A DNA stretch of 58,431 bases from a virus. This document shows positions 1 through 58,431 of the stretch, piece after piece. How positions within the stretch are numbered: the first letter of the stretch is position 1; each line of letters begins with the position of its first letter. Below the pieces are notes generated by a model. It did no database searches. It worked only from the letters and a program-made list of their open reading frames with translations, and was not told where the DNA came from. The position numbers were made by a program, and so were the translations under genes. The DNA lies in the IMG/VR virus record IMGVR_UViG_3300021425_000043, positions 1-58,431 of that record; one strand, given 5' to 3'.

Positions 1-395
1 TCAATAGCCATGCACTCAACAATAGTTGGGTCATCGCATGGCACGTCAAGTCTTAACTCATCGTAATAACATAAGAACTTAGGTACATCGGTTGGTGGAC
101 AAATAAGCTGATAAGATAACTTAGTAGCATATTGATTACCGTCAGGATCATTATCAGATTCTACAACTTCTGATCTAAGCCTGATGTAATCAATAGTTTG
201 AACAGGCATAGTCCTGTCCCAAATGTCTTTGAACATTTTTTTAGTCTTTTCAACTTTGTCAACAATGCCTAGCCTTTGCATAACAGAGTACCCATCGTCT
301 GGGTACTCTTTTTTAGGATTAGCATTGTCAAACTTTTTACGAGCAGCATCTTTGATGTCTTCTTGTAATTGTGCAGATAATCTAACTGTTTTCAT
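1..395 (-). CDS. hypothetical protein, 3' end cut by window edge
   Basis: An open frame starts at ATG 393-395, 5 nt behind a GGAGG ribosome site, and runs off the window edge after 131 codons. It begins MKTVRLSAQLQEDI. I do not recognise the family. The N-terminal third is Lys/Asp-rich and probably helical (residues 5-60); the rest is mixed, with YIRLRSEVVESD near residue 92. It follows the MoxR ATPase gene by 8 nt on the same strand, so the two are surely co-transcribed. If the genome is circular, the next gene would be the VWA/metallopeptidase at the other window edge. It could be an adaptor or substrate of that ATPase pair, but nothing in the sequence shows this. Confidence 0.75.
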   Translation of the reverse strand, partial: MKTVRLSAQLQEDIKDAARKKFDNANPKKEYPDDGYSVMQRLGIVDKVEKTKKMFKDIWDRTMPVQTIDYIRLRSEVVESDNDPDGNQYATKLSYQLICPPTDVPKFLCYYDELRLDVPCDDPTIVECMAI

Positions 396-403
396 ATAAC
401 CTC

Positions 404-1420
404 CTATAAAACAACGTTAGCGTTGTCAACGATCCACTTACGCACATCGTTGTGTGATTTGAGTTGTCTGTCTTTGGCCAAACAACCTTTAACTAAGACA
501 ACTTGAAACTCAACTGGTAACTTGTTGTTTAGCTTCATAATGTTTTCCATCATGTCATCCTGTGCTCTAGTAGCTACAGCAGTAGCAAGAGCGTACAACA
601 ACGCTGGGTTGTCGTCTTTCTTGTATGTTGATGGGTCTTTGAGCAACTGATCAATATCTGGTAGCTTGTTTGCAATTTCTTTGAATGCAATAAACTCACC
701 AGCTGGCCCATCACCGACTAGTGATGACACACCAAAGAACAAACGTTCTGGATCTGTGTTTGCCCTGGATAGCTTTTTGCTGACCATTGACCAAGCACGT
801 GGCGTTGGGAATGCATATTCGTCAGCGTCAAACTGTGATAACAGATTAGGTCTGTACTGTATGAACGAGATAACATCTGGGTCGATGTTGTGCTGATAAG
901 CCCACTGCACCCAATCGTCGAGTGTTGGCTCGAGCTCGTAATGTGCAAGTCTGTTACGTACAGGCGATGGCATCTGATAAACAGCTGCTGCATCGGTAAG
1001 TCTGTTGCCGGCACAGATGATTTGCCAACCGGCAGGCAATCTGTATTCACCAATTTGTTTTGTTAGTAACAGTTGTAAGAATGCGTTTTGCGTTGCTGGC
1101 GGTGCAGTTGGTAGCTCGTCGATGAAGAGCAAGCCACGTTCACCGTCGCGTTCAGCGATTGGGAAGACATCAGGCACAGCCCATGATGTAAACCGTTTAC
1201 CGGTTTCTTTGAGCTGTTTAATGTATGGAATACCACGTACATCGACAGGGTCGAACAAGTTAGCACGAAAATCGATGAGCGGAACGCCCATCTCATCGGC
1301 AACTTGTCTTGGTATTTCTGATTTACCAATGCCTGGCCCACCCCATATCATTGCAGGGTAGCCGGCATTGATGCAATCAGTTAGTTCTTGTTTAAGTTTT
1401 ACTGGATTAATTGTGTGCAT
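404..1420 (-). CDS. MoxR-type AAA+ ATPase
   Basis: This 338-residue protein has a clear AAA+ core. The Walker A motif GGPGIGKSE lies at residues 27-35 and Walker B LLFIDELP around 97-104 (D101, E102). The region after Walker B (TQNAFLQLLL, then AGNR) fits the MoxR/RavA group, which often works with a VWA-domain partner as a metal-insertion or remodelling chaperone. Here the probable partner is the metallopeptidase/VWA protein at the opposite window edge. The ATG follows a GGAGGTAAAT ribosome site. In phages such pairs occur as genes of unknown function; roles in virion maturation or host-protein remodelling are guesses. The family call is firm and the function is open. Confidence 0.9.
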   Translation of the reverse strand: MHTINPVKLKQELTDCINAGYPAMIWGGPGIGKSEIPRQVADEMGVPLIDFRANLFDPVDVRGIPYIKQLKETGKRFTSWAVPDVFPIAERDGERGLLFIDELPTAPPATQNAFLQLLLTKQIGEYRLPAGWQIICAGNRLTDAAAVYQMPSPVRNRLAHYELEPTLDDWVQWAYQHNIDPDVISFIQYRPNLLSQFDADEYAFPTPRAWSMVSKKLSRANTDPERLFFGVSSLVGDGPAGEFIAFKEIANKLPDIDQLLKDPSTYKKDDNPALLYALATAVATRAQDDMMENIMKLNNKLPVEFQVVLVKGCLAKDRQLKSHNDVRKWIVDNANVVL

Positions 1421-1435
1421 ATTTACCTCCTAAAA

Positions 1436-1873
1436 TTACCACGAACAGTCGTACCAGACCTTTTTGCCTTCATCAAGCCACTTGAGTGCTTGCTTACAGA
1501 ACTTAAGGTCGAGTTCTTTATACTCTTTCATTGATTCTTCTTGGAACTGTTGTCCCCAAAAGAATCCGTCTGGGCAGAAAGGCAAGTCATCATTTTCAAC
1601 AAGTTCTTGTAATCTAACGATGTCTTCACGTTCTAAAAACATAACTTCAGCATAGTCATGTTTGCCATCCATATGAAGTCCTTGCATGTATTTGCCTTCT
1701 TTACCAAATTTTCTTTCACGCCATAATCTTTGCATGTATTCTTGCAGTCTGGCATGTTTACGCCAATAAAATTCATCACCGCCTTGTAATGTTTCGTAAA
1801 AGGCATCGCTGTTAATTGGTTCTACATTCTCAGGTTGTGGCTCCTGAAAGCCTGCGTAAGCATCTAATCCCAT
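1436..1873 (-). CDS. conserved phage hypothetical protein
   Basis: The protein has 145 residues, begins MGLDAYAGF and ends WYDCSW. The MGLD(M/A)Y opening and aromatic-rich body (HARLQEYMQRLWRERKFG, then FCPDGFFWGQQ) are typical of a phage family often given misleading enzyme names in annotations. I see no catalytic motif, signal peptide or membrane segment. Many Trp, Tyr and charged residues suggest a compact cytosolic alpha/beta protein. The gene has a good GGAGG site and sits 15 nt upstream of the MoxR ATPase start, so it is probably in the same operon. A strong terminator just upstream separates it from the 259-residue gene, so it may be transcribed from its own start or by read-through. 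Confidence 0.7.
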   Translation of the reverse strand: MGLDAYAGFQEPQPENVEPINSDAFYETLQGGDEFYWRKHARLQEYMQRLWRERKFGKEGKYMQGLHMDGKHDYAEVMFLEREDIVRLQELVENDDLPFCPDGFFWGQQFQEESMKEYKELDLKFCKQALKWLDEGKKVWYDCSW

Positions 1874-1894
1874 AATTACCTCCTTGGAATAAAA

Positions 1895-1921
1895 TTAAAA
1901 AAGGGGAGCCGAAGCCCCCCG
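1895..1921 (-). terminator. intrinsic terminator with UUCG tetraloop
   Basis: On the minus strand, directly after the stop at 1927, a GC-rich stem (GGGG-GC / GC-CCCC) closes a TTCG tetraloop and is followed by TTTTTT. This is a textbook rho-independent terminator. It ends the short unit that starts at the hairpin element near 2.9 kb. Confidence 0.9.
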
Positions 1922-1926
1922 TTAGT

Positions 1927-2706
1927 TTAGGCTGAAGCAAACATGTTTGTAGTATGTTCTTTAGTAGCCTGGTTTAGCTCAGTTGCAACTTTGACAGAAG
2001 AATCAGCGTGATTCTTGAAGTTCCACTCAGCTAGTCGCTGTTGACGTCTTTCGATCTCATTTCTGACACGAACATCTTTTAGAGACAGATCGTGCAATCC
2101 GAATGATTCACCGATAAGACCAACAACAGCTGACAACATACGAGCTTTGCGACCGAGACCGAACATCTTCTCCTCACGCTCAACCAACCATACTGGTAAG
2201 TCATCGTTTGGATTAGCTGATTCAGTTTCTTCTTTGTACTCGTACGCAATAGACGCGAACTCTGCCCAAGTCCTGGTTGTCAACTGTAAGAAGTTGATAC
2301 CTGTTGATTGTGGGTCAGTCTCAAGCAATGGCATAAGACCGTCTGCAATCTGTTGAACTTGTTGAAGATAATAATCTTCTTCTTTTTTACGAAGTCCACT
2401 GTCTTCAGTGTTAAATACCATAGGTGTATTCTTTTTAGACTTGAATACTTCCATAATACCTTCTACTCTTGATGGCTGAGCAATTGGCTTGCCTTCGCCG
2501 TCAATAGAATATTTTCTGTAGTAAAAGTCAGGCAGATGCACAGGGTCCTGTGTTGCCCTGAGTTCACTACCAACTGGGTCACCGTTGGTGTCTGGTTTCC
2601 ATGCAGACTCTGGTGTTTTTTGGTCAGGCAGGAGCTCGCCTGTCTCACCGTTAGCCATGTCTACTATTTCTGGACCTAAGTCCGATGGGTCAAAATGATT
2701 TGCCAT
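1927..2706 (-). CDS. hypothetical protein, 259 aa
   Basis: I chose the ATG at 2704-2706 (MANHFDPSDLG) because AAGGAGGTAATT lies just before it; an upstream in-frame ATG lacks this. The first ~60 residues are acidic and low in hydrophobics (GETGELLPDQKTPESAW), suggesting a disordered tail. The rest is helical with many charged pairs, including KARMLSAVVGLIGESFGL near residues 185-205 and an amphipathic RNEIERRQQRLAEW segment. There is no enzyme signature. The start overlaps the preceding 53-residue gene by 17 nt, implying translational coupling, and the unit ends at the terminator 6 nt downstream. It looks like an abundant early or structural accessory protein, but the role is unknown. Confidence 0.75.
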   Translation of the reverse strand: MANHFDPSDLGPEIVDMANGETGELLPDQKTPESAWKPDTNGDPVGSELRATQDPVHLPDFYYRKYSIDGEGKPIAQPSRVEGIMEVFKSKKNTPMVFNTEDSGLRKKEEDYYLQQVQQIADGLMPLLETDPQSTGINFLQLTTRTWAEFASIAYEYKEETESANPNDDLPVWLVEREEKMFGLGRKARMLSAVVGLIGESFGLHDLSLKDVRVRNEIERRQQRLAEWNFKNHADSSVKVATELNQATKEHTTNMFASA

Positions 2707-2851
2707 AATTACCTCCTTGGTTGGCGTTGATATCAACTCTTCTGATGAACTGCTTAAGCACCTCACCAGAAGACATAAATTCAGCTTGCGATTGTATTTC
2801 GCTTGCTTCGGCTTTTTCTAGCACCTCGTTGGGTACATGTACTTCTTCCAT
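2690..2851 (-). CDS. small hypothetical protein, 53 aa
   Basis: This short open frame begins MEEVHVPNEVLEKAEA behind AAGGAGGTTTGT, an excellent ribosome site. It encodes a hydrophilic, helix-forming protein (EASEIQSQAEFMSSGEVL). Its last codons overlap the start of the 259-residue gene by 17 nt and include that gene's ribosome site, so translation is probably coupled. It is the first gene after hairpin element D. No family is recognised. Confidence 0.7.
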   Translation of the reverse strand: MEEVHVPNEVLEKAEASEIQSQAEFMSSGEVLKQFIRRVDINANQGGNYGKSF

Positions 2852-2885
2852 ACAAACCTCCTTGTAATAATAATGAAATACATTC

Positions 2886-2925
2886 TACTTACTAACTCGC
2901 ATGAGACATTTGTAATGGATCATGC
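2886..2925 (-). promoter_or_regulatory. conserved hairpin + TAGTRTGTA element, copy D
   Basis: On the minus strand the inverted repeat at 2899-2925 folds as an outer stem GCATGA/TCATGC, a two-base mismatch, an inner stem CATT/AATG and triloop ACA. TAGTAAGTA follows after GAGT. It sits about 35 nt upstream of the 53-residue gene. Three relatives lie near 3.4, 4.2 and 4.9 kb, with different stem sequences but the same fold. Confidence 0.6.
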
Positions 2926-2961
2926 ACATATAAAGAGCCAGCACATTGTGCTGACCTTTTT

Positions 2962-2995
2962 AAAAAAGAAAAAAAGCTCGGCTTTTCATCCGAGC
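2962..2995 (-). terminator. intrinsic terminator
   Basis: On the minus strand a GCTCGG/CCGAGC stem with an 8-nt loop is followed by TTTTTTTCTTTTTT. It ends the transcript carrying the 71-residue gene that starts at 3326. Confidence 0.9.
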
Positions 2996-3110
2996 ATGTG
3001 CTTTTCGTAACAACCGCCCCGAGCTTTAATACGTCCTCGGGGTGACGTTGTGAGTGCTGGGTAGTCTCAAAGGACGTTCTGTATATTCCCCCAGATTCAC
3101 TCGTTGCCAA
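2996..3110 (-). other. structured untranslated segment, possible small RNA
   Basis: About 115 nt separate the stop of the 71-residue gene from its terminator, long for this compact genome. On the minus strand the segment holds a perfect CCCCGAG/CTCGGGG stem (3017-3023 with 3036-3042) just before the terminator stem. An open frame of 72 codons crosses it, but it has no ribosome site and would run through both hairpins, so I treat the segment as non-coding. It could be a stable 3' UTR or a processed small RNA. Confidence 0.4.
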
Positions 3111-3326
3111 CTAAGCTACTGCTGTTGCTGGCTGTTCAACTGACTGAGCTTTTGGCTCAATCAGTCTTTTGAAGACTTTCACTTGGTTGCCGTCACTGTC
3201 CAATGGAACAGCTACGTCAAAGTGTAGAGTCTCGCTACCATCTTTGTTGGTAGTTGCAATTCCGATTTCTCTACTTCTAGATTTACCGTCTTTGCCTGCT
3301 TTTAAAATGTATAATGAATACAACAT
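3111..3326 (-). CDS. small hypothetical protein, 71 aa
   Basis: The protein begins MLYSLYILKAGKDGKS behind CTAGGAGGTAAATT. The first 45 residues look like a small beta-rich domain (ILKAGKDG, REIGIATTNKDGS, LHFDVAVPLD), and the last 20 are a polar tail ending QPATAVA. There is no known motif. It is alone in its transcription unit, preceded by hairpin element A and followed by a structured segment and terminator. That layout suggests strong, independent expression. A small inhibitor or DNA-binding protein is possible but unsupported. Confidence 0.7.
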   Translation of the reverse strand: MLYSLYILKAGKDGKSRSREIGIATTNKDGSETLHFDVAVPLDSDGNQVKVFKRLIEPKAQSVEQPATAVA

Positions 3327-3388
3327 AATTTACCTCCTAGGTAAGTAATAATTAATGAGTCGATACACCCGTACCAACTTCATATAAA

Positions 3389-3424
3389 TACACACTAGCG
3401 CAGGACATCTATGATGGCCCGCGC
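3389..3424 (-). promoter_or_regulatory. conserved hairpin + TAGTRTGTA element, copy A
   Basis: On the minus strand a 12+12-nt inverted repeat (3398-3424) folds as outer stem GCGC...GCGC, one mismatch, inner stem CATC/GATG and triloop ATA. TAGTGTGTA follows directly. It lies about 60 nt upstream of the 71-residue gene. Confidence 0.6.
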
Positions 3425-3439
3425 CAGAGCGCTGTGCTA

Positions 3440-3967
3440 CTACTTGGAGATTGTTCTCCAAGTAATGTTGTAGCGTGTTTTGTTTTCCAGCGGTGTTGAT
3501 ACGCCGTGCGCGAGTTGGTTAAAGAACTCGCGATTGCCAATGATTAGCTCTCCGTTGTGGAGAGTAATCTTGTCGGCGGTGTAATCAAACACTGCTGGGG
3601 CTCCGAGGCTTAAAGATGCGATAGAGCCTTTGAGCTCTTTTTCGTCGTCTTTGTGTTTGTTGAGCTTTTGTCCTGGTTTATATTGATTAATAAGAACGTG
3701 GTTAAAGCTTTCGCCTGTTGTTTTGTTGAGCCAAGTAGTCAAAAGCTTAACTTTTGGTGTGTAGCCGGTGGCTATATGTGAACGGCCAGAGTAAATGTAG
3801 TTTAATCCGCGTTCGCCAAGCCAAGCTGTGCCTCTGCCGAATTCTTGTGTGAAGCTGAGCTGTTGCAGTTCAACAAGCAGAGGAGAAGCAAACTCAGGCT
3901 TGAGGGTCTGAGTTGCTTTTCGTAGTTGTGCTCCTGTGTTGTTAGTGTAAAGTGTTTCAAAATTCAT
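3440..3967 (-). CDS. alkB: AlkB-like Fe(II)/2-oxoglutarate dioxygenase
   Basis: This 175-residue protein has the full AlkB active-site set. The iron ligands are H105 and D107 (in NKHKDDE) and H154 (QLAHGVS). The 2-oxoglutarate/substrate motif RYNITWR supplies R165 and R171, matching the family RxNxTxR. AlkB enzymes remove alkyl damage from DNA or RNA bases by oxidative demethylation. Here it would act in the cytoplasm to protect phage DNA, or possibly host RNA. Length is close to compact phage and bacterial AlkBs. It is translated from AAGGAGAAACAA-ATG, 10 nt after the 57-residue coiled-coil gene, in a two-gene unit under hairpin element B. Confidence 0.93.
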   Translation of the reverse strand: MNFETLYTNNTGAQLRKATQTLKPEFASPLLVELQQLSFTQEFGRGTAWLGERGLNYIYSGRSHIATGYTPKVKLLTTWLNKTTGESFNHVLINQYKPGQKLNKHKDDEKELKGSIASLSLGAPAVFDYTADKITLHNGELIIGNREFFNQLAHGVSTPLENKTRYNITWRTISK

Positions 3968-3977
3968 TTGTTTCTCC

Positions 3978-4151
3978 TTAATTAAATTTAACTCCCAATT
4001 TCAACTTAACAGTTAACTGTTCAATAAGCTGTGATTGTTCGTTTACTTGTTTTTCTAATTCTTGAATTTGTTTAGATGCTTCGTCTAGAATTGCAATTGC
4101 TTTGTCTTCCAATTCTTTTCGTATTCTTTGTTGTTCTAATAGTTTGTTCAT
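3978..4151 (-). CDS. small coiled-coil protein, 57 aa
   Basis: The frame begins MNKLLEQQRIRKELEDK behind TAGGAGATTGTT and ends KLGVKFN. Almost the whole length is a predicted coiled coil with heptad-like Leu/Ile spacing (LLEQQRI, AIAILDEA, IQELEKQV, SQLIEQLTVKL). It probably forms a dimer or binds another helical protein. Its stop is 10 nt before the AlkB start, and hairpin element B lies just upstream. No family is recognised. Confidence 0.7.
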   Translation of the reverse strand: MNKLLEQQRIRKELEDKAIAILDEASKQIQELEKQVNEQSQLIEQLTVKLKLGVKFN

Positions 4152-4185
4152 AACAATCTCCTAATATGAATTAATAATACTCCTG

Positions 4186-4222
4186 TACATACTAGCGATA
4201 GGGCATCTATGATGGCCATCGC
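4186..4222 (-). promoter_or_regulatory. conserved hairpin + TAGTRTGTA element, copy B
   Basis: On the minus strand the inverted repeat (4195-4222) forms outer stem GCGAT/ATCGC plus GG/CC-type pairs, a small internal loop, inner stem CATC/GATG and triloop ATA. TAGTATGTA follows at once, then TTATTAATTCAT near the ribosome site of the 57-residue gene. Copy C shares the TTATTAATTCAT tail. Confidence 0.6.
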
Positions 4223-4230
4223 TGATATTT

Positions 4231-4514
4231 GGTTCCACTGGTTCCACTTGGTTCCACGAGTCATGGAACACAAAAAAGGTGATAACGATGCGTAGTTAGA
4301 GGTTTGGTTCCACTGGTTCCACTTGTTTTAGGTTAAGTTAATCTTTATTCATTAACCGTTGTCCGTGGTCCGTTACAAAACTAGGTTTTGTTTTACGCGG
4401 AACCACGGAACCACAAGTGTTGCAGATGCACACAAACACGCATTGCTATGCATATTTTGTATGGTTCCACGACTTGGTTCCACATCGGCATATTCCCGTG
4501 GAACACAAGGAACC
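4231..4514. repeat. cluster of GGTTCCAC repeats in both orientations
   Basis: The octamer GGTTCCAC occurs in the plus orientation at 4231, 4240, 4250, 4306, 4315, 4463 and 4476. Several pairs are spaced 9-10 nt, about one helical turn. Inverted GGAACC or GGAACA units occur near 4265, 4399, 4407, 4501 and 4509. The ~460-nt gap between the genes ending at 4151 and 4612 has no credible gene. Such an array looks like protein-binding iterons, for replication initiation, transcription control or packaging recognition. Confidence 0.7.
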
Positions 4515-4573
4515 AAAAATATATAACAATAATGCAAGTCGCAACTCGACATTGCACATTGATGATAGTAGTT

Positions 4574-4604
4574 AAATAAAAAAAGAAGGGGGCTGGACAC
4601 CCCC
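4574..4604 (-). terminator. intrinsic terminator
   Basis: On the minus strand GGGGG-TGTCCAG-CCCCC is followed by TTCTTTTTTT. It lies 8 nt after the stop of the 69-residue gene. Confidence 0.9.
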
Positions 4605-4611
4605 ATTGATG

Positions 4612-4821
4612 CTAGGACTTAGCTTTGAGTTCAAGCTCTAATTGCTTAGGCTTTCTATTAGATATATAACCCTGTGCCATGGCTGAGCCATATTTGACAG
4701 TGGTTTGTTTTACAGAATCGATACCAGACTTAAGAGAAGAAGTGGATAAAGAATCGACACCGTTGTGAACTGACGCGGTCATTGAACCAAGGCCAGTGAA
4801 TAGTTTTGTCATGTAGTTCAT
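4612..4821 (-). CDS. small hypothetical protein, 69 aa
   Basis: The protein begins MNYMTKLFTGLGSMTA behind AAGGAGTAAATT. It is Ser/Thr/Gly-rich (NGVDSLSTSSLKSGIDSV), with a weakly amphipathic N-terminus and a basic, Leu-containing tail (NRKPKQLELELKAKS). It has no clear membrane segment and no known family. It is the first minus-strand gene leftward of the strand switch, alone between hairpin element C and a strong terminator, which suggests a highly expressed early product. Confidence 0.65.
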   Translation of the reverse strand: MNYMTKLFTGLGSMTASVHNGVDSLSTSSLKSGIDSVKQTTVKYGSAMAQGYISNRKPKQLELELKAKS

Positions 4822-4859
4822 AATTTACTCCTTATATAAATGAATTAATAACACCCTAA

Positions 4860-4896
4860 TACATACTAGCTTTGTACATCTTTGATGGACACAGCT
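4860..4896 (-). promoter_or_regulatory. conserved hairpin + TAGTRTGTA element, copy C
   Basis: On the minus strand the repeat (4868-4896) pairs AGCT...AGCT, then TGT/ACA, with the same two mismatches, inner stem CATC/GATG and triloop AAA. TAGTATGTA and TTATTAATTCAT follow. It is about 40 nt upstream of the 69-residue gene. Confidence 0.6.
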
Positions 4897-5065
4897 TTTT
4901 TCAATACAAGGTTCCAAGTAGTAAAATGACAGTTAGTTTCTGAGATTTGGAAAGGGGGGGAAGGGGGTCTGTGGTGATAGTAGTAACCGATGTCAGAGCG
5001 ATACTCACACATTTTTTCAAAAAAATTTTTCCACAAAAAATTTACAAGTTATCCACAAATAAGAT
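4897..5065. other. AT-rich intergenic region with DnaA-box-like sites (candidate origin)
   Basis: This gap separates the leftward and rightward gene blocks. It contains a G-run (4951-4967), then A/T-rich DNA with TTTTCCACA (5027-5035) and a perfect DnaA box TTATCCACA (5049-5057), spaced 22 nt apart on the same face of the helix. Together with the GGTTCCAC cluster it resembles a replication origin. A promoter for the small terminase gene must also lie here, but I cannot place it. Confidence 0.45.
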
Positions 5066-5599
5066 ATGCTTACGAGTATGAGCTTAGTTGCAGATCAATC
5101 GACCACGGTCACCGAACAAGATAGATTGGAACTCCAATCACATTTTCCGTACGCGGGTGTAAAGTTATCCGAGCTTTCGGTTCAAGAAGAAAGATTAATT
5201 TTGTATTTTTTACGTGGCATGAGCAAAGCGGCAGCGGGCCGTGCGGCGGGGTACAGGAACCAAGATTCCGTGTACGAAGCTTTTAAGCGACCAAAGATTA
5301 TGCAGGCCATCGAGTATCTAAGAGAAGAGATGCGCGAAGAGGTTAGGTTCGATAAAAATACCGCGACCCAATTATATTTAGAAGCACATCGTAAATCAGC
5401 AACCGCGACTGAAGAAAAAAATGTCGTAGATTCGTTGTGCAAGCTCCACGGTCTATTCGCTCCAGAGCAAGCAACCCAAGTTAATATTAATTTAGATAAA
5501 ATCCAGCAACTAGAAAGACTGTCCGATTCTGAGTTGTTAAAGTTAGCTGGAGTAGATACAAAGTACCTAGAACCCCAAGGAGAAAATAATGGCGAATGA
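5066..5599 (+). CDS. terS: terminase small subunit
   Basis: This 177-residue protein (MLTSMSLVADQS) fits a small terminase. It has an N-terminal helix-turn-helix region with Ala/Gly turns (RGMSKAAAGRAAGYRNQDSVYEAFKRPKI, residues ~50-80). A long charged helix follows (EYLREEMREEVRFDK), then a C-terminal region for large-subunit contact. TerS binds the packaging site on phage DNA and loads TerL. It is the first gene of the rightward block; TerL is only 1.4 kb downstream. The ribosome site is weak (AAATAAGAT), so M5 at 5078 is an alternative start. The gene's end overlaps the next start by 11 nt. Confidence 0.8.
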   Translation: MLTSMSLVADQSTTVTEQDRLELQSHFPYAGVKLSELSVQEERLILYFLRGMSKAAAGRAAGYRNQDSVYEAFKRPKIMQAIEYLREEMREEVRFDKNTATQLYLEAHRKSATATEEKNVVDSLCKLHGLFAPEQATQVNINLDKIQQLERLSDSELLKLAGVDTKYLEPQGENNGE

Positions 5600-5747
5600 A
5601 AAATATATGCAAGCTACTAAAGCTCGTAGGAAAAAAAGAAAAGTTTCAAAAATGAAAAAATTTCCAGATTATTCTGGAGATGGTAAGATCACAAGAAGAG
5701 ATATTCTTATGGGCATAGGAGTTCTTCCAAAAAAGAGAGGTAAATAA
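5589..5747 (+). CDS. small basic protein with EF-hand-like loop, 52 aa
   Basis: The frame begins MANEKYMQATKARRKKRKVSK and ends VLPKKRGK. The first half is very rich in Lys and Arg. The second half holds DYSGDGKITRRD (residues 28-39), which matches an EF-hand/dockerin-type calcium loop at positions 1, 3, 5, 7, 9 and 12. It overlaps the terS end by 11 nt and abuts the next tiny gene by ATG/TAA overlap. It may bind nucleic acid and a divalent ion; no function is known to me. Confidence 0.7.
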   Translation: MANEKYMQATKARRKKRKVSKMKKFPDYSGDGKITRRDILMGIGVLPKKRGK

Positions 5748-5845
5748 TGCATTGTATAAACGCACCGGTAAAAAAGATGTCTATGAAAAAAGGCAAGAAA
5801 AAGAAAGGCTACTCTAAGAAAAGTTATAAAGGCGGTAAGAAATAA
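5747..5845 (+). CDS. tiny basic protein, 32 aa
   Basis: The frame begins MHCINAPVKKMSMKKGK and is more than 40% Lys. Start and stop overlap both neighbours by one base (TAATG), which supports real translation within the operon. It is too short for family assignment. Like its neighbours it could neutralise DNA charge in the capsid. Confidence 0.55.
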   Translation: MHCINAPVKKMSMKKGKKKKGYSKKSYKGGKK

Positions 5846-6108
5846 TGGGCACACATAACAAAAAGAAAACTTTTAAACCTGCCGATGCTATAGGATACGA
5901 TGATAATAACGTAAGTAAGGTTAACACTACCTCGTTTGCAAATACTATTATCCCCGGAACAAAAAAAGGGGTTACTAAAGAGCAAAATTTTGATGCAGCC
6001 TTTAAAAAAGCTAGAAAAGAACTAGGCCCAAATAAAGAGTTTATGTATAAATTAAAAGATGATCCTAATTTTAAAAAATATACTACTAATTATAAAAAGG
6101 AAAAATAA
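5845..6108 (+). CDS. hypothetical basic protein, 87 aa
   Basis: The protein begins MGTHNKKKTFKPADAIGYDD and ends TTNYKKEK. The middle (GTKKGVTKEQNFDAAFKKAR, then ELGPNKEFMYK) looks like a small helical domain common in marine phage virion-associated small proteins, with 'AFKKARKELG' and 'F.Y' features. Overlaps of one base on both sides place it firmly in the terS-terL operon. No enzyme motif is present. Confidence 0.65.
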   Translation: MGTHNKKKTFKPADAIGYDDNNVSKVNTTSFANTIIPGTKKGVTKEQNFDAAFKKARKELGPNKEFMYKLKDDPNFKKYTTNYKKEK

Positions 6109-6290
6109 TGCCTAGGAAAAAAACTACCAGGAAAAAAACTAGTAAAAGAAAAGGCGCAACACCCACTAACCCAAGCTTATACGCTAGAGTAAAAGCAGAA
6201 GCTAAACGGAAGTTTAAGGTCTATCCTTCGGCATACGCCAACGGTTGGTTAGTAAGAACCTATAAAAAGCGTGGCGGTGGGTATAGGTAA
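6108..6290 (+). CDS. small Arg/Lys-rich protein, 60 aa
   Basis: It begins MPRKKTTRKKTSKRKGA and continues with NPSLYARVKAEAKRKF, then YPSAYANGWLVRTYKKRGG. The second half is a highly conserved marine-virus motif (PSLYxxVKxxAKxKFxVYPSAYAN), which I recall from phages and from large algal viruses. The first 20 residues are a poly-basic tail. It overlaps both neighbours by one base. A nucleic-acid-binding virion component is plausible. Confidence 0.7.
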   Translation: MPRKKTTRKKTSKRKGATPTNPSLYARVKAEAKRKFKVYPSAYANGWLVRTYKKRGGGYR

Positions 6291-6610
6291 TGGCTAAGCC
6301 TACCGGTGGCCTAACCGCATGGTTTGGCAAAGGACCAAAAGGTGATTGGGTCGATATCGGTGCCCCTAAGAAAAAAGGTAAATACCAATCTTGCGGTAGG
6401 AAATCTGCAAAAGGTAAAAGTAAACGTAAATATCCAAAGTGCGTTCCAAGATCAAAAGCTCGGACTATGACTGCAGCGCAAAAACGAAGCGCAGTTACAA
6501 GAAAAAGAGCAGCGGGTAATCCAGGCGGGAAGCCTCGTAACGTAAAAACTATAGTTAGGAAGAGAAAACCAACTACAAGAAGGAGGACTCGTGCCAAGAA
6601 AAAGAAGTAA
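6290..6610 (+). CDS. small basic protein, DUF5872-like, 106 aa
   Basis: It begins MAKPTGGLTAWFGKGP and has the conserved core KGDWVDIGAPKKKGKYQ followed by CGR and YPKCVP, then a Lys/Arg-rich tail to RAKKKK. GGLxxWF...WVDI...CGR...YPKC is a pattern I associate with DUF5872, shared by phages and giant viruses; that name is from memory. Two Cys (C55-region CGR and YPKC) could bind metal. It overlaps the next start by 20 nt. Confidence 0.7.
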   Translation: MAKPTGGLTAWFGKGPKGDWVDIGAPKKKGKYQSCGRKSAKGKSKRKYPKCVPRSKARTMTAAQKRSAVTRKRAAGNPGGKPRNVKTIVRKRKPTTRRRTRAKKKK

Positions 6611-6875
6611 AATGCCTGCGAGGAATAAAAAGAACTTTAGGGCAACTAAAAAGGGTGCTGGGATGACTAAAGCTGGGGTAAAAGCCTACAGAAGAATGAA
6701 CCCAGGGTCTAAATTAAAGACCGCAGTAACAGGAAAAGTTAAAAAAGGCTCAAAAGCAGCAAAAAGACGTAAATCTTTCTGCGCTAGAAGTGCGGGGCAG
6801 ATGAAAAAGTTCCCAAAAGCAGCAAAAAATCCAAATTCAAGGCTAAGACAAGCCCGTAGAAGATGGAAATGTTAA
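6591..6875 (+). CDS. small basic protein, DUF6321-like, 94 aa
   Basis: It begins MPRKRSKMPARNKKNF. The block GVKAYRRMNPGSKLKTAVTG, then KRRKSFCARSAGQM and RQARRRWKC, matches a family I remember as DUF6321, often found beside DUF5872 proteins in marine phages. About 40% of residues are Lys or Arg, and it ends in Cys. The start overlaps the previous gene by 20 nt; M8 (6612) is an alternative. A histone-like or internal head role is possible. Confidence 0.7.
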   Translation: MPRKRSKMPARNKKNFRATKKGAGMTKAGVKAYRRMNPGSKLKTAVTGKVKKGSKAAKRRKSFCARSAGQMKKFPKAAKNPNSRLRQARRRWKC

Positions 6876-6890
6876 TAAAAGGAGAAGAAA

Positions 6891-6980
6891 ATGGGATACG
6901 CAGGTATGTACAAAAAATCGTCACCAAAAAAAGCTAAAAAAGCTAAGAAAAAAACAGCAAAGAAAAGCAAGAAAAAGTAA
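6891..6980 (+). CDS. tiny Lys-rich protein, 29 aa
   Basis: ATG 6891 follows AAAGGAGAAGAAA, a strong ribosome site that would have no other purpose here. It encodes MGYAGMYKKSSPKKAKK and then nearly pure Lys/Ala, resembling histone H1 tails. Its stop is immediately followed by the terL GTG start. Confidence 0.6.
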   Translation: MGYAGMYKKSSPKKAKKAKKKTAKKSKKK

Positions 6981-8624
6981 GTGACGGACATTACCAAGAT
7001 AGAATGCTATAAGTGCAAAAAACTTTTAGCAGATAATTTAGTCCTACCCAAAGGGCTATGTGTTTACTGCGCGGCCGACGAAGCAGACAAACTACCACAG
7101 CCCCAAAAACAAGAAAAAGTTTCACAAAAAGAACAAAACGCTCAAATTAGAGCTGAACAAGAGTTGGCTAAACGTATTTTATCTAGAAAACGTATGCTGC
7201 CTTTTGTAGAAAAGTTTAACCCAGACTACCAAGCAGGCTGGGTACACAAAGATATATGTAATAGGTTAGAGAAATTTAGCCAAGACGTAGCAGATGAGAA
7301 ATCCCCAAGACTTATGCTGTTCATGCCCCCTCGTCATGGTAAATCTACTCTTGCAAGTATTGCCTTTCCTGCTTGGCACCTCGGACGTAACCCCGGACAT
7401 GAGTTTATAAGTTGTTCATATTCAGGCTCGTTAGCTATGAGTTTTTCTAGGAAAGTTAGACAAGTACTCAGAGAGCCAAATTATAAAAAAGTTTTTGAAT
7501 CTACTAAATTAGACAAAGATTCACAGTCTGTAGAGTCCTGGCAAACAACCCAAGGCGGCGGTTATGTAGCAGCTGGTGTCGGTGGTGGTATCACCGGTAA
7601 AGGTGCGCATATATTATTGATCGACGACCCGGTAAAAAACAGAGAAGATGCGGAATCAGAAAATAACAGAGAGGCAACCTGGGATTGGTATACTTCTACT
7701 GCCTATACTCGTTTGGCTCCAGGTGGCGGCATCTTAGTTATTTTGACAAGATGGCACGATGACGATTTAGCGGGCCGTTTACTAACGGCTAGTGAAAACG
7801 GTGCGGATGACTGGGAAGTAGTTAAGTATCCAGCAATTGCAGAAGAAGATGAAGAGTTTCGTGCAACAGGTGAGCCGCTGCACCCTGAACGGTACAGCGT
7901 AGAATCTTTAGAAAAAATACAAAAAGCCATAGGGCCTAGAGATTGGACTGCTTTGTATCAACAAAACCCAGTATCAGATGAGGGTGATTATTTTACTAGG
8001 GATATGGTTCAATATTATGACCCACCCGACCTAGATTATGATAGACTTCGATATTATTGCGCGTGGGATTTAGCAATTGGACAAAGAGATCGAAACGATT
8101 ACTCTGTTGGAGTAATGGTAGGGATCGACGAGTACGATAATATGTTTGTAGTTGATATTGTTCGAGGTAAATACGACGGTTTTGAGCTTGTAGAAAAAAT
8201 ATTAGATTTGTACGAGCAATGGCGACCAGGAATTGTCGGTATAGAGAAAGGGCACATAGAAATGGCTATTGGTCCTTTTCTACAGAAACGTGTAGCAGAA
8301 CGTAATTTACATTCTGCATATTTTAAAGATTTAAAAGTAGGTAGACGTGATAAAGAAGCAAGGGCTAGAGCTATCCAAGGTAGGATGCAACAGGGTAGAG
8401 TTTTTGTTCCAGAAAATGCAGTCTGGACTGGGCCTCTTGTGGCTGAACTTTTGCGTTTTCCTAACGGCGTGCATGATGACCAAGTTGATGCTTTGGCCTG
8501 GGTTGGTTTGATGATGACAGAGTACGCTAGTTTTTATGAAGCTCCAGAGCATGTACCTTCGTGGAGAGATAGGTTAAACTTAATTGCAAAAGGGCCGAAA
8601 AAGAAATCGGCAATGAGTGCGTAG
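6981..8624 (+). CDS. terL: terminase large subunit with N-terminal zinc ribbon
   Basis: This 547-residue packaging motor has the ATPase Walker A PPRHGKST (G120-K121-S122) and Walker B ILLIDDP around 211-217. Its RNase-H-like nuclease has acidic residues at D363 (CAWDLAIG), E near 420 (GIEKG) and D in HDDQVDA near 500. TerL cuts concatemers and drives DNA into the prohead through the portal. Unusually, the first 30 residues carry C9-x2-C12 and C27-x2-C30, a zinc-ribbon-like module. The start is GTG, directly after the preceding stop, with an A-rich upstream; a later start would remove the zinc motif. It is followed immediately by the portal. Confidence 0.95.
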   Translation: MTDITKIECYKCKKLLADNLVLPKGLCVYCAADEADKLPQPQKQEKVSQKEQNAQIRAEQELAKRILSRKRMLPFVEKFNPDYQAGWVHKDICNRLEKFSQDVADEKSPRLMLFMPPRHGKSTLASIAFPAWHLGRNPGHEFISCSYSGSLAMSFSRKVRQVLREPNYKKVFESTKLDKDSQSVESWQTTQGGGYVAAGVGGGITGKGAHILLIDDPVKNREDAESENNREATWDWYTSTAYTRLAPGGGILVILTRWHDDDLAGRLLTASENGADDWEVVKYPAIAEEDEEFRATGEPLHPERYSVESLEKIQKAIGPRDWTALYQQNPVSDEGDYFTRDMVQYYDPPDLDYDRLRYYCAWDLAIGQRDRNDYSVGVMVGIDEYDNMFVVDIVRGKYDGFELVEKILDLYEQWRPGIVGIEKGHIEMAIGPFLQKRVAERNLHSAYFKDLKVGRRDKEARARAIQGRMQQGRVFVPENAVWTGPLVAELLRFPNGVHDDQVDALAWVGLMMTEYASFYEAPEHVPSWRDRLNLIAKGPKKKSAMSA

Positions 8625-8625
8625 T

Positions 8626-10731
8626 ATGGCATATAGTAAAAAGAAAAAACAAACAGTAAAAGAAGCTCAAGAACTTGAACTAGCAAAGAGTCAATTTAAT
8701 GCGTATGTTAGAGCAAGAGACCATGGCCATGATGATTATATTGACATGGCTAAAAAATGCGATGCTTATTATAGAGGTGAGCAATGGGATGAGTTTGATA
8801 TGCAACAGCTCGATGACCAAGGTAGGCCTGCTTTAACCATTAATACTATTTTACCTACCATAAATGCAGTTTTAGCAGAACAAAGTTCAAAAAAAGCAGA
8901 TATACAATTTAAGCCTAGAGGCGGAGGCGATCAAGATATCGCAGACGTTCTTACACAGGTATATGGTTATATTTCAGACTACAACAAACTTGATTGGGTT
9001 GAATCGCAAGTATTTTCCGATGGTCTTATCCAAGACCGTGGTTGGTTTGATGTTCGTATTGATTTTACTGAACACGTGCAGGGCGAAATAACCATTGAAT
9101 CAAAAGACCCGTTGGATATTCTTATAGACCCTGATGCAAAACATTATGACCCAAAAACTTGGAATGAGATATTTGAAACTAAGTGGATGAGTTTAGATGA
9201 AATAGAAGAGACCTATGGGCAAGATAAAGCTGATAAGTTAAGAATGTTAGCAGAAACAGGTACCACTTTAGGCGCAGACTCTATGGAGTTTGAAGAAGAG
9301 AGATACGGAGATACTGACGAATATAACTACGGACAACAGTACCCCGGGGATCCTGAGAATGCACGAATGCTCAGGTCTATTAGAGTAATAGAAAGACAAT
9401 ATTACAGGTTAGATGATTGCATGTTTTATGTTGACCCTGTTACAGGCGATAAAAGAAAAGTTCCTAATCATTGGTCAAAAAAGAAAAGAGAAACGTTTGC
9501 TGATGAATATGCTCTAGAGATAATGGAGAAAAAAATGCGACGGGTCCGTTGGACAGTGACAGCAGATTCAGTTGTCTTGTTTGATGACTATTCTCCTTAT
9601 GACCATTTTACACTCGTGCCTTATTTTCCATACTTTCGAAGAGGAAAACCGTTTGGCATGGTCCGAAATTTATTATCTCCACAAGAACAATTAAATAAAA
9701 TTTCTTCACAAGAGCTGCACATTGTTAATACAACAGCTAACAGTGGTTGGATAGTGGAATCTGGTTCTCTTTCTGGTATGACAGCAGATGATCTGGAAGA
9801 ACACGGTGCAGAAACTGGCTTAGTTTTAGAGTATAATCGTGGCTCTACACCTCCTGGTAAGATACCACCTAATCAAATACCTACCGGTTTAGATAGAATC
9901 AGCCAAAAAGCAGCAGTTAATATTAAACAAATAAGCGGCATTGGAGATGCTATGTTAGGGCAAACAAGCCCGGAGCTTTCTGGTGTGGCAATTAAGTCCT
10001 TAGAAAATAGAGGCTCTTTGATGTTACAGGTGCCTTTAGATAACTTAGCAAAGACAAGGCAGTATCTTGCTGAAAAGATATTATCAATGATTCAGGCTTA
10101 CTACACAGAAGAACGTGTTATTCAAATAACAGACCAATCTGATCCTTACAAACCTAGAAAAAAATTAAGAGTAAATCAAATGACACCTGAAGGTGAAATT
10201 ATTAATGATTTAACCTTAGGAGACTATGATGTTATTGTAGGTACAGCTCCTGCTAGAGACAACTTTGATGAAATGCAGTTTGCTGAAGCTATTGAACTTA
10301 GAAGCGCGGGTGTCCCAATACCAGATGATATGATTGTTGAATACTCTCACCTATCACGTAAAGCAGATATTGCAGAAAGAATTAGACAAATGCAGGGCAC
10401 TGCTCCACCGTCTGACGAACAGATACAGTTACAACAGTTCCAAATGGAGTCGCAGATCAGAAGTACGCAGCTTGAGATTGCTAAATTAGAAGCAGAAGTT
10501 GCAAGATTACAAACAGAAGCGCAACTTAACCAGGCTAAGACGCAAGCAACTGCAGCAGATCCACAGTTGAAGGTTGCTGAATTACAGAGTAAAATCCAAA
10601 CTAAGCAAGAGGAGCTTCAGTTACGTGAAAGGCTATCAGCTTTAACGAATGACATGAGGAAAAACCAAAGCGATACTGCAGCTGCTGCCAAGATGGCGGC
10701 TGCGGCCATGAAACCAACAGGAGGTAATTAA
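8626..10731 (+). CDS. portal protein, P22-like
   Basis: The 701-residue protein begins MAYSKKKKQTVKEAQE. I prefer ATG 8626 over an in-frame GTG at 8617. Residues ~60-75 (GRPALTINTILPTI) are the hallmark of P22-type portals, followed by the clip/wing region (LFDDYSPYDHFTLVPYFPYF, RNLLSPQEQLNKI) and a C-terminal Gln-rich coiled coil (QLQQFQMESQIRSTQLEIAK). The dodecameric portal is the DNA entry pore and scaffold nucleator. The long C-terminal helix with a poly-Ala end could form a P22-like barrel. It lies between terL and the scaffold gene. Confidence 0.92.
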   Translation: MAYSKKKKQTVKEAQELELAKSQFNAYVRARDHGHDDYIDMAKKCDAYYRGEQWDEFDMQQLDDQGRPALTINTILPTINAVLAEQSSKKADIQFKPRGGGDQDIADVLTQVYGYISDYNKLDWVESQVFSDGLIQDRGWFDVRIDFTEHVQGEITIESKDPLDILIDPDAKHYDPKTWNEIFETKWMSLDEIEETYGQDKADKLRMLAETGTTLGADSMEFEEERYGDTDEYNYGQQYPGDPENARMLRSIRVIERQYYRLDDCMFYVDPVTGDKRKVPNHWSKKKRETFADEYALEIMEKKMRRVRWTVTADSVVLFDDYSPYDHFTLVPYFPYFRRGKPFGMVRNLLSPQEQLNKISSQELHIVNTTANSGWIVESGSLSGMTADDLEEHGAETGLVLEYNRGSTPPGKIPPNQIPTGLDRISQKAAVNIKQISGIGDAMLGQTSPELSGVAIKSLENRGSLMLQVPLDNLAKTRQYLAEKILSMIQAYYTEERVIQITDQSDPYKPRKKLRVNQMTPEGEIINDLTLGDYDVIVGTAPARDNFDEMQFAEAIELRSAGVPIPDDMIVEYSHLSRKADIAERIRQMQGTAPPSDEQIQLQQFQMESQIRSTQLEIAKLEAEVARLQTEAQLNQAKTQATAADPQLKVAELQSKIQTKQEELQLRERLSALTNDMRKNQSDTAAAAKMAAAAMKPTGGN

Positions 10732-10732
10732 T

Positions 10733-11770
10733 ATGGCAAAAGATAATAACACCCCGGATGATAAAATCGAACTAGAGGTAATGCCTGGAGCAGACCCTAT
10801 TTCTGAAGAAGATGCGAAAGGGTTTGAAGTTGATATGAACTTTGAATCACCTGAAGAAGATGAAATAGAATTTCCCAAGGAGGAAGAAATTGAAGAAGTC
10901 GAAGAGCTTAAGGCTGAAGAAGAACCATCTGAAGAGTCTGAAGAGGAAGCAGAAGAGGAAGATGTTGAACCTGCAGACGAAGACACAGAAGATTCAGGAG
11001 AAGAAACAGTACTGGCAGATGATGAGGGAGATGCACAACAACCTGTTGAACCAGTACAGGAAAAATCTGAGGAACCAAAAGAACCTATGATTCCAAAGTC
11101 TAGGTTTGATGAAGTTCTAGCAAAACAAAAAGCGTTACAAAAGAAAGTAGAGGAACTTTCTAATCCTGTTGAAAGAATAGAAAAAGCTCCAGAGTTTGAC
11201 TTTGATGCTAAAGAAGTTGAGTACCAAGAGTTGATTCTAAATGGACAAGCCGCAGAAGCCGCTAAGTTAAGAGCAGAAATTAGAGCAGCCGAGAAGCAAA
11301 CTATGATGTTTGAGGTACAAAACCAAATGGGCCAAACGGTGCAACAGAGCACTGAAACTATGAGACTACAGCAAAAAGCAGCTGAAGTTGCAGAGAAGCA
11401 TCCGATTCTAGATGAAAGTAGTTCAAAGTATGATGAGGTAAAAACTCAAGAAGTTTTAGGTTTAAGAGATGCATACATTATCCAAGGGTATGAAGGCGCA
11501 GATGCTTTGCAAAAAGCAGTAGACTTATTAATTCCTACTGTTGTGGAACCTGTACCTCTTAATGAACCTACTCCAGTGCAACAAAAAGTTATAGAGAAAA
11601 AACAAGTTGCTAATACTAAAAAGAAGATAGAAGCAGCTGAAAAACAGCCACCTGCTATGAAAGGTAAAAACAAAACAGAAAAAAAAGTTGATATTAATGC
11701 AATGTCAATCGAAGAATTTGATGCTTTACCTGCTGAAACTTTACGCAGAATGCGTGGTGATTTTGGATAA
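10733..11770 (+). CDS. scaffolding protein
   Basis: The 345-residue protein starts 1 nt after the portal stop with GGAGGTAATTAAT-ATG. Residues 10-115 are extremely acidic (EEEIEEVEELKAEEEP). The middle is a coiled coil (SRFDEVLAKQKALQKKVEEL; AAEAAKLRAEIRAAEKQ) and the C-terminus is basic (KNKTEKKVDINAM), ending RRMRGDFG. An acidic/helical body with a basic C-terminal capsid-binding tail, between portal and capsid genes, is the standard scaffold pattern. The protein would direct prohead assembly and then leave. There is no protease domain. Confidence 0.85.
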   Translation: MAKDNNTPDDKIELEVMPGADPISEEDAKGFEVDMNFESPEEDEIEFPKEEEIEEVEELKAEEEPSEESEEEAEEEDVEPADEDTEDSGEETVLADDEGDAQQPVEPVQEKSEEPKEPMIPKSRFDEVLAKQKALQKKVEELSNPVERIEKAPEFDFDAKEVEYQELILNGQAAEAAKLRAEIRAAEKQTMMFEVQNQMGQTVQQSTETMRLQQKAAEVAEKHPILDESSSKYDEVKTQEVLGLRDAYIIQGYEGADALQKAVDLLIPTVVEPVPLNEPTPVQQKVIEKKQVANTKKKIEAAEKQPPAMKGKNKTEKKVDINAMSIEEFDALPAETLRRMRGDFG

Positions 11771-11772
11771 AG

Positions 11773-11781
11773 TGTGGTATA
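11773..11781 (+). promoter_or_regulatory. TGTGGTATA motif, possible late promoter
   Basis: The nonamer TGTGGTATA followed by AAATAAATAAG lies just after the scaffold stop. The identical nonamer recurs at 13130 after the capsid stop, again at a transcript boundary. It could be an extended -10 element (TGTGGTATAAAAT). No -35 box is evident. Confidence 0.35.
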
Positions 11782-11792
11782 AAATAAATAAG

Positions 11793-11893
11793 TTCGCACG
11801 TAAGAGCGATATCTTACCGGGGTCGTGTCCGTAAAAAACGTTATTCGCCTGTTAGTGCGTAAAACTATCCGGGTTCGTAATCCGTAAACAACG
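11793..11893 (+). repeat. tandem ~48-nt imperfect repeat in capsid leader
   Basis: The 212-nt gap before the capsid gene contains two diverged copies: 11793-11840 and 11844-11893. Both run TTCGC..GT.AG.GCG..A...TA.C, then CGGG.TCGT, then TCCGTAAA.AACG. Each can form a small hairpin (TAAG/CTTA in copy 1, TAGT/ACTA in copy 2) and a second stem around CGGG...CCG. It has no open frame. It is probably a structured 5' UTR. Confidence 0.55.
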
Positions 11894-11982
11894 AGAGCGT
11901 CACCCCAACGACAAAGGGTACACGGATAAAAAGTCGCTCCAAAAGTCGACTGGTTAATTAATTTAATGATAGGAGAAATATC

Positions 11983-13128
11983 ATGGCAAATACTAACTTT
12001 GCTTCTTTGACCAGTGAACAGCTTACTATCTGGTCTAGAGATTTCTGGCGTGTAGCTAGAAATATGTCCTTCATTAACCAATTCGCGGGTAGCGGAAACA
12101 ACGCTATGGTTCAGAGAATATCTGAGCTTACCCAATCAGAAAAGGGAGCTAGAGCTGTATTAACACTTTTAGCTGACATGACTGGTGACGGTATTGTTGG
12201 AGACAACACTCTCGAAGGTAATGAAGAATCACTAAGAGCGTTCGACATAGTCGTAACAATCGACCAACTAAGATTTGCGAACAGACTGTCAGGTAGACTG
12301 GCTGATCAAAAATCAGTTGTGAACTTCAGGGAACATTCAAGAGATGCTCTTGCTTATGCAATGGCTGACAGAATGGACCAATTAGCATTCCTTACACTAA
12401 GTGGTATTGGATATAACTTGAAAAACAATGGTGGTCTAAGAGCCTCAATGAATTCAGGTCAAAACCTAAACGACTTAGAGTTCTCAAGCTCTGTAAGTGC
12501 GCCAACTTCTAATAGACATAGAAGAGTGGATGCAACTAACGGTCTTGTAGCTGGTGATGTTACTGCTTTAGAAGCAGCTGACAAAATAAGCTACAGCACT
12601 ATTGTAGATCTAAAAGCTTACGCTAAAGATCAATACATTAGAGGACTAAGAGGTGCGGGTAACGACGAGACATTCCATCTCTTCGTAACACCACAAGTAA
12701 TGGCTGACCTAAAACTTGATTCAGACTTCCTTGCTAACGTAAGAAATGCTGGAGTAAGAGGGCCAGGTTCAAGCTTGTTCTCAGGTTCATCATCTCTAAT
12801 GGTTGATGGCATCATGGTTCACGAGTTTAGACATGTGTTTAATACAAGTGGCGCTTTAACCGGTACTTCAGCAAATGCTGGTGCTGCTGGTTATAAAGGT
12901 GGTGCAGATGCAGACATAAACTACTCAAGATGTTTATTCTGTGGCGCTCAATCATTAGCTATGGCAGATATTGGTATACCAGAGATAGTAGAAGATACCT
13001 TCGACTATGGTAACCAAAACGGTATTTCAATTGGTAAAATCTTCGGACTCAAGAAGCCAGTCTACAATTCAGACCACACAGGTCAGGATGAAGACTTCGG
13101 CGTTATTGCGTTAGATGTAGCATACTAA
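11983..13128 (+). CDS. major capsid protein, N4-gp56/DUF4043-like
   Basis: The 381-residue protein begins MANTNFASLTSEQLTIW after ATAGGAGAAATATC. Conserved segments include GDGIVGDNTLEGNEE (residues ~65-80), IDQLRFANRLSGRLADQKS and ADRMDQLAFLTLSG. I recognise these from the N4 gp56/DUF4043 capsid family, HK97-fold shells seen in many podoviruses. Position after scaffold, its own structured leader and a following hairpin all fit the most abundant virion protein. The C-terminal part (HTGQDEDFGVIALDVAY) contains typical beta elements. No maturation protease is encoded nearby. Confidence 0.92.
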   Translation: MANTNFASLTSEQLTIWSRDFWRVARNMSFINQFAGSGNNAMVQRISELTQSEKGARAVLTLLADMTGDGIVGDNTLEGNEESLRAFDIVVTIDQLRFANRLSGRLADQKSVVNFREHSRDALAYAMADRMDQLAFLTLSGIGYNLKNNGGLRASMNSGQNLNDLEFSSSVSAPTSNRHRRVDATNGLVAGDVTALEAADKISYSTIVDLKAYAKDQYIRGLRGAGNDETFHLFVTPQVMADLKLDSDFLANVRNAGVRGPGSSLFSGSSSLMVDGIMVHEFRHVFNTSGALTGTSANAGAAGYKGGADADINYSRCLFCGAQSLAMADIGIPEIVEDTFDYGNQNGISIGKIFGLKKPVYNSDHTGQDEDFGVIALDVAY

Positions 13129-13129
13129 T

Positions 13130-13138
13130 TGTGGTATA
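13130..13138 (+). promoter_or_regulatory. second TGTGGTATA motif
   Basis: This is identical to the nonamer at 11773 and is followed by TTTTATGGG. It precedes the hairpin at 13143, so it may start the transcript of the adaptor genes or mark a processing site. Confidence 0.3.
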
Positions 13139-13142
13139 TTTT

Positions 13143-13168
13143 ATGGGTGGCTTTTGTTAGCCACCCAT
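13143..13168 (+). terminator. strong hairpin after capsid gene
   Basis: A perfect 10-bp stem ATGGGTGGCT/AGCCACCCAT with loop TTTGTT lies 14 nt after the capsid stop. Only ATTTAA follows, so it may be a weak terminator, an mRNA 3'-end stabiliser or a processing site that lifts capsid expression over the downstream genes. Confidence 0.6.
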
Positions 13169-13184
13169 ATTTAAGGAGAAAATT

Positions 13185-13547
13185 ATGTGGATAGTATCAA
13201 ACGAAGACAAATCAGTAGCATCTACTTGGGGTGCAGTTATACACTTAAAAGCTGGCGAACCTAGACAAGTTGGTGATGATTTAGGTTTACTTTGTTTACA
13301 AGCCGGATGCACGGAAGTAAAAGACATTAAACAAGCCCCAGTAGTAGAACCTGCTCCTATAGTAGAAGAAGTTTCAATAGAGGAAGAAGCTGTTATAGAG
13401 GAAGCTCCAGCAGTTGAAGACCCAAAACCAAACTTTGAAGGTATGACTAAAGTAGAGCTAGAAGAATACGGTAGAACTATTGGAATAGAATTAGACAGGC
13501 GCAAAAAGAAATCAGATTTAATAGCAGAGCTTGAACAAGCGGAGTAA
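13185..13547 (+). CDS. hypothetical virion-associated protein, 120 aa
   Basis: It begins MWIVSNEDKSVASTW behind AAGGAGAAAATT. Residues 1-45 look like a small beta domain (AVIHLKAGEPRQVGDDLG). Residues 48-80 are a Val/Glu/Pro-rich linker (PVVEPAPIVEEVSIEEEAV). The C-terminus (MTKVELEEYGRTIGIELDRR, then KKSDLIAELEQA) resembles the HeH/SAP-like helix-extended-loop-helix motif common in phage head genes. Its place between capsid and adaptor genes suggests a head decoration or head-completion role. Confidence 0.65.
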   Translation: MWIVSNEDKSVASTWGAVIHLKAGEPRQVGDDLGLLCLQAGCTEVKDIKQAPVVEPAPIVEEVSIEEEAVIEEAPAVEDPKPNFEGMTKVELEEYGRTIGIELDRRKKKSDLIAELEQAE

Positions 13548-13553
13548 TAAATT

Positions 13554-14267
13554 ATGGCAGGGACACTCACGGGCACTAATTTACTAGATCGAATTAGGGA
13601 CACTTTACAAGATACAACCAGTGTTAGATGGACTGAGGCTGAGCTTTTAAATTATATAAATGACGCTCAGAGAGAGATTGTTAATTTTAGACCAGAATCT
13701 AGCGCTACTACAACAAATGTTCAATTAGTTACAGGTACAAAACAAACTTTACCCTCAGGTGGGTTGAGGCTAATCAAAATAACTAGGAACATGTCTGATG
13801 CTTCTGGTGGTGCTACAGGTAAAAGAGCGATTAGAATAGTAAACGTAGATATTCTTAACACACAAGAGCCAGATTGGCACGATGGGAACGTATCTACACA
13901 TGGAACAACTGTTAAACATTATGTTTTTGACGACGATGATCCTCGCAATTACTATGTTTATCCTGGAGTATCCGGTAACGCTTATGTAGAAATTGTTTAC
14001 TCAGCTGCACCTACAGATTTATCAGCAGCTAGTGAGACCATTAGTGTTGATGATATTTATGCTAACCCTATTATTGATTTTGTTCTCTATAGAGCATATA
14101 TGAAAGATGCGGAGTACGCAGGAAACTCTCAAAGGGCAAGCACACATTATCAGTTGTTTACAGCAAGTATAGGCCAAGGCGGTCAAGCACAAATGTTGTT
14201 AGACCCAAACAATGATATGGTTTCTAATATAGGGTCTGTTCCAAAAATAATGCAGCAAGGAGGATAA
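13554..14267 (+). CDS. head-tail adaptor protein, DUF6682-like
   Basis: The 237-residue protein begins MAGTLTGTNLLDRIRDTLQD. The N-terminal helix followed by RWTEAELLNYINDAQREIVN is typical of the gp6/DUF6682 adaptor family, which docks under the portal. Later segments (NYYVYPGVSGNAYVEIVYSA, ISVDDIYANPIIDFVLYRAY) give the expected beta sandwich and C-terminal helices. It is one nucleotide away from the next gene and probably forms the connector together with it. Confidence 0.8.
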   Translation: MAGTLTGTNLLDRIRDTLQDTTSVRWTEAELLNYINDAQREIVNFRPESSATTTNVQLVTGTKQTLPSGGLRLIKITRNMSDASGGATGKRAIRIVNVDILNTQEPDWHDGNVSTHGTTVKHYVFDDDDPRNYYVYPGVSGNAYVEIVYSAAPTDLSAASETISVDDIYANPIIDFVLYRAYMKDAEYAGNSQRASTHYQLFTASIGQGGQAQMLLDPNNDMVSNIGSVPKIMQQGG

Positions 14268-14268
14268 G

Positions 14269-14943
14269 GTGGCAGCCTATTCTTCTTTAGTTAAAGAAAT
14301 TTTACCCTACGTACCTTTATGCCCAGACCCTTTAGTGGAACAAAATATACGTTCTGCGACTATTGAGTTTTGCGAAAGGTCAAAAGCTTATATATTAGAC
14401 ATGGATCCATTCAACACTATTGCAGGTGTTTACGAGTATGATTTTGATCTTCCAGTAGCTACAGAAGTTCATCAAGTTTTATACATGACCCACGACGGTA
14501 ACGATATGGATCCTATAAGCCCTAGGAGCTTAGAATTAAACTACCCAGACTGGAGAAATAGAACAGGTAACCCTCATGTATACTTGCAAAAGTCACCAAG
14601 TCTATTTTGGATTGTGCCTGTCCCAAGTGGGGCAAAAGAAGTTATAGCTAGTGTAGCTTTAAAACCAACCCGAACAAGTAATAATATTGATACTACAGTA
14701 GCTAATCAGTATAGAGATGCTTTAATTTATGGGACTTTGTACAGATTGCTAAGACTTCCCAACAGAGAGTGGACAGATGTAGCTGCTGCACAAGAGTATC
14801 TATACCAGTTTAACTTAGAAATAAAACAAGCAGAATTAAGAGCTCGAGGCGGAGATTTAGGAGTCAAAAGGACTGTTAAATATAAAGGCATAGGGCTACC
14901 TAGGAGACGGTATGGCAGATACGGAAAGGAAATCGACTATTGA
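14269..14943 (+). CDS. podoviral connector/tail-tubular-A-like protein
   Basis: GTG start behind AGGAGGATAAG; 224 residues beginning MAAYSSLVKEILPYVPLCP. The pattern of early helix (VEQNIRSATIEFCERSKAY), central beta region (YEYDFDLPVATEVHQVLYM) and C-terminal helix (ALIYGTLYRLLRLPNREW) fits the P22 gp4/T7 gp11-like nozzle adaptor group. It would join the portal-adaptor ring to the tail. The basic C-terminus (LPRRRYGRYGKEIDY) overlaps the next gene by 32 nt. Confidence 0.7.
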   Translation: MAAYSSLVKEILPYVPLCPDPLVEQNIRSATIEFCERSKAYILDMDPFNTIAGVYEYDFDLPVATEVHQVLYMTHDGNDMDPISPRSLELNYPDWRNRTGNPHVYLQKSPSLFWIVPVPSGAKEVIASVALKPTRTSNNIDTTVANQYRDALIYGTLYRLLRLPNREWTDVAAAQEYLYQFNLEIKQAELRARGGDLGVKRTVKYKGIGLPRRRYGRYGKEIDY

Positions 14944-15340
14944 AGATTTTGTCTGCGTTGATATACGCACTTGCTGGGAAGAAGTAAAGCCCGGTATTGT
15001 TGAAATTCTTAAAGATAGGACTTTAAGTTATAGAGCTGAAGACGTTTATGCAGCTTGTGTGAATAACAAAGCTTATCTGTATAAAGCTGATCATAGTTTT
15101 GTAATTCTTACTATTGAAGTAGATGAGTTTACCAATGAGCAGACTTTATTTATTTGGTTAGGCTACGCGTATGAGAAAGGCACAAATGTTTGGGCTCAAA
15201 AACGAGATTGGTTTGATCAACTTGCTAAAAGTATAGGTTGCAGATATATAGCAGCTCATACTAAAATTAAGGAATTAGAATCCTATTTTCTAAAAGAAGG
15301 ATGGGAATTGGATACAAGGGTATTTAGGAGAAAAGTTTAA
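14912..15340 (+). CDS. hypothetical protein, possible GNAT-like fold, 142 aa
   Basis: It begins MADTERKSTIEDFVCVDI and starts inside the previous gene. The order of elements (WEEVKPGIVEILKD, then AACVNNKAYLYKADHSFVIL, KRDWFDQLAKSIGC, ELESYFLKEGWELD) resembles the acetyltransferase-like fold of small internal proteins such as T7 gp13. The acetyl-CoA pyrophosphate loop is not obvious, so enzyme activity is doubtful. It probably takes part in core or ejection-protein assembly. Confidence 0.55.
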   Translation: MADTERKSTIEDFVCVDIRTCWEEVKPGIVEILKDRTLSYRAEDVYAACVNNKAYLYKADHSFVILTIEVDEFTNEQTLFIWLGYAYEKGTNVWAQKRDWFDQLAKSIGCRYIAAHTKIKELESYFLKEGWELDTRVFRRKV

Positions 15341-15945
15341 TGGGCGGATTTGTAAGAAAAATAACAGGTAAACCTAAAAAAGAAAGATATAAAGCTACTT
15401 CTATGGAGAAGTTCCAAACCCAGTTTAGTACTGAGTTGTTAAAAAGATTAGATCCTAATATTAGAAACGTTATAAGCGCTATTCGGGATTATGGTTCGCA
15501 AGATTTTGCGTCAGAGCAAGAAGGTATTGCTAATTTTGATGCAATGAAAGCTGCTTCTACAATTCCAGGTCCTATTGGTACCGGTGTTGCGCTCGGTATT
15601 GGGGTGGGTAATATTATGAAGAGAACTAGTAATGTTGATCAATCAGCAGATAGATTAATTGGAACTCTGTCTAATATGTCAACTGCTTCTACTAAAGGTA
15701 AGGTAAAAGCAACAGAAGCTAATATGCTCGCTGTAAAAGGTCAAGCTGGTGAGTTTGATACCCTTACAAAAGGCATAGGGGCAAACGTTAAATTATCTAC
15801 TTCAGACTTGTTAGGACAAGCTGCTTATAAAACTAAACGAGATTCAGCAGCTATGAATTTGTTTATGCCCGCTTTTACAGCCGCAGGTGCTGCAGCTGGT
15901 AACGCTTTAACAGACTCTTCAGCTACAGAGGACGGAGATAAATAA
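15340..15945 (+). CDS. internal virion / ejection protein, 201 aa
   Basis: It begins MGGFVRKITGKPKKERY and overlaps the previous stop. Residues 70-90 (TIPGPIGTGVALGIGVG) and 175-190 (MNLFMPAFTAAGAAAGN) are small-residue-rich hydrophobic stretches, typical of podoviral ejection proteins that form a channel through the host envelope. The middle is polar with coiled-coil character. Together with the next three genes it forms the probable inner-core/ejection set. Confidence 0.6.
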   Translation: MGGFVRKITGKPKKERYKATSMEKFQTQFSTELLKRLDPNIRNVISAIRDYGSQDFASEQEGIANFDAMKAASTIPGPIGTGVALGIGVGNIMKRTSNVDQSADRLIGTLSNMSTASTKGKVKATEANMLAVKGQAGEFDTLTKGIGANVKLSTSDLLGQAAYKTKRDSAAMNLFMPAFTAAGAAAGNALTDSSATEDGDK

Positions 15946-16487
15946 TGGCTTTAGATCCAGGATATGACCCAACAGGACAACTAGAAGGGTTTTTACGTTC
16001 AGATTATGATCGTTTTATGAAAGAAGATGCGCCTTTTCAAGAACGTCTTCTTAGACAAGCTATGTCAGACACTTCAATTATTGATAGAGCTCGAACTATT
16101 GCGCCTAGAGAGATAGAAAAACAAAATCAAATTATGCGTCGTAATTTAGAAAGATACGGTGGAGGGAATTTAACACCGGCACAAAGACGGGAAATGAATA
16201 GAGCTCAACAAAGAGGCGGACAACTTGCAACGGCTAATACGATTAATCTAGCGAGAAGGAACCAAAGAGAAGTTAATCAAGCTTTAAGAGCGCAGCTGTT
16301 GTCTGTTTTTAATAGACAAAAATCACAAGCAACCGGTATGTTGGCACAATCTGGTCTTGCTCAAGTTTCTAGAGAGAATGCGTATAGAAATGCAAAAGCT
16401 TCTTATAGAGGAAATTTGTTTAGACTTGGCGGAGCTTTAATTAGTGGCGCTATCAAAGGGGCTACAGGGGGTGCAAGCGGTGGCTAA
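15945..16487 (+). CDS. internal virion protein, T7 gp14-like, 180 aa
   Basis: It begins MALDPGYDPTGQLEGFL. It is rich in Arg, Gln and Ala, with long helices (REIEKQNQIMRRNLERYGGG; RREMNRAQQRGGQLATANTI) and a C-terminal small-residue segment (FRLGGALISGAIKGATGGA) that could insert into membranes. Such composition and gene position match gp14-like or P22 gp7-like ejection proteins. It overlaps both neighbours. Confidence 0.6.
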   Translation: MALDPGYDPTGQLEGFLRSDYDRFMKEDAPFQERLLRQAMSDTSIIDRARTIAPREIEKQNQIMRRNLERYGGGNLTPAQRREMNRAQQRGGQLATANTINLARRNQREVNQALRAQLLSVFNRQKSQATGMLAQSGLAQVSRENAYRNAKASYRGNLFRLGGALISGAIKGATGGASGG

Positions 16488-18975
16488 TAAATATATTCCA
16501 CAAGAAGAATACAAACCAAAAGGGCTCTTATATCAATTACCTATAATTGGAGATGCTCTTAAGGATGCCCTTATTCCACAGAGTGTGCAACAGTCTCAAC
16601 TTGCAAAACTTAATGAACAAAAACTTGTAAACAACGCTATTGATTACGGCTTTAATGATAATTTTTTAATAGACGCTAGGGCAGGCGGATTGCTTGGTAA
16701 TAACTATCAACCTATAGAAACAGAAGGAAAATCTTTTATTTCTAATTTACTTTCTGTGGAGTCATCTGAAGGTGGTAAACAATTTACTTTAAAAAATAAA
16801 GATTTTATAGAAGCCTTGGTAGCAGACTTTCCTCTTCTTACTAAAACTCAAACAGTTCAAGGGACTACAGAAGACTTTATTCCTAGTAGTGTAGTTTACA
16901 ACCCAAATAAAAACAGCGTTTTTATAGTAGGGAAGAACTATAAAGGAGATATGGCCCCTAAAACTTTAATGCAGTCTGATGCAACAGATGATGAGATAGC
17001 AGAATATTCTTTATCAGACGCTAACGAGTTGTTTAAATTAGCTCTTAATTATAAGTATGTTAACTCTAATCAAAAACCTGGCTACATAAGTGCTTCTCTT
17101 CAAGATGCGCAACCTTCAAATACATCTCTTGATATAGCTGAGGCTATCTCTGAAGCAAAGAAAAACGGGTTGTTAGAAGATGCAGAAGTAGTTGGGCAGT
17201 TTAATGAAAGTATTGCTGCTTTAATCGCAGAACAACAAGACCCAGAAGCAGCTGCAAAATTAGATGACGAGATACCACCTATTGCTTTGACTGAAGTTAG
17301 GCCTGAAATTGTCGAGTTATTACCGGACCAAGCAGGGCCACCAGAACCGGGTTCTAAACAAGCTCAAGCTATGGCTATGGTAGAGGGCTCACAACTCAGT
17401 GAAGAAGACACGAACGCAATGATACAGGCTTGGAATAACATGAACACTGCTGAAAAGGTATCTTTGTTAAGCACTGGGCTACTTGTTATACCAGGGGTTG
17501 GCGCTCTTACTTATGCAGGAGTTAGAGGTATTGCCCTTACTGCAGGAGTTTTATCAAGAGCAAATATAGGAACAAGACTGCTTAATTTTGCTAAGAGCAC
17601 TGTTACTAGGCCTAAAACACAGACTCAGGCTGTATCTAAAAGCGGCAAAAGATTTGATGTTGATTCTCCGCAAGGCAAACAAATTGTCAAAGCTGGTGAA
17701 GCTGATTTGAAAAAAAGATCAACTAGCGAAAAATTAATGGATTTTGGAAGAGGAAAAGGCTCACAGAACCCTAGAACAGTGACTGAAGTTGTAAAAGATT
17801 CTTCCGGTAACGTAGTAAGAGAATTTTCGCCGACAAGAGCTACCGGTTTGGGCTTAGCCGGCACTAGTATTGGCGGGAATATCGCTGGTGGCATGATCGA
17901 GGGAGAGCTTGATGAGATAGAAACAGCTAACGAGCAACAAGCTGGGACTGAGGCTGTCGCTTTTGATGTTCCAGAGTTTAAGAGCGCGCAAGAGGCCACT
18001 ACTTATTTTAGTGATGAAAACAATTACAACAACTTTGTCAAGGCCGCAAGCAGCACAGGCGCTCAAAACGTAGCAGAACGTTTAGAGTCTGCTCTTGACA
18101 GTTTAGGAGTTACAGATGGGCAATCTTTTACTGCTAATATAGACAAAATAGTAGCTAGCATTAACCCAACTAATGATGTTAACACTAATAGGATAGCTGC
18201 AGCTTTGATTGCTGAAAGATCAGGAGCTTCTAGACCGGATCAAGCTAAACTTTTTTATAATACCCTCAATGCTTTTACTAGTTCAGATCGCTTAAGTTTT
18301 GATGCTTCTGCTAGACAAAGAGACTTACTAACAGAAACTAAAGATAGCTTTACAAGTTACTATCTCCCAGATACTGGTTTTGATACTAGTGGAGAGATAC
18401 AAGAGATACAAGAGTTGTTTGCAGGAGGTAGTTTTGATGAACTTACTGAAAATAACTCAATTAAATTAAACAGAGATGCTTTAGCTGGTAAGTATCAGGC
18501 TCTTTTTCCTGAGTATATTATGACAGATAATGGCCCTTTAAATATCAAAAGAGCACAGTTACAAACAGCCGGCCAAAGAGTTGGTTTAAACAGAACTGAA
18601 CTTGTGCAATTAACCAATAACCAAAGAGCAGTAGAAAACTTAGAAAGAATACAAACAAGTCAAGCTGTAAAAAGTTTGATAGACAAGTACAGCAGAACAG
18701 GGCTTTTTGAAGCTATAAGAAACTTTTTTGCAGGTAGAGTAGATTTTAAAGATCCTGAAGACGAAATATATCCTTACGTTTCAGCAGAAGTTAGAAAAAC
18801 AGAAACTGGCTATGACTTAGTAAGGTTAAGATTGAGACAACCGGGTTCTGGTGCTAAATCTAGTATAGTCATTGAAGACCAAGAGTTTACTAATGAGTTT
18901 GGTAATTTAGAAAGCCAGTTGCAACTTGGTTTTTATGCTAATTTAGGTAAACAAAATATCAAAGTAATAAATTAA
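16480..18975 (+). CDS. internal virion / ejection protein, 831 aa
   Basis: I place the start at GTG 16480 (MANKYIPQEEYKPKG), with AGGGGG about 8 nt upstream. A longer frame from GTG 16444 gives 843 residues. The N-terminal ~280 residues are mixed alpha/beta. Residues ~325-370 are hydrophobic and Gly-rich (LLSTGLLVIPGVGALTYAG; GIALTAGVL) and could cross or line a membrane channel. The remainder is helical and polar. I recognise no catalytic motif. It is probably part of the ejected DNA-delivery apparatus. Confidence 0.65.
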   Translation: MANKYIPQEEYKPKGLLYQLPIIGDALKDALIPQSVQQSQLAKLNEQKLVNNAIDYGFNDNFLIDARAGGLLGNNYQPIETEGKSFISNLLSVESSEGGKQFTLKNKDFIEALVADFPLLTKTQTVQGTTEDFIPSSVVYNPNKNSVFIVGKNYKGDMAPKTLMQSDATDDEIAEYSLSDANELFKLALNYKYVNSNQKPGYISASLQDAQPSNTSLDIAEAISEAKKNGLLEDAEVVGQFNESIAALIAEQQDPEAAAKLDDEIPPIALTEVRPEIVELLPDQAGPPEPGSKQAQAMAMVEGSQLSEEDTNAMIQAWNNMNTAEKVSLLSTGLLVIPGVGALTYAGVRGIALTAGVLSRANIGTRLLNFAKSTVTRPKTQTQAVSKSGKRFDVDSPQGKQIVKAGEADLKKRSTSEKLMDFGRGKGSQNPRTVTEVVKDSSGNVVREFSPTRATGLGLAGTSIGGNIAGGMIEGELDEIETANEQQAGTEAVAFDVPEFKSAQEATTYFSDENNYNNFVKAASSTGAQNVAERLESALDSLGVTDGQSFTANIDKIVASINPTNDVNTNRIAAALIAERSGASRPDQAKLFYNTLNAFTSSDRLSFDASARQRDLLTETKDSFTSYYLPDTGFDTSGEIQEIQELFAGGSFDELTENNSIKLNRDALAGKYQALFPEYIMTDNGPLNIKRAQLQTAGQRVGLNRTELVQLTNNQRAVENLERIQTSQAVKSLIDKYSRTGLFEAIRNFFAGRVDFKDPEDEIYPYVSAEVRKTETGYDLVRLRLRQPGSGAKSSIVIEDQEFTNEFGNLESQLQLGFYANLGKQNIKVIN

Positions 18976-18978
18976 TGT

Positions 18979-21900
18979 ATGGCTATACCAAAAGAGTTTA
19001 TAGGGAGTCAGTCTGAAAGAGACATAAGGGCTAACAACCTTAAAGACTTAGAGCCTTTAATAGGTACTCAATCTAAAAGAATTCTTGGGCCAGAAGATCG
19101 TGTAGAAGTTGATGATTTAACTTCTGGCATAGAACGTTTCCGTGCCTCTTTTAAAGCTGGACAAGCTAACCTTGTAAGTTCCCTTGCTAACTTTGATGCT
19201 TCTGTAGCGGCTTTGACCGGCAACGAAGAGAGGATGAATGAATCCTTAAAACGAGCAAAAGATGAACAAGAGGTAGGAGCTTATTATCTTTTAGACAGCC
19301 AACCTTTCGAAGAATTTATCAAAGCGCCTACTTTTAGTGGCTTCGTAGATAGTGCTATAGAAGCAACCGGTCAATTTGCCCCCACCGCAATCACAAGTGT
19401 TATTGCAGCCCTAGCGGGTGCAGGAGTAGGAGCGAGCTTGAGCTACTTAACAGGCTCTAGTAGTTTGTTTGCTGCAGCTGGTAGTACTGGTTTGACCACT
19501 ATACCTGCTAGTTTAGCTTCAAGAAAGTTTATTCAAACTGAAGTAGAAGATATCTTAAAAAAGAAAGTAACTTTAGATGTTCTTAAAAAACAAGGTAAAA
19601 AGACTGCAATAACTATGACACCTGAAGAGGATAAAGTTGTTAATCTTTTATACCCGTATTTAAGATCCCAACTCAGGAATAAGTACGCAACTAGAGGTGC
19701 CGTAGCGGGCGCTTTTGCACAAGAACAACCTATTGGTGCAGGTATAGCCTTTGGCGATTACGCTGAACAAGATATGACAGACCCCATAACCGCATTTAGA
19801 GCTCAACAACAAGGCGCTACATTTGGCCTGATTGGTGTTGGTAGTGAAGCTTTGATCTATAAAGCTATTGTTGGAAACTTAAAAAGCAAAGCAGCAAAAA
19901 ATCTAATTAACGAGAGAGCTATATTAGATGCTCCTTCAGCTGGTAAATCTACACTTGATATTGTTTCTAGAGGTTTAGGTGCTGGAGTACTCACAGGCGT
20001 TTCTGAAGGGGTAGCAGAAGGCTTGCAAGAAGAACTCTCCGTGCAACAAAAACTTAGAATAGATGACGAATACACGAAGACTCAAGCTAACTTAGATAGG
20101 CTCCAAGCTCTGTATATGGGAGCTATAGGTGGCATGGGAATTGGTACCGGCACTGGTACAAGTACTGCTGTGCTAGGAAAAATGAGAGAACTTGTTGAAA
20201 TAGGGTATGAAAAACGTATGTTTGATTTATACCAAAAAACAAAACAAGGCGAGAATAATCCTATTTTAGAAACACAAACAGATTTAAGTGCACAGTTTAG
20301 AGACCTACAAGACCCTAATATTAATAGAGATTTTGTTTGGGTAGATCAACAAAACTATGAAGAGTTTGGTCCTATTGCAAATAGGATAGAAAAAATATCA
20401 AACCTAGAAAGGACTATGATACCAGGGGTAGGTACTTTCTTTACTCTTGATGGCGACCTTAACCAAAGGTTTGTAAACACTATGAGCGCTGCGCCTTTGA
20501 ATAGAAAAAGACTGTTAGAGTTTTTAGATATTTATGGTAAGAACCCTCCTACTGAAGGTAAGGGCATGAGAGTAGTAGTGTCTGTACGTGGCCAAAACAA
20601 CGAAGTGTTAAAGAGGTATGATGTAGAAGCAGGCGAAGAGGAACAAACTGCTATAACAGCTGCTCAAAATTACATAGGGGGCCCAGATGGTACTAACAAT
20701 AGAAATATTGTTGTGCAAACTTTAGAGGCTTTTAATGAAGAACGTGCAGGTAAACTTCCTGTCCGAGAAGAAGAGTCCGCAATGGAAGAAGACTTAGATG
20801 ACTACGAAGCTAATCAAACTCCTTTTGAAACTTTTACAACTGAACAAGAAAGACTGTTTGCACAAGACACACAAACAGAACCCCAAATAGTACCAGATTT
20901 AAAAGCTAGAAATATTAGAGAACAACAAGGATCTCTTGAAAACCCTATCGGCAGGGAAACTGATGGTAGGCCTTTTGGGGTCGTAAAAAATCAAAAGTTT
21001 GTAGTTAAAAAGGGAGATGAGTTATACAACAAGATATTGAACGGTGCAGAAGACACTACACCTTTAGCCCCAGAGTTTGTTACAGAGTTTGATAGACTAG
21101 TTACAGCAGGAAAAATTAGTGAAGGTGTAGCTAATAGATATTTAAAACTTAATCAAGCTTTAGCCCGTAGTGATTTGTTAGGAAACCAAGCTTACGGTTT
21201 TGGAGAACAATCAGAGGGCATAGTTATTTATAAATATAATATGCCTGGAGTCTCAGCAGCTGTTGGCACACAAAATGTTACTCCTGATTTAGCACAAAAA
21301 GTTGCAGCTATTGTAGGAAGAGGTAGAACTAACAAACCCCCTAAAGATAGGGATCCACGTAGTCAAAGAAGGTTTACAAGGTTTGAATTAGAGAAAGATG
21401 GAGAGAAAACCCCTGTAGACCCTAATAGGTTTACCAATATAGGTAGGAATATATCTAAAGCTTTTGGTAATAATATCGAAGGAGATTTTCAATCTGCTAT
21501 AGGAGGCTTTGGTTTCTTGTTAGCAGAAATGTCCGCAAACGGTTACACCCTTTTATTTGAAGGCAAACCTTTTACTGATGAACAAGCTGGTATTGCTCAA
21601 ATTTATAATAAAGATGGTAGGTCTTTAACTCTTGAGCAAATGCAAAGGCAGATAGGCAGAGAAACAAGCCTACAAAGAAATCGTAATGTGCCTTTGACCG
21701 AGACTTCTACTTTAGAAGGAATAGAAAGAGATGACCTAGAAGCTGCACAAAATTTAGTAGAAGAAGCAGAAAAACAAGTAAAACTAGCAAAAGAAGAACT
21801 TGAACAAGTTAAAGAAGATGTTGAGGTTGAAAAAGCTGCACTTAAGCAAGGCTTAACAGAAGAAGAAATAAGTAGTGGCATGTTTGTAAGCCAAACTGGT

Positions 21901-24873
21901 AAGAAAGTAAAACCTTTTAGACCAAAAGGTCAGCAAGAAGCAGTCAACCTTAGTTCTAGAGAAGCAGCTATAGATAGAAAAGTTGAAAGAGCGGAAAGAA
22001 AATTAACAGCAGCTACAAAAGGAGAGGATGTTGCAAATAATGTTTTCTTCCAAGCAGAGAAACAAGGAGAGCAAGAAATCCAAGAAGATCCAACTGATCA
22101 ATACGCTTTCGATAGCAATCCTTTGTTTAGAGAATGGGCTAAAAAACCTGCGCGGTCTGCAGAACAACGAGAACTAGATGCAACGCAAGCAAAGGCGGGA
22201 AAAGAATATGTGCAATATAGTTCTACTATAGAGAAGCATCTTGGTGTAGAAGTTTTAGATGCTTTAAAAAACATTGCTAAAAATACATTAGGGCTAAATA
22301 GAGAGATGTTATTCTTCAGTGCAGAAGATACTATTGTTCTAGAAGATAAAAATTTAGAAAAAAGAGCAAGAGCTGCACAGGCTAAATTTGGGCCTGAGTC
22401 TAATCAACGTGGTATAAATATACGAGGCCGTGGCAACACTGACGTTATTATTATACAGACTAGAGACGGTTTTAACGCAGAAGACCAAGGAGCTCGACTT
22501 TTTGCTGTAGCCCACGAAATAGGACATTCTTTTATTTATCAAGAATTAGATAGAAGTTTAGGTGTAAAAACCCTTAGAAATGCTTTACAAAAAGCTTTTG
22601 ATGAAGAACTAAAGACTAATACAACTGATCAATATTCTTTGCCGGACGGTAAAGGTTTCCAAGAATGGGTATCAGACCAAGTAGCCGTATTTTTAATTGA
22701 TGAGACTAAGAAAGCTAAAAACCAAACAGAGTCATTCTTTAAAAATATTGCAAATAAAGTAAAAGCTTTCTTCTCTAAGTATGAAGCTGTAGCAAAAAGA
22801 AGGTTCACACAAAACCCTGCTTTTAATGATTATATCCAAGAAGTTATGTCTTCTACTAAAAACAATAAATTTAAGTATGAACAAAAAGCTAGAGTAGAAG
22901 AAAAAATAGAAGAAGTTAAACAGGTATTAGACAAAGGGGCCGCACAAACTCTTAAACGTATAACCAACAAAATTGTAGAAGATGGAGAAATACCTAATTC
23001 TAGAGTAGATGCAGCAACACGTACTCTTAGAACTATCTTTCAAGATGCCGATGGGCTACTTAGGAGTTTTGGAGAACCAGGCAAAGCCTTAGCAAGGCTC
23101 TTTAAGCAAAGAGTGGGTACTAAAGAAAAGACTGCTTACCTAACTAAAGTATTTAGTCTTGCTCGTGCAAAGATGAATGAGATACAAACTATTTTGAACG
23201 TAGAGTCCCCAGGTGATATGAATGAAGCAGTTGAACAAGTATTACAAGAGTTAGAAAATCCAGATACTCCTTTTGAACAGTTATCACCGCAAGCTCAACA
23301 GATGCGCACCTTTTTAATTAAACACTACAACGATTTAAATTTAGGTGAGTTAGGAGTGGGTTTCTTAGAAAACTATTTCCCTAGGTTGTATAAGATAGAA
23401 GAACTATTGAATGACCCTGGTTTAAGAGAAACTTTAATTGAAACCTTAGTTCAATATAATCCTGGCTTGTCAAAAAGTGACGCAACAGATGCTGTTGTAG
23501 ATATGTTACGTGACCCAAGTGAAGATGCTAACTTTAATAGGGCTGCAGAAGATGAGTATGCAGTGGGTATGTTAGCGCAGAGAGCAGAGTTATTTAGAAA
23601 TATACCTACAGATGCTTTAAGAAATGCTGAGCTTTTAGAAGACGCTTCTTACGCTTTACAGAGATACATACAGAACTCTACTAAAAGAAGAGGTTTTGCT
23701 GATTTTGGCGGTACACAAGCCATAGAAGAACAGCTAAGCCTTATAAAAGACCCTAAAGAAAGAGAACTAGCTAAAGATGCAGTTAAAGCAATACTAGGTA
23801 GGGTTGACCCTATAGAGAGTAAAACTTTTAGAAACATTAACAATGCAGGTTTATTTTTTAATGTCACTACATTATTACCTTTATCTGTCTTTGCTTCTTT
23901 CCCAGATCTAGCAGGCCCTATCTTGCGTTACAGAGGCATACCTAACTTTTTAGAGACTATGCGTACTGTTACTGCAGCTATGTCGGAAGCAGAAGTAGAT
24001 CAATTTGCAAAAGATATAGGAGCTGTTGGTATTAATGCTATGAATGAGCAATATGTGGGTGCGGGAGAACTACAGTACACAAGTAAAAAGACTAAAAAAT
24101 GGACTAATAATTTCTTTAGGTTTATACAATTAGAACAGTTTACTAATTTTACTAGACGATTTGCTGCAGGCATGGCCCGTGTATTTTTAATAGATAATGC
24201 GAATAAAGCTTTAGCAGGAGATGAGACTGCACAACGTTACCTAGGAGAGCTTGATGTAACAGCTGACGAAGTTATAGCATGGGGTGGGGGAGATATCACT
24301 GCTCCGTCCCATCAAAGAGTTAGACTAGCGGCTGCTAGATTTGTAGATGAGGCTATTGTTAGACCTAATGCAGCCGAGAGGCCTGTTTGGGCTTCTGATC
24401 CTAGGTTTGCCTTAGTTTGGCAACTTAAGTCTTTCTTTTATTCTTACGGCAAAAACATCGTAATGGGCACAGGTAGAGAGATGCAATCTAGAATGGCAGA
24501 AGTTGGTATGAAAGGGGCTGCAATACCTTTATTTATGGGTGCAGTTACTCTGCTTCCTTTAACTATGTTAGGCCTTGATTTAAGAGAAAGATTTAAAATT
24601 GGTTTAGCTTGGGCGTTGCCGGGTGTTAGCCCTGAAGATAAGAATTATAGAAGGTCTTTAGATATGGACATGGGGGAATATAGCGTTGAGATTATAGATA
24701 GATCTGGAATATTAGGCCCATATACAATGGCGTTGCCTTTATTCATAGAGAGAAAACGTTATGGAGACCCTCTATGGGTAGGGCCATTAGGGCCTACTAT
24801 AGGTACAGGTTATGATTTGATATCGGGTGATATTAAACCAAAGAATTTAATTCCATTTTATTCACCATTATAG
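18979..24873 (+). CDS. giant internal virion protein with HExxH metalloprotease motif, 1964 aa
   Basis: The largest gene in the window. The N-terminal part contains Gly/Ala-rich hydrophobic segments (residues ~130-180: GQFAPTAITSVIAALAGAGV). A coiled coil lies around residues 915-965 (EAEKQVKLAKEELEQVKED). A zinc-protease motif VAHEIGHSF has H1179, E1180 and H1183, with a plausible third ligand E1229 in QEWVSDQ. The C-terminal ~350 residues are helical and partly hydrophobic (GAAIPLFMGAVTLLPLTMLG). Length and position fit the T7 gp16-like giant ejection protein, which carries an enzyme to breach or modify the envelope. Here the embedded activity looks proteolytic rather than peptidoglycan-cleaving. 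An AGTTTATAG-like start context gives no strong ribosome site. Confidence 0.8.
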   Translation: MAIPKEFIGSQSERDIRANNLKDLEPLIGTQSKRILGPEDRVEVDDLTSGIERFRASFKAGQANLVSSLANFDASVAALTGNEERMNESLKRAKDEQEVGAYYLLDSQPFEEFIKAPTFSGFVDSAIEATGQFAPTAITSVIAALAGAGVGASLSYLTGSSSLFAAAGSTGLTTIPASLASRKFIQTEVEDILKKKVTLDVLKKQGKKTAITMTPEEDKVVNLLYPYLRSQLRNKYATRGAVAGAFAQEQPIGAGIAFGDYAEQDMTDPITAFRAQQQGATFGLIGVGSEALIYKAIVGNLKSKAAKNLINERAILDAPSAGKSTLDIVSRGLGAGVLTGVSEGVAEGLQEELSVQQKLRIDDEYTKTQANLDRLQALYMGAIGGMGIGTGTGTSTAVLGKMRELVEIGYEKRMFDLYQKTKQGENNPILETQTDLSAQFRDLQDPNINRDFVWVDQQNYEEFGPIANRIEKISNLERTMIPGVGTFFTLDGDLNQRFVNTMSAAPLNRKRLLEFLDIYGKNPPTEGKGMRVVVSVRGQNNEVLKRYDVEAGEEEQTAITAAQNYIGGPDGTNNRNIVVQTLEAFNEERAGKLPVREEESAMEEDLDDYEANQTPFETFTTEQERLFAQDTQTEPQIVPDLKARNIREQQGSLENPIGRETDGRPFGVVKNQKFVVKKGDELYNKILNGAEDTTPLAPEFVTEFDRLVTAGKISEGVANRYLKLNQALARSDLLGNQAYGFGEQSEGIVIYKYNMPGVSAAVGTQNVTPDLAQKVAAIVGRGRTNKPPKDRDPRSQRRFTRFELEKDGEKTPVDPNRFTNIGRNISKAFGNNIEGDFQSAIGGFGFLLAEMSANGYTLLFEGKPFTDEQAGIAQIYNKDGRSLTLEQMQRQIGRETSLQRNRNVPLTETSTLEGIERDDLEAAQNLVEEAEKQVKLAKEELEQVKEDVEVEKAALKQGLTEEEISSGMFVSQTGKKVKPFRPKGQQEAVNLSSREAAIDRKVERAERKLTAATKGEDVANNVFFQAEKQGEQEIQEDPTDQYAFDSNPLFREWAKKPARSAEQRELDATQAKAGKEYVQYSSTIEKHLGVEVLDALKNIAKNTLGLNREMLFFSAEDTIVLEDKNLEKRARAAQAKFGPESNQRGINIRGRGNTDVIIIQTRDGFNAEDQGARLFAVAHEIGHSFIYQELDRSLGVKTLRNALQKAFDEELKTNTTDQYSLPDGKGFQEWVSDQVAVFLIDETKKAKNQTESFFKNIANKVKAFFSKYEAVAKRRFTQNPAFNDYIQEVMSSTKNNKFKYEQKARVEEKIEEVKQVLDKGAAQTLKRITNKIVEDGEIPNSRVDAATRTLRTIFQDADGLLRSFGEPGKALARLFKQRVGTKEKTAYLTKVFSLARAKMNEIQTILNVESPGDMNEAVEQVLQELENPDTPFEQLSPQAQQMRTFLIKHYNDLNLGELGVGFLENYFPRLYKIEELLNDPGLRETLIETLVQYNPGLSKSDATDAVVDMLRDPSEDANFNRAAEDEYAVGMLAQRAELFRNIPTDALRNAELLEDASYALQRYIQNSTKRRGFADFGGTQAIEEQLSLIKDPKERELAKDAVKAILGRVDPIESKTFRNINNAGLFFNVTTLLPLSVFASFPDLAGPILRYRGIPNFLETMRTVTAAMSEAEVDQFAKDIGAVGINAMNEQYVGAGELQYTSKKTKKWTNNFFRFIQLEQFTNFTRRFAAGMARVFLIDNANKALAGDETAQRYLGELDVTADEVIAWGGGDITAPSHQRVRLAAARFVDEAIVRPNAAERPVWASDPRFALVWQLKSFFYSYGKNIVMGTGREMQSRMAEVGMKGAAIPLFMGAVTLLPLTMLGLDLRERFKIGLAWALPGVSPEDKNYRRSLDMDMGEYSVEIIDRSGILGPYTMALPLFIERKRYGDPLWVGPLGPTIGTGYDLISGDIKPKNLIPFYSPL

Positions 24874-24885
24874 GTATAATTAATT

Positions 24886-25260
24886 ATGGCATACTCAGAT
24901 ACAATAAAGTTAGTAGTTGGAGATACACTACCAGAGCTTACTTTTAATTTAAAAGATAGTAACTCAGCAGCAAGTGGTCAGACTTTAGACATAGAAGATA
25001 GCACTACGTGGGCTCCTATTGATCTAACCAACGGCACTGTGAAGTTAAGAATAAGAGAAGTAGGTAAATCTACAGTTCTTTCTACTATTACTGCTACTAT
25101 TTCTGCCCCTAGTTCAGGGACTTGTACACTAATATTCCCGTCTGGAACTTGGACGGCAGCAGGTACATTTGAAGGAGAACTTGAGTTTACTAAATCTGAT
25201 GGCAACATTCAGACAGTACAAGACTTAATAAAGTTTAAAGTACGTGACGACTTTGATTAA
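24886..25260 (+). CDS. tail/baseplate-like protein, BppU N-terminal-like, 124 aa
   Basis: It begins MAYSDTIKLVVGDTLPELTF and contains DLTNGTVKLRIREVGKSTVL, FPSGTWTAAGTFEGELEFT and QTVQDLIKFKVRDD. This beta-sandwich pattern is seen in upper-baseplate (BppU) N-terminal and similar fibre-attachment domains. A candidate -10 (GGTATAAT at 24873) precedes the start. It likely anchors the adhesin genes that follow; the next ATG overlaps its stop. Confidence 0.6.
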   Translation: MAYSDTIKLVVGDTLPELTFNLKDSNSAASGQTLDIEDSTTWAPIDLTNGTVKLRIREVGKSTVLSTITATISAPSSGTCTLIFPSGTWTAAGTFEGELEFTKSDGNIQTVQDLIKFKVRDDFD

Positions 25261-26591
25261 TGGCATTCAAGTTTACCGTAGACTACAAACAGCTACGGCT
25301 GATAATTCAGACAGACTCTACTGAGTCTGTAAGCTTATTTGAACATCTAAAAAGCACGGTAGATTTTATAGATCTACAACAAATTGTTGCCTTTCAACAA
25401 CTTACAGCTGCAAATGTAAACATAGACGCTGATACCCTAAACAGATATTTTACTGAACAATACAATTCTCCTAACGCAGAGAGCTTTGGGTTTAGTGATG
25501 CTCAGGCATTAGCCCCCAGTTTAGTTAAAGCAGACTCATCTGTTATTAGTGAAATTTTAGCTAAAGACTTAGACAAAGCACTTGCAGATGCCCCTACACT
25601 TACCGAAGAGCTAAGCAGAGTCGTACAATACGTACGAGACTTTACTGATGCACCTGCTCTTTCTGAAGCAATAACTTCTTTAGATACGGCTTTAGGTAAA
25701 GAAGATACAACTTCTGTTACAGAAGAACTAGCAAAACTGTTTGAGACTTCTTTTTCTGATGCCCCTACAGTAACAGAAGAACTAGTACAAGATGTAGGCC
25801 TAGCTAAAGCAGACACTCCTACACTGACAGACTCTGAAGTTCTTGATACATCTTTAGCAAAAGACGACTCTACTAGCGTAACAGAAGATTTAGCTAGTTT
25901 ATTTTCTGCTGCAAAAGCTGATACTACAAGCCTCTCTGAGTCTGATGCAAAAGAAGTAGGTAAAGCTGCAGACAATGACACTGTTAGCGTAGCAGAATCT
26001 TTTGATAGAAATGTTACTTTCTTACGTACCTTTGCAGATGCAGCAGCTTTAGATGACGCAGCTAGTGCTACAGATGAGTTAGCAACACAATCTGATCTAG
26101 TAAAAAACAACGTATTTGGTTTTACCGACTCTGAAGCAAAAGATTTTAGTAAGCCTGGAATTACTGACAGCCCAAGTTTAAGTGAAGATTTAAGTTATCT
26201 AGCTGGTTTAGCACCCTCTGATACTTTAGGTGCTTCGGACGCGGCCCCTGTTTTTTCTACTTCACTAACACGTGCAGATACTACATCTTTGTCTGAAGAT
26301 TTAAGTATTGCTAGCACTAATGCATTAGCGGATGCCTTTAGTATAACTGAATCAAGTAGTTTTAGTTTAGCTTCTAGCGCTGCAGATACATTAGCTATAA
26401 CAGAAGTTTTGACACACGAATTTGGCCTTAGTTCGTCAGATGCTGTGTCTGTAGCAGAAAGTTTAGTGCAGAGTTTTGGCAAAACTGCAACAGATAGTGC
26501 TACAATAACTGAGTCGATTAGTATTTTGTTTATACCCGGTGGTGGCTCTATACTTAATACTGCGGCTTTAAATACATTTGTATTAAATTAA
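25260..26591 (+). CDS. repeat-rich fibre-like protein, 443 aa
   Basis: After ~80 ordinary residues the protein becomes a chain of degenerate repeats of about 17-25 residues with consensus (K)ADtpSlTEeL..v..lak, from about residue 85 to 425. Examples are DAPTLTEELSRVV, DTPTLTDSEVLDT, DTTSLSESDAKEV and DAVSVAESLVQSF. The repeats are acidic, Ser/Thr-rich and free of Cys. They end with FIPGGGSILNT. This looks like an elongated, possibly Ca2+-stabilised stalk or surface adhesin. It sits between the BppU-like protein and the fibres. I do not recognise a named family. Confidence 0.6.
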   Translation: MAFKFTVDYKQLRLIIQTDSTESVSLFEHLKSTVDFIDLQQIVAFQQLTAANVNIDADTLNRYFTEQYNSPNAESFGFSDAQALAPSLVKADSSVISEILAKDLDKALADAPTLTEELSRVVQYVRDFTDAPALSEAITSLDTALGKEDTTSVTEELAKLFETSFSDAPTVTEELVQDVGLAKADTPTLTDSEVLDTSLAKDDSTSVTEDLASLFSAAKADTTSLSESDAKEVGKAADNDTVSVAESFDRNVTFLRTFADAAALDDAASATDELATQSDLVKNNVFGFTDSEAKDFSKPGITDSPSLSEDLSYLAGLAPSDTLGASDAAPVFSTSLTRADTTSLSEDLSIASTNALADAFSITESSSFSLASSAADTLAITEVLTHEFGLSSSDAVSVAESLVQSFGKTATDSATITESISILFIPGGGSILNTAALNTFVLN

Positions 26592-26603
26592 TGGAGACTA
26601 TAG

Positions 26604-27029
26604 ATGATAAATGATGATCTAAAACTTAAAGGTAAACTTGCTATTGCTCTTAACGGAGAAGTAGTACAGGAGATAGACAACCTTGTAGTTACTGATGGTA
26701 AAGAGTACGTTGCTTCTAGAATGAAAGACGCTACTGCAACAGCTATGTCGCACATGGCTATTGGTAGTGGTTCTACAGCAGCTGCCGCTTCAAACTCCGC
26801 ACTAGGCAATCAACTTGGTAGAGTATCTCTAACAAGTACTACTGTTTCTGGTGCTGTTGTGACTTACGTTGCGACTTTTGGAGCTGGTACAGGTACTGGT
26901 GCCGTAACAGAAGCTGGCTTATTTAATGCTTCTTCTAGTGGTACTATGCTTTGCAGAACAGTTTTTTCAGTAGTAAACAAGGGTGCAGCCGACTCAATGA
27001 CAATTACCTGGACAGTAACAGTCAGCTAA
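26604..27029 (+). CDS. tail fibre-associated protein, 141 aa
   Basis: It begins MINDDLKLKGKLAIALNG and continues with QEIDNLVVTDGKEYVASRMK, MAIGSGSTAAAASNSALGNQ and TEAGLFNASSSGTMLCRTVF. The VxDGKEYVA ... MAIGxGTTA ... EAGLFN pattern is frequent in small tail-fibre or fibre-attachment proteins of marine and lambda-like phages. It is beta-rich with no enzyme motif. It precedes the first S74 fibre. Confidence 0.65.
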   Translation: MINDDLKLKGKLAIALNGEVVQEIDNLVVTDGKEYVASRMKDATATAMSHMAIGSGSTAAAASNSALGNQLGRVSLTSTTVSGAVVTYVATFGAGTGTGAVTEAGLFNASSSGTMLCRTVFSVVNKGAADSMTITWTVTVS

Positions 27030-27049
27030 TTTAACAGGAGGCTTTTACT

Positions 27050-29833
27050 GTGGGAATTGTTTTTAAGAACAATGCCAAGACTACACTTGCATCGAACTTG
27101 TCAAACTCTGCAACGAGTGCGACAGTTACAGATGGAAGCGTTTTTCCGTCCTTATCTGCCGGTGAATTTTTTCTACTTACCTTTGATGACGGAACGAATA
27201 ATGAAATATGTAAGTGTACAGCTAGATCTGGCAATACCTTAACTATTGTACGTGCTCAAGAGGGCACTACAGCAAGGGCTTTCTCTTCTGGAGATGCGGC
27301 CGAAGGTAGGGTAACGGCTGGAGTTCTTGAAACAATCCAAGAAAACATTGCAGCTAAGTCTGCAAACCAAACGGTTTACAATGCCACTACCGCATCAAGT
27401 GCTACAGATTATGATATAGGCATAGATCCTAGCGTAGAAGCAAACGCTATGGTCTTTTTAAATGGTGTTATGCAGCACCATGATACTTTTTCTTTTAGTG
27501 GTAGCACTTTAACATTTGATGCAGCTCCGCCAAACGGCATGGCATTAGAAGTTATAGTTGATAACTTAATTAACCTACAGTCTTCTAATCTTACCGTAGA
27601 TACCTTTACAGCTACTTCAGGGCAAACAGACTTTGTTCTATCTGATACCCCAGCCGCAGAAACTAATCTTATTGTGTTCGTGGATGGTGTATTTCAGGAT
27701 CAGGACTCTTACACGATTTCTAATAACACTTTAACTATTACAGACGGAGTTGTTTTAAATAGGGGCGTTACTGTATATGTAATAAACCCAGTAAACATAG
27801 GAACTCCAAGCGATGGTACTGTAACTAGTTCCAAGCTATCTGGTAATATTACTATGCCTGCTGATCTTACAGTAACAGGAGATGTTGCTTTTGATTCACC
27901 AACCTTCGTAGTTGACAACGCTAACTCAAGAGTAGGTATTGGTACAGCCTCACCTTCTACTCTTTTAGATATAGTCGGCGATGTAAAAATGTCCGCCAAC
28001 TTAACAGTCGACACAGATACCCTACATGTTGATGCTACAAATAATAGAGTTGGAATTGGGACTACGAGTCCAGCATATACCCTAGATGTTAATTCAGGGA
28101 CTACAAATGATACAGTTAGGTTTAAATCTTCAGACGATACAGTAAGTATAGTATTAGAAGATGACGACACACTTAATGAAATTGAATCTAGTGCTACAGG
28201 TATACGTTTTGATTTAAGCGGTTCTGAAAGACTCCGCATCAATGCTAGTGGCAGCGTCACCGTAAATAATAGTGGCACTATCCCTACAGGTGTTTTATTA
28301 GGAAGACAATTGGTAGTAGGAAGTTCAACAGGCTCAGAGGTTATTGCCTTTAGAGAAGACACGTCTGTTGCTGTTGGTGACAAGGTTGGTGCATTTTTAA
28401 TAGGTAACTCTGATACAGATGGGGCTGAAGACCACTTTGTTGGAATGTGGGGCAAGGTATCTTCTACCAATGGTTCGCAAGACCTTCACTTTGCCGCAGG
28501 TCGTTCAGGTTACGAAGGCGATGTGCCACAGATGACTCTTGATTCTTCAGGCAACGTTGGAATTGGTACCGATAGTCCTGCAAGAAAATTAGAAATCCAT
28601 AATTCTGCAACAAACGCAGAAGGTTTTAGGGTCTTACAAACAACGGCGGGAAGAACATCAGGCGGAGCATTGGGTTTATTTTATGATGATCAGGCTGGGA
28701 CAACACAAACCACTTTGCAGGTCATTCAAAACGGCACTGGTGACATTTTCCAATTATTTGATGGAGCGTCTCAGGTATTAACCGTCAAAGATGGCGGCAA
28801 CGTTGGAATTGGAACGAATAATCCTACAGCACCTTTACACGTTGATGCAGCAGGTATGGGAGATGTTTATTCAGGGTTAATTGAAAATACAACCACTGAT
28901 ACAGACCATTATAATGTTGTTAGATTTATGCAAGGAGCATCAGGGTCGGCAACAGGATTTGTAGGTACTGGTGGTTCTGCGACAAGTAATACTGCTTTTA
29001 GAAATACGTTTGTAGTTGGTACTCAAACTAGTAATGATTTTGTTGTAGCTACTAACGATACAGAAAGAATGCGTATTGATTCTTCAGGCAATGTTGGAAT
29101 TGGAACTGATAGTCCTGCTCAAAGCCTTGATACGACTGGTAAGATAAGAATAAGAGATGGTGGTAATACAACAATTCCATCAATACAAATGGGAGCATCA
29201 GGTGTAGATGGTTTATCTTTACCATCTACAAATACAGTTGCTTTCATCACTAATTCAGCAGAAAGAATGCGTATTGATGCTGGTGGTGCTATGCACATAG
29301 GCACGACAGCACAACCTGGTGGTGGCTGGGATACACATTTAAACGTAGCACATGATACTAATGCTGCTTATTTTAGAAGTACAGGTTCAGGTGGTTCTGC
29401 TGGTGTGGGAATACAAGTAGGTACTTATACAGCTACAACCTATGCTCTTGTATTTTATAATGGTCAACAAGGTAGTGCTGGTGGTGTTTCATTAGCTAAT
29501 GCAAATGCAAGTACATCAGTTACCTATAACACTTCTTCAGATTATAGAATGAAAGAAAATATCAAACCTTTAGAAAATGGTCTTGATAGATTAAAACAAT
29601 TAAAACCTGTTAAATTTGATTGGAAAACAAATGATGAAACCTCAGAAGGTTTTATAGCACACGAAGTCCAAGAAATATTCCCTGATGCTATAGCAGGTGA
29701 AAAAGATGGCGAAGAAATGCAAGGTATGGACTATGGAAGAATTACACCATTAATTGTAAAAGCCATCCAAGAACAACAAGAACTAATAGAAACACTCAAG
29801 CAGGAAATCCGGGAGATAAGAGAAGGTGGCTAA
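27050..29833 (+). CDS. tail fibre with C-terminal Peptidase_S74 chaperone
   Basis: GTG start behind ACAGGAGGC; 927 residues. The N-terminal ~250 residues contain two related beta modules (QTVYNATTASSATDYDIGID; DTFTATSGQTDFVLSD). The shaft follows, with repeated VGIGT(x)SPA units and ERMRIDSSGNVGIGT blocks. The last ~100 residues form the intramolecular chaperone of the S74 family (SSDYRMKENIKPLENGLDRL, then EGFIAHEVQE and DYGRITPLIVKAIQE). By family rule autocleavage occurs before S830 with Lys835 in the dyad, releasing the chaperone after trimerisation. It is probably a receptor-binding fibre. Confidence 0.88.
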   Translation: MGIVFKNNAKTTLASNLSNSATSATVTDGSVFPSLSAGEFFLLTFDDGTNNEICKCTARSGNTLTIVRAQEGTTARAFSSGDAAEGRVTAGVLETIQENIAAKSANQTVYNATTASSATDYDIGIDPSVEANAMVFLNGVMQHHDTFSFSGSTLTFDAAPPNGMALEVIVDNLINLQSSNLTVDTFTATSGQTDFVLSDTPAAETNLIVFVDGVFQDQDSYTISNNTLTITDGVVLNRGVTVYVINPVNIGTPSDGTVTSSKLSGNITMPADLTVTGDVAFDSPTFVVDNANSRVGIGTASPSTLLDIVGDVKMSANLTVDTDTLHVDATNNRVGIGTTSPAYTLDVNSGTTNDTVRFKSSDDTVSIVLEDDDTLNEIESSATGIRFDLSGSERLRINASGSVTVNNSGTIPTGVLLGRQLVVGSSTGSEVIAFREDTSVAVGDKVGAFLIGNSDTDGAEDHFVGMWGKVSSTNGSQDLHFAAGRSGYEGDVPQMTLDSSGNVGIGTDSPARKLEIHNSATNAEGFRVLQTTAGRTSGGALGLFYDDQAGTTQTTLQVIQNGTGDIFQLFDGASQVLTVKDGGNVGIGTNNPTAPLHVDAAGMGDVYSGLIENTTTDTDHYNVVRFMQGASGSATGFVGTGGSATSNTAFRNTFVVGTQTSNDFVVATNDTERMRIDSSGNVGIGTDSPAQSLDTTGKIRIRDGGNTTIPSIQMGASGVDGLSLPSTNTVAFITNSAERMRIDAGGAMHIGTTAQPGGGWDTHLNVAHDTNAAYFRSTGSGGSAGVGIQVGTYTATTYALVFYNGQQGSAGGVSLANANASTSVTYNTSSDYRMKENIKPLENGLDRLKQLKPVKFDWKTNDETSEGFIAHEVQEIFPDAIAGEKDGEEMQGMDYGRITPLIVKAIQEQQELIETLKQEIREIREGG

Positions 29834-32815
29834 TACTAAGATCACAGCAGCAAACATAGACAGTACCAGCACTGGGATTACTCTTGCGGATCTTACTGTA
29901 AATGGCGATATTAACCTCGGCGATAACGACAAAGCTATCTTTGGTGCTGGTTCAGATGCTTCCATCTTTAGTGATGGGTCAAATGGGTATATGAGAGGGT
30001 TTCTTGCCTTACAAAATAATGTAGGAGACCAAGATTTTATTTCATTCGCAGATGGTGGGGCTACATCTCTTTATTACGACAATGGAGCAAAACTAGCCAC
30101 AACCTCAACAGGCATAGACGTAACAGGTACAACTACAACAAACAATTTAACTATAGATGATGGTGTTATAGAGTTTGATAAGCCAAGTGTTTATGGTTTT
30201 AGATTTTTACATAATGATGCAGGTAATGATTTATCTATACAACAAGGCGATGCTAATAATGCAAACTATGTAACTAGGCTTAACATAAATTCTTCAGGTA
30301 ACTTACAATTAGGAACAACAAGCTCCTCGCAAACTATATTGCAATTTCTTTCAGCTACTAATGGTGCTAATACAATTCATTTTGGAGATGGTTCAAGTGC
30401 AGATGCTTATAGAGGATATATAAACTATAACCACACAGGCGATAGAATGGAATTTGCTACATCAGGCACAGAAAGAATGCGTATTGATTCTTCAGGTGCA
30501 GTTGGCATAGGACAAGTTCCTGAAACAGCAAGATTTTCAGGACATGATATTTTACAAGTCGGTGGAAGAGCAACACTTTTAGGAAACGATACTGTTTCAG
30601 CTACAGGTCAAACAGTACTATTAGATAATCTTTATTACGATGCAAGTGGAACTTTTCAACACAGAGGAGATTCTCGTGGTGTTGCAATGCAGTTTGTTGA
30701 AGGTCAAGTAATTTTTTCAAATTCAAACCAAACTACAGGTACTCCAACAGTATCAGAAAGAATGCGTATTAATAGTGTTGGCAACTTGTTGGTTGGCACT
30801 ACTGACTCTACACCTTATAATAATAGTTCAGGTTCTTCTGCTGATAATGGTTTTGCTTACCAAGCAAGTACAAGCATACTTTCTGTAGCAAGATACACAA
30901 CAACTACTGCTTCCTCACCATTTTTAGTCAATCGTACAGGTAGTGATGGTGTAGTTGCAGAGTTTAGAAAAGATGGCTCAACAGTTGGAACTATTGGTGC
31001 TAAAGATGGAGATATGGCTCTTGGAACAGGAGATACTGGTTTAAGATTTATAGATGGTTCTGATGCAATTACCCCTCATAACACTTCTACAAATGCAGGT
31101 AGAGATAATGCTATAGATTTAGGTTCATCAGGTGCAAGATTCAAAGACCTTTACCTTTCAAGCAAAGTTAATCTTGGTGATACAAACAGAAACTTAATGT
31201 ATAGGTCAGCTAATAATGACCTGCTTTTAGAAGCTGCTAGTGGTTTATTTTATAGACAGGATATAGGCAATACCAATCATTCTTGGTTTACTGGAAACAC
31301 AGAAAGAATGCGTATTCAGTCAAATGGTAGAACTGCATTATTTCAAACAACTGGTGGTGGTGCATTAACAATTAGAGGAGAGGGTGGTACTAGCTTCATA
31401 GCAATATCATTTACCCATAACAGTGATAATGGAGTTGGTTATATACAAACAGCATCTAGTTCTGTTACTTATTCAACATCTTCAGACTATAGATTAAAAG
31501 AAAATGTAGTTCCTATGGAAAATGGACTAGAAAGAATACAAAAATTAAAACCAGTTAAATTTAATTGGAAATTAGATGGAGAAGAATCAGAAGGTTTCTT
31601 AGCACATGAAGTACAAGAAGCAGGATGGAATGATGGGATTACTGGTAGTAAAGATGATAATTTAATTGAAGAAGGTCAACAAACTTATCAAGGTATGGAC
31701 TATGGAAGAATTACACCTTTACTTGTCAAAGCCATCCAAGAACAACAAACAATAATAGACGATTTAAAATCAAGAATAGAGGTATTGGAAGGATAAATGG
31801 CAAAGACTAAAGTACATGGTGAATATTTAGACCCCTCAGTTATTTCAGCACAGACTGAGGTTACGGCTGTTGGATCTGACCATATGCTTATCTTTGACGC
31901 TACGGACAATGCCCTGAAGAAAGCTCTACTGTCCGATCTAATAGAGACCGTAGGATCTACCCCAACTTTTACAAGTGCAGTTATATCTGGCGATCTAACA
32001 GTTGATACTTCAACCCTTAAAGTAGACTCATCAAATAATAGAGTTGGAATTGGTGTTACAAGTCCAACAGGTAAGCTAGGAATTTATGGTGGTAATATTG
32101 ATGACATTCCTTTAGTTATTACTCATGCTTGGGGTTCATCTAGTACAGCACTTATTTCAGCATCTAATGCATCATCTGAGGTTTTTAAAGTTGAACGTTC
32201 AGGCAACGTTGGAATTGGAGGTTCACCTGATACACAATTAAATATTAAAAATGGAGACGATGCAGTTGTTCGTATTGAATCTATAGGTTCAGAATCAGGT
32301 GATGATGCAAGGCTAGAATTAAAAACAACCAATGGCACATTTACCATACAAAATGACAGAAGTCTTGGTACAAGTGGTGCTTTAACTTTTGCAGGAAATA
32401 CATCTGATAATTTAGTTATTGACCATAATTTAGGACTAATTGGAATTGGAACAGCTTCCCCTGAAACTTATTTACATATAAAAACAACATCACCTACTAT
32501 ATCAATGACTGATACCAATAGTTTTTCAGATACTAATGATAGGTTTCAAATCAGAGCCAATGCTGACGTAGGCCAGTTCCAATGGTACGATGATTCAGCA
32601 TCATCAACTACTACTCTTATGACTTTAACTCCTTCAGGCTATGTTGAAATTGCTAGTGCTTCACAAGTTAGATTAACACTTGGTAATTCAGGAACAGCAG
32701 GAACAAATACTGCTAACTGGGTAAGGGGAACTGGTAATGAATTAGGTTTCAATTCTGCTGGTGGCGGTTTTCATTGGGAAATAGGCGGTACAGAACGCAT
32801 GAGGATTTTAGCTTC
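28540..32815 (+). repeat. dispersed DNA repeats shared by three fibre genes
   Basis: The unit AGAAAGAATGCGTATTGAT, often followed by TCTTCAGGCAATGTTGGAAT, recurs near 29060, 29263, 30470, 30757, 31301 and, diverged, 32795. A shorter TCAGGCAACGTTGGAATTGG part appears near 28548 and 32202. A ~75-nt stretch near the end of the first fibre (29723) recurs at 31692. Such near-identical patches can serve as recombination points for swapping fibre modules. Confidence 0.75.
29826..31796 (+). CDS. second tail fibre with Peptidase_S74 chaperone
   Basis: The GTG start overlaps the previous stop by 8 nt; 656 residues beginning MANTKITAANIDSTSTGITL. The shaft has several ERMRIDSSG/ERMRINSVG units. The C-terminus repeats the S74 domain (SSDYRLKENVVPMENGLERI, DYGRITPLLVKAIQEQQ), with the predicted cleavage Ser at S553 and Lys at 558. 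The last 100 residues and their DNA closely resemble those of the upstream fibre, so the two fibres arose by duplication or exchange chaperone ends by recombination. Confidence 0.85.
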   Translation: MANTKITAANIDSTSTGITLADLTVNGDINLGDNDKAIFGAGSDASIFSDGSNGYMRGFLALQNNVGDQDFISFADGGATSLYYDNGAKLATTSTGIDVTGTTTTNNLTIDDGVIEFDKPSVYGFRFLHNDAGNDLSIQQGDANNANYVTRLNINSSGNLQLGTTSSSQTILQFLSATNGANTIHFGDGSSADAYRGYINYNHTGDRMEFATSGTERMRIDSSGAVGIGQVPETARFSGHDILQVGGRATLLGNDTVSATGQTVLLDNLYYDASGTFQHRGDSRGVAMQFVEGQVIFSNSNQTTGTPTVSERMRINSVGNLLVGTTDSTPYNNSSGSSADNGFAYQASTSILSVARYTTTTASSPFLVNRTGSDGVVAEFRKDGSTVGTIGAKDGDMALGTGDTGLRFIDGSDAITPHNTSTNAGRDNAIDLGSSGARFKDLYLSSKVNLGDTNRNLMYRSANNDLLLEAASGLFYRQDIGNTNHSWFTGNTERMRIQSNGRTALFQTTGGGALTIRGEGGTSFIAISFTHNSDNGVGYIQTASSSVTYSTSSDYRLKENVVPMENGLERIQKLKPVKFNWKLDGEESEGFLAHEVQEAGWNDGITGSKDDNLIEEGQQTYQGMDYGRITPLLVKAIQEQQTIIDDLKSRIEVLEG

Positions 32816-33242
32816 AGGCGGTCTTACCTTCAACGGAGACACAGCAGCAGCTAACGCACTTGACGATTATGAAGAAGGTACTTGGACTCCTGGCTTTGGT
32901 GGAGCTACTTTAAGCACTGCTACAGGTCATTACACAAAAATTGGTAATCAAGTTACTGTTCATTATCATATAGTTTCTTCTGGTGGAATGCCTACAAGTT
33001 CAGCACAAGTTCAAATAAGCGGCTTACCTTTTACTATAGATAGTAATGGGGCAGGAGCAATATATGCCAGATACTATACTCCAAATGATTCTACATTAAC
33101 AACTATTTTAGTTGATGGTGATAGTTTTATTAGATTAATCAATATAAATGAACAAAATTTTGATTATACAGTTTATGGTGAATTAGAAGCATCACATAAT
33201 AACTCTGTTGATATAAGAGGAACAGCTACATACAAAGTTTAA
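31797..33242 (+). CDS. third tail fibre, no S74 domain, 481 aa
   Basis: It begins MAKTKVHGEYLDPSVISAQ right after the previous stop. The shaft uses the same SNNRVGIG, RSGNVGIGG and ERMRILASGG motifs as its neighbours. Instead of a chaperone it ends with YEEGTWTPGFGGATLSTATG followed by a beta-rich domain (HYTKIGNQVTVHYHIVSSGG), a C-terminal fibre-tip type found in many marine phages. It may be the actual receptor-binding tip, or an alternative fibre for another receptor. Confidence 0.8.
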   Translation: MAKTKVHGEYLDPSVISAQTEVTAVGSDHMLIFDATDNALKKALLSDLIETVGSTPTFTSAVISGDLTVDTSTLKVDSSNNRVGIGVTSPTGKLGIYGGNIDDIPLVITHAWGSSSTALISASNASSEVFKVERSGNVGIGGSPDTQLNIKNGDDAVVRIESIGSESGDDARLELKTTNGTFTIQNDRSLGTSGALTFAGNTSDNLVIDHNLGLIGIGTASPETYLHIKTTSPTISMTDTNSFSDTNDRFQIRANADVGQFQWYDDSASSTTTLMTLTPSGYVEIASASQVRLTLGNSGTAGTNTANWVRGTGNELGFNSAGGGFHWEIGGTERMRILASGGLTFNGDTAAANALDDYEEGTWTPGFGGATLSTATGHYTKIGNQVTVHYHIVSSGGMPTSSAQVQISGLPFTIDSNGAGAIYARYYTPNDSTLTTILVDGDSFIRLININEQNFDYTVYGELEASHNNSVDIRGTATYKV

Positions 33243-33288
33243 CAACTAATATACCTAGTGGATTCTAGGTACGGACATAGGAGAAAAA

Positions 33289-33597
33289 ATGGCGTTAAGA
33301 AAACGAATATTCGAAGATAAGATAGAAGTTGTAGGCGACTACAAAACTATACAAGTAAGAACAGCTACTGTTGTAGAAGAAGGCACAGATGCAAAAGGCT
33401 ACACTGAGCTTTCAAGGTCTTTTCACAGACACGCATTAGATTGTGTAAACTCTGTACAAGACGAAGATGGTAACTGGACACATACAGATACAGACGTATC
33501 AGGTGAAAGCGATGAGGTTCAGGGCATTGCAAACTCAGTTTGGACTGATACAATTAAAGCAGCAAAAAGAACCGCTAACGAGGAATCTAGCATCTAA
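33289..33597 (+). CDS. hypothetical protein, 102 aa
   Basis: It begins MALRKRIFEDKIEVVGDYKT behind ATAGGAGAAAAA. A beta-rich start (IQVRTATVVEEGTDAKGY) is followed by an acidic loop (DEDGNWTHTDTDVSGESD) and a C-terminal helix. It is a common small gene next to fibre genes in marine phages, possibly a fibre-assembly factor; no motif supports this. A 6-bp hairpin ACCTAG/CTAGGT lies upstream at about 33251-33269. Confidence 0.6.
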   Translation: MALRKRIFEDKIEVVGDYKTIQVRTATVVEEGTDAKGYTELSRSFHRHALDCVNSVQDEDGNWTHTDTDVSGESDEVQGIANSVWTDTIKAAKRTANEESSI

Positions 33598-33794
33598 TGA
33601 GCACGGTAAAAGAATCTATGGCAAAAATAGCAGCGCACGAACGTGAGTGTGCTATTCGCTATGAGAATATAGAAAAGCGTCTAGATAAAGGCGACGCTAA
33701 GTTCGATGCTATGGACACCAAATTTACTAGGTACATTATAGGTTTATACCTACTTATCATAGCCGCTAGTGGCCTTGATAGAATCTTTTCTTAA
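33597..33794 (+). CDS. small membrane protein with coiled coil, 65 aa
   Basis: The ATG overlaps the previous TAA. Residues 1-42 are a hydrophilic coiled coil (ECAIRYENIEKRLDKGDAK), and residues 44-62 (RYIIGLYLLIIAASGLD) form one membrane segment at the C-terminus. This topology resembles XhlA-type or other small holin-accessory proteins. It is close to the lysozyme gene (34089), so a lysis role is plausible. Confidence 0.6.
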   Translation: MSTVKESMAKIAAHERECAIRYENIEKRLDKGDAKFDAMDTKFTRYIIGLYLLIIAASGLDRIFS

Positions 33795-33838
33795 ATATAT
33801 ACTAAATAATTATTGTTGACTAAATAAGGAGTATTTAC

Positions 33839-34087
33839 ATGGAAGACAACAAAATAAAAGAAATAAACTTCAACGGCAACGTTTACGCTATTGAAGATCT
33901 AACACCTAGAGCAATCGAAGGTTTTAATGCTTTGTTTAAGGCACAACAGAAACTTAACGATCTTGCTGTAGAAGTAAAAATCGTGCAGGGAGGGCAAAGT
34001 CATTTAAGTGCGGAATTGGAAAAAGTCATTACAGAAGATAAAATCAAGCCTCAGCCACCAGTCGAAGAAGAAAAAGCCGAAAAGTAA
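33839..34087 (+). CDS. hypothetical protein, DUF6447-like, 82 aa
   Basis: It begins MEDNKIKEINFNGNVYAIED behind TAAGGAGTATTTAC. INFNGNVYxIEDLxPxA followed by an amphipathic helix (IEGFNALFKAQQKLNDLAVE) is a pattern I recall from small cyanophage and pelagiphage genes (DUF6447). The acidic tail (PPVEEEKAEK) overlaps nothing; the lysozyme ATG is 1 nt downstream. Function is unknown. Confidence 0.6.
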   Translation: MEDNKIKEINFNGNVYAIEDLTPRAIEGFNALFKAQQKLNDLAVEVKIVQGGQSHLSAELEKVITEDKIKPQPPVEEEKAEK

Positions 34088-34088
34088 A

Positions 34089-34541
34089 ATGGATATCGAA
34101 AAGTGCAAAGCTGATATCAAAAGGCACGAAGGCGAAGTTCTTGAGATATATGAAGATAGTTTAGGCTATAAAACACTAGGCGTTGGCCATCTGTGCCAAC
34201 CAGGCGACCCAGAGTACGATTGGGAAGTAGGTACACCGGTGAGTCAGGAAGTAGTTGATATGTACTACGAAGATGACTTTGATAAACACTACAAAGAAGC
34301 TATTCACGTCTTTGGTAGTGAAGAAGATTTTGATAAATTACCCGAAGATATACAACACGTATTGGTTAATATGTGTTTTAATCTAGGAGGTAGCAGGCTT
34401 TCTAAGTTTAGAAATATGTTAGATGCCTGTAGAAAACATGAATGGGAACGAATGGCTGCTGAAATGGAAGACAGTAGGTGGTTTAAACAAGTAGGAAGAA
34501 GGAGTCTAGAACTACAAGCATTAGTTCGTAATACTGTATAA
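34089..34541 (+). CDS. endolysin, T4-like lysozyme (GH24)
   Basis: The 150-residue form starts at MDIEKCKADIKRHEG. A longer frame from 34008 would lie inside the previous gene and add a non-homologous basic tail. The catalytic triad of T4 lysozyme (E11, D20, T26) corresponds to E14, D23 and T29 with identical spacing (HEG...YEDSLGYKTLGVGH). The C-terminal SRWFKQVGRRSLELQ matches the family's helix. It cleaves peptidoglycan at lysis. There is no signal sequence, so holin-dependent release is expected from the membrane proteins encoded at 33597, 39790 or 40266. Confidence 0.92.
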   Translation: MDIEKCKADIKRHEGEVLEIYEDSLGYKTLGVGHLCQPGDPEYDWEVGTPVSQEVVDMYYEDDFDKHYKEAIHVFGSEEDFDKLPEDIQHVLVNMCFNLGGSRLSKFRNMLDACRKHEWERMAAEMEDSRWFKQVGRRSLELQALVRNTV

Positions 34542-34548
34542 TGAATAA

Positions 34549-36540
34549 ATGGCATATTTTAAACTTATTACCTTCGGAGGCAAAGCACCTAGAGTATCTC
34601 CTAGGCTTCTAGCAGACACCCTTGCGCAAACTGCAACCGATGTAAACTTAGAAAGTGGACGTCTTGTACCTGTAAAAGAGAATTCCACAGTAGACCCTTC
34701 TAACGGAGTTTCTACTCTTGCCAACACTACCAAACAAAGCATATTTAAATACACTGATAGCCCAGAACGTTGGCTACAGTTTGATGAAGATGTAGACGTC
34801 GTACGTGGACCGTTGCCCGGGGACACCAACGACACGATCTATTGGTCAGGTCAATCTTTTCCTAGAATGGGTAGAAGTGATATTGTTTTAGGTGGTGCTC
34901 CTTATCCAAACGCTTTTTACAGATTAGGTATACCTGCACCAACTGCAGCTCCTACTGTAGCAATAACAGCACCAACACAGATAAATGCAACCATAACAAC
35001 TACTAATGGTTCGGGAACTATAACGGTAACAACAGCAAGCAATCACAACGCTTCTGTAGATCAATTTGTAACTTTAGTAGGATTTAGTGCAACTAATGGT
35101 TTAACAGCAGATGAAATAAATGGAGATTTTAAAATAAAAAGTGTGCCTTCTGCTACTACTTTAAGCGTAGATACTAATGGGTCTGCTACTAGTGCAGGTA
35201 CATCAAGCTCTATAACAAACGGTGCTAGTTTTGGTGGACCTTCGGACGCTAACCTGGATTTTGAAACTTCTTACGTGTACACCTTTGTTTCAGCATACGG
35301 CGAAGAAGGGCCACCTTCTCCAGCATCTACTGTTATAACAACAGATGACAATCAAGTTGTAGACGTTAGTGGTTTAGAAACTAGTAGTTCAAAATCAAAT
35401 ACTAACTTATTTAAAAAACGTATCTACAGATCAAATACGGGGTCAAATAGTTCTGCTTTTCAATTTGTAGCAGAAGTAACACTAGCAACAACAAGCTATT
35501 CTGATAGTTCAGACAACAGTGATTTAGGTGAAGTTATACCCTCTACTACATGGATTGCACCTCCGGATGATGACACTAGCCTATACCCAGACGGCCCAAT
35601 GAAAGGGTTATGTGCTCTACCTGGTGGTATTTTTGCTGGTTTTACTGGCAAACGTATATGTTTTAGTGAGCCTTTTTTACCTCATGCCTGGCCTGTTAAT
35701 TACAGAATAACGTTAGAAGAAGAGATAGTTGGAATAAAAGTGATATCAAATGGCGTGTTAGTTACAACCAAAGGCGTACCGTACTTAGTTACAGGGTCTG
35801 GGCCCGATACTATGACTGCAATACGTATCGAAAGTTCACAAGCTAACTTAAACAAAAGATCAATGGTAGACATGGGCCCATACGTTATCTATGCAAGTCC
35901 GGACGGATTGATCGCAGCAGAAGGTACAAGTGTACGAAATCTTACTGAAGGTATTATTACTTCTAGTCAATGGCAAGCTAGTTATTACCCTGCAACGATT
36001 ACCGGGTTCTTGTGGGAAGAAAGGTATGTTGGTTTCTACAACACAGGTAGTGGTTACGGCGGGTTTATCTTTGACCCAAGAGTGAACGACGGCACAAGTT
36101 TCGTAGATTTAGATGCTAGTGCGTTGATACGTGGTGGACATACAGATCCGGACGACAGCCAGTTATATTTAATTATAAGTAACACGATTAAAAAGTTCCA
36201 AGGCGGTGGTAGTAATTTGACATTTAATTGGAAGTCAAAAGAATATGTTATGCCAAAACCTACAAGTATGGGATTCGTAAAGATAGATGCAGAAAGTTAT
36301 CCAGTAAGAGTCAAAGTCTATGGTGATGGCTCTGTTATATATAATGCTCAGATATCAACAAGCGGTAGTACCTACAGCGTTACTGGCACTACACCTAGTT
36401 TTAGTGCTACTTCTATACCAGAACCAATACTAAGACTACCTGCAAGTGTACATAAGACTTTTGCAGTTGAAGTAGAAGGCGCTACTATTGTCAACGAAAT
36501 CTGTGTAGGAGAATCCATAGATGAATTAAGGAGCATCTGA
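34549..36540 (+). CDS. tail tubular protein B / stabilisation-tube-like protein
   Basis: This 663-residue protein begins MAYFKLITFGGKAPRVSPR. The opening, followed by LLADTLAQTATDVNLESGRL, is typical of the nozzle/stabilisation protein of marine podoviruses. Beta-rich domains follow (FVSAYGEEGPPSPASTVITT is fibronectin-like, residues ~240-330), then the propeller-like region (PHAWPVNYRITLEEEIVGIK, ASPDGLIAAEG) and a C-terminal beta domain. It would form the distal tail tube. The next ATG overlaps its stop. Confidence 0.8.
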   Translation: MAYFKLITFGGKAPRVSPRLLADTLAQTATDVNLESGRLVPVKENSTVDPSNGVSTLANTTKQSIFKYTDSPERWLQFDEDVDVVRGPLPGDTNDTIYWSGQSFPRMGRSDIVLGGAPYPNAFYRLGIPAPTAAPTVAITAPTQINATITTTNGSGTITVTTASNHNASVDQFVTLVGFSATNGLTADEINGDFKIKSVPSATTLSVDTNGSATSAGTSSSITNGASFGGPSDANLDFETSYVYTFVSAYGEEGPPSPASTVITTDDNQVVDVSGLETSSSKSNTNLFKKRIYRSNTGSNSSAFQFVAEVTLATTSYSDSSDNSDLGEVIPSTTWIAPPDDDTSLYPDGPMKGLCALPGGIFAGFTGKRICFSEPFLPHAWPVNYRITLEEEIVGIKVISNGVLVTTKGVPYLVTGSGPDTMTAIRIESSQANLNKRSMVDMGPYVIYASPDGLIAAEGTSVRNLTEGIITSSQWQASYYPATITGFLWEERYVGFYNTGSGYGGFIFDPRVNDGTSFVDLDASALIRGGHTDPDDSQLYLIISNTIKKFQGGGSNLTFNWKSKEYVMPKPTSMGFVKIDAESYPVRVKVYGDGSVIYNAQISTSGSTYSVTGTTPSFSATSIPEPILRLPASVHKTFAVEVEGATIVNEICVGESIDELRSI

Positions 36541-38828
36541 TGGCTGCAACCAAAGTTCCGGCTCTAAAAAATGTACCAGTTAAAATAGATAGAGAGTTAA
36601 GAGATACTCTCGAGTCTATGAGAGAAGCTCAAGAAATAAGATTAGGTAGACGTGGTGACCCCTTAGACAGAGCTATAACCTTAAGAGAGTTAATAGATTC
36701 TGGTTTAGCTAAGAAACTTACCAACAGGCCTTTTAACCCTAACGGCTTAATTGATTTTATACCAAATGATGATACCGTTGGCGATTTAGATATACCGCCT
36801 GCGCCTACATCTTTAGAAGCTTCTGGTGCTTTTACAGAAATTATAGTTAGTTGGAATGGTATGAGCGCATCCGCTCCTTATAGAAACCATGCCTATACAG
36901 AGGTATGGCGTTCTAGAGATGACGAACTAGGAACTGCTGTTCTTATAACAACAACTAGTTCTTTTATTATTACAGACCCTGTAGGTTACAACCAAACTTA
37001 CTACTACTGGGTTAGGTATGTAAGTACTTCTGATGTTAAAGGTCCTTTTAATCAGACCAACGGCACAAAGGCTGAAACAGTAGAAAACATAGCTGAGGTA
37101 ATGCAACAGCTTTCAGAAGAGCTGCAAGATTTGCCTGGCTACGCAGCTTTGAATACTTTGATAACTAATGCAGACGTAGCAGTAGCTGCAAAAGCTGCAA
37201 ACGTTATTAGAGCTACTTCAGCCCCGACTACAAGAACAGACGGTTCTTCTTTACAAGCAGTCGATATTTGGGTAGATACTAATGACAACAACCAGGTTTA
37301 TATAAGAAACTCTAGTAACAACGGTTGGGAAAAAGCTAGAGATTCATCATTAATCTCACTTTATAATACTTTGAGTTCTACTGTATCAACTAACTCAACA
37401 AACATAGCAACCGCTCAGTCTGACATTGTTACCTTAACAACAGCTAATTCTTCTAGGGTTAGCGAGATAACAGAACTAGAAGCTACTTTAACTGGCTTTA
37501 GCAGTTCATCAACGGTTACTGCTGCTATAACAGCAGAACAAACAGCTAGGGCAAATGCTGACTCTTCTTTGGCTACTGACATTACAAATTTGACAGCGAC
37601 TGTAAACTCAAACACTTCTGCTATCTCAACAGAACAAACAACTAGAGCAAACGCAGATAGCGCATTAGCGACAGACATTACTAATTTAACCTCAACAGTT
37701 AACTCTAATACCTCTGCAATATCTTCTGAAGCAACAACCAGAGCTAACGCAGATTCTGCTTTAGCAACTGATATAACAAATTTGACATCTACGGTTGGGG
37801 GAAATAGTTCCAGTATAACTACTTTGAACACCACTACCGCTAATATAAACGGCGATTTAAATGCTATGTACGTGCTCCAGGTATCGACCGAAAGCAACGG
37901 CAGTGTATCTGCAGCTGGTATGGTTATTGGTTCCAATGCTAATAATGGATCTGGAGCACAATCTTACGTGCAATTCCAGGCAGATAAGTTTGCAATATGG
38001 AACGGGTCTTCTGCTACAGCTCCATTTATTGTAAGCGGTGGCACGGTTTTTATAGACAGTGCACGTATCCAAGACGGAGCTATAACAAACGCTAAAATTT
38101 TAAACGGTACTATTCAAGAAGCTAAGATAGGCGATGCTCAAATCACAACAGCTAAAATAGCGGATGCTAATATAACCAACGCTAAAATAGTTGATGCTAC
38201 TATACAAGGTGCAAAAATTGCTAATGCTGCAATTACAAATGCAAAAATAAATGATTTAAATGCTGACAAGATAAATGCGGGCATAATATCTGCTGACAGA
38301 ATTGGTGCTAATACTATTACAGCAACAAAAATAAACACAACTGATTTATTCCTACCCTCAAACGGTGGAGAAAAAACAGGTTCCACGTTAGGCTACTGGC
38401 ACGAGAACGATCTTAACTATAGACACGTAGCTGAGATAGGTTCAGGTGCTGGGTTTTATACAGGGTATATACGAGTTTATAAAGGAATTTATGCTGGTCA
38501 AATAAAAAACATTAGTTTTCTAGTATCGGATGGGACATTTGGTGCAAGTAGTGCTAATGATGTTAATACCAGTGTAACCTTTAGTGATATAACTAAAATA
38601 ACTGAAAGTGCCTCTCACGCTATTTTAGTTACCCCAAATCTACAGTATTTATCGGGAGGTTGGATTTCTAATAGTAGATTAACTACAGGTAAAGATAGTT
38701 CAAATATACCTATATCTTTTAGATACACCGGCACCGGAACTCTTAACTTTTTTATATATGCAGAGGCAGACAGTAATTATCAGTTGATGGGAGGAGCAGA
38801 CGCTAGGTTTGTTAAATTTAGCTCTTAA
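36540..38828 (+). CDS. tail fibre, lambda gpJ-like C-terminal architecture, 762 aa
   Basis: It begins MAATKVPALKNVPVKIDREL. Residues ~1-70 are helical. Residues ~85-180 form a fibronectin-III-like domain (PPAPTSLEASGAFTEIIVSW ... YYYWVRYVST). A coiled-coil stalk contains three 32-residue repeats, then comes a DUF1983-like domain (QFQADKFAIWNGSSATAPF). Many short hexapeptide-like repeats follow (ITNAKI, IQEAKI, ITTAKI) that suggest a left-handed beta helix, and a beta tip closes the protein. This order resembles the end of lambda J and central tail fibres. It is probably the central receptor-contacting fibre, coupled to the tube protein by overlapping codons. Confidence 0.75.
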   Translation: MAATKVPALKNVPVKIDRELRDTLESMREAQEIRLGRRGDPLDRAITLRELIDSGLAKKLTNRPFNPNGLIDFIPNDDTVGDLDIPPAPTSLEASGAFTEIIVSWNGMSASAPYRNHAYTEVWRSRDDELGTAVLITTTSSFIITDPVGYNQTYYYWVRYVSTSDVKGPFNQTNGTKAETVENIAEVMQQLSEELQDLPGYAALNTLITNADVAVAAKAANVIRATSAPTTRTDGSSLQAVDIWVDTNDNNQVYIRNSSNNGWEKARDSSLISLYNTLSSTVSTNSTNIATAQSDIVTLTTANSSRVSEITELEATLTGFSSSSTVTAAITAEQTARANADSSLATDITNLTATVNSNTSAISTEQTTRANADSALATDITNLTSTVNSNTSAISSEATTRANADSALATDITNLTSTVGGNSSSITTLNTTTANINGDLNAMYVLQVSTESNGSVSAAGMVIGSNANNGSGAQSYVQFQADKFAIWNGSSATAPFIVSGGTVFIDSARIQDGAITNAKILNGTIQEAKIGDAQITTAKIADANITNAKIVDATIQGAKIANAAITNAKINDLNADKINAGIISADRIGANTITATKINTTDLFLPSNGGEKTGSTLGYWHENDLNYRHVAEIGSGAGFYTGYIRVYKGIYAGQIKNISFLVSDGTFGASSANDVNTSVTFSDITKITESASHAILVTPNLQYLSGGWISNSRLTTGKDSSNIPISFRYTGTGTLNFFIYAEADSNYQLMGGADARFVKFSS
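37534..37815 (+). repeat. three tandem 96-nt coding repeats in fibre stalk
   Basis: Period 96 nt (32 codons). Each unit encodes a variant of EQTTRANADSALATDITNL followed by TSTVNSNTSAIS. The DNA of the copies has drifted mainly at third positions, so the repeat is kept by protein selection. It is probably a trimeric coiled-coil stalk whose length can change by unit gain or loss. Confidence 0.75.
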
Positions 38829-38836
38829 ATATTTTT

Positions 38837-39190
38837 ATGGCTTGGAATAGTACAGTATCAGATATACACACTTTTACTACAGTGTTTACCGTTAAAAACA
38901 TTTACCACAGACAAAAAGAGATGGACGGTGAGCAAGTTGTTTACAACATACACTTCAAAGTAGTAGGAACAGACACAGATGGCAGTGGTAATACTTACAC
39001 ACTTGAGGATGAAATGTTAGCTTTTGATATGTCCTCTGTTGATACTGCAAGTTCAGATTTTATTAACATAGATGATGTTACAAACGAAATAGCTAAACAG
39101 TGGGTTGTAGACTTTTTTGCTGGTAACAACAATCTAGATGTAGCATTTACCAACTTGTTATATGGTGTTCCAGATACAGATGGAACGTGA
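38837..39190 (+). CDS. hypothetical protein, 117 aa
   Basis: It begins MAWNSTVSDIHTFTTVFTVK. A beta-strand-rich first half (VVYNIHFKVVGTDTDGSGNT) and an acidic second half (SSDFINIDDVTNEIAKQWVV) suggest a small single-domain protein. It has no signal or membrane segment. The start follows TTATTTTT with no clear ribosome site. It lies at the end of the tail module and may be a chaperone or minor virion protein. Confidence 0.5.
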   Translation: MAWNSTVSDIHTFTTVFTVKNIYHRQKEMDGEQVVYNIHFKVVGTDTDGSGNTYTLEDEMLAFDMSSVDTASSDFINIDDVTNEIAKQWVVDFFAGNNNLDVAFTNLLYGVPDTDGT

Positions 39191-39201
39191 TAATATAAAC
39201 T

Positions 39202-39396
39202 ATGGCGTATAAAAGAAAAACAACTAGAAAAGCACCAACAAAAAAGAAGTCTTTGACTAAAAGACAAGAAGCTAGTATGAAGCGGCATTCTAAACACCAT
39301 AGTGCAAGTCATATGAAATATATGAAAAGGCGTATGCTTATGGGTGATACATTTAGAACTGCTCATAAAAAAGCACAAGCAAAAGTAGGTAAGTAA
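39202..39396 (+). CDS. small basic protein, 64 aa
   Basis: It begins MAYKRKTTRKAPTKKKSL and carries SMKRHSKHHSASHMKYMKRR and LMGDTFRTAHKKAQAKVGK. It is very rich in Lys, Arg and His. The HHSxxHMKxMxxxMxxGxxFxxAHxxAxxxVG pattern recurs in small marine phage proteins. It resembles the basic cluster beside terS and may bind DNA. Its stop overlaps the next start. Confidence 0.65.
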   Translation: MAYKRKTTRKAPTKKKSLTKRQEASMKRHSKHHSASHMKYMKRRMLMGDTFRTAHKKAQAKVGK

Positions 39397-39818
39397 TGTA
39401 CGAATACAGTTGCGGTATAACTAGGATCGTGGACGGAGATACTGTCGACGCTGAGATAGACTTAGGCTTTGACATTGTATATAAGTCTCGTGTCAGACTA
39501 TACGGAATCGACACGCCAGAATCACGAACACGTGATTTAGATGAAAAAGCTAGAGGTAAACTAGCAGCAAAGTTTTTATCCGATGCTATCTTGCATGCAG
39601 ATACATTAGTCATACAAACAAAACTAGATAAGAAAGGGAAGTTCGGTAGAGTTCTAGGCGTTATCGTTGCAGATGGCGTAGATCTAAACCAAGCGCTTAT
39701 AGACAATCATCTTGCTGTTGCCTACACAGGCCAGAGTAAAGATGATATAGAGGCACAACATTTAGCAAACAAGGAGGAGCTGTTAAAGCTTGGAAAATAT
39801 GAAGAAATTATTAACTAA
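39396..39818 (+). CDS. thermonuclease-like protein (SNase family)
   Basis: The 140-residue protein matches the staphylococcal-nuclease fold. RIVDGDTV supplies calcium ligand D15, and VRLYGIDTPE supplies R34, D39, T40 and E42, equivalent to SNase R35, D40, T41 and E43. KKGKFGRVLG supplies the second catalytic Arg (~85), and DLNQALIDNHLAV closes the fold. It should cleave DNA or RNA with Ca2+. No signal peptide is present, so it acts in the cytoplasm, for example in host nucleic-acid turnover. The end overlaps the holin-like gene. Confidence 0.9.
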   Translation: MYEYSCGITRIVDGDTVDAEIDLGFDIVYKSRVRLYGIDTPESRTRDLDEKARGKLAAKFLSDAILHADTLVIQTKLDKKGKFGRVLGVIVADGVDLNQALIDNHLAVAYTGQSKDDIEAQHLANKEELLKLGKYEEIIN

Positions 39819-40269
39819 CATAGTAGGGAGCGTAGCTCCAACATTAGGTGCGGCACTCGGTGGCCCTTTAGGTGGCATGGCAGGTGACGTTATATCCAAA
39901 GTATTAGGTGTAGAAAACAATCCAGCATCATTAGAAAAAGCAATTGCACAAGCAACACCAGAACAATTGATGGAAATTAAAAAAGCAGAGATAGAGTTCG
40001 AAGCTAAGATGAAAGAGCTGGATGTAGACATATACAAAATAGAAGCTGAAGAGAAGAAAGACGCACGTAAACACTTTTCTAAAGACTGGACTGCTAGGAT
40101 TATAGGTATAGCCATGGTTGGTGGTTTTCTTGGTTATATCTTTCTTGTAACGCTACAACCACCAGAGCAAAATAGTGAGGCTCTGATTAATTTAGTGCTA
40201 GGTTACTTGGGTGGCCTAGCGTCTGCAGTAATATCATTTTATTTCGGAGCCTCCAATAAACAAGAATGA
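39790..40269 (+). CDS. holin-like membrane protein, 159 aa
   Basis: I use TTG 39790 because GGAGG lies 12 nt upstream; the ATG at 39799 (MKKLLTNIVG) is the alternative. Residues ~8-40 are a Gly/Ala-rich amphipathic segment (VAPTLGAALGGPLGGMAGDV). Next comes a charged helix (AEIEFEAKMKELDVDIYKIE), then two membrane segments (IIGIAMVGGFLGYIFLVTL; LVLGYLGGLASAVISFYFGA). This matches the three-segment holin-type proteins common in marine phages. It would permeabilise the inner membrane for the GH24 lysozyme. Confidence 0.75.
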   Translation: MENMKKLLTNIVGSVAPTLGAALGGPLGGMAGDVISKVLGVENNPASLEKAIAQATPEQLMEIKKAEIEFEAKMKELDVDIYKIEAEEKKDARKHFSKDWTARIIGIAMVGGFLGYIFLVTLQPPEQNSEALINLVLGYLGGLASAVISFYFGASNKQE

Positions 40270-40616
40270 CCGAAGCGATTACGGTAATCCAAGAAGTTGG
40301 TTTTCCTATAGCAGCTGCAGCTGGTTTAGGTTGGTTTATTTATAAACTAATCATGCGTATTGTGGACGGTATGGAGACAAAACTTGATACCGTAGATGAA
40401 AAAGTAGAATCTCAAATAGCAGCCATAGAAGAACGACTAGGCACAAAACTTGACTCACAGCATGGTATTTTAGTAGCCTTAATAGACAGGGTGCGTAGTT
40501 TAGATAACGAAATTATAAGACAAGACACTTTGATAAAGACTATTCTTGGCGTACCTCAACTAATAGATAGCAATAAAATTGCTAAGGCGGATAGAGATGA
40601 CCAAAGAAAAGATTAA
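40266..40616 (+). CDS. BhlA-like holin / membrane protein, 116 aa
   Basis: The ATGA overlap couples it to the previous gene. One N-terminal membrane segment (residues ~12-33, GFPIAAAAGLGWFIYKLIM) is followed by a long coiled coil (METKLDTVDEKVESQIAAIE ... LVALIDRVRSLDNEI). This topology fits BhlA/UviB-type bacteriocin-release holins. It could instead be a lysis regulator for the first holin. Its last 20 nt overlap csgF. Confidence 0.65.
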   Translation: MTEAITVIQEVGFPIAAAAGLGWFIYKLIMRIVDGMETKLDTVDEKVESQIAAIEERLGTKLDSQHGILVALIDRVRSLDNEIIRQDTLIKTILGVPQLIDSNKIAKADRDDQRKD

Positions 40617-41139
40617 AAGAAAAAGAGGCAGACCCTCTAACGCAGAACTAAAGCGTAGAAAAGAAGAAAGGGAAAAGGATCTTATCCTAAGGGTATTGCT
40701 TGCGATAGGGGTTTTTCTAATTGGTGCTATAGTTTCACAAAACTTATTAGCAGACCAAATGACCCATAAGTTTAAGTCTCCTTCTTTTAGTGGAGAAAAT
40801 ACTTCTAGTCACTACCTAACAATAGATAATGTTGAATACACTAGAAAAATGTCTATAAAAGCAGAATTAAAAGCTTTGCAAGACCAAATAAAAAGAGACA
40901 AAGAGAACACAACCCTTGCTAGATTTGTCCGTAATTTAGAGTCTAGGATTTATGCACAGTTGTCTAGACAACTTGTAGAAGCTTTGTTTGGAGAGACTCC
41001 AAGCGATAATGGTACAATTGAGTTAGAAGGTAATACAATTACCTATAGTGTAGTAGACGGTATAATAACTCTAACTGTGGTGGACTCGGACGGCAATGAA
41101 ACAATTATTCAAATTCCTATCGGTAGTTTTACTTTCTAG
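40597..41139 (+). CDS. csgF: CsgF-like curli assembly protein
   Basis: I start at ATG 40597 (MTKEKIKRKRGRPSN); an earlier in-frame start lies inside the previous gene. Residues 1-29 are strongly basic and include an AT-hook-like RGRP. Residues 30-51 are a hydrophobic membrane/signal segment (LILRVLLAIGVFLIGAIV). From residue 54 the chain aligns with mature CsgF: MTHKFKSPSFSGENTSSHYL, as in the E. coli segment that plugs CsgG. A helix (ARFVRNLESRIYAQLSRQLV) and the beta domain GTIELEGNTITYSVVDG, then LTVVDSDGNETIIQIP, follow. CsgF couples the pore to extracellular nucleation. The long basic leader is unusual. Confidence 0.85.
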   Translation: MTKEKIKRKRGRPSNAELKRRKEEREKDLILRVLLAIGVFLIGAIVSQNLLADQMTHKFKSPSFSGENTSSHYLTIDNVEYTRKMSIKAELKALQDQIKRDKENTTLARFVRNLESRIYAQLSRQLVEALFGETPSDNGTIELEGNTITYSVVDGIITLTVVDSDGNETIIQIPIGSFTF

Positions 41140-41956
41140 TTGTGCGTCCTTAATATTTGACCCGATAGAAAATAACATAGGCCCAATCCAAAAAATAGAA
41201 AGGGCAGAGGTAGAAACACTCGCAGTATCTAATCTTTCTTCTGTTGGAGTGCCAACACGTAAACCAGTCATTGCAGTTTATCCTACAAGTTTTACAGACC
41301 AAACAGGACAAAGGTTAAGCAATTCAAGCTACGCTTCTTTCTCTACTGCAATAACTCAACTACCAAGTGCCTATTTAATAAGAGCTTTGCATAAAGCAGG
41401 CTCGGATCACGGGGGGTTTTTTACTGTAGTTGAAAGGGTAGGTTTAGATAACTTAACTAAAGAACGCCAAATTATAAGAAGCACTAGAGAAAAAGAAGAT
41501 AATGCCAAGGAGCTAGGGGCCCTTTTGTTCGCAGGTTTAATTATAGAAGGGGGTGTGATAGGATATGAGAGTAACGTTACGTCTGGCGGTGCTGGAGCAC
41601 GCTATTTAGGCTTAGGTGCAACCAAAGCGTATAGAAGAGATTCAGTAACAGTACAACTTAGGTTGGTATCTGTTACAACGGGAAAAGTTTTGCTAGAGAC
41701 ACTGGTGACTAAAACAATACTAAGTGCCTCATTAAGTAACGATGTTTTTCGATTTATTTCTGATAATACAGAGTTAGTCGAAATAGAAAGTGGTGTTGTA
41801 AGAAACGAATCCGGAGGATTGGCTTTAAGGGCCGCCATAGAAACAGCAGTTCTGCAGATAATTAAGGAGGGTACAGAAGCAGGCTATTGGAGTATACATG
41901 AAAAATATAAAACTATTGATTGCGATGCTGATTGTGTCGCCTCTGTACGCGGCTGA
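41096..41956 (+). CDS. csgG: CsgG-like outer-membrane curli secretion channel lipoprotein
   Basis: 286 residues. The lipobox LLSSC makes C16 the mature lipidated residue. The body aligns throughout with E. coli CsgG: FTDQTGQ, ASFSTAITQLPSAYLIRAL, VVERVGLDNLTKERQIIRST, and the highly conserved EGGVIGYESNVTSGGAGARY, then LRLVSVTTGKVL, TKTILSASL and VFRFI. CsgG forms a nonameric 36-strand pore. The constriction Phe (F56) is kept in SFSTA, while the N55 position is Ser and the Y51 alignment shifts. The start lies 44 nt inside csgF, so translation is coupled. Bacterial csgE, csgB and csgD are absent. Confidence 0.95.
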   Translation: MKQLFKFLSVVLLSSCASLIFDPIENNIGPIQKIERAEVETLAVSNLSSVGVPTRKPVIAVYPTSFTDQTGQRLSNSSYASFSTAITQLPSAYLIRALHKAGSDHGGFFTVVERVGLDNLTKERQIIRSTREKEDNAKELGALLFAGLIIEGGVIGYESNVTSGGAGARYLGLGATKAYRRDSVTVQLRLVSVTTGKVLLETLVTKTILSASLSNDVFRFISDNTELVEIESGVVRNESGGLALRAAIETAVLQIIKEGTEAGYWSIHEKYKTIDCDADCVASVRG

Positions 41957-42608
41957 TAACGAAATATATGTAGATCAAGCCGGTGCTACTTTAAACCTAG
42001 ACTTAGAACAACTTGGTTCTGGTAATATTATAGGCGGGCTTAATGCTGCTGCTGGTAGTATGACTGCTCTTGACCTTGATGGCGCTACTATGACTTTAGA
42101 CATAAACCAAATAGGTGGTTCTAATACATTTTTAGGGGATATTTTAGCTGACAATTTTACAGGTTTTTTTGAGTTTGATGGAGACAGTAATGACTTTACA
42201 ATCCAAGTAGACCCTACTAATACCTATGGAGCTGACGGTAGTAATCTTAATGTAGACGTTACAGGAGACAGCAACGACTTTACGTTAAACGTAGGGACAA
42301 CAGCTTTAACTGGTAATTTAGACTTAGATTGGATTATAAATGGTTCTAGTAATACATTTGATTTTGATATTAACTACGATGGTGCTACATCTTATGTAGA
42401 CGTAGATGGTGATTCTAACAATGTTACATTTGATGGTTCAGGCTATGCAGGCGGATATTTTTACCTTGACCAAACAGGTAATAGTAGAACATTTAATATT
42501 CAACAACTGAGTACCCAAGATAATGACTGGCTTAAAATTATATCTAACGGTAATGGTGGTACTGTTTGCGTCATTCAAAACGACCAAGGCACAGGCACAA
42601 GCTGTTAA
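41898..42608 (+). CDS. secreted curlin-like repeat protein
   Basis: The 236-residue protein has a signal peptide (MKNIKLLIAMLIVSPLYA, cleavage before ADNE). It then has seven degenerate curlin-like strand-turn units: QAGATLNLDLEQLGSGN, INQIGGSNTF, DGDSNDFTIQV, TGDSNDFTLNV, NGSSNTFDFDI, DGDSNNVTFD and DQTGNSRTFNIQQ. The G-x-S-N turn and alternating hydrophobic strands mirror CsgA/CsgB QxGxxN repeats, though acidic Asp often replaces Gln. Two Cys sit near the C-terminus (C224, C236). It begins 59 nt inside csgG, so it is the likely cargo of the phage CsgG pore. It may form an amyloid-like fibre or coat. Confidence 0.75.
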   Translation: MKNIKLLIAMLIVSPLYAADNEIYVDQAGATLNLDLEQLGSGNIIGGLNAAAGSMTALDLDGATMTLDINQIGGSNTFLGDILADNFTGFFEFDGDSNDFTIQVDPTNTYGADGSNLNVDVTGDSNDFTLNVGTTALTGNLDLDWIINGSSNTFDFDINYDGATSYVDVDGDSNNVTFDGSGYAGGYFYLDQTGNSRTFNIQQLSTQDNDWLKIISNGNGGTVCVIQNDQGTGTSC

Positions 42609-43632
42609 TATTGGAGATATTTCTGAACTAAAAGGGACTGCTAGCGTCTTAAGAGACCAACCTTACGGCGCTGAATTAGATTTTGACATTCAACAAATGG
42701 ATGACGTTCGTACAACTAACGGACGTGTAGGCATAACATTCCTGGACAATTCTATTGTACGACTGACGGAACATTCTAAACTTGTCATAACTGAATACAT
42801 TTACGACCCTGACCCTTCAAAAGGTAAAATGGCCATGACGTTTGCTAGCGGTACGGCTAGGTTTATAAGCAGTAAACTAGGCAAGATTGATAAAAAAAAC
42901 ATAAAACTTTCTACACCTACAGCTGACATTGCAATTCGTGGGACTGATTTTACGTGTACCGTAGACGAACTTGGACGTTCGCTTATTATTTTACTACCTG
43001 ATGCTAACGGTTTATCTAGTGGCGAAATACTTGTTACAACCGCTGCAGGCACAGTTACTTTAAACAGACCTTATGAAGCTACGACTGTTAATGTATTTGA
43101 AAACGCACCTAGTAAACCTGTTATATTAGATTTAACTTTAGACATAATAGACAACATGTTGATTGTTAGTCCTCCGGACGAATCAAAGTTATCCACAGAA
43201 TCATCCACAACGTCCGGAAATACTGGGGCAATTTTAGATATAGACTATTTAGAGTTTGAGGATTTAGAGTTTGATTATCTAGCAGAAGACTCGCTTGAAT
43301 TTAGTGAGCTTGATATAAATTATTTAGATGTTAATTTTTTTGAAGATTTATTAGAAGTTATAGAAGAATTAGATACTTTGGGAGACCAGGCATTGACTAC
43401 AGGTTCAGTGCTGCAGGGCACAACCTTTGGGCAAGATTTAGTTACGCAAATTACAACTTTTAAACAAGATGAAAGCATTATTTTAGAAAGAGCAGTAACG
43501 CAAGCTACTAAGTTGACCCTAAACATATCGCAGGGCTATACTATAATATTACTGCAGGATGGTAAAACACAACAAGTGTTAATAAATGGTGGAGGTGACT
43601 CTACTATAAGGATTACACAGGGGTCAGGATGA
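42523..43632 (+). CDS. secreted FecR-domain protein
   Basis: 369 residues with a signal peptide (MTGLKLYLTVMVVLFASFKTTKAQA). A FecR domain spans ~30-180 with its markers: RTTNGRVGITFLDNSIVRL, TEHSKLVITEY, GTARFISSK and STPTADIAIRGTDF. The second half is acidic (DIDYLEFEDLEFDYLAEDSL) and ends with a small beta motif (LNISQGYTIILLQDG). FecR domains sense or transmit signals in the periplasm. In bacteria, single FecR-domain proteins are often encoded next to CHASE2 adenylate cyclases, exactly as here. It starts 86 nt inside the curlin-like gene; M11 (42553) is an alternative start. Confidence 0.85.
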   Translation: MTGLKLYLTVMVVLFASFKTTKAQAQAVNIGDISELKGTASVLRDQPYGAELDFDIQQMDDVRTTNGRVGITFLDNSIVRLTEHSKLVITEYIYDPDPSKGKMAMTFASGTARFISSKLGKIDKKNIKLSTPTADIAIRGTDFTCTVDELGRSLIILLPDANGLSSGEILVTTAAGTVTLNRPYEATTVNVFENAPSKPVILDLTLDIIDNMLIVSPPDESKLSTESSTTSGNTGAILDIDYLEFEDLEFDYLAEDSLEFSELDINYLDVNFFEDLLEVIEELDTLGDQALTTGSVLQGTTFGQDLVTQITTFKQDESIILERAVTQATKLTLNISQGYTIILLQDGKTQQVLINGGGDSTIRITQGSG

Positions 43633-45380
43633 AGAAATGGATTTCGTTATTAGCAATACCAATACTAGCTATACCACTGCTGTTTAACTGGCAGGCACTA
43701 GAGATACTTAAATTAAAAACATTTGATGCTTTCGTACAAAAACAAGATCCATCTGGCTGGTTTGTAACTTTAGATATAACAGAAGAAGATGTAGCAACTG
43801 CAGGTGGGTGGCCGTACCCGCGTCAGGACTTGGCACGCATTCATTTAGATTTATTAGAAGCAGGAGCTTTAGGTGTAGGTTGGGTTGTTGCTTTTCCACA
43901 AGCAGATAGGTTTGGTGGCGACCAAGCATTTGGAGATGCTTTGTTACAAGGTGCGAGTGTTATTGCTACTTTTGAAGGTGGGGCTTCGTATGCACCTACC
44001 ACAGGCACAGTCATACTAGGAGATGGTATACCTATAGAAGCTATAAAAGCTCAAGGTGTTATTGGAAATGTACCCGTGCTAGCAGAGTCAGCTTACCAGG
44101 GGCTGGCAGTTGCACGAACTGACGTAGATAATTTAGTTAGACGTTTACCCTTACTATTACAAACACCTGATGGTTGGACGCCGTCTTTTGGTATACAAGT
44201 AATGAAGATGATTGGTGGCGCAGATACGTACATTATTAAAGGGCAGCAAGGGCAGATAGAAGAACTGACTGTACCTAACTACGCACAAATACCTGTAGAT
44301 AGCATTGGGCGTCGTTGGGTGTCTTGGGTTGATACGCCAAGCACAAGCCTAGAAGAGATGGATGTACGAGATAAATTTGTGTTTATAGGCGTGAGTGCAA
44401 AAGGTGTTATGCCTCAAATAGCTACGCCAGTTGGATTGTTGTACCCACATGAGATACAAGCTGCACTAGCTGAGAGTATGACAATGGATGTACCAGCTAT
44501 ACCAGGCAATGCTCTATTATATGAATTACTTATATTAGTTACAGTACTAACCTTAGCCATAGTTATAATACGTACATTAGGGCTCGTCGGAACTTTAGTA
44601 GGGACCGTGGGCCTCGTATCGTTAACCGCGGTCGGAGGTTGGTACTTAATTGCATCGAATATACTTATAGATGTTACTTATAGTATATTATCAGCCATAC
44701 TTATATCTATTCAAGAATTTTATTTACGCTTTAACGAACAATTTAAACTTAGACAATTAATAAAGAAACAGTTTGAACACTACTTAGATCCGAAACAAGT
44801 TGCACGATTACAAAACAACCCTGGCTTATTACAATTAGGTGGAGAAAAACGTATATGTACATTCTTGTTCACAGACGTCAGAGGGTTCACGAATCTGTCC
44901 GAAAAATTATCTCCTGAAGAAGTAACAGAAATAATGAATAAAGTTCTTACTGTACAAGTTACATGTATTCAAGCACATGGTGGTATGGTAGATAAGTTTA
45001 TAGGCGACGCATGTATGGCCATCTTTAATGCCCCCCTATCTATAGATGAACATGAAAAACGTGCAGTCGCCTGTGCTCAGGATATGCGTACGGCTATTCG
45101 CATGCTGCAAAAAGAATTGTCCGAACCAATTGCAATAGGCATAGGTGTTAATACAGGCGAAGCAGTAATAGGTAACATGGGCTCAGATACTAGGTTTGAT
45201 TATTCAGCAATAGGAGATGCGGTAAATACGGCTGCACGATTAGAGAGTGCAACTAAAGAAGCTGGAGTAGATATTTTAATTGGAGAAACTACTGCTAAGA
45301 AGATGTTGTATGATCTGACACTATTAGCTCCTATAAAAGTAAAAGGTAAAGCAAAACCTTTAAAGGTGTATACTATATAA
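43629..45380 (+). CDS. CHASE2-domain class III adenylate/guanylate cyclase
   Basis: 583 residues. One N-terminal membrane helix (4-20) is followed by a CHASE2 extracytoplasmic sensor (~25-290: WFVTLDITEEDVATAGGWPY, RHLPLLL-like RRLPLLLQT). Three membrane helices (~298-362) and a catalytic domain (~405-583) follow. Catalytic residues are complete: metal-binding D416 (TDVRGFT) and D460 (FIGDA), purine-specifying K456 (VDKF) with S526 at the Thr/Asp position (DYSAIGD), and transition-state N533 and R537 (VNTAARLE). It should convert ATP to cAMP at the inner membrane; Ser instead of Thr leaves slight doubt on base specificity. ATGA overlap with the FecR gene implies a sensor pair. Such a cyclase is highly unusual for a phage. 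Confidence 0.92.
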   Translation: MKKWISLLAIPILAIPLLFNWQALEILKLKTFDAFVQKQDPSGWFVTLDITEEDVATAGGWPYPRQDLARIHLDLLEAGALGVGWVVAFPQADRFGGDQAFGDALLQGASVIATFEGGASYAPTTGTVILGDGIPIEAIKAQGVIGNVPVLAESAYQGLAVARTDVDNLVRRLPLLLQTPDGWTPSFGIQVMKMIGGADTYIIKGQQGQIEELTVPNYAQIPVDSIGRRWVSWVDTPSTSLEEMDVRDKFVFIGVSAKGVMPQIATPVGLLYPHEIQAALAESMTMDVPAIPGNALLYELLILVTVLTLAIVIIRTLGLVGTLVGTVGLVSLTAVGGWYLIASNILIDVTYSILSAILISIQEFYLRFNEQFKLRQLIKKQFEHYLDPKQVARLQNNPGLLQLGGEKRICTFLFTDVRGFTNLSEKLSPEEVTEIMNKVLTVQVTCIQAHGGMVDKFIGDACMAIFNAPLSIDEHEKRAVACAQDMRTAIRMLQKELSEPIAIGIGVNTGEAVIGNMGSDTRFDYSAIGDAVNTAARLESATKEAGVDILIGETTAKKMLYDLTLLAPIKVKGKAKPLKVYTI

Positions 45381-45626
45381 ATGCCAAGAAACTATAAATT
45401 AGAATACGAAAGATATCACAAGTCACCTGAGCAAAAGAAACGTCGTGCGGCACGAAATAAAATACGCAGAGAGCTATTAAGTAGTGGTAGAGTTAGAAAA
45501 GGAAGTCGTGTTGATGTACATCATAGAGATGGAAACCCAGAAAATAACTCTCCAGGCAACATTGTTTTGCAAGATAGGTCAAAAAACCGTTCTTTTGCCA
45601 GAAATAGCAAATCTGGGAAAAAATGA
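45381..45626 (+). CDS. HNH-like small protein, 81 aa
   Basis: It begins MPRNYKLEYERYHKSPEQKK immediately after the cyclase stop. The core VDVHHRDGNPENNSPGNIVL, then QDRSKNRSFARN, is the HNH/zinc-finger-like core (HHRDGNxxNNxxxNIVLQDRSxNR) seen in phage HNH nucleases and in a small phage protein family near packaging genes. The first His pair could bind metal; the final HNH His is missing after NIVL, so catalysis is uncertain. It is the last gene of the rightward block. Confidence 0.7.
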   Translation: MPRNYKLEYERYHKSPEQKKRRAARNKIRRELLSSGRVRKGSRVDVHHRDGNPENNSPGNIVLQDRSKNRSFARNSKSGKK

Positions 45627-45662
45627 CCTCACAGAAGGCCGCCTGTTGCATTTTGTTAAGGT

Positions 45663-45678
45663 ACCTAAGGCCTTAGGT
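45663..45678. other. 16-bp perfect palindrome between convergent genes
   Basis: ACCTAAGGCCTTAGGT lies in the 58-nt gap where rightward and leftward blocks converge. It can form an 8-bp stem in either transcript. No T-run follows on either strand, so it may be a weak bidirectional terminator or a dimer-binding site. Confidence 0.5.
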
Positions 45679-45684
45679 CCAAAA

Positions 45685-45948
45685 CTATCTAAAATCGTTT
45701 GGCGGGCTTGTACGTGCGTCCTCTGCGTTTTCTTCTTTTTCGAGTGTTTTAATTAATCTTTTTAGATACCATTCAGCTTTTAAGACATCTTGTAGCCCTT
45801 TTTTGGCTTCATAGCGCCACATATACTTTTGAATGTTACCTTTAAGATAACCTTTAAAGGCTTCAGGGGTCATACTTTCTTCTATTGCCACAATACATTC
45901 CACATTTCCTGTGTTGTAATGCGGAGGTGAGTTTACATAATCAGTCAT
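45685..45948 (-). CDS. DUF3310 (SaV-like) protein
   Basis: The 87-residue protein begins MTDYVNSPPHYNTGNVECIV. The family signature is complete: VxSPPHYxxGxxECI, then IEESMTPEAFKGYLKGNIQK, YMWRYEAKKGLQDVLKAEWY and LKRLI. DUF3310 proteins are widespread in phages and often annotated as nucleotide kinases without proof; the small helical fold resembles MazG-type nucleotide-binding bundles. It is the last leftward gene of the replication block and overlaps the previous gene by 8 nt. Confidence 0.9.
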   Translation of the reverse strand: MTDYVNSPPHYNTGNVECIVAIEESMTPEAFKGYLKGNIQKYMWRYEAKKGLQDVLKAEWYLKRLIKTLEKEENAEDARTSPPNDFR

Positions 45949-46366
45949 TTGTTTCTCCTAAACAAAAATTAGTTAATACTTTTATAAATATTTTAAACGG
46001 TATCGCTTCTTTTACAAATTGCGCTACTGTAATGTGTGTGGTTGTAAAATCTTCAGTGACGTACACTAGATCCCCAGATGCAAATACTGCGTACGTAAAG
46101 ACACCATGTTCTTTTTGGCGAGTAAGCCAAATGCGCTGTTGCTCAGATAAGTTAATTTTTATTTTTGAGTTAAGCTTTGCAGGCAAGTCTTCTTTGTATT
46201 TATATTCAATCCAACAATGATTTGCTGGTCCTGAGTAGTAAGTGTCCGATACACCTCCGTGGTAAGGATCATTGATCTTCCACCTATAAACTTCTTTAGG
46301 TAGTTTTCTGTGGACTTTATTTATGAACTCCTTTTCACGCACATCCTGAGTATAACATACGTACAA
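45941..46366 (-). CDS. PD-(D/E)XK-type endonuclease, VRR-NUC/resolvase-like
   Basis: 141 residues beginning MYVCYTQDVREKEFINKVHR. Active-site pattern: E near 13 (EKEFINKVH), D40 in PYHGGVSDTYY, WIEYKYK giving E-x-K, and a following Gln in LSEQQRIWL. This fits small phage PD-(D/E)XK nucleases used as Holliday-junction or debranching enzymes. No good ribosome site precedes ATG 46366; GTG 46342 (MREKEFINK) is possible, preceded by CTCAGGAT. It follows a hairpin and belongs to the replication block. Confidence 0.75.
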   Translation of the reverse strand: MYVCYTQDVREKEFINKVHRKLPKEVYRWKINDPYHGGVSDTYYSGPANHCWIEYKYKEDLPAKLNSKIKINLSEQQRIWLTRQKEHGVFTYAVFASGDLVYVTEDFTTTHITVAQFVKEAIPFKIFIKVLTNFCLGETND

Positions 46367-46405
46367 GGGTGCGAAGAAATAGTTCGTAGGGTGTACGTAC
46401 TTGGA

Positions 46406-46424
46406 TGCGACAATATATGTCGCA
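46406..46424 (-). terminator. hairpin in replication operon
   Basis: TGCGACA/TGTCGCA, a perfect 7-bp stem with loop TATAT on the minus strand, lies 18 nt after the stop of the 224-residue gene. No T-run follows, so it may attenuate or process the mRNA. The 75-nt gap also holds TGTTATACT (minus strand, ~46350-46360), a possible -10 for the nuclease gene. Confidence 0.45.
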
Positions 46425-46441
46425 CCCGTACGAATACTTAC

Positions 46442-47116
46442 CTAGGACTTAGCAAATGTTTTGTTGTAAAAACCTTTTGCAATTTCGTAAGTTTCTTCTT
46501 TCAACCAACCAACGTTAGAAACAGCAATGTTCATAAATCGTTGTCCAGCTTTGTTAGCTGTTTGTACTGAAGACATTTTCCATAAGGAAGAAAATCTATC
46601 GCCCCCTAACTTAGCAATTTGTGTATTCCATTCTCTAGAAACTTTTAATTTAGAGATTGAACAATCAAACAAGAAAGGTATATCTGATATATCTCCTGTC
46701 TTTTCATCTACTTTTAATAGTGTATGAGTTTGAGTTCTGTTTATATCATAGTCCTCTACTTTAAGACCTTCATCTTCTAGATGTTGTAATGCTTCTGCTT
46801 GAGAGTTAAAAGTCCCTGCAAGACCACCACCTTTTTCTAATTGTTTCCACACTACAAACTCTTCTTTGAAGTGTACGTTAACTAGATAAAGTTCTTTACC
46901 GTAGTTTTCTTTGGTTACAGTATTAATGAAGTCACCTACTTTAGCGCCTTCAATATACTCGCTATGGTTTTCATCTACTTCGTTTGATAACTGCTGCAGC
47001 TGTTTCAAACGTGGTGTAGACAAATGCTCTGAGTTAATGTTTTCATTACCCAGATTTGTGCCATTCTTTACATGAGCTGGCATGGTGCTCGTTACTATAC
47101 TTATATCATTAGACAT
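46442..47116 (-). CDS. conserved replication-block protein of unknown function, 224 aa
   Basis: It begins MSNDISIVTSTMPAHVKNGT behind AAAAAGGAGAACGTTCA. The first 60 residues are polar; the rest is alpha/beta with KVGDFINTVTKENYGKELYL, VHFKEEFVVWKQLEKGGGLA and SSLWKMSSVQTANKAGQRFM. I recall this family from marine podoviruses but know no function. A single-stranded-DNA-binding or recombination accessory role would fit its place beside helicase and nuclease genes, with no motif to prove it. Confidence 0.7.
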   Translation of the reverse strand: MSNDISIVTSTMPAHVKNGTNLGNENINSEHLSTPRLKQLQQLSNEVDENHSEYIEGAKVGDFINTVTKENYGKELYLVNVHFKEEFVVWKQLEKGGGLAGTFNSQAEALQHLEDEGLKVEDYDINRTQTHTLLKVDEKTGDISDIPFLFDCSISKLKVSREWNTQIAKLGGDRFSSLWKMSSVQTANKAGQRFMNIAVSNVGWLKEETYEIAKGFYNKTFAKS

Positions 47117-47146
47117 TGAACGTTCTCCTTTTTATCTAAATTAATA

Positions 47147-47515
47147 TTATGCTGACCTGAAATTAATTCTGGTCAACTCCGTACTTTTAACACCAGGTAC
47201 ATCAGTACCAGTTGCTATAAGTTCTCTGTAAGCTGTTGCAGACACACGTTTTTGCAAAAGCTCAAACTGACCTGTGTTTGTTACGTGCTGGTGCAATGCA
47301 TCCCAATCTTCTACAGTTGGCACAATCTCATTTTTAAGTGAAATTGTACAAATATCATTAGAGATCTTGTCGAGCCCTTGCTCTTGCATCCTAATAGATA
47401 TTTGACTTTCTAGTTCGCGTTGTTGTGATTTCAAAAGCTTTTCTTCTGACTGCACAACTTTAATTTGATTACGAACTTTAGCTGTTTCTGCTAATAAATC
47501 ATTTAGTTTTTTCAT
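47147..47515 (-). CDS. coiled-coil replication-block protein, 122 aa
   Basis: It begins MKKLNDLLAETAKVRNQIKV. Residues 1-45 form a coiled coil (RNQIKVVQSEEKLLKSQQRE). The remainder is a small domain (NDICTISLKNEIVPTVEDWD; YRELIATGTDVPGVKSTELT). This N-terminal coil with a 'VPTVEDWDxLHxHV' module is common in phage replication blocks, with no assigned activity. ATGA overlap with the helicase upstream indicates translational coupling, so it may be a helicase partner. Confidence 0.7.
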   Translation of the reverse strand: MKKLNDLLAETAKVRNQIKVVQSEEKLLKSQQRELESQISIRMQEQGLDKISNDICTISLKNEIVPTVEDWDALHQHVTNTGQFELLQKRVSATAYRELIATGTDVPGVKSTELTRINFRSA

Positions 47516-48861
47516 GATACCTCCTTTAAGATATGTAATAAGTTTTCCATACGACCTAACTTAGTATTAAGTTTTTTGTACACCTCAGGTTCCCAAGTAT
47601 TTCTAGCTTGGATGAGTATTGTTTCAGTCTTTTGTGTTTGACCTGCACGATAAATACGCTGGTTAAATTGTTGGTAGTGCTCAGCATTGTATGTAGGTGA
47701 ACACCAGATTACTGTACTAGCTTTAGTCAATGTAAGACCGTGGCCCGCTGATTGCGGGTGACAGAACAAGACTTTAATTTGGCCTGCTTGATATCTTGCT
47801 ACAATATCACTACGTTTTTCAGCTTTTATTGAACCGTCAATAACTTCGTAACTAATACCCTCTTTCTGTGCTATTTCTACCAGCGCGTCACGTTCGTGCT
47901 TCCAGTTGAATGCAACCAGGCTATGCGCACGTTGTGCTACAAGTGTCATAACTATGTCGTATCTTTCTTGATGTACAAACTGAACAACTCCATCTTCGTC
48001 GTACACAGCACCTGTTACAAGTTGTAGTAGTTTCTTGACACGAGCTGCTGCATGAACAGCGTTGACTGTACCTGACTTGGTATACAAGACAGATTCATCT
48101 GCTAACGTTTTGTATTGTTTTTGTACGTTAGGAGTTAGTTTAGTGTTGACTGTACGTACAATGTTATCTGGTAAATCCATACAATCAGACAAAGCAAACC
48201 GTATGGATATGTCAGATAGCTTGTTAGCTACAGCTTCTTCTATACCAGGCTTATCAATCCATTCATTAGCAAAGCCATTAAACTTTGGTGTACAAGCTTG
48301 GTGTCTGAATGCATAGAATCTAGAGCCCAGACGTTCCCCGCCATCGACGAGGAAGACTGGATGCCAGATATCTAGAATAGTATTACTATTAGGAGTACCA
48401 GACATGGCAATCCTATTAGTAAAATATGAGATAATTTTGTTGAGATTTTTACTGCGTTTGGCTTCCCTATTTTTAAAAGCGGTAAACTCGTCAATAACGA
48501 TTGTATTGAACTGCTTACAATATTGTGGATTTTTTTGTAAGAAGTTGACAGCTTCAAAATTAGTGATGACCATTTCGTTTGTATCATCTTCAAATATTTT
48601 TGCACGATTTTTTGCATAAGCTACTCCATATTTTATTTGAGGTTGGAACTTACTTATGTCCTCCCCCCACGCTGCTTCCAATATTGAAAGTGGCGCCAAG
48701 ACTAATGTCTTGCCCCCAAGTATAGCATGCGCGTCTAGCACTGCACGTGTTTTACCAGTGCCTGGATCTGACGTAATCAGACAACACTTGGTATCTACTA
48801 TAAAATCTGTTGTTGTTTTTTGATGCGCGTAAGGCGCAGGGATATTATTATTATTTATCAT
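47512..48861 (-). CDS. SNF2-family SF2 DNA helicase/translocase
   Basis: The 449-residue protein has the SF2 motifs in order: Walker A SDPGTGKT (31-38), motif Ia VLAPLSIL, motif II IDEFT (D124-E125), motif III MSGTP, and motifs V/VI AGHGLTLTKAS and QRIYRAGQTQKT. The RxxRxGQ-type motif VI is typical of SNF2/Rad54-like translocases. Compact phage versions work in replication or recombination, for example remodelling forks or clearing proteins. A TGGTGGAG ribosome site precedes the ATG. Confidence 0.93.
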   Translation of the reverse strand: MINNNNIPAPYAHQKTTTDFIVDTKCCLITSDPGTGKTRAVLDAHAILGGKTLVLAPLSILEAAWGEDISKFQPQIKYGVAYAKNRAKIFEDDTNEMVITNFEAVNFLQKNPQYCKQFNTIVIDEFTAFKNREAKRSKNLNKIISYFTNRIAMSGTPNSNTILDIWHPVFLVDGGERLGSRFYAFRHQACTPKFNGFANEWIDKPGIEEAVANKLSDISIRFALSDCMDLPDNIVRTVNTKLTPNVQKQYKTLADESVLYTKSGTVNAVHAAARVKKLLQLVTGAVYDEDGVVQFVHQERYDIVMTLVAQRAHSLVAFNWKHERDALVEIAQKEGISYEVIDGSIKAEKRSDIVARYQAGQIKVLFCHPQSAGHGLTLTKASTVIWCSPTYNAEHYQQFNQRIYRAGQTQKTETILIQARNTWEPEVYKKLNTKLGRMENLLHILKEVS

Positions 48862-48876
48862 CTATACTCCACCATT

Positions 48877-48902
48877 GCGTTCGGTGTTATTTGGGTGAAC
48901 GC
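48877..48902. other. hairpin between nuclease and helicase genes
   Basis: GCGTTC/GAACGC inverted repeat with a 14-nt spacer lies in the 61-nt gap. A TATAAT on the minus strand (~48913-48918) sits beside it, so an internal promoter is possible. Confidence 0.35.
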
Positions 48903-48922
48903 TTATGTAATGTTAATTATAC

Positions 48923-49678
48923 TTAACTTATGCCCCATTCACAATGGGGTTCTTGACCTTTGCCAAAAGAACACCACCTACAGTTATATGTACTTGGGTT
49001 AGGTGGAAATTTAGTAGCAGTAGTCATAGCTACAGCTCGCTCATGTAGCTTTGGCATAAACACCATAGCTTCATCTCGCGTGTACGTTTGCTCCATCGTA
49101 GTACCATGATCTAGATACCACATTTCTGTGTTAAGTATTTCTAAATCAGGATACATGAAGAAGGTGCCGATAGCATAGATGAGCGCTTGTTGGCTGTGCG
49201 CGATTTCATTGCCCATCTGTTTACCAGTTTTATAATCTATGACACGAGCTGATGTCTCGGACTCATGTACTAAAGCATCTAGTTTGATACGTGCCCAAGT
49301 GTCAGGAGAAATCCAACCTGTCGGTTCCCATTTTTGAGTAAACCCCCATTCTCCTTCAGTTTCGACTTTTCCATCTGCAAAAAGTTGTTTTAGCTCTTCA
49401 AAATTTTGAGAAAATTTTCTGAGTGTTTCTGGTAATTCGCTTAGTTCAGAACGTACGAATTGTTCTGCCTGATCATGTATGCGTGTACCGCGTTCTGCTG
49501 CAGGGCCAAAGTCTTCTTGTACACGTTTTACTTTAGATATGTAGGTTCTGTATGCGCAAGACTCGAAGGTTTTTAAGGCCGAGTAAGACCATGCTGGCAC
49601 CAGACCTAGTTCTAAATCCTCCGTGACCTCAACCGTTGAGATTAGGTCTGGACGTTTGGGTGATGTTAGATTCTCCAT
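48923..49678 (-). CDS. RecB/Cas4-like PD-(D/E)XK exonuclease with Fe-S cysteines
   Basis: 251 residues. Nuclease motifs: RGTRIHDQAE (His of motif I), RIKLDALV (motif II Asp) and VIDYKTGK (motif III D-x-K), then QALIYAI. Four cysteines, C41 and the C-terminal C233, C236 and C246, match the iron-sulfur cluster of AddB/Cas4-type nucleases. This enzyme should resect or trim DNA ends in recombination or host DNA degradation. Its start lies 50 nt inside the primase-helicase gene, an unusually long coding overlap. Confidence 0.92.
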   Translation of the reverse strand: MENLTSPKRPDLISTVEVTEDLELGLVPAWSYSALKTFESCAYRTYISKVKRVQEDFGPAAERGTRIHDQAEQFVRSELSELPETLRKFSQNFEELKQLFADGKVETEGEWGFTQKWEPTGWISPDTWARIKLDALVHESETSARVIDYKTGKQMGNEIAHSQQALIYAIGTFFMYPDLEILNTEMWYLDHGTTMEQTYTRDEAMVFMPKLHERAVAMTTATKFPPNPSTYNCRWCSFGKGQEPHCEWGIS

Positions 49679-52118
49679 TATCTAATAAGTTTAAATCCCT
49701 TTCGTCGAAATGTTCTTTTATTAACTCTTCTCGAACATTATTATCTATTTTCCATGTCAATACAACCCCGCGTGGTATACCAGCTGTACGATCTTTACTA
49801 ATACGCTTACGTGCAGTTTTAATATTTAATCGTGACATAGCTTTAGAAAAGTCTCTTTGTGACATGGTGTTGCGACTATCTGTTAATGTATCGTACACAA
49901 CTTTAAAGTGAGCTAGTGGTATTATTGTTTCAGTACCAAGACTAGCTATCCATTCTTTTACGTATCTTTGTGATGTGCTTACGCCACCAGCATCAAAGGT
50001 GTTTGTAAGTGGTATATCCAACACATCTGTAAAATACTCAAGGTTGCGTGTACGAATTGCGTTTGCAAATTCTTCAAGAACAGACATAGATACTTCTTTC
50101 ATTTCTTTCTTCGCGTCATTCTCCAGCGCTGTATGAGCCATACGTACGTCAACTTTAAATTTGTTTAATACTCCTGCAAGAATATATAACTCGGGTTCTA
50201 GTGCATCTAAGTTTTGTAATAGTTCTGGAAAAGCTTGTTCTATTTTTTCTTCTTGTCGTGGTGCTACGTTATATCTTCTGTCGCTGTCTTCGATCTTGAC
50301 TGCGTCTGCTCTGTTTGTAAGAAAGATAAAGTTCGTGAAAGACGGCAGCTCGATTTGGTTTGTACGCATAGCTCTAATAGTTAAATTAGGTTCTGTAATT
50401 TGATGTTTTAATTTATCGGCCATTTTACCGACAGATCCTGAGTCAGCCATACGAAACTCATCAACTACTAAAAACAATGCAGTACGCATATATAAGTTGA
50501 ACTGTTCTTCTATATTTTCTAAAGCTCTCATTGGTGTTTGCATTTCACCAAACAGTGGTTTTAATATTTTGTGTACAAACAAACCTTTACCAGTGCCCGG
50601 TATGCCCGTAAATATCCATGCAGTCATTGTTTTCTTTCTGTATTGGTATATGTAAGCTAACCAATTCATAAAGTGTTCAAACTCAGGTTTGCCATTACCA
50701 AGTGCGTGCATCATAAGTTTGTAAAAGTTAGGTGCAATTTTTTGAATCTGAATGGCTTCACCGTACGATAGTTCTTTTACGTTCTCTTCGCTACGCAGCA
50801 TATATGGCGTACGTCTAAATAAATTTACTGAGTATGGAACGGTCTCCAAGTCAATACCTTTGTCACTGCTAGGATCGAATACGACACGAGCATCAGGAAC
50901 AAAGTCCATGGCAGGGCGACCATGAGACTTAAGAAAATCATTAATAGAGCTTTTGCCCGTTGGTGTAAGGGGATACTCGTCGTCAAATTGTTGTTTTGTT
51001 TCATCATACACTCCGTTGTAATAGGTATCTGTGAAAAAATCACGTAATACAATTGGTTTCTTTTTAGTTTCGTTATCTATTTTATCTGCAAATATTTCAA
51101 AGATACTACGATAGAAATCTGGGTCTGCTTTTTCTATTTCCCATACAGGTTCACCTTTAAAGTTGTACATGTAATGAGGGTTAGTTAGTAAAAAGTAATA
51201 ACCTCCGCTGTCACCATTGTTTACATTACAGTTAACAAAAGGTTCGGACACGCGTGTGATCTGGATGGTCATTTTGTCTGGGTTTTGTAGTACTTCGTGT
51301 GCTTCTCCAGCAACGTTGACCGTAGTTACTTTACCAACTCTTTTTGGAAGATTGTTTTTCTTCCTTAAATTATCTTTAATTTGCAAACCAAGGGTATGTA
51401 CCTTTTCAGGATTAACACCGATTAAAGATGAGGAGATTTCAAGAACTGGGGAACCACGGTCAACCTTGATAAATCTACCATTAGGGTAAGGGTCTTCTAC
51501 ATTAACAAATTTAGGAGTTGCAATATAAATTAATTTGCTGTTGTCAGCTACAGATGGATCTAGTATGTACGAAAGACTTTGACCGTTAGCTGATAACTTA
51601 ATTTGTTCTGCAAGAAACTCTGTTTTGTAGTTAATCATACGAATAAAATCTTTTAAAGTTTTTGGATGGACGGGCATATCTAATAGAAAGAAAAGGTGTA
51701 ATGACACGGTATCTTTCTTAAAGCCTAAAGACGCACTAGCTTGAGCAATATAACTTACATTATGAAAAACCTCTGGAAGTTGTAAGACTATTTTGTCGGC
51801 CAGTGCTTGAAGATCTCCTGGATTAGATGTATGTAAACCATCTACATCCAGCACTAATAGCTGCGTAGTTTTTGCACGTTCGGACATAAAAGCCCGGGGT
51901 TCGTTGTCCAGTGTTCGTTTAAGCGAACCTTTGTGTAAACATGCGCCTTTATCAGCTTGTTCTGTTAATAGTTTGTATAGTTTATTTAGTCCTTTTTTAT
52001 CTACAGATATATCAAAATGTTCTGAACTAAAGTCTTTGACTAATGGATATGGCTTGATGCCATCTTCTGATATTTCTTTGGACAGGGGTTTTTTAGCGTT
52101 TAAAAACACAACTTCCAT
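49629..52118 (-). CDS. primase-helicase: AEP-like primase fused to SF3 helicase
   Basis: 829 residues. The N-terminal primase-polymerase domain shows LLVLDVDG (D91, D93) and the S-x-H motif SLHLFF (S139, H141). A central linker follows, then an SF3-type helicase with Walker A FTGIPGTGKG (~503-512), Walker B FLVVDEFR, and TNFIFLTNRADAV with EDSDRRYNV. Such fusions (P4-alpha/DUF5906 type) make primers and unwind DNA at the fork. AAGGAGATTTAATT precedes the ATG. It lies between csrA and the nuclease and would work directly with the family-A polymerase upstream. Confidence 0.9.
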   Translation of the reverse strand: MEVVFLNAKKPLSKEISEDGIKPYPLVKDFSSEHFDISVDKKGLNKLYKLLTEQADKGACLHKGSLKRTLDNEPRAFMSERAKTTQLLVLDVDGLHTSNPGDLQALADKIVLQLPEVFHNVSYIAQASASLGFKKDTVSLHLFFLLDMPVHPKTLKDFIRMINYKTEFLAEQIKLSANGQSLSYILDPSVADNSKLIYIATPKFVNVEDPYPNGRFIKVDRGSPVLEISSSLIGVNPEKVHTLGLQIKDNLRKKNNLPKRVGKVTTVNVAGEAHEVLQNPDKMTIQITRVSEPFVNCNVNNGDSGGYYFLLTNPHYMYNFKGEPVWEIEKADPDFYRSIFEIFADKIDNETKKKPIVLRDFFTDTYYNGVYDETKQQFDDEYPLTPTGKSSINDFLKSHGRPAMDFVPDARVVFDPSSDKGIDLETVPYSVNLFRRTPYMLRSEENVKELSYGEAIQIQKIAPNFYKLMMHALGNGKPEFEHFMNWLAYIYQYRKKTMTAWIFTGIPGTGKGLFVHKILKPLFGEMQTPMRALENIEEQFNLYMRTALFLVVDEFRMADSGSVGKMADKLKHQITEPNLTIRAMRTNQIELPSFTNFIFLTNRADAVKIEDSDRRYNVAPRQEEKIEQAFPELLQNLDALEPELYILAGVLNKFKVDVRMAHTALENDAKKEMKEVSMSVLEEFANAIRTRNLEYFTDVLDIPLTNTFDAGGVSTSQRYVKEWIASLGTETIIPLAHFKVVYDTLTDSRNTMSQRDFSKAMSRLNIKTARKRISKDRTAGIPRGVVLTWKIDNNVREELIKEHFDERDLNLLDNGESNITQTSRPNLNG

Positions 52119-52120
52119 AA

Positions 52121-52306
52121 TTAAATCTCCTTATCTAAGTATACTTCCTCTCTATCTATCCGTACAGATTTGTCTGCCTGGAACCCTAGTTTGCATTGGG
52201 TAGGTGATATATTAGTTACGGTTACAGTACAAATTACTTTACCGTCTTGTTGTATAACAACTTTATCGCCTTTCTTTCGAGTTAGTATTAAATTTTTATT
52301 TGTCAT
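52121..52306 (-). CDS. csrA: CsrA/RsmA-family RNA-binding regulator
   Basis: 61 residues, the usual CsrA length. The N-terminal strand NLILTRKKGDKVVI matches MLILTRKxGE of CsrA, and the C-terminal IDREEVY matches HREEIY, with R52 at the place of the RNA-binding R44. TVTVTNISPTQCKLGFQADK fills the central strands (usually VxGNQVRIGVxAP). CsrA dimers bind GGA in mRNA leaders and control translation of carbon, motility and biofilm genes. The gene starts inside the polymerase 3' end (11-nt overlap) and sits 2 nt before the primase-helicase, so it is made early with replication proteins. Confidence 0.92.
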   Translation of the reverse strand: MTNKNLILTRKKGDKVVIQQDGKVICTVTVTNISPTQCKLGFQADKSVRIDREEVYLDKEI

Positions 52307-54092
52307 ATACCTGACTTACGCCTCCCTCAGCATCGAGTGGTAAATCTTGACACCACTCTGGGGCTGTACGCATGATTTCTATAATTTTATCCATTGTAGC
52401 ATCAGCATTGTATTCTGAGCCAATAGCAATTATTTCGTCATGTACCTGTAAAACAATATCTACTTCAGGTAGTGCTTGTATCTCTAGCATTTGATCGGTA
52501 ATGACCAGCCTAGCTAGTGCTTGTACGACGTTTTCTGTAATACGAGGGCCATGTGTACGGATCATCTCACGTTCAGTTTTGTATATAAACTGACCAGCTT
52601 GATAATGTAAACCTGGATAACTTAGTCGCATGCCATTTGGTAGTTCGAGTGCGTGTCGTTGGATCGTAAGAGGCCCGTACTTTAATCCGATACCACGTGG
52701 GTTAATCATTTGAAAGAGTGAATCTTTCATCCCGGACCAAAGTCTGGGAATGTTGGAATACATTGCACGGTATTGCATAACAATAGCTTGAGCTGTAGCA
52801 TCTCCTACGTCTACGGATGGGGAGCCAGTTTTCAGCGTTGCTTGGAACTTGTCGGCTCCCATACCGTACCCGAGACCAAGAATAGCTGTTTTACCTACGT
52901 ATCTTTCTAGTTTGTCAGCTTTGGTAATTGTACGCCCATATATCTGTGAAGCAAATTCACAGTATACATCGCGACCTGTAGCAAAAGCCTGAACTAGTTC
53001 ATGTTCTTTAGCTAACCATGCGAGCATACGTGCTTCGATATTAGACAAGTCAGCTATATAGAGCTTTTGTCCTTCAGGCGCCATCAGTGCCGTACGTAAC
53101 TTTGAACCCCGGGGGAGGTTTTGTAGATTAATCTTATCAGAGCCACCAAATCTACCTGTGTGTGCGGCATAATAACGCAGCGGAATACTGAACGTACCGT
53201 CAGGGTTGCACGAATCAATAAAACGCTGTGCTCTAGTTTCTTCAATACGAGACTTTACCATCTCTCTAGCTTCCCAAATATGATTGTATTCTGGGTACAT
53301 GTTACACATCTGTATGTAAGCGCTGTCGTTTTTACCGAATGCAGGTATTTGTTGGCCAGTAGTTGGGCTTTTCTTTGTAGGGACAGTTATACCTAATGAT
53401 TCTAAATGTTCTTTGAACTTTACTTGTGAAGCCAGTACTTCTCGTGTAACGCCTGAGTCCTGGATCGCTTGTTCTGTACGCTTTGTTATGTCGTCTTTGT
53501 AGGCTATTAGTGATCCGCGGTCCAGCATAAGTTTTGGCTCTACAAACATACGTACAGTTAGATCTATAATCTGAAGCTCTTTGTCTGGATAACCAGCGCT
53601 GTAGCTTTTAAATAGTTCGTACGTTAAATCGACATCCTGGATACAATAACCGCCGATCTGTGCATCAAGCTCTGGGTCCAGGTCACGCACGCCTTTAGCA
53701 TTTACAAGTTCTTCACCTTTACGTTTTGTTTCGTCGTTTGGAAACTCTCGTTTGCACGCATTAGCAAGGCTTGCGGACATGTTTGGATAGAGGCCACGGG
53801 ACATAGCCGCAGTATCATAATAAAATGCAGGCTTGTAACCATAATATTGTGTTAGTATGTAGGCATCAAATAAAGTATTGTGGCACACAACGGCAGTAGC
53901 TGCCCAATTAATTTGTCCGAGTATTTCTGGTGTTTCTTCTTCGTTGTACCATTCGGTTGGTCCGTCTTCTACTTTGATACCAACCCCCCATACTTTGAAG
54001 TCTGGATGGTTGACATACTGTACGGTGCTCATTTTGGTGAGAGACAGTTGTACGTCATAGTAAGTTTCAAAGTCTAAGTAAATTTTTTGCAT
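52296..54092 (-). CDS. polA: family-A DNA polymerase with 3'-5' exonuclease domain
   Basis: I choose MQKIYLDFETYY (ATG 54092) with GGGAGTGGAT before it; MGVDMQK at 54104 is the longer form. The exonuclease begins at YLDFETYY (D-x-E). Polymerase motif A is YIADLSNIEAR (D348), motif B RYVGKTAILGLGYG (R397, K401) and motif C VLQVHDEI. The residue equal to E. coli F762 is leucine (L405), a variant known to mark certain viral polymerases with slower but more accurate synthesis. There is no 5'-3' exonuclease domain. It is the main phage replicase. Confidence 0.95.
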   Translation of the reverse strand: MQKIYLDFETYYDVQLSLTKMSTVQYVNHPDFKVWGVGIKVEDGPTEWYNEEETPEILGQINWAATAVVCHNTLFDAYILTQYYGYKPAFYYDTAAMSRGLYPNMSASLANACKREFPNDETKRKGEELVNAKGVRDLDPELDAQIGGYCIQDVDLTYELFKSYSAGYPDKELQIIDLTVRMFVEPKLMLDRGSLIAYKDDITKRTEQAIQDSGVTREVLASQVKFKEHLESLGITVPTKKSPTTGQQIPAFGKNDSAYIQMCNMYPEYNHIWEAREMVKSRIEETRAQRFIDSCNPDGTFSIPLRYYAAHTGRFGGSDKINLQNLPRGSKLRTALMAPEGQKLYIADLSNIEARMLAWLAKEHELVQAFATGRDVYCEFASQIYGRTITKADKLERYVGKTAILGLGYGMGADKFQATLKTGSPSVDVGDATAQAIVMQYRAMYSNIPRLWSGMKDSLFQMINPRGIGLKYGPLTIQRHALELPNGMRLSYPGLHYQAGQFIYKTEREMIRTHGPRITENVVQALARLVITDQMLEIQALPEVDIVLQVHDEIIAIGSEYNADATMDKIIEIMRTAPEWCQDLPLDAEGGVSQVYDK

Positions 54093-54169
54093 ATCCACTC
54101 CCATGCTTTTTTAAGGTCAGCGTTTAAGTTTTCTAACATTTGTAATAAGTTATTAAATTCATTTTTCAT
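54074..54169 (-). CDS. possible tiny protein, 31 aa
   Basis: The frame begins MKNEFNNLLQMLENLNADLK and ends ICKKFT, a helical amphipathic peptide. It starts at the ATG overlapping the previous gene's stop (CATGAAAAATGA) and ends just inside polA, so it would bridge the two by translational coupling. The ribosome site is weak and length is minimal, so it may be chance. Confidence 0.35.
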   Translation of the reverse strand: MKNEFNNLLQMLENLNADLKKAWEWICKKFT

Positions 54170-54413
54170 GGCTGTATTGATTTTTTGCTCTTTCTATAGT
54201 TTTATCTATTATTAGTTCTGCATTTTCTGCATCTGGTGCAAGATTGTAAGTAATACCAACAAAGTAATCTAAACATACGTGTAAGATATGCGGTATGTCT
54301 AAATCTTTTGCTGCCTTAGATATAATTTCATCTAAATCTTCAAACAACTGGTCGTGGGCTAATTCTTGTGGTGATTTTATAGGTTGACCATCCTTATTTA
54401 TTATTTTACTCAT
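54159..54413 (-). CDS. small hypothetical protein, 84 aa
   Basis: It begins MSKIINKDGQPIKSPQELAH after GGAGGAACT. It is helical and acidic (FEDLDEIISKAAKDLDIPHI; NAELIIDKTIERAKNQY), with HVCLDYFVGITYNLAPDAEN in the middle. No motif is recognised. ATGA overlap with the upstream gene makes a three-gene chain leading into polA, so it is probably an early host-takeover or replication accessory protein. Confidence 0.7.
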   Translation of the reverse strand: MSKIINKDGQPIKSPQELAHDQLFEDLDEIISKAAKDLDIPHILHVCLDYFVGITYNLAPDAENAELIIDKTIERAKNQYSHEK

Positions 54414-54643
54414 AGTTCCTCCTGAACTTGTAGTTGTATTGGATCCATGTCTCCGTACCAGTCGACATAGTCATCTTCAGTTACATCTTTACCTAATTCT
54501 TCTTGCAAGTGTTGATGCCACTCTTGTTCTTTTTTTTCTCTATAATCTTCTTCTAAATCTTTATTATTAAAAAAAGCATCGGCTCTAACTACTTCGTAGT
54601 CATGACCATATTTACTATTTTTAATTAATATTTGTACTTTCAT
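54410..54643 (-). CDS. small acidic hypothetical protein, 77 aa
   Basis: It begins MKVQILIKNSKYGHDYEVVR behind AAGGAGGAACT. After a short beta start it is strongly acidic and helical (KDLEEDYREKKEQEWHQHLQ, then DVTEDDYVDWYGDMD). High acidity and early position are typical of DNA-mimic or host-inhibitor proteins, but nothing specific is shown. ATGA overlaps join it to both neighbours. Confidence 0.65.
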   Translation of the reverse strand: MKVQILIKNSKYGHDYEVVRADAFFNNKDLEEDYREKKEQEWHQHLQEELGKDVTEDDYVDWYGDMDPIQLQVQEEL

Positions 54644-54852
54644 AGTTCCTCCTTGAACTTATTCATTTTCGTACACCAGTCCTCATACTCGCTGCGCTTT
54701 GCACGCTCCCAGCCTATTTGTTTACTAGTATACATATTATATGCAACAGAAATCTTTACATATTTCCATTGTATAAACGGCAAGTCTGCTGGATCGTTGT
54801 AAGTGTACGGATGTATAGGGTTACGTTTAACGTAAACGTGGGTTGGGGGCAT
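54640..54852 (-). CDS. small hypothetical protein, 70 aa
   Basis: It begins MPPTHVYVKRNPIHPYTYND and ends KMNKFKEEL. It is rich in Tyr, Pro and Trp (ADLPFIQWKYVKISVAYNMY), followed by a basic helix (GWERAKRSEYEDWCTKMNK). It has no family match. It is the first leftward gene of the replication operon, facing the plus-strand gene at 54951, so an operon promoter should lie within the 98-nt divergent gap. Confidence 0.6.
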   Translation of the reverse strand: MPPTHVYVKRNPIHPYTYNDPADLPFIQWKYVKISVAYNMYTSKQIGWERAKRSEYEDWCTKMNKFKEEL

Positions 54853-54874
54853 CTAATTACTCCGTTAATTAAAC

Positions 54875-54903
54875 TTGACAAAACCCATTTCTGTCTTTAT
54901 GAC
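54875..54903 (+). promoter_or_regulatory. sigma70-like promoter for the 54951 gene
   Basis: A perfect -35 TTGACA (54875-54880) is followed after 17 nt by TATGAC (54898-54903), with TATAGAT just downstream. The ATG is 48 nt further on, behind AATGGAGAATTGAT. ACCCATT/AATGGGT inverted segments flank the start region. This is the clearest host-type promoter in the window. Confidence 0.5.
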
Positions 54904-54950
54904 TATAGATATTACCTAATAATGGGTAATAACACAAATGGAGAATTGAT

Positions 54951-55358
54951 ATGGCAACATATAAATCAGACATGGTTAATGGTAATCAGTCATTCAAACC
55001 GTTCCCAAGTGGAGCTGTTGGCGTAAGATACGCTAGTTTTGAAGCTAGTACTGCATTAGCATTAAATGATGTTATTCAAATAGTTGACGTATTCTCTGGT
55101 GAAACTGTGCATGATATAATCATCAAAACTGACGACTTAGATACAGGTACAGCATTAGTTCTCGACGTAGGAGATGGTTCAGACACTGACTACTACATTG
55201 ATGGTTCTACTGTTGGCCAAGCTGGTGGTACTGATGAGAAAGATGCTAACGTAGCACCAAAAGAATATTCAGCTGATGATACGATCGACATTCTTGTACA
55301 AGTCGCACCTGGTGGTGGCGGTACTGGTACTATTGAGTGTTGGGTATACGTATCCTAA
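54951..55358 (+). CDS. structural-like protein encoded alone in the early region, 135 aa
   Basis: It begins MATYKSDMVNGNQSFKPFPS behind TGGAGAATTGAT. The chain is beta-rich and acidic (GVRYASFEASTALALNDVIQ; TALVLDVGDGSDTDYYIDGS; DTIDILVQVAPGGGGTGTIE). It resembles small capsid decoration proteins of marine phages, with repeated D-x-G-D turns. It is the only plus-strand gene between 45.6 and 58.4 kb, with its own promoter and downstream hairpins. That independent, monocistronic layout suits an abundant product. No motif proves virion location. Confidence 0.65.
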   Translation: MATYKSDMVNGNQSFKPFPSGAVGVRYASFEASTALALNDVIQIVDVFSGETVHDIIIKTDDLDTGTALVLDVGDGSDTDYYIDGSTVGQAGGTDEKDANVAPKEYSADDTIDILVQVAPGGGGTGTIECWVYVS

Positions 55359-55630
55359 AAAACGCATAGCCCAAGCCGGGACACCGAATCTTGGGCTATA
55401 CTAATGCCACTCCTTGGCATGTTCAAAGGCGGGTAAGGTTTCATCGCACCGCAAGAGCCTTACTTAATACCGTTCTCATCTATGTTTACATAGGGTGCAC
55501 TGTACCGGGTAATCCTAAACTTAAATGACTCTCTATCTCCACCTGCGTTGTCGGTGCCTAATCCTATTGTTTAAACCGATTATGCGATCGCTTAGGCCAT
55601 TGGGTGGCTCTTCCTCAAGAGAGTCTAAAC
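55359..55630 (+). ncRNA. structured non-coding region; first hairpin is a likely terminator
   Basis: No credible gene lies in this 272-nt stretch. It starts with a 10-bp stem ATAGCCCAAG/CTTGGGCTAT (55366-55399, 14-nt loop). Next come ATGCCA/TGGCAT (55404-55420), GTAAGG/CCTTAC (55433-55463) and CTATG/CATAG (55480-55493). The density of stems and locally higher GC suggest a folded RNA, or a terminator followed by a regulatory RNA. A 74-codon frame at 55525 has no ribosome site. Confidence 0.4.
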
Positions 55631-55822
55631 TTAGTGCAATACTGGACCTTGCAAATGGCCTTCTTCAACGAATTGTTCCCATTCGCCTTGGAAGCCACAA
55701 GCAAGTAATATGCAAAGTTTTACATCATCTTCTGTTAGATGATGTTTAATGGCTGTAGCTTCGATGCCGATTTGCATGGCTTCTTCGCCTACGTCCATCA
55801 TGGCTGATTTAAGTCTGCCCAT
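55631..55822 (-). CDS. small hypothetical protein, 63 aa
   Basis: I start at MGRLKSAMMDVGEEA (ATG 55822), where AAGGA lies 6 nt upstream; longer starts at 55846 or 55828 lack this. It is helical, with AMQIGIEATAIKHHLTEDDV and LCILLACGFQGEWEQFVEEG. It has no known motif. Its start overlaps the previous gene's end by 14 nt. It is the last gene of the leftward operon that begins beyond the window edge. Confidence 0.6.
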   Translation of the reverse strand: MGRLKSAMMDVGEEAMQIGIEATAIKHHLTEDDVKLCILLACGFQGEWEQFVEEGHLQGPVLH

Positions 55823-56000
55823 ATTCATTCCTTGGATAATATTCATTGAACTTCATTTCTGCTTGTTCAAGGGTAAGTTGTGGTTCATTGTACTGTTTAC
55901 GTTCAAAGTTAACAGCATCTACCCAGCTACTCATATTAGCTTCGTATGAGTATTCTGAATTATATTTCCACGGTTTTTCTTGTACAGTTGAATCCCCCAT
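55809..56000 (-). CDS. small hypothetical protein, 63 aa
   Basis: It begins MGDSTVQEKPWKYNSEYSYE behind TAGGAGATGACTA. It is aromatic-rich and hydrophilic, with a C-terminal helix (PQLTLEQAEMKFNEYYPRNE). The one-base overlap with the 277-residue gene's stop supports translation. Function is unknown. Confidence 0.6.
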   Translation of the reverse strand: MGDSTVQEKPWKYNSEYSYEANMSSWVDAVNFERKQYNEPQLTLEQAEMKFNEYYPRNEYGQT

Positions 56001-56833
56001 TAGTCATCTCCTAATAATTTATTAGTTAATATTACCTCATTCATCTGTTCTTTCAACTCGTCAGGTATAATTTGATCTGGAGTCATACGATTAGCTTGAC
56101 TAGGTTTTTTCTTAGCAAGCATACGTTGTAGGTATTCATCAGGTACTAAACTCTTGCCACCAGGCCATTCGTCAATAAATCTTTTAAGCGTTGTAATTTT
56201 GTCAATATACTCTACAAAAGTATCTAGATCTTTATTAACTTTAATTTCTATTTCGCCAATTGGTGATAACTGCTCACATAGTTTAGGGTCAGTAACAATA
56301 ATAGCCATGTTACCTACATGTGGTGCATACTGCTTTTCGCCCCAACCTCTTTGATAACTAACACCAAGATGAGTTGGTGAATAAAAAGGTTCTAAGTCTT
56401 TAAGTTTTACAGGTATGTCACCTTCTACATAATTATCAGAAGCTGGTTTTATTGAACCTTCAGTGCTGTACATATCTTTGTATTCTGTATGCCAGTCTGT
56501 AATATAAGTACCATCCTCTGAAGCGGGTCTGTTTGGATTACAAATAAGACCAAGCTCTGTTGATGTATCTACAATATTTTCACATATGCGTTTGTTACTA
56601 TTATAGTAACCACCAGTTGAATACCTGTTTTTAACAGATTCGATAGTTTTCTTGTGTGCTTCTTGCAATTGGCACAGTACCGAGAACTCAGGATCGTTGT
56701 CCGTGATTCGGTGTATGATTGTATCAATTGCACCTTGTACGTTGTGCGATTTACGATACGCACTATACAATTGTTGTTTATAATTTTCTGTTATTTGGTC
56801 ACGTAATGTTTGTGACATTTGTACACTAGCCAT
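56000..56833 (-). CDS. hypothetical protein, 277 aa
   Basis: I start at MASVQMSQTLRDQITENYKQ (ATG 56833, GGAGGAAATAAT upstream). A longer frame would add a hydrophobic segment encoded inside the upstream membrane gene. The N-terminal helices (YSAYRKSHNVQGAIDTIIHR) precede a mixed region (YSPTHLGVSYQRGWGEKQYA; MAIIVTDPKLCEQLSPIGEI) and a helical, basic end. N-terminal length and layout recall phage proteins annotated as nucleotide-modification-associated (Nmad5), but I cannot confirm that. It is cytosolic. Confidence 0.65.
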   Translation of the reverse strand: MASVQMSQTLRDQITENYKQQLYSAYRKSHNVQGAIDTIIHRITDNDPEFSVLCQLQEAHKKTIESVKNRYSTGGYYNSNKRICENIVDTSTELGLICNPNRPASEDGTYITDWHTEYKDMYSTEGSIKPASDNYVEGDIPVKLKDLEPFYSPTHLGVSYQRGWGEKQYAPHVGNMAIIVTDPKLCEQLSPIGEIEIKVNKDLDTFVEYIDKITTLKRFIDEWPGGKSLVPDEYLQRMLAKKKPSQANRMTPDQIIPDELKEQMNEVILTNKLLGDD

Positions 56834-56834
56834 A

Positions 56835-57167
56835 TTATTTCCTCCATTGTGGCTGTTTAGTTTGCCATTCAGCACGAACAGTTGGAATACTGACGTTGAA
56901 TGGTTTAGTAAACAAAGTTTTAGTATCTTTACGAAACTCAAGGGTTTCGTGAACAACAGTTTTTTTGAGAACAAAAAGAACCAAAGAAGCTGTCAAACCG
57001 CCAACCATAGCAGCAGTCATACCGCTGAATGTACCGTAAAAACACACCATTAGTGTGACTGTAATGAGTACGTCAACAAATATATCGTGGCCGATTGTTT
57101 TACGACCGCCAGCTTTAAGCGCCAGCAAAAGCAGCCCTAGCGCGCTGACTATGCCTACTAGTAACAT
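56835..57167 (-). CDS. small membrane protein, 110 aa
   Basis: Two ATG codons in a row follow AAAGGAGGA; the second (57167) has the better spacing. The protein has three hydrophobic segments: LLVGIVSALGLLLLALKAG, IFVDVLITVTLMVCFYGTF and MTAAMVGGLTASLVLFVLKK. A ~40-residue soluble tail follows (ETLEFRKDTKTLFTKPFNVS). This could be a holin-like, superinfection-exclusion or envelope protein. It overlaps the next membrane gene by 53 nt and is 1 nt from the 277-residue gene. Confidence 0.6.
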   Translation of the reverse strand: MLLVGIVSALGLLLLALKAGGRKTIGHDIFVDVLITVTLMVCFYGTFSGMTAAMVGGLTASLVLFVLKKTVVHETLEFRKDTKTLFTKPFNVSIPTVRAEWQTKQPQWRK

Positions 57168-57267
57168 CATTCCTCCTTTGCCATGCAAGAAACGCCATAT
57201 ACGCAAATTGTATAAGCTCGATTAGAATCCACAATGCTGTGGTAATAGTACCGACTATATTAGTCAT
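57115..57267 (-). CDS. single-pass membrane peptide, 50 aa
   Basis: MTNIVGTITTALWILIELIQ starts at ATG 57267 behind GGAGGTTAACTTA. One membrane helix (residues ~4-28) is followed by a basic tail (WQRRNDVTSRHSQRARAAF). It overlaps the following gene by 53 nt. It resembles small inner-membrane phage effectors; function is unknown. Confidence 0.55.
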   Translation of the reverse strand: MTNIVGTITTALWILIELIQFAYMAFLAWQRRNDVTSRHSQRARAAFAGA

Positions 57268-57446
57268 TAAGTTAACCTCCATAATAAATAAATAATACAC
57301 CCGAGGCCGATTCCGACACCGAGCAGAAGCAACGAGTATTGAATACTAGTTGCAAGACCGAATAATAAAAACAACACAGCTGTGCCGGTCAACACAGAAA
57401 TACCAAAGTCTTTGGCATATTGTTTACATTTTGATAACTTCTCCAT
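57267..57446 (-). CDS. two-pass membrane protein, 59 aa
   Basis: MEKLSKCKQYAKDFGISVLT starts at ATG 57446 behind GGAGGCTCCCT; the longer frame upstream is the metallopeptidase gene in another phase. Two membrane segments (ISVLTGTAVLFLLFGLATSI; LLLLGVGIGLGCIIYLLWRL) form a hairpin. It overlaps the metallopeptidase end by 23 nt and the next start by one base. With the next two genes it forms a small membrane-protein cluster. Confidence 0.6.
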   Translation of the reverse strand: MEKLSKCKQYAKDFGISVLTGTAVLFLLFGLATSIQYSLLLLGVGIGLGCIIYLLWRLT

Positions 57447-58431
57447 AGGGAGCCTCCTCTGCATTAGTTGATATAAATAACACTGGATATTGTGGTTTGT
57501 CTCCAAAATCTGATTCATGCACCTCAAGATCAGTAAGATAGACAAGAGCAGCAACATTTGGATAATTAGCATTAACAACATCAATTACTGGGCTAATACT
57601 TGTACCACCTCTGCCTTTGTATGTAATTTCAAGAGGCAATGATTCACGCGTGTACTCGCATATATCTTGTACTTCATAGTCACATTGAATAAACTGCACA
57701 CGCTCAGGGTTGAGCTCATGCAATATGTACGAAGTTTCAGAAGTAAACTGTGCTAACTCGTCATCTGAAATAGAACCAGATGTATCTACCGCAATCGCAA
57801 TCTCTTCGAGACATGGATTATGGAGACTAGGCAGATACATGCCTTGGCCAATGAATCGTCTGTTAGGACGAGCCCATGTAAAATCAGATTTGTTGTTCGC
57901 ACGTAAGAAACGAGCCAACACAGCTTTCCAATCAACTTTTGGATCTGTAATTTCTGACACTAGTTTTTGCATATTGCCAGATAGTTTGCCTTGTGCTTTA
58001 GCAGCTTCAGCTGCTTGGTTAACTGCTACTTGCAGTTCCGATTCAATAGCACTAGCAGTACCGCTTGTACCATCAGAATCGGGATGATCCAGCACGCCAC
58101 CACAACCACCGCTATCTTTGTATGCAGCGTCCCATCCCTGAGGAGGTTCAGGTAGCATATTGTAGATAGCTTCGGTGGTCATGTTTTCGTACTGGTCATC
58201 CACCAGACCGCCTTTAGGCAAAATAAAACCTTCAGCTATGAGATGGTTGTTGATAGCGTAGTCAGCTGCAACATTCCATTTGTGACCGTTGCGTTCTTGT
58301 CTACGCGTGTGATGCATAAGAACCAGGTGCATAACTTCGTGCGCCAGGAAACCCACACGCTCCATCTCTGTAAGCTTTTCAAACCACTTGGGATTGTAGA
58401 ACAAATGTTTACCGTCTACTGCACCAGTTGG
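57424..58431 (-). CDS. metallopeptidase/VWA-like protein (DUF2201-type), 5' end cut by window edge
   Basis: The open frame continues to the last base, so the start lies outside; 335 residues are visible. The N-terminal part has a zinc-peptidase motif FLAHEVMHLVLMHHTRR (HExxH plus a following His). The C-terminal part is a VWA-like domain with MIDAS IAVDTSGSISDDE, a Thr/Ser loop GRGGTSISP and Asp in LVYLTDLEV. This two-domain form matches DUF2201 proteins, which pair with MoxR ATPases. The probable partner is the ATPase at 404-1420. The pair may chelate or insert metals, or remodel a target protein. Confidence 0.9.
   Translation of the reverse strand, partial: PTGAVDGKHLFYNPKWFEKLTEMERVGFLAHEVMHLVLMHHTRRQERNGHKWNVAADYAINNHLIAEGFILPKGGLVDDQYENMTTEAIYNMLPEPPQGWDAAYKDSGGCGGVLDHPDSDGTSGTASAIESELQVAVNQAAEAAKAQGKLSGNMQKLVSEITDPKVDWKAVLARFLRANNKSDFTWARPNRRFIGQGMYLPSLHNPCLEEIAIAVDTSGSISDDELAQFTSETSYILHELNPERVQFIQCDYEVQDICEYTRESLPLEITYKGRGGTSISPVIDVVNANYPNVAALVYLTDLEVHESDFGDKPQYPVLFISTNAEEAPYGEVIKM

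Follow-up and report, generated by a model that had tools for sequence, protein, structure and literature searches.

Why are four small gene units on the minus strand each preceded by a hairpin of the same fold, and is that fold read in RNA or in DNA? The question is raised by the window analysed here, a stretch of 58,431 nt of viral DNA taken as a whole. We tentatively favour, at a probability of roughly 0.4, the reading that the hairpins are promoters that would act as folded DNA and be read by the host RNA polymerase or by an unknown polymerase. This reading is drawn from sequence comparison.

The hairpins and their genes

The features of the early region are as follows.

4868–4896, minus strand: hairpin 4, preceding the 69-aa gene; outer stem AGCT, extra G x A, TGT/ACA, C x T mismatch below a CATC/GATG inner stem, loop AAA
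4860–4868, minus strand: TAGTATGTA, downstream motif of hairpin 4
4612–4821, minus strand: 69-aa gene, which opens the leftward cluster; no family match
4588–4604, minus strand: terminator-like site after the 69-aa gene
4194–4223, minus strand: hairpin 3, preceding the 57-aa gene; outer stem AGCGAT, a bulged T, GG/CC, C x C mismatch below a CATC/GATG inner stem, loop ATA
4186–4194, minus strand: TAGTATGTA, downstream motif of hairpin 3
3978–4151, minus strand: 57-aa gene; family matches weak, coiled-coil-like only
3440–3967, minus strand: AlkB-like 2OG-Fe(II) oxygenase, 175 aa (PF13532, E=1.6e-15; matches to AlkB models below the model cut-offs)
3398–3424, minus strand: hairpin 2, preceding the 71-aa gene; outer stem GCGC, a G.T pair, GG/CC, C x T mismatch below a CATC/GATG inner stem, loop ATA
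3389–3397, minus strand: TAGTGTGTA, downstream motif of hairpin 2
3358–3379, minus strand: element B, the second hairpin in the leader of the 71-aa gene; its loop is GGGT
3111–3326, minus strand: 71-aa gene, kept in the clade (26 loci with a relative); no confident family
2976–2995, minus strand: terminator-like site between the 71-aa gene and hairpin 1
2936–2956, minus strand: second terminator-like hairpin, directly upstream of hairpin 1
2899–2925, minus strand: hairpin 1, preceding the 53-aa gene; outer stem of 6 bp, C x T mismatch under a CATT/AATG inner stem and a second mismatch, T x C; loop ACA
2886–2894, minus strand: TAGTAAGTA, diverged downstream motif of hairpin 1
2690–2851, minus strand: 53-aa gene, kept in the clade (38 loci with a relative); no family

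The sequence-only reading had placed one and the same fold upstream of all four gene units, and this is confirmed. In a triloop scan that treats G.T and A.C alike, with a threshold score of at least 8, the minus strand of 2851–5066 contains exactly the four hairpins noted there, whereas 200 dinucleotide shuffles of this segment contain 0.26 on average (maximum 2, none with four). The rest of the minus strand holds nine further triloop hairpins in the same scan; single triloop hairpins are therefore not rare, but the cluster is. When folded as RNA, each of the four reaches a z-score of −3.3 to −4.0, and 0, 2, 0, and 0 of 200 shuffles fold as well as hairpins 1 to 4, respectively.

The start codons at 2851, 3326, 4151, and 4821, each with a Shine–Dalgarno sequence, lie 42–71 nt past the hairpins. 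We call the genes early on account of their position and small size. The motif TAGTRTGTA, described as following each hairpin, is exact after three of them (3389, 4186, and 4860); after hairpin 1 it is diverged and lies four bases further on than elsewhere. Further copies of the 9-mer are found at 51561 and 53853. Clear terminators had been assigned to three units, but a T-rich terminator follows just two of the four, the 69-aa and 71-aa genes.

A sigma-70 scan of 2400–5300 gives 8 promoter-like sites compared with 5.7 ± 2.3 in shuffles, and the sole minus-strand site (2820–2791) lies away from any hairpin. A boxA-like GCTCTTTA before hairpin 1 was dropped as a candidate; it belongs to a terminator-like hairpin. 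A GGAACC array in pelagiphages was likewise discarded: the match corresponds instead to small basic protein genes near 6350–6880, and an exact pattern search of the genome contigs finds no such array. The phages collection contains no relative of two of the early proteins, and no cultured relative turns up; the 258-aa protein has none in the genome contigs.

A hairpin family in related phages

A family of such hairpins is present in uncultured marine phages, in 45 of 142 distinct early leaders. At a hairpin score of at least 7, hits occur in 59 of the 142 leaders as opposed to 97 of 2840 shuffles. The 59 were reduced to 45 by the removal of seven that have GGGT-type loops and of seven others judged by eye: L075, L094, L101-4807, L082, L099-4466, L033-848, and L103 (a near copy). 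For the 25-mer set, elements without a triloop were dropped and two copies were added by hand, window hairpin 2 (identical to the L024 copy) and one L059 copy, giving 40 elements, 37 of them distinct.

The usual form is about 11 pairs capped by a triloop. The first interruption comes after 4–6 pairs in 32 of the 36 interrupted elements, with the outer stem beyond it, and is a pyrimidine–pyrimidine mismatch in 26 of the 45; nine of the 45 are fully paired over 9–12 bp. In the 37 distinct 25-mers, 85.5% of pairs are standard and all 11 pairs are changed on both sides. Covariation reaches 0.844; shuffles give 0.207, and slid controls do not exceed 0.189. By this pattern, the proposal that the outer stems vary while compensating changes keep the pairing, as expected if selection acts on the hairpin structure, is strongly supported.

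Covariance-model searches bear out the family only in part. The full model, R1, matches 13 sites at E≤1 across related contigs totalling 370 kb, although R1 was built from such copies. For the window hairpins, whose copies are included in the model, R1 gives E=0.013 for hairpin 1, E=0.021 and E=0.039 with filters off for hairpins 2 and 4, and no better than E=2 for hairpin 3. R2, built from 28 copies with window-type copies excluded, does not recover the window hairpins (only hairpin 1 appears, at E 3.8) and gives two weak matches in three pieces of two relatives. With default filters, R1 finds nothing in Aeromonas phage phiA008, in four stretches from Pelagibacter phages, or in one from a seawater phage, and under these settings it also misses three of the window's own four hairpins. 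With filters off, KPP25 and N4 (first 6 kb) together give 25 matches, the best of which has E 0.48, and the N4 hairpin at 4553 has E 2.8. Rfam covariance models give no match to the hairpins, and no such hairpin is seen, by reading, in nine intergenic regions and the record ends of phiA008. Several orthologous leaders outside the 45 fold poorly: those of the GTCGC type, whose inner stem is very short, and the first-gene leaders of L021, L098, L099, and L100.

The position of the hairpins is constrained. The distance from loop to start codon is 45–82 nt in a search confined to leaders of called starts, and a G stands 11 nt after the loop in 34 of 42 elements. There is hardly any conservation upstream of the hairpins and a partly conserved stretch downstream. 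Over 34 within-genome pairs, likeness is higher within than between genomes for the loop (p 0.0005) and the inner stem (p 0.0015), but not for the outer stems (p 0.32). Leaders of the 53-aa gene have an upstream terminator in 7 of 11 cases with a family hairpin and in 1 of 11 without (p 0.024), a count that is partly hand-assigned: the status of two self-called terminators (the nearer one of L096, and that of L098) was changed, as was that of the hairpins of L075 and L094, which do not belong to the family. With three GTCGC-type leaders added, the figures are 8 of 14 and 1 of 11 (p 0.033).

Strand evidence and comparison with known systems

The 45 elements contain 44 1x1 mismatches, of which 32 are pyrimidine–pyrimidine and 3 purine–purine on the coding strand; the pyrimidine excess over 152 terminator-like hairpins, a noisy set, has p 1.3e-4. 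Non-standard cells comprise 3 G.T and 6 A.C in the family versus 19 G.T and 0 A.C in element B (Fisher p 2e-4, with cells that are not phylogenetically independent). This contrast involves 9 family cells, and it is not significant against the 152 noisy terminator-like hairpins (p 0.14). Element B, which varies with G.T and has no A.C pairs, behaves as RNA in its pattern of substitution. DNA folding of the 37 distinct elements favours the template strand in 25 and the coding strand in 3, with ties in the rest (Wilcoxon p 2e-5); in RNA folding, the coding strand is more stable in only 10 of 37. Bulges fall on the 5' arm in seven cases and on the 3' arm in one (p 0.07). In these details the hairpins look somewhat more like a folded-DNA start signal than like folded RNA.

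Early promoters made of DNA hairpins are known from N4-type phages with an injected giant polymerase. Promoters of the N4 vRNAP have a stem of 5–7 bp (4–5 nt in LUZ7 and LIT1), a template loop GNA, a G at −8 in the template stem, and a transcription start about 11 nt from the loop centre. Loop bases −10G and −12A of promoter P2 form a sheared pair and pairing suffices for the non-conserved stem bases (PMC4496689), and the central purine is contacted by vRNAP (PMC3715699). Our scan of the first 6 kb of N4, confined to TNC or CTT triloops, gives three hairpins, at 95 (TTC), 564, and 4553 (both TCC), with a G 10 and 11 nt after the loop. From their number and place, they probably are P1–P3.

The family shares with the N4 early promoters (Schitoviridae) short triloop hairpins before early genes, several copies per early region, variable stem bases that need only to pair, and a G about 11 nt after the loop, which is one base beyond the distance matching the N4 start. 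Like the presumed N4 promoters, it has coding-strand loops TCC (18/37) and TTC (3/37). Loops of the form TNC (template GNA) occur in 25 of the 37 distinct elements but in none of the four of the window, whose own loops are ANA. The centre of the template loop is a purine in 31 of 37 and in three of the window's four, hairpin 4 being the exception. Unlike in N4, the family stems are about 11 bp, usually with an internal mismatch, rather than 5–7 bp. The −8 base is not kept either: two positions past the loop, 38 of 42 elements have G or A, hence C or T on the template, whereas the three N4 hairpins have a coding C there.

A further difference from N4 is that no vRNAP is found in the phages with these hairpins, whose records may be incomplete. 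A search with PF00940 gave nothing in 12 records, in a run in which no control gave signal; a second run found T7 and N4 RNAPII and was negative for the window and two relatives of about 61 kb, at a sensitivity that left N4's own vRNAP at E 0.007, below the cut-off. A vRNAP profile finds N4 and none of 6 records. The PF14700 model detects T7, misses N4, and gives no hit in three records. The 1964-aa virion protein (18979–24873) was rejected as an N4-type polymerase, with no alignment to vRNAP and no N4 match; it carries an HExxH motif common to the relatives covering that part. The AlphaFold model of its residues 990–1964 is poor (mean pLDDT 54.9), so the absence of a match at E≤0.001 in a PDB structure search with this model tells little. 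The 843-aa protein (16444–18975) has no RNA polymerase motif by pattern, and a tblastn of it against the collected loci gave no output. Because no N4/T7-type enzyme is found, the hairpins would be read either by the host's RNA polymerase or by a factor of phage or virion origin that has escaped recognition.

Two other systems offer partial parallels. Frpo of F-type plasmids is a long DNA hairpin, read by the host RNA polymerase for early-entering genes and working in transferred single strands. The likeness would lie in a DNA hairpin read for early genes; the long single-strand hairpin is where Frpo would differ. The start-associated and extended start-associated sequences (SAS/ESAS) of cluster K mycobacteriophages are also group-specific repeated elements, some of them containing imperfect inverted repeats, before many non-structural genes (PMC3203893). 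They differ in that a conserved 13-bp sequence typically stands 3–7 bp ahead of the start codon and the 17-bp half-sites follow a consensus (PMC3203893), whereas the window hairpins stand 42–71 nt before the start with outer stems that share no sequence.

Possible roles of the hairpins

As a promoter, each element would be a transcription start signal acting as folded DNA. Supercoiled phage DNA would extrude the triloop hairpin, and a polymerase complex would recognise the loop and inner stem on the template strand. Transcription would begin a set number of bases away, probably close to the conserved G that lies 11 bases past the loop. Pairing would be the sole requirement on the outer stem, and each early gene or small operon would receive its own start, also downstream of terminators. 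We count in favour of this reading the covariation, the pyrimidine mismatches, the A.C versus G.T balance, the stability of the template strand as DNA, the fixed G, the scarce upstream conservation, the bulges lying mostly on the 5' arm, the TNC loops, the upstream terminators, and the genome-specific loop and inner stem. Against it we count the failure to find a polymerase, the window loops that are not TNC, the failure of R2 on the window, the poorly folding orthologous leaders, the loss of the N4 −8 base, the longer stems, the nine cells behind the G.T/A.C contrast, and the fact that the coding strand folds as RNA too.

The sequence-only reading had offered an RNA leader or a cruciform operator. 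A DNA element of the cruciform type is favoured, and a classical sequence-specific operator is unlikely because outer stems from one genome resemble each other no more than those from different genomes do. An RNA leader is disfavoured, but we hold it to be a serious possibility. The hairpin would then lie at or near the 5' end of the early mRNA or form a processing site in a longer early transcript, and would stabilise the message or be bound by a phage-specific protein or nuclease. The distance of the loops from the start codon, the good folding of the coding strand as RNA, and the RNA-like element B that follows in the 71-aa leader are consistent with this role. Genome-specific loops would suit an RNA-binding partner, and some copies overlap the end of the previous ORF under simple gene calling, as intercistronic processing sites may. 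However, A.C cells are no rarer than G.T (6 vs 3), the mismatches are mostly pyrimidine–pyrimidine on the coding strand, and DNA folding favours the template strand. Near-absent upstream conservation, the place of some hairpins shortly downstream of terminators, and the lack of an Rfam match also argue against RNA.

A site for a phage-encoded DNA-binding regulator, reading the hairpin or the adjoining TAGTNNGTA motif, is improbable: the genome-specific loop and inner stem and the partly conserved downstream stretch would fit, but the outer stems share pairing rather than sequence and no candidate regulator is identified. Early gene content varies among relatives and hairpins with loops alike within a genome recur between genes, as might be expected of folded single-strand recombination sites (attC-like or REP-like) that exchange small early genes as cassettes. 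We consider this improbable, given the position close before start codons, the fixed G after the loop, the lack of a recombinase among the searched window proteins (a subset of ORFs), and the leaders of the 71-aa gene, which by eye mostly keep the hairpin in place.

If the DNA-promoter reading is extended to the group, a marine phage clade without a recognisable N4/T7-type RNA polymerase would start its early genes from extruded DNA hairpins with phage-specific loops. Such promoters would hence exist outside the N4 system, and their reader would be the host RNA polymerase or another polymerase whose type is unknown; we judge this extension rather unlikely. If true, the same kind of sites, several per genome, would occur without an N4-type enzyme, which would imply either that folded DNA can be read in a second way or that a polymerase has gone unrecognised. 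Should the sites instead act as RNA, they would constitute a new family of early-leader hairpins with phage-specific loops. On either reading, several early genes each bear their own covarying tag, and the question is directly testable.

Hairpins in the window

Four hairpins are found on the minus strand of the window, each ahead of a small gene:
2899-2925 (-), hairpin 1, ahead of the 53-aa gene starting at 2851
3398-3424 (-), hairpin 2, ahead of the 71-aa gene starting at 3326
4194-4223 (-), hairpin 3, ahead of the 57-aa gene starting at 4151
4868-4896 (-), hairpin 4, ahead of the 69-aa gene starting at 4821

They are the only triloop hairpins scoring at least 8 in 2851-5066; shuffled sequences hold 0.26 on average and 0/200 reach four, indicating that the hairpins picked out by the sequence-only reading are real. 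The leftward cluster of small genes diverges from rightward genes that run from 5066 on. The virus record is 58.4 kb; its terminase shares 51% identity with the Aeromonas phage phiA008 terminase and ~41% with that of Pseudomonas phage KPP25. Searches of the window for tRNAs and Rfam families give no match.

Several other features are present. A further triloop hairpin of the same size, scoring 9 with a TCA loop and a T x C mismatch, lies at ~57330-57354 (minus strand) among leftward genes far from the four, and its conservation in relatives looks like that of coding sequence. Repeats of GTGGAACCA and palindromes, seen by eye at ~4230-4510, form an array that adjoins hairpin 3 on its upstream side; it may act as an origin or be bound by a protein. 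GTGGAACCAGTGGAACC is present in 10 of the 12 records searched, the window included. In the divergent region, the DnaA-box-like TTATCCACA at 5049-5057 lies beside AT-rich runs. The DNA of small basic protein genes at ~6350-6880 (+) matches parts of 17 phage records at 68-78% identity; 15 of these records are Pelagibacter phages. A phage-borne fusion of a CHASE2 domain with an adenylate/guanylate cyclase domain is encoded at 43629-45380 (+).

A covarying hairpin family

Relatives of the 71-aa and 53-aa genes occur in 26 and 38 IMG/VR loci, respectively (overlapping sets), and many orthologous leaders carry a hairpin at the same site in different letters. A hairpin score of at least 7 is reached by 59 of 142 distinct leaders, compared with 97 of 2840 shuffles (3.4%); 45 elements remain after exclusions. 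The typical element has a triloop and about 11 pairs. Nine of the 45 are fully paired; in 32 of the 36 interrupted elements the first interruption follows 4-6 pairs. Pyrimidine-pyrimidine mismatches account for 26 first interruptions and 5' bulges for 6. Outside the 45 are some poorer-fitting orthologous leaders: those of a GTCGC type, whose inner stem is very short (e.g. loci L015, L034, and L081), and the first-gene leaders of L021, L098, L099, and L100. Of the distinct 53-aa gene leaders, 11/25 lack a family hairpin. Judging by titles and abstract openings, searches of open-access PubMed Central papers list none on such elements in this phage clade.

Among 37 distinct 25-mers, Watson-Crick cells number 336/407, compared with 165 ± 8 in column shuffles, a percentage inflated by the picking of elements for folding. 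Both sides are changed at all 11 pairs; 117 of 500 shuffles reach that count, and taken alone it is no evidence. The covariation score is 0.844, compared with 0.207 in shuffled and at most 0.189 in slid alignments; with the window type removed (28 sequences), it is 0.758, compared with at most 0.156 slid. Choice for folding alone does not account for how varied the compensating pairs are. As judged from these alignments, the elements are structurally selected, as the sequence-only reading had proposed.

Covariance-model searching gives a mixed result. A model trained without the window clade recovers just hairpin 1 of the four (E 3.8, ranked below other window matches) and yields two weak matches in three pieces of two relatives (best E 0.26). 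Therefore, the groups are linked by orthologous position and architecture, by mismatch type and the fixed G, and by locus L024, which has a window-type hairpin alongside other hairpins.

DNA promoter or RNA leader

The earlier proposal left open an RNA leader or a cruciform operator. We favor a promoter in which the hairpin forms in DNA and the template strand is read (probability about 0.4), because of the mismatch types, their contrast with a second hairpin, the strand preference in DNA folding, and the flanks. An RNA leader, with the hairpin acting in the early mRNA, is only slightly less probable. Coding-strand mismatches in the family are pyrimidine-pyrimidine (32), purine-purine (3), G.T (3), and A.C (6), whereas the GGGT-loop hairpin of the 71-aa leader has the reverse habit (19 G.T and 0 A.C in 13 variants). 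These G.T and A.C counts are small, however, and a noisy terminator set is not significantly different (p 0.14). DNA folding prefers the template strand in 25/37 elements and the coding strand in 3/37, but the coding strand folds well as RNA too. A G stands 11 nt past the loop in 34/42 elements and the upstream flank is nearly without information, which also argues against an mRNA hairpin.

The GGGT-loop hairpin (window 3358-3379, minus strand) covaries, with loop AGGT or GGGC in relatives. It is probably a genuine RNA element and may be a site for translation control or for binding a protein.

If the family hairpin supplies a new start, coupling to terminators is expected. Among leaders of the 53-aa gene, 7/11 with a family hairpin and 1/11 without it have a terminator upstream (p 0.024). 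An exception is the 55-aa gene of loci L062 and L083, where a terminator-like hairpin directly precedes the SD and start and the family hairpin is absent.

Comparison with N4 and the putative recogniser

According to PMC4496689, the leftmost 10% of the N4 genome holds three early promoters; their inverted repeats lie around position -11, and stem bases that are not conserved are required only to pair. PMC3715699 reports predicted 3-nt-loop hairpins ahead of early genes in LUZ7 and LIT1. When the N4 record is scanned over its first 6 kb, with a filter for TNC or CTT triloops on stems of at least 5 pairs, three hairpins emerge, inferred to be P1-P3:
95, loop TTC, before gp1
564, loop TCC, before gp2
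4553, loop TCC, before gp15

TNC loops, the class used as a filter in that scan, occur in 25/37 family elements (TCC commonest, 18), as in the presumed N4 promoters; the window's own clade, in contrast, mostly has ANA or GCA loops. Ahead of the first two rightward genes of KPP25 stand two 9-bp hairpins (24021-24041 and 24322-24342), perfectly paired, whose triloops read GGA on the coding strand, the reverse of the TCC orientation.

A PF00940 search that detects T7 RNA polymerase and N4 RNAPII, and leaves N4 vRNAP below cut-off (E 0.007), has no match in the window or in either of two ~61-kb relatives. PF00940 is also without a match in 12 records, though positive controls likewise gave no signal there. 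An N4 vRNAP profile matches N4 only, with 0/6 records hit. The records searched may be incomplete. The giant virion-type protein (18979-24873, plus strand; 1964 aa) does not align with N4 vRNAP; it has an HExxH metallopeptidase-like motif, invariant in a 7-sequence alignment.

Similarity within and between genomes is 0.79 and 0.53 for the loop, 0.59 and 0.46 for inner stem plus loop, and 0.40 and 0.39 for the outer stem (p 0.32). This likeness would suit a recogniser of loop and inner stem that changes from phage to phage, with the outer stem serving for pairing only.

Follow-up and report, generated by a model that had tools for sequence, protein, structure and literature searches.

The viral record IMGVR_UViG_3300021425_000043, analyzed here over its whole length of 58,431 nucleotides (the window), is by its sequence a Kochitakasuvirus (KPP25)-type podovirus, and it carries a compact run of five genes encoding CsgF, CsgG, a curlin-like protein, a secreted FecR-domain protein and a CHASE2 adenylate cyclase. 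The curli cassette itself is not new: the same order was described by Wittmers et al. 2022 in HTVC023P-type podoviruses and pelagimyophages, with FecR and adenylate cyclase already included (PMC9599517). The present analysis adds its occurrence in the KPP25-type lineage and its presence, absence or replacement at one site. We assign a probability of roughly 0.57 to the reading that the cassette is a horizontally spread, minimal type VIII unit that would, at a late stage of infection, export a curlin-like protein to the host cell surface and would couple this to a periplasm-to-cAMP sensor.

Cassette layout, secretion pore and cargo

The features of the region, all on the plus strand, are:

39814..40269, + strand: Up151, 151 aa, two predicted transmembrane segments, weakly holin/spanin-like
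40266..40616, + strand: Up116, membrane and coiled-coil protein
40597..41139, + strand: CsgF (Pfam CsgF 2.7e-16; alignment; PDB 6l7a, E 0.0077)
41096..41956, + strand: CsgG, outer-membrane lipoprotein secretion pore (Pfam 8.5e-49; PDB CsgG, E 3e-67)
41898..42608, + strand: curlin-family secreted repeat protein, 236 aa (family profiles; PDB 8c50)
42523..43632, + strand: secreted FecR-domain protein, 369 aa (Pfam FecR 3.3e-11; alignment)
43629..45380, + strand: CHASE2 class III adenylate cyclase (Pfam CHASE2 5.8e-29, Guanylate_cyc 2.5e-22)
40617..45380, + strand: segment between Up116 and the HNH gene (contig L357, a natural empty site, has about 50 bp instead)
45381..45626, + strand: HNH endonuclease-like gene, the cassette border, present in empty and swapped sites

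An earlier sequence-only reading had described five reading frames at 40597-45380 overlapping by 4-86 nt, and recomputed positions and overlaps agree with it (CsgF/CsgG 44 nt, CsgG/curlin 59 nt, curlin/FecR 86 nt, FecR/cyclase 4 nt). The tight packing extends beyond the cassette on both sides, with further overlaps upstream (SNase/Up151 5 nt, Up151/Up116 4 nt, Up116/CsgF 20 nt) and an HNH gene that starts 1 nt past the cyclase stop codon. Promoter-like sites at the window showed no excess over shuffles, and neither Rfam matches nor tRNA genes, the latter sought as a host clue, were found in it.

With the Pfam curated cut-offs as threshold, the HMM search suggested in that reading placed CsgF, CsgG, FecR, CHASE2 and Guanylate_cyc all above the limit, upholding the proposed CsgF and CsgG identities; the lack of a CsgF match, named there as a refuting outcome, did not occur. 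The CsgF protein has a basic N-terminal tail followed by a signal/transmembrane segment, and its mature N-terminus, DQMTHKFKSPSFSG, aligns with the pore-inserting peptide of E. coli CsgF. CsgG combines its CsgG domain with the lipobox LSSC and conserves the constriction Phe that corresponds in the alignment to F56 of the E. coli protein. Two hallmarks of type VIII (curli) secretion, a lipobox-bearing CsgG and a CsgF with an N-terminal pore peptide, are therefore present. A third, the CsgE gate, was not found in the 11 phage records searched; CsgE is non-essential according to PMC7029224 and is missing from other phage modules too (PMC9599517).

The curlin-like protein has a signal peptide and six G-x-[SGT]-N repeat marks, 22-33 aa apart. 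By itself it gave no Pfam curlin match. At the family level, Curlin_rpt matched 15 of its 22 homologues (E <= 1; best 7.9e-8), the family matched PDB 8c50, a solved CsgA-type curlin, at 1.7e-6, and a profile of 20 phage homologues recovered the curlin genes of 8 out of 13 bacterial csg loci but matched nothing in 34 cyclase control loci or in 2,600 shuffles of the matched ORFs. On these profile comparisons the third gene belongs to the curlin family, as had been proposed, and the curlin-repeat cargo expected near a type VIII pore is encoded here at the family level, weakly so for the window protein by itself. Structure prediction, which the sequence-only reading had put forward as a check on this protein, gave a divided picture: the predicted fold matched phage proteins that go by the name 'Curlin associated' (E 2.6e-5, TM 0.66/0.69), whereas its AlphaFold model found no significant match in the PDB (best E 0.098), CsgA fibrils ranking 27th (TM 0.12/0.19, not significant).

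Phage lineage and the variable site

In the window, TerL, portal, major head protein and replication block lie in the order common to KPP25-type podoviruses, and its portal and head protein find their matches in phrog_156 and phrog_334, both of KPP25 type. TerL identity is 41-51% to Kochitakasuvirus KPP25 and Aeromonas phage phiA008 versus 35% to HTVC023P; judged from TerL and the portal and head matches, the head genes are not of HTVC023P type. KPP25 and phiA008 further share 34-40% identity with the window in the portal, 45-52% in the head protein and 28-37% in replication genes but, unlike it, showed no csg genes over the regions that were compared. We found no report of a curli cassette in the KPP25-type lineage and no paper treating HTVC023P together with KPP25. 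The podovirus-type head and late module bear out the phage setting that had been assumed for the cassette.

Might the cassette nevertheless be host DNA joined in a chimeric assembly? Its genes are of bacterial type and it is present in several bacterial MAGs. However, the cassette occurs with KPP25-type portal and head genes in four further contigs besides the window, two of which were checked and are collinear, cassette GC (0.386) is close to that of the rest (0.391), and all phage CsgG proteins fall in one clade separate from 13 bacterial CsgG. Moreover, a genome scan with CsgG returned mostly MAG contigs carrying the phage-type cassette rather than host operons, probably binned phage DNA. 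A chimera, which the earlier reading had named as its refuting case, was rejected on the four additional contigs, and we give it practically no weight.

Among 41 related KPP25-type contigs, the same site holds the cassette in 36, another putative secreted module in four and nothing in one clean empty case. The empty site and the swapped alternative together define the mobile unit, by comparison of contigs, as exactly csgF to cyclase. Up151 is retained in the empty site and is for this reason counted as a backbone gene rather than part of the cassette. Up116, likewise retained there, precedes csgF in one or two copies in most loci and, matched by position, is probably the gene named histidine kinase in PMC9599517; no kinase domain (HisKA/HATPase) was found in it.

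The site bears on a proposal made for phage Melnitz (PMC9004378), that CsgGF is a repurposed gated outer-membrane pore or pinholin that times lysis, the curlin and signaling genes being secondary. In keeping with this proposal, two small, weakly holin/spanin-like membrane proteins are encoded immediately upstream of the cassette in the window. Nevertheless, 5 of the 41 sister contigs lack the whole cassette or have another module in its place, with Up151 and Up116 remaining in the empty site, so that the cassette is not required for lysis in the KPP25-type lineage; in other phages it occupies other gene neighborhoods, and the curlin gene is under purifying selection and accompanies CsgG in nearly all complete loci. 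We consider a role in lysis timing unlikely. Since the site holds the cassette, nothing or a putative secreted module, surface cargo fits it better than a fixed lysis role, and surface remodeling fits it best.

The order CsgF-CsgG-curlin-FecR-cyclase, together with the overlaps, is repeated in about 150 viral loci, answering the survey for co-occurrence proposed earlier, and omega values of 0.03-0.18 between relatives show strong purifying selection. The pelagiphage T8SS module (PMC9599517) is homologous throughout, with CsgF, CsgG, CsgA/B-like protein, FecR and adenylate cyclase, and like the window has one or two small genes ahead. It differs in an optional second curlin, which the window lacks, while the window differs in its KPP25-type podovirus setting, the documented empty site and swapped module, and a small upstream gene without a kinase domain. 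Two isolates carry the cassette, Pelagibacter phage HTVC008M (KC465899) and Methylophilales phage Melnitz (MZ577097; PMC7029224, PMC9004378), with the same five genes in the same order (identity to the window: CsgG 45-48%, FecR 37-38%, cyclase 31-32%). Unlike the window, these are Kyanoviridae, have a further curlin gene placed between those for FecR and the cyclase, and have CsgF and CsgG genes that are non-overlapping as annotated.

FecR-domain protein and CHASE2 cyclase

The fourth gene product is a secreted FecR-domain protein, as the sequence-only reading held: the FecR domain spans residues 60-150 of 369, behind a signal peptide and ahead of a long acidic C-terminal part. Only PF04773 was detected by Pfam behind the signal peptide and no sigma-binding cytoplasmic FecR N-terminal domain, so that the protein does not have the make-up of a FecR-type iron anti-sigma regulator. 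PF04773 is likewise a domain of secreted proteins that have nothing to do with iron (in NCBIfam, the surface adhesin Lsa33 and LipL45). The predicted structure of the phage protein was of low quality (mean pLDDT 47.5), and a curlin-like tail suspected from the end motif NGGGxSxIxIxQ was dropped at a profile comparison probability of 1.6%.

These findings weigh on the suggestion in PMC7029224 and PMC9599517 of an import route, in which an ungated CsgG pore admits nutrients or cofactors and FecR signals iron state. It would accord with the lack of a detectable CsgE in the 11 phage records, but it leaves CsgF and the conserved curlin gene unexplained, and a FecR protein in which Pfam shows only PF04773, a domain shared with iron-unrelated proteins, behind a signal peptide argues against it. 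We regard this route as very unlikely.

The cyclase has an N-terminal transmembrane segment, a periplasmic CHASE2 domain, more transmembrane segments and a cytoplasmic catalytic domain. The metal Asp pair, the Lys/Asp specificity pair and the Asn/Arg transition-state pair are complete (D416, K456, D460, D530, N533, R537) and conserved in 132 of 133 phage cyclases, in keeping with the earlier call of a CHASE2 cyclase with all catalytic residues. Judged from these residues, raised cAMP in the infected cell is plausible. A cAMP-binding (cNMP-binding) protein was not found in the 11 phage records searched; with neither this nor CsgE found, the host would have to provide both the gating and the cAMP reader.

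The FecR/CHASE2 linkage, taken as new for the FecR-cyclase pair, was previously known (PMC5192318, PMC5498481, PMC9599517). In a Burkholderia biofilm operon, BiofilmReg, a FecR gene accompanies a CHASE2 histidine kinase rather than a cyclase (PMC5192318), and in Sinorhizobium meliloti the FecR gene SMc02177 adjoins the CHASE2-bearing receptor adenylate cyclase CyaD1 and is dispensable for signal perception (PMC5498481), a point against the sensor reading proposed here. We found eight bacterial FecR/CHASE2-cyclase pairs; as in the window the genes adjoin, and in Polaromonas they overlap, but unlike the window all eight lie away from curli genes. Conversely, bacterial csg operons (Alpha- and Gammaproteobacteria) resemble the window in having curlin genes near CsgG and, in most, CsgF, yet none of the 13 loci inspected contains FecR, a CHASE2 cyclase or Up116. 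Based on this distribution, the phage cassette unites a bacterial secretion module with a bacterial FecR/CHASE2 signaling module. The pairs away from curli genes also support a two-gene sensor (PMC5498481, PMC5192318).

Proposed function

The sequence itself shows what the genes encode, which products have signal peptides, that catalytic and pore residues are conserved, that the genes are kept together under purifying selection, and that one site in this phage lineage can carry, lack or exchange the cassette. Presumably spread by horizontal transfer, the cassette would amount to a minimal type VIII (curli-type) secretion system for the infected cell, in which CsgG would form the outer-membrane pore and CsgF would line or cap it. 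The curlin-like protein would pass through Sec and then CsgG to be assembled at the infected-cell surface, presumably late, given that the cassette lies where the block of structural genes ends. The secreted FecR-domain protein may contact the CHASE2 sensor as a periplasmic partner, reporting the state of the envelope or of the secretion pore, upon which the cytoplasmic cyclase domain would make cAMP to be read by host receptors. The benefit may be an altered cell surface, for example one that makes sibling cells aggregate or keeps rival phages out. Against this reading, no clumping was seen with Melnitz in the study of Buchholz et al. (PMC9004378).

It is possible, though we would not favor it, that the same machinery serves mainly as a superinfection barrier, its chief gain being to hide receptors from other phages and not cell aggregation or signaling. 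Sister phages swap in a putative secreted module, a pattern expected of diversifying surface modifiers; this account is compatible with curlin secretion coupled to a cAMP sensor and differs in the benefit alone. More speculatively, and rather doubtfully, the end of the late block may be a place in this lineage where modules for secreted proteins are exchanged, each giving the infected cell a new surface, with the curli cassette acting as a feedback device whose FecR protein senses curlin export and whose cyclase turns the signal into cAMP, reprogramming the host during coating.

The ocean-phage curli module is now seen in a phage lineage beyond those for which we found reports, and it can be divided into two parts of bacterial type, one for secretion and one for FecR/CHASE2 signaling. 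Two published names, histidine kinase and iron regulator, are put in question. Divided in this way, the function of the module becomes testable piece by piece in laboratory E. coli.

Cassette genes and their families

The five overlapping genes that the sequence-only reading had placed at 40597-45380 correspond exactly to plus-strand ORFs found in the window, with overlaps of 44, 59, 86 and 4 nt between successive members, and CsgF, CsgG, FecR, CHASE2 and Guanylate_cyc were all matched above the curated Pfam cut-offs. Four of the five proteins match PHROGs phage families of unknown function, an early hint that they were already known in phages. CsgG aligns end-to-end with E. coli CsgG (E 3e-67), and CsgF shares its F-P-F-G marks with the E. 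coli pore-lining peptide. In the window's subgroup (here at 40597-40680), csgF starts inside the 3' end of Up116, a small membrane-protein gene, and the CsgF N-terminal tail is very basic and AT-hook-like (KRKRGRPSNAE), its Pfam AT_hook match (E 0.07) falling short of the cut-off.

The complete catalytic set claimed for the cyclase was confirmed across phages: both metal aspartates, the specificity-pair lysine and the transition-state Asn/Arg are kept in 132 of 133 sequences, and the second specificity residue is Asp in 123. In class III cyclases a Lys/Asp specificity pair points to adenylate cyclase. The FecR-domain protein carries a signal peptide and PF04773 as its sole domain; no match was found in it to the N-terminal domain with which true FecR binds sigma, so the label 'iron regulator' is unsupported.

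The call of a curlin-like third protein stood at the level of the family and more weakly for the window protein alone, which matched no Pfam curlin model. Curlin_rpt was matched in 15/22 family members (E up to 1; best 7.9e-8) and in 7/7 members of a second alignment of further curlin-like proteins, mostly from a second curlin gene; the two alignments align to one another (4.5e-18 with hhalign), and a search with the family profile reaches the solved curlin 8c50 (1.7e-6). At a threshold of up to E 0.1, a profile of 20 phage homologues matched ORFs in eight of 13 bacterial csg loci (best 1e-14), with no matches in 34 control loci or in 2,600 shuffles of the matched ORFs; a wider iterated profile matched all 13. 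The protein has six G-x-[SGT]-N marks, 22-33 aa apart (5,000 shuffles: maximum 5, mean 0.6). AlphaFold predicts its structure with confidence (pTM 0.82). The prediction matches viral models that bear the name 'Curlin associated', but a PDB fold search gave no significant match, CsgA included. By sequence, therefore, the third gene is a member of the curlin family, and a fibril fold beyond that is only putative.

A full, empty or swapped insertion site

The window's helicase, picked independently of the cassette, served as query for a scan that yielded 41 contigs extending 4 kb or more past that gene, and 36 carry the cassette (cyclase and/or CsgG) at the same site. Contig L357 (5700-6500) has the SNase gene and the small membrane-protein genes Up151 and Up116, 87-93% identical to the window's (Up116 93%), then about 50 bp and the HNH gene, with the five-gene cassette absent. 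This is a natural empty site, and its short Up116-HNH interval sets the limits of the cassette unit: the stop of Up116 on one side, the start of HNH on the other. In four contigs (L337, L338, L363, L365), genes for large putative secreted proteins and a membrane/coiled-coil protein replace the cassette. The L338 module encodes:

Protein 1: 374 aa, Asn/Thr-rich, putative secreted
Protein 2: about 740 aa, putative secreted, very acidic in its middle part; no Pfam match passes the cut-off
Protein 3: membrane/coiled-coil, with weak XhlA-like matches

The site, filled, empty or swapped, thus accepts alternative modules. For the cassette, the analysis shows gene identity, conservation, purifying selection and modular presence or absence. 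Up116, still present in the empty site, we take to be the gene published as a histidine kinase, equating the two by position; no kinase domain was found in eight members of its family.

Bacterial modules and proposed function

CsgF occurred in 6/385 alphaproteobacterial and 6/274 gammaproteobacterial genomes sampled, and no FecR, cyclase or Up116 homologues lay near 13 bacterial csg loci within the DNA fetched. At eight bacterial loci, apart from curli genes, a FecR gene directly adjoins a CHASE2 cyclase gene (seven script-flagged among 34 cyclase loci; the eighth, L261, with an overlap on the opposite strand). Such pairs are published for S. meliloti (PMC5498481) and Burkholderia (PMC5192318). 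In the phages, two bacterial modules seem to have been fused into one cassette.

On the best reading, the infected cell would secrete the curlin-like protein onto its own surface and a periplasmic FecR/CHASE2 sensor would set the cAMP level; timing, secretion, FecR-CHASE2 contact and benefit we infer. Since neither CsgE nor a cNMP-binding protein was found in 11 phage records, the host would have to supply both the secretion gate and the cAMP reader.

Distribution among phages

The linked FecR-cyclase pair had been thought new, but the same gene set is published for HTVC023P-type podoviruses and, via reanalysis, pelagimyophages (Wittmers et al. 2022, PMC9599517), the myophage versions are described in Zaragoza-Solas et al. 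2020 (PMC7029224) and in Buchholz et al. 2022 (PMC9004378), and the isolates HTVC008M and Melnitz carry it; the novelty claim therefore fails. In HTVC008M (locus L002, 9438-10760), the unnamed gene lying between those for FecR and the cyclase codes for a PA14 domain as well as curlin repeats. A 1.5-kb record of Salmonella phage S.Kent 1-2-1 (OR851715.1), possibly host DNA, has a csgG match of 41% identity.

Terminase, portal, head protein and replication genes of Pseudomonas phage KPP25 (Kochitakasuvirus) and Aeromonas phage phiA008 match those of the window, whereas the HTVC023P TerL is more distant (35%). The window also carries, in its early/replication-strand region:

3440-3967: 2OG-Fe(II) oxygenase gene (Pfam 1.6e-15)

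The portal and head protein are of KPP25 type in four of 49 other IMG/VR cassette contigs. Six have an HTVC023P-type portal, and in seven more the portal is a different one, about 720 aa long and only weakly similar. Both KPP25-type contigs that were examined over their full length, G009 and G026, proved collinear with the window. In a CsgG tree, whose bootstrap is not fully settled and most of whose rows lack a phage label, the phage sequences all fall in a single clade separate from the 13 bacterial ones sampled. KPP25-type sequences sit inside one supported group that has ten rows, and other phage types are scattered over several groups. Movement of the cassette between phages would be expected to give such scatter.

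Eight contigs with a phage-type cassette (L166-L172 and L175) sit in bacterial MAGs named Neomarinimicrobiota, Maricaulis, Pelagibacter, Flavobacteriaceae and Rhodobacteraceae. Phage DNA swept up in the binning is the probable source of these contigs, and it would mislead anyone crediting such hosts with curli genes of their own.

Follow-up and report, generated by a model that had tools for sequence, protein, structure and literature searches.

What a virus would export through a curli channel of its own, and what could hold the exported protein at the surface of the infected cell, are the questions raised by the locus described here. The window, that is, the whole stretch of DNA analysed, is the 58,431-base virus record IMGVR_UViG_3300021425_000043, which derives from a marine virus of bacteria and carries terminase, P22-type portal, capsid and PolA genes. 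In it, a CsgG channel and CsgF, both recognized by Pfam as parts of a type VIII secretion system, adjoin the gene of the candidate cargo (Table 1). A virus-borne curli cassette is in itself already known, as cassettes with the same genes in the same order have been published for the pelagiphages HTVC008M, the HTVC023P type and Melnitz (PMC7029224, PMC9599517, PMC9004378), and it is some details of how the parts may be assembled that look new. At its upstream end the cargo ORF shares 59 nt with csgG, and at its downstream end it shares 86 nt with the FecR ORF. CsgG presents a lipobox-type cysteine, Cys16, that is invariant in 20 of 20 aligned sequences, and its profile matches solved CsgG at 1.1e-67; the catalytic region of the CHASE2 cyclase aligns with solved cyclases. 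Two minor features of this region are a basic AT-hook-like stretch that precedes the hydrophobic N-terminal segment of CsgF (AT_hook only at E 0.074) and, upstream of the cassette, a Staphylococcal-nuclease-like protein encoded at 39396-39818.

Table 1. Positions of the cassette genes and of the protein features discussed in the text, numbered along the window
Feature	Position	Strand	Remark
Small protein gene upstream of csgF	40266..40616	+	N-terminal hydrophobic segment, then coiled-coil-like part, by eye
CsgF (PF10614)	40579..41139	+	Pfam 3e-16
CsgG outer-membrane channel (PF03783)	41096..41956	+	Pfam 8.5e-49
Curlin-like cargo, predicted acidic eight-rung beta-solenoid	41898..42608	+	236 aa
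C224 codon, first Cys of C-terminal pair	42567..42569	+	Cys in 102/104 related cargos
C236 codon, last cargo residue	42603..42605	+	Cys in 102/104 related cargos
FecR-domain protein (PF04773), signal-peptide-like start, proposed retention/anchor protein	42523..43632	+	
FecR protein residues 27-121, modelled fold like 5ix9 'Cell surface anchoring domain'	42601..42885	+	
FecR protein C-terminal curlin-strand-like tail, mixed evidence	43516..43629	+	
CHASE2-class III adenylate/guanylate cyclase	43629..45380	+	Pfam

The original prediction had taken the cargo for a curlin-like substrate of CsgG, to be checked by structure prediction. According to this, the AlphaFold2 model, built on 57 aligned sequences, is an all-beta solenoid (mean pLDDT 85.6, pTM 0.78), and when it was compared with predicted viral proteins the matches at ranks 1, 3 and 4 were all named 'Curlin associated' (E 2e-6 to 2e-3, prob 1.00, TM 0.67-0.71). 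Against solved structures Foldseek gave no match at E<=0.001 (best E 0.25), and re-alignment of its candidates brought up solenoid proteins, SufB/SufD first, with Z up to 17.5; no curlin entry stood among the best 50 of the 165 re-aligned chains, an absence that excludes nothing. The best match of the cargo profile among solved sequences was the curlin 8c50, only at E 0.075. The window cargo itself had no Curlin_rpt match at E<=1 in the Pfam protein search, in which nothing reached significance, and the six-frame search of the record returned two sub-threshold Curlin_rpt matches, both within the cargo ORF, the better one scoring 7.9 bits against a cut-off of 20.7. Among its relatives, Curlin_rpt was found at E<=1 in 29 of the 57 aligned cargo members (best 1e-5), and it was also found in 14 of 16 aligned second curlins (best 4.7e-8), a further protein that myophage relatives carry, unlike the window with its single cargo. 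Relatives of the cargo occur in six public phage records, all of them HTVC008M or Melnitz entries annotated as curlin, and relatives are encoded in at least 600 stretches of virus collections, where such cassettes are common; the best PHROG match had an E of 0.012, and a near-identity DNA search with 25 kb of the window gave no match in phage records. The solenoid model, the 'Curlin associated' matches, the presence of Curlin_rpt in relatives and the gene order thus support a curlin-like cargo of CsgG, while neither contrary outcome, a fold other than a beta-solenoid or homology to unrelated lipoproteins, occurred: the model is a beta-solenoid, and residues 1-22 contain no cysteine and therefore no lipobox.

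The cargo resembles E. coli CsgA and CsgB in its predicted beta-solenoid, its x-G-x-x-N turns and its position beside CsgG and CsgF. Eight turns were counted instead of the seven strand-turn units first described, at G40, 73, 95, 123, 149, 171, 194 and 218 (spacings of 33, 22, 28, 26, 22, 23 and 24), and the expected G-x-S/G-N turn is kept in the form of six strict G-x-x-N motifs but not in the last two turns, which read G-x-x-R and G-x-x-G. Taken by itself, the window sequence shows this motif only modestly above chance: G..N was seen 7 times against a shuffle mean of 3.4 (reached by 66 of 2000 shuffles), and G..N.[hydrophobic].[hydrophobic] 4 times against 0.59 (6 of 2000). In 104 distinct related cargos, by comparison, both residues of each strict turn, the G as well as the N, are conserved in 99-100%.

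The register of the strands was inferred from the sequence by placing the scheme of Sleutel et al. (PMC10192328) on the turn glycines. With this register 41 of the 64 inward positions are hydrophobic, and a shift by one residue lowers the count to 11 or 16. When Gln/Asn were scored at the canonical ladder positions 7, 18 and 12 of each repeat, the window cargo presented Gln at 5 of 16 and Asn at 6 of 8, which falls short of a canonical CsgA-type ladder; the 16 Gln positions further hold 8 hydrophobic residues, 3 others and no Asp, and in the cargo family Asp reaches 14% at one of these positions and 0 at the others. Of the 56 outward strand positions 15 are aspartate, but of the 64 inward ones 1 is (Fisher P 5e-5). 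The family is Asp-rich, in line with the Asp-rich strands first noted in the cargo (a mean of 12.8% D and 4.1% Q in 102 distinct podo-type cargos versus 7.3% D and 9.1% Q in 108 bacterial curlin ORFs), but the structural reason then given, Asp taking the place of Gln in the ladder, is wrong in the canonical register, which places the Asp residues outwards instead.

Because of these inward/outward and ladder counts, and as far as sequence and model can tell, the cargo is a curlin-like protein of the degenerate class with an acidic outside rather than a curlin with an Asp ladder. Its strand-arc-strand repeats, about 23 residues long and incomplete in their motifs, are stacked in the solenoid model, and the degenerate-class CsgA homologues described in PMC10192328 present the same repeat length, incomplete motifs and arc insertions, with a similar AlphaFold mean pLDDT of 83. 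Published curlin models are left-handed, and the likeness stated here is one of sequence and fold class. The window cargo differs from those homologues in a C-terminal cysteine pair and an N-terminal stretch of the NEIYVDQ kind, and it differs from E. coli CsgA/CsgB in the few ladder glutamines, the acidic outer face and, again, the cysteine pair. As the cargo misses the Pfam curlin cut-off and keeps so few of its ladder glutamines, its polymerisation is uncertain.

The two C-terminal cysteines had been noticed before and were confirmed as C224 and C236. When loci were fetched by CsgG, all 39 of 39 distinct cargos had cysteines at the same distance from the end. A terminal pair is present in 16 of 16 aligned second curlins and in curlin 1 of both Caulobacteraceae operons considered below (L242 and L243), and the first cargos of myophages have a cysteine pair elsewhere in the chain (53/53, by pattern). 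By contrast, two cysteines within the last 40 residues were found in none of the 108 ordinary bacterial curlin ORFs, which were taken from CsgG-fetched loci by a strict repeat motif and run from stop to stop, seven loci (L242-L246, L250, L303) being excluded from the bacterial counts. The N-terminal stretch, searched by pattern, is present in 103 of 104 phage cargos against 9 of the 108 bacterial ORFs, a count in which some starts may be missed as those ORFs run from stop to stop. We infer that the cysteine pair probably closes the last rung of the solenoid as a disulfide cap. The cargo and FecR genes overlap by 86 nt in 124 of 139 podo-type pairs, and the cysteine pair was also considered as a by-product of this overlap; this was judged unlikely, since a terminal pair also occurs in the 16 aligned second curlins and in curlin 1 of L242 and L243, none of which overruns a FecR start. 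Cysteines are not mentioned in PMC9599517 and PMC3521004, and of two mentions in PMC10192328 at least one stands in a passage on engineered mutants.

The cassette is kept as a unit. Among 111 loci with enough flank, which were fetched by cargo or CsgG similarity and are not an unbiased sample, csgF, csgG, cargo, FecR and cyclase are complete and in order in 104, the other 7 having no detected cyclase, and the cargo is accompanied by FecR in all 111. For the cargo itself 148 of 161 loci were kept, of which 104 are distinct, the others having no stop or no usable start. In the 42 of 78 CsgG-fetched loci in which all four genes were complete, the median identity to the window was 71.1% for the cargo, 66.2% for CsgG, 62.0% for FecR and 55.6% for the cyclase, and the cargo exceeded CsgG in 29 of the 42, which makes it no less conserved than the pore. 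These paired identities are preferred over the pN/pS values (CsgG 0.51, cargo 0.22, FecR 0.36, cyclase 0.46) because the latter are near saturation and come from gene sets fetched by different queries. In 205 of 207 loci the small protein gene has a relative less than 900 bp upstream of csgF (this count and that of the cassette order include contigs fetched twice, such as L003 and L086); the histidine kinase mentioned in PMC9599517 may be this protein.

The absence of a CsgE gate and of a CsgB nucleator, also claimed before, held as well: PF10627 had no match in the window record, and Curlin_rpt matches lie only inside the cargo ORF, so no separate curlin was found there and the cargo is the only evident CsgG cargo of the record as far as Pfam and gene order show. 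E. coli curli have both proteins, but their lack is no peculiarity of this phage, because in the Alphaproteobacteria csgE is missing and a distinction between CsgA and CsgB is possible only in the Gammaproteobacteria (PMC3521004), and CsgE has already been reported missing from pelagiphage curli (PMC9599517). The aligned second curlins of the myophages comprise 14 of 17 distinct fetched sequences plus two from named phages. In that of HTVC008M (L001:9768-11093) the curlin repeats are preceded by an apparent PA14 domain, which could serve as an adhesive head; PA14 matches 1 of the 16 (best E 2.7e-6), assigned from sequence to the HTVC008M protein. The first cargo of HTVC008M is 32% identical to the window's.

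The most interesting question raised by the cassette is whether the FecR protein is an anchor and nucleator. This protein begins with one hydrophobic helix of signal-peptide type followed by the FecR domain, and PF04773 was its only Pfam match at E<=1, with no anti-sigma domain. It thus departs from a FecR/PupR anti-sigma regulator, in which a cytoplasmic anti-sigma domain and an inner-membrane helix come ahead of the periplasmic domain. In its AlphaFold model residues 31-190 have block means of 75-88, while an acidic linker and the last 28 residues are poorly modelled (pLDDT under 50 for residues 342-369). Residues 57-191 of the model match the fold of a periplasmic signalling domain, that of the anti-sigma regulator PupR (Z 14.1, Foldseek E 5e-4). 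Residues 27-121 resemble 5ix9, which we take to be part of a Marinomonas primoryensis adhesin, with a Z of 7.1 that is in the range of common arrangements and a Foldseek match of E 0.019 (prob 1.00, TMt 0.71, rmsd 1.1, 30% identity over 61 columns); phmmer found no match to the 5ix9 sequence. Judged on the models, the PupR match is the better of the two and keeps a signalling role open. The fold of residues 27-121 would correspond to the N-terminal retention modules of large adhesins, whose retention domains are described in general for the LapA type in PMC13090378, with the differences that in the window the presumed displayed part is a separate protein and that the channel is CsgG and not of the TolC type. 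A LapG-like TAAG string was taken as chance, because it lies inside the FecR beta domain and is not kept across the family.

The genomic context of FecR domains was explored with the family profile in 385 sampled alphaproteobacterial genomes. At E<=1e-25 it matched 28 of them, the query genome included, and the 42 places outside the query genome cover the FecR-domain part only, 27 of them in open frames of at least 800 residues. Ten such partial FecR-domain proteins were chosen by hand from 30 loci, with preference for large frames, and RTX, cadherin or Calx-beta domains were found in six. This occurrence in long, adhesin-type frames favours a structural role over iron regulation, without proving it.

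The C-terminal tail of the FecR protein ends in [IV]x[IVL]xQ plus at most 4 residues in 158 of 162 distinct proteins, and this ending was found in none of 403 other cassette proteins (0/176 CsgG, 0/113 CsgF, 0/114 cyclases). A few short out-of-frame 'fecRMel' matches were ignored in the survey of FecR proteins. In profile comparisons with two curlin sets, podo-type tails scored 22.8 and 22.2, where the highest values among 60 shuffles each were 18.1 and 16.5, and myo-type tails 14.8, reached by 1 of 60 shuffles, and 18.1, reached by none; the E values run from 0.0015 to 0.3, no probability exceeds 17%, and in the best alignment of the podo type it is the first half of the tail that is covered and not its last strand. 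With an independent bacterial curlin profile the tail outscored the rest of the protein in 108/108 podo-type and 51/54 myo-type sequences at low scores (medians 2.9 and 2.7 bits), 21 of the 108 and 44 of the 54 exceeding the shuffled 95th percentile. The best match along the full-length protein fell near the C-terminus in 5/108 and 41/54, in the window protein it fell at residues 295-311, and in the FecR proteins of L242 and L243 outside the tail. The evidence is mixed, and the tail is treated here as curlin-like by pattern, not as a demonstrated homologue.

Considering these results together, we propose that infection could produce a curli-like fibre or adhesin tethered to the surface of the cell, exported by the phage's own CsgG and CsgF and anchored by the FecR protein, a reading that we favour tentatively and place a little short of an even chance. 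The acidic curlin-like solenoid would be secreted through the phage CsgG/CsgF channel during infection, and the FecR protein would be a periplasmic retention or anchor protein more likely than an iron regulator. Its N-domain, similar to an adhesin anchoring domain and followed by the acidic linker, could retain the protein while the strand-like tail docks on the cargo at its open edge and so takes over the part of CsgB; the CHASE2 cyclase may report on the envelope through a cyclic nucleotide. In this picture the genes and their order, the conservation and the predicted fold of the cargo come from the computations, and export through CsgG, polymerisation, the disulfide, anchoring, signalling and any benefit are conjectured from them. 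A tethered fibre or adhesin could change cell-cell contact or shield the infected cell. Curli genes are reported to be missing from known SAR11 and from the OM43 host of Melnitz (PMC9599517, PMC9004378), and infection would therefore add a surface structure to such cells. Counting against this reading, Buchholz et al. reported no clumping of infected cells (PMC9004378). A FecR protein acting as an adhesin-type retention protein with a tail that replaces CsgB was not found in the literature searched, where no listed paper connects FecR with the nucleation of curli or, in phages, with the retention of adhesins, and may be new. The fate of infected cells, be it aggregation, shielding or lysis, is tied to which protein nucleates or retains the fibre and to the role of FecR, regulator or anchor.

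A more specific form of this proposal, which we regard as doubtful, is a split adhesin in which the FecR protein would be the retention and nucleation half at CsgG, the disulfide-capped solenoid the displayed half, and the two would be coupled to CHASE2. If true, it would be a way to make surface curli without CsgB and CsgE that three or more phage lineages have come to share as a single unit and that is present also in rare alphaproteobacterial operons.

The best surviving alternative is the one proposed in PMC7029224 and PMC9599517, in which the cargo alone would form free amyloid fibres that aggregate hosts, allowing sibling capture, or hinder superinfection, with FecR as a regulator. The curlin-like fold of the cargo and the PupR-like residues 57-191 agree with it, but the ladder is degenerate, the 108 ordinary bacterial curlin ORFs lack the terminal cysteine pair, and the FecR protein has no Pfam anti-sigma domain while its domain occurs in adhesin-type proteins, so we consider this explanation unlikely though deserving attention. 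It is improbable, in our opinion, that cargo left unassembled in the periplasm is sensed by FecR together with the adjoining CHASE2 cyclase and signalled by cyclic nucleotide, with the tail as reporter or chaperone instead of anchor: the PupR match and a cyclase whose catalytic region aligns with solved ones would suit such a device, but the anchoring-domain match and the adhesin context fit retention as well. Finally, we give little credence to the pore as a lysis-timing device (a gated secretin or pinholin, with the cargo as plug or passenger), as proposed in PMC9004378 and in line with the small one-hydrophobic-segment protein that precedes csgF, because the cargo is conserved as much as CsgG or more, is accompanied by FecR in all 111 loci, fetched by cargo or CsgG, and belongs to operons that have counterparts in three bacterial MAGs.

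Concerning the spread of the cassette, the TerL, portal and PolA of the window have best matches of 34-51% identity in phage records, in Aeromonas phage phiA008 (TerL) and in KPP25-type phages. When compared with 50.0 of the 57.6 kb of HTVC027P, TerL was 35% identical and PolA 24% over 429 columns, and portal, capsid, helicase and primase had no match in those 50.0 kb; on these sequence comparisons the core genes are not of the HTVC023P type. In 14 chosen relatives on long contigs, records that may be fragments, the window's portal was present in one (L101) and an HTVC023P-type PolA, at 48-49%, in four (L030, L049, L050, L055); three others had weak PolA matches and six neither portal nor PolA. 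As the window type, the HTVC023P type and the myophages all carry the cassette, it occurs in at least three phage lineages. Two phage families have been reported to carry it (PMC9599517), and a lineage outside these two was not found in the literature searched.

FecR and the cyclase are stated to be absent from bacterial T8SS operons in PMC9599517. We have found csgF-csgG-curlin-FecR-CHASE2 cyclase operons, in the same gene order as in the window, on three alphaproteobacterial MAG contigs with bacterial-type flanking genes, two of Caulobacteraceae (L242 and L243) and one of the MAG Hyphomonas sp. TMED17 (L245), which were likewise not found in the literature searched. L242 and L243 have a FecR protein ending in a similar strand, by eye, and differ from the window in having two curlins; the FecR protein of L245 has no tail, and none of the three has a relative of the small upstream gene among plus-strand ORFs of at least 50 residues. 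Such operons appear to be rare: of 299 genomes sampled in the order of L242, a FecR protein of the L242 type was matched at E<=1e-25 in 1, the query's own. In the L243 operon the CHASE2 cyclase gene is followed at a short distance by one for a protein with a PycTM (Pycsar effector) domain (L243:13979-14587). Phage-like curli cassettes were also seen on four further contigs binned into bacterial MAGs (L244, L246, L250 and L303), and these are probably phage DNA in the bins.

Follow-up and report, generated by a model that had tools for sequence, protein, structure and literature searches.

What would a phage gain from a membrane-bound sensor cyclase, and which signal could such an enzyme pass on inside an infected cell? 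This question is raised by a virus record of 58,431 nucleotides (IMGVR_UViG_3300021425_000043; the whole analysed stretch is referred to here as the window), for which a first-pass annotation, made from the letters alone, had proposed a membrane adenylate cyclase that has an intact active site and would control host CRP/cAMP directly or interact with cyclic-nucleotide defence systems such as CBASS or Pycsar. Our follow-up places the cyclase within a cassette for curli secretion, and we consider it probable (roughly 60%) that it is the signalling output of this mobile, phage-borne cassette, in which FecR would act on CHASE2 and thereby on the production of cAMP. Membrane cyclases under strong purifying selection are encoded, as part of such an amyloid-secretion cassette, on hundreds of contigs of marine viruses; what a phage gains from the cassette is a matter of debate, the proposals being sibling capture, a block of superinfection, and lysis control.

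The cyclase gene and its active site

The cyclase ORF is a real gene of 583 codons with an ATG start, which overlaps the stop codon of the preceding FecR gene by 4 nt (ATGA). Pfam assigns CHASE2 (PF05226) to residues 13-309 (E 5.8e-29) and Guanylate_cyc to residues 410-581 (E 2.5e-22), both with scores far above chance. The proposed layout of one helix, CHASE2, three helices and cyclase is borne out by hydropathy and by an AlphaFold2 model of the monomer (mean pLDDT 84.8), in which helices at residues 2-18, 295-316, 319-342, and 350-382 are arranged around the CHASE2 and cyclase folds. Thus, the protein combines the elements of a CHASE2 sensor cyclase, i.e., an N-terminal TM helix, CHASE2, further TM helices, and an output domain. 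Furthermore, a Foldseek comparison of the modelled catalytic domain with CyaC and CyaB resulted in TM scores of 0.8-0.85 (normalised to the target) and an rmsd of about 1.5-2 Å.

In the active-site alignment, D416, K456, D460, S526, N533, and R537 were located exactly where the first-pass annotation had put them, and they provide the residues characteristic of class III (class IIIb) enzymes: two metal-binding Asp, a substrate-binding Lys and Ser, as well as the transition-state Asn and Arg. K456 occupies the position of the Lys that selects adenine in the solved enzymes CyaC and CyaB and lies, as in these, within a VDKFIGD motif, whereas the guanylyl cyclase Cya2 contains DEFMGD, with Glu at the corresponding position; S526 aligns with the Thr of CyaC and CyaB. 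Since K456 resembles CyaC and CyaB but not Cya2, and Ser occupies the Thr site, the window protein is predicted to be an adenylate rather than a guanylate cyclase, an adenine specificity that is read from its sequence.

These residues are conserved well beyond the window. At least 600 stretches in IMG/VR encode relatives of the cyclase, and in an alignment of 78 near-full-length viral sequences (including that of the window, to which the others are 54-94% identical) D416, K456, D460, N533, and R537 are 100% conserved (78/78), while position 526 is occupied by Ser in 47 and by Thr in 31 sequences. The dN/dS ratio against near relatives is 0.09-0.15, and the gene is under purifying selection. 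A placement among known inactive cyclases was not found, as no catalytic residue has been lost in the relatives, apart from the cyclase of Melnitz (L083:6917-8968), which has Ser in the column of the catalytic Asn (N533) as well as Asp in the Ser/Thr column and may be altered or inactive. With its active site intact, the window protein thus appears to be a functional phage adenylate cyclase of the CHASE2 type.

The curli cassette and its phage carriers

The cyclase is the terminal gene of an operon of overlapping genes in the order 116-aa membrane protein, CsgF, CsgG, curlin, FecR, and cyclase (Table 1). The Curlin_rpt match of the window's curlin-like protein is marginal (9 bits), and members of the same family from Melnitz and the Caulobacteraceae score above the cut-off. 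Pfam matches to CsgE or CsgD were not found among the scanned cassette ORFs, and predicted sigma-70 promoters are no more frequent in the region than in shuffled sequences. The HNH-like ORF that follows the cyclase is conserved mainly within the lineage of the window phage.

Table 1. Coordinates of features in the window, with residue numbers for the domain layout of the cyclase.
Feature	Position	Strand	Basis or remark
ATPase (phrog_1297)	404..1420	-	at one end of the window
2OG-Fe(II) oxygenase, AlkB-like	3440..3967	-	PF13532
Lysozyme	34008..34541		
116-aa protein, one TM helix and coiled coil	40266..40616	+	in 31/31 loci reaching that far
CsgF, curli pore accessory protein	40579..41139	+	PF10614, E 3e-16
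CsgG, outer-membrane curli pore	41096..41956	+	PF03783, E 8.5e-49
Curlin-like (CsgA/B) secreted repeat protein, 236 aa	41898..42608	+	homologues in HTVC008M and Melnitz are annotated as curlin
FecR-domain periplasmic protein, signal-like N-terminus	42523..43632	+	PF04773, E 3.3e-11; stop overlaps cyclase start
CHASE2 and class III adenylate cyclase	43629..45380	+	Pfam, active-site alignment, hydropathy, AlphaFold2, Foldseek
Layout of the cyclase	residues		TM ~5-23; CHASE2 13-309; TMs ~296-316, 319-342, 343-365; cyclase 406-583
HNH endonuclease-like small ORF	45381..45626	+	HNH_3, E 2e-5, just below Pfam cut-off; adjoins the cassette, outside the unit
DUF2201 metallopeptidase/VWA gene	57424..58404	-	at the other end of the window

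A curli (T8SS) module has been described in HTVC023P-type podophages and pelagimyophages by Wittmers et al. (2022), who name an adenylate cyclase and FecR among its genes and report transcripts of the module (PMC9599517). Therefore, the core of our finding was already published for SAR11 phages; in the accessible parts of that paper, CHASE2 is not named as such. Like the described modules, the window has CsgF, CsgG, and CsgA/B genes followed by FecR and adenylate cyclase genes in one phage locus, and it shares with HTVC008M and Melnitz the order of small TM protein(s), CsgF, CsgG, curlin, FecR, and cyclase. It lacks the additional curlin gene that separates FecR from the cyclase in these myophage modules, and the window cyclase is 31-32% identical to theirs. 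Wittmers et al. further state that the module follows a histidine kinase gene (PMC9599517). At this position the window encodes the 116-aa protein, which, judging from its location, is probably the product of the "HK" gene of the literature, but no kinase family match was obtained with Pfam for 17 members of its family. As the 116-aa gene is common to HTVC008M and Melnitz, the missing kinase match calls the name "HK" into question and not the membership of the window cassette in the module.

The constancy of the cassette was assessed in 80 IMG/VR loci that had been selected by cyclase similarity alone, together with the window. Counting for each gene only those loci with sufficient upstream DNA, FecR was present in 61/61, the curlin-like gene in 53/53, CsgG in 41/41, CsgF in 35/35, and the 116-aa gene in 31/31 loci; few of the virus records are near-complete. 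A gene for a holin-like protein with three TM helices flanks the cassette in many loci, being located before it in 13 and after it in 18. This switching of sides indicates that the cassette moves as a unit to which the holin-like gene does not belong.

Within the unit, foreign genes were found between FecR and cyclase in some loci, including several of the window's own lineage. In that lineage the gap represents an insertion spot (L002:2095-3041, L005:6563-8023, L007:5106-5483, and L009:7624-8001), which is empty in the window; by sequence, the inserts resemble a cytidylyltransferase, an FkbM-like methyltransferase, and a DNA cytosine methyltransferase. Divergence is also uneven across this boundary: when compared with positions 41096-45380 of the window, locus L015 has very close CsgG, curlin, and FecR genes (dS 0.1-0.3) and a distant cyclase (dS 0.9), while the reverse applies to L002. 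This mosaic suggests recombination near the boundary of FecR and cyclase and, together with the inserts, implies that these two genes are not an inseparable pair.

The terminase, portal, and polymerase of the window are nearest to those of phiA008/KPP25-like podophages, with phiA008 as the best named match of the terminase (51%). The terminase is 84-90% identical to those of two other cassette carriers and 33-36% identical to those of HTVC023P-type carriers. This distance from the HTVC023P type indicates that a separate podophage lineage carries the cassette. Including the HTVC008M/Melnitz myophages, the curli cassette is thus present in at least three phage lineages, the third of which, a podophage lineage, is newly described here. 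Cassette genes were also observed on contigs within MAGs that have been called Neomarinimicrobiota, Pelagibacter, Flavobacteriaceae, and Maricaulis (L090 (PBPT01000002.1), L091, L092, L095, L096, L098, and L146). As the 116-aa or HNH genes, which are phage-specific, occur on most of these contigs, they are likely phage contigs that were binned into MAGs.

Curli operons with FecR and cyclase genes in bacteria

According to Wittmers et al., FecR and cyclase are absent from bacterial T8SS operons (PMC9599517). This is contradicted by operons that we identified in Hyphomonas sp. TMED17 (on a contig of 705 kb; L094) and in two Caulobacteraceae MAGs (L093 and L099), which share with the window the order of CsgF, CsgG, curlin(s), FecR, and CHASE2 cyclase and thus constitute a bacterial homologue of five genes of the cassette. 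These operons are chromosomal, their flanking genes are ordinary bacterial ones (e.g., FAA hydrolase and TonB receptors), and the phage 116-aa gene is absent from all three. All three derive from MAGs, two of them from the same sampling series. The cyclases of these operons are about 100 aa longer than that of the window, with 34-35% identity.

Such operons are rare. Canonical bacterial csg operons have CsgF, CsgG, and a curlin-like subunit in common with the window, and neither FecR nor cyclase was among the genes detected in 19/19 curli loci that were sampled elsewhere in the same order (Caulobacterales-type), one of them being truncated by the end of its contig. Moreover, a full-length FecR of the cassette kind was found in 1/385 sampled alphaproteobacterial genomes and in 1/105 genomes of the family, and the single positive genome of each sample was that of Hyphomonas. 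A bacterial curli operon ending in FecR and CHASE2 cyclase is therefore a rare arrangement that is reported here for the first time, and its FecR-CHASE2-cyclase arm is a possible origin of the puzzling extra genes of the phage cassette.

In a quick IQ-TREE run, the cyclases from phages and from the Hyphomonas and Caulobacteraceae curli operons grouped in a single clade (SH-aLRT 100), to the exclusion of 30 other CHASE2 cyclases from Alphaproteobacteria. A clade comprising only the phage cyclases was not rejected (p-AU 0.77), but the tree gives no direction of transfer, and the bacterial copies could in principle have descended from phages.

The predicted signalling role and its alternatives

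In the reading that we favour, CsgG and CsgF would form an outer-membrane pore for the secreted curlin-like protein, FecR would read the state of the export machinery or of the cell surface and act on CHASE2, and the cyclase, as a class IIIb homodimer, would produce cytoplasmic cAMP in infected cells. Neighbourhoods outside the cassette point to the FecR step. FecR and CHASE2-cyclase hits are separated by no more than about 6 kb in at least 15 alphaproteobacterial loci (e.g., G333:C172, G327:C40, and G288:C2), clusters in Campylobacterota combine a CHASE2 cyclase with FecR, a phosphodiesterase, and TPR proteins (PMC9239204), and in a biofilm operon of Burkholderia a FecR-domain protein is encoded beside a CHASE2 kinase (PMC5192318). 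The cyclases of the Campylobacterota and of many Alphaproteobacteria share the domain layout and the FecR neighbour with the window, but they are not described with curli genes, and the sampled alphaproteobacterial ones form a separate clade. For the window FecR, the nearest solved fold is the cell-surface signalling domain of PupR, a weak match to a model of low quality beyond its N-terminal beta domain (pLDDT 59); a FecI sigma factor or TonB-dependent FecA was not found among the scanned cassette neighbours. Given these neighbourhoods and the PupR-like model, the window FecR is best read as a periplasmic partner of CHASE2 and not as an iron-citrate regulator. Its C-terminal tail matches the pattern NGGGxSxIxITQ in 65/72 sequences; an interpretation of this tail as a curlin half-repeat was dropped, since the tail profile scored curlins no better than shuffled proteins.

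For the window proteins themselves, we infer both catalysis and signalling from FecR to CHASE2. A more far-reaching version, in which a complete transmembrane circuit from amyloid export or cell-surface state through FecR and CHASE2 to a cyclic nucleotide was taken whole from a rare bacterial operon and spread among unrelated marine phages, is put forward tentatively, as possible rather than probable. If true, it would represent a dedicated virus-encoded pathway from sensor to second messenger that is independent of host CRP. The bacterial operons make the signalling of the cassette testable in a laboratory strain.

The direct control of host CRP put forward in the first-pass annotation would mean that phage cAMP drives the host's CRP regulon and that the curli neighbours are incidental. 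The intact active site of the AC type is consistent with this, as are the CRP-family proteins of some possible hosts (4-7 cNMP-binding hits in the donor-like Hyphomonas and Caulobacteraceae genomes). However, the curli neighbours are invariant and hence not incidental, and the phage brings no receptor, as neither the window nor 30 related virus records encode a cNMP-binding (CRP-type) domain. Furthermore, the hosts of known carriers are SAR11 or OM43 bacteria, and a CRP-type domain was found in 2/60 genomes and missing from 58/60 genomes of the Pelagibacteraceae, the family of known SAR11 hosts, which may not be that of the window phage's host; this near absence leaves no obvious cAMP reader in known SAR11 hosts. 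We therefore consider a cyclase that acts alone on host CRP unlikely and this role unsupported for the window. A class III cyclase of Pelagibacter's own was considered as well and rejected: both hits in the 60 genomes lie on cassette contigs with the phage-specific 116-aa gene, which most likely derive from phages and entered the MAGs during binning.

The lack of an apparent cAMP reader in the phage and in Pelagibacteraceae would also fit a mere passenger, i.e., a cyclase retained from the ancestral bacterial operon after its signalling had been lost in infected cells, and so would the loss of the catalytic Asn in Melnitz and the absence of the cyclase from some modules reported by Wittmers et al. 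(PMC9599517). Such a decay is at odds with the five invariant catalytic residues and with a dN/dS of about 0.1 in a fast-evolving phage gene, which makes this explanation similarly unlikely.

Besides the capture of siblings proposed for the curli genes by Zaragoza-Solas et al. (PMC7029224), a role of the pore in lysis has been proposed for Melnitz (PMC9004378), and the cassette, with its pore and membrane proteins, might accordingly regulate the timing of lysis with the cyclase as trigger. The frequent flanking by a holin-like gene and the constant company of the 116-aa TM/coiled-coil protein agree with this. However, the window has its own lysozyme and holin-like genes, the bacterial operon copies are devoid of lysis genes, and the holin-like gene, by changing sides, is placed outside the unit, so that control of lysis appears rather improbable.

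Finally, a function in defence or counter-defence, with the cyclase making or flooding a nucleotide so as to activate or block an effector in the membrane, is very unlikely and unsupported for the window: PADLOC PycC models do match the cyclase domain (E 1e-30), but they cover the shared class III fold only, a hit expected for any class III cyclase, CHASE2 and Lys456 with Ser/Thr526 suit an adenylate sensor cyclase, and a PycTM effector is missing from the window and from the 30 related virus records. A PycTM gene (PF18967, E 9e-25) does occur in the Caulobacteraceae MAG L093 (positions 10482-11072), 445 bp downstream of the homologous curli-FecR-CHASE2 cyclase operon, and is absent beside the operons of the sister MAG L099 and of Hyphomonas.

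With respect to the window as a whole, no terminal repeat or other proof of a complete genome was found in it. In a circular contig, the ATPase and DUF2201 genes at its two ends would directly follow one another on the minus strand, which hints at a near-complete, circularly permuted genome.
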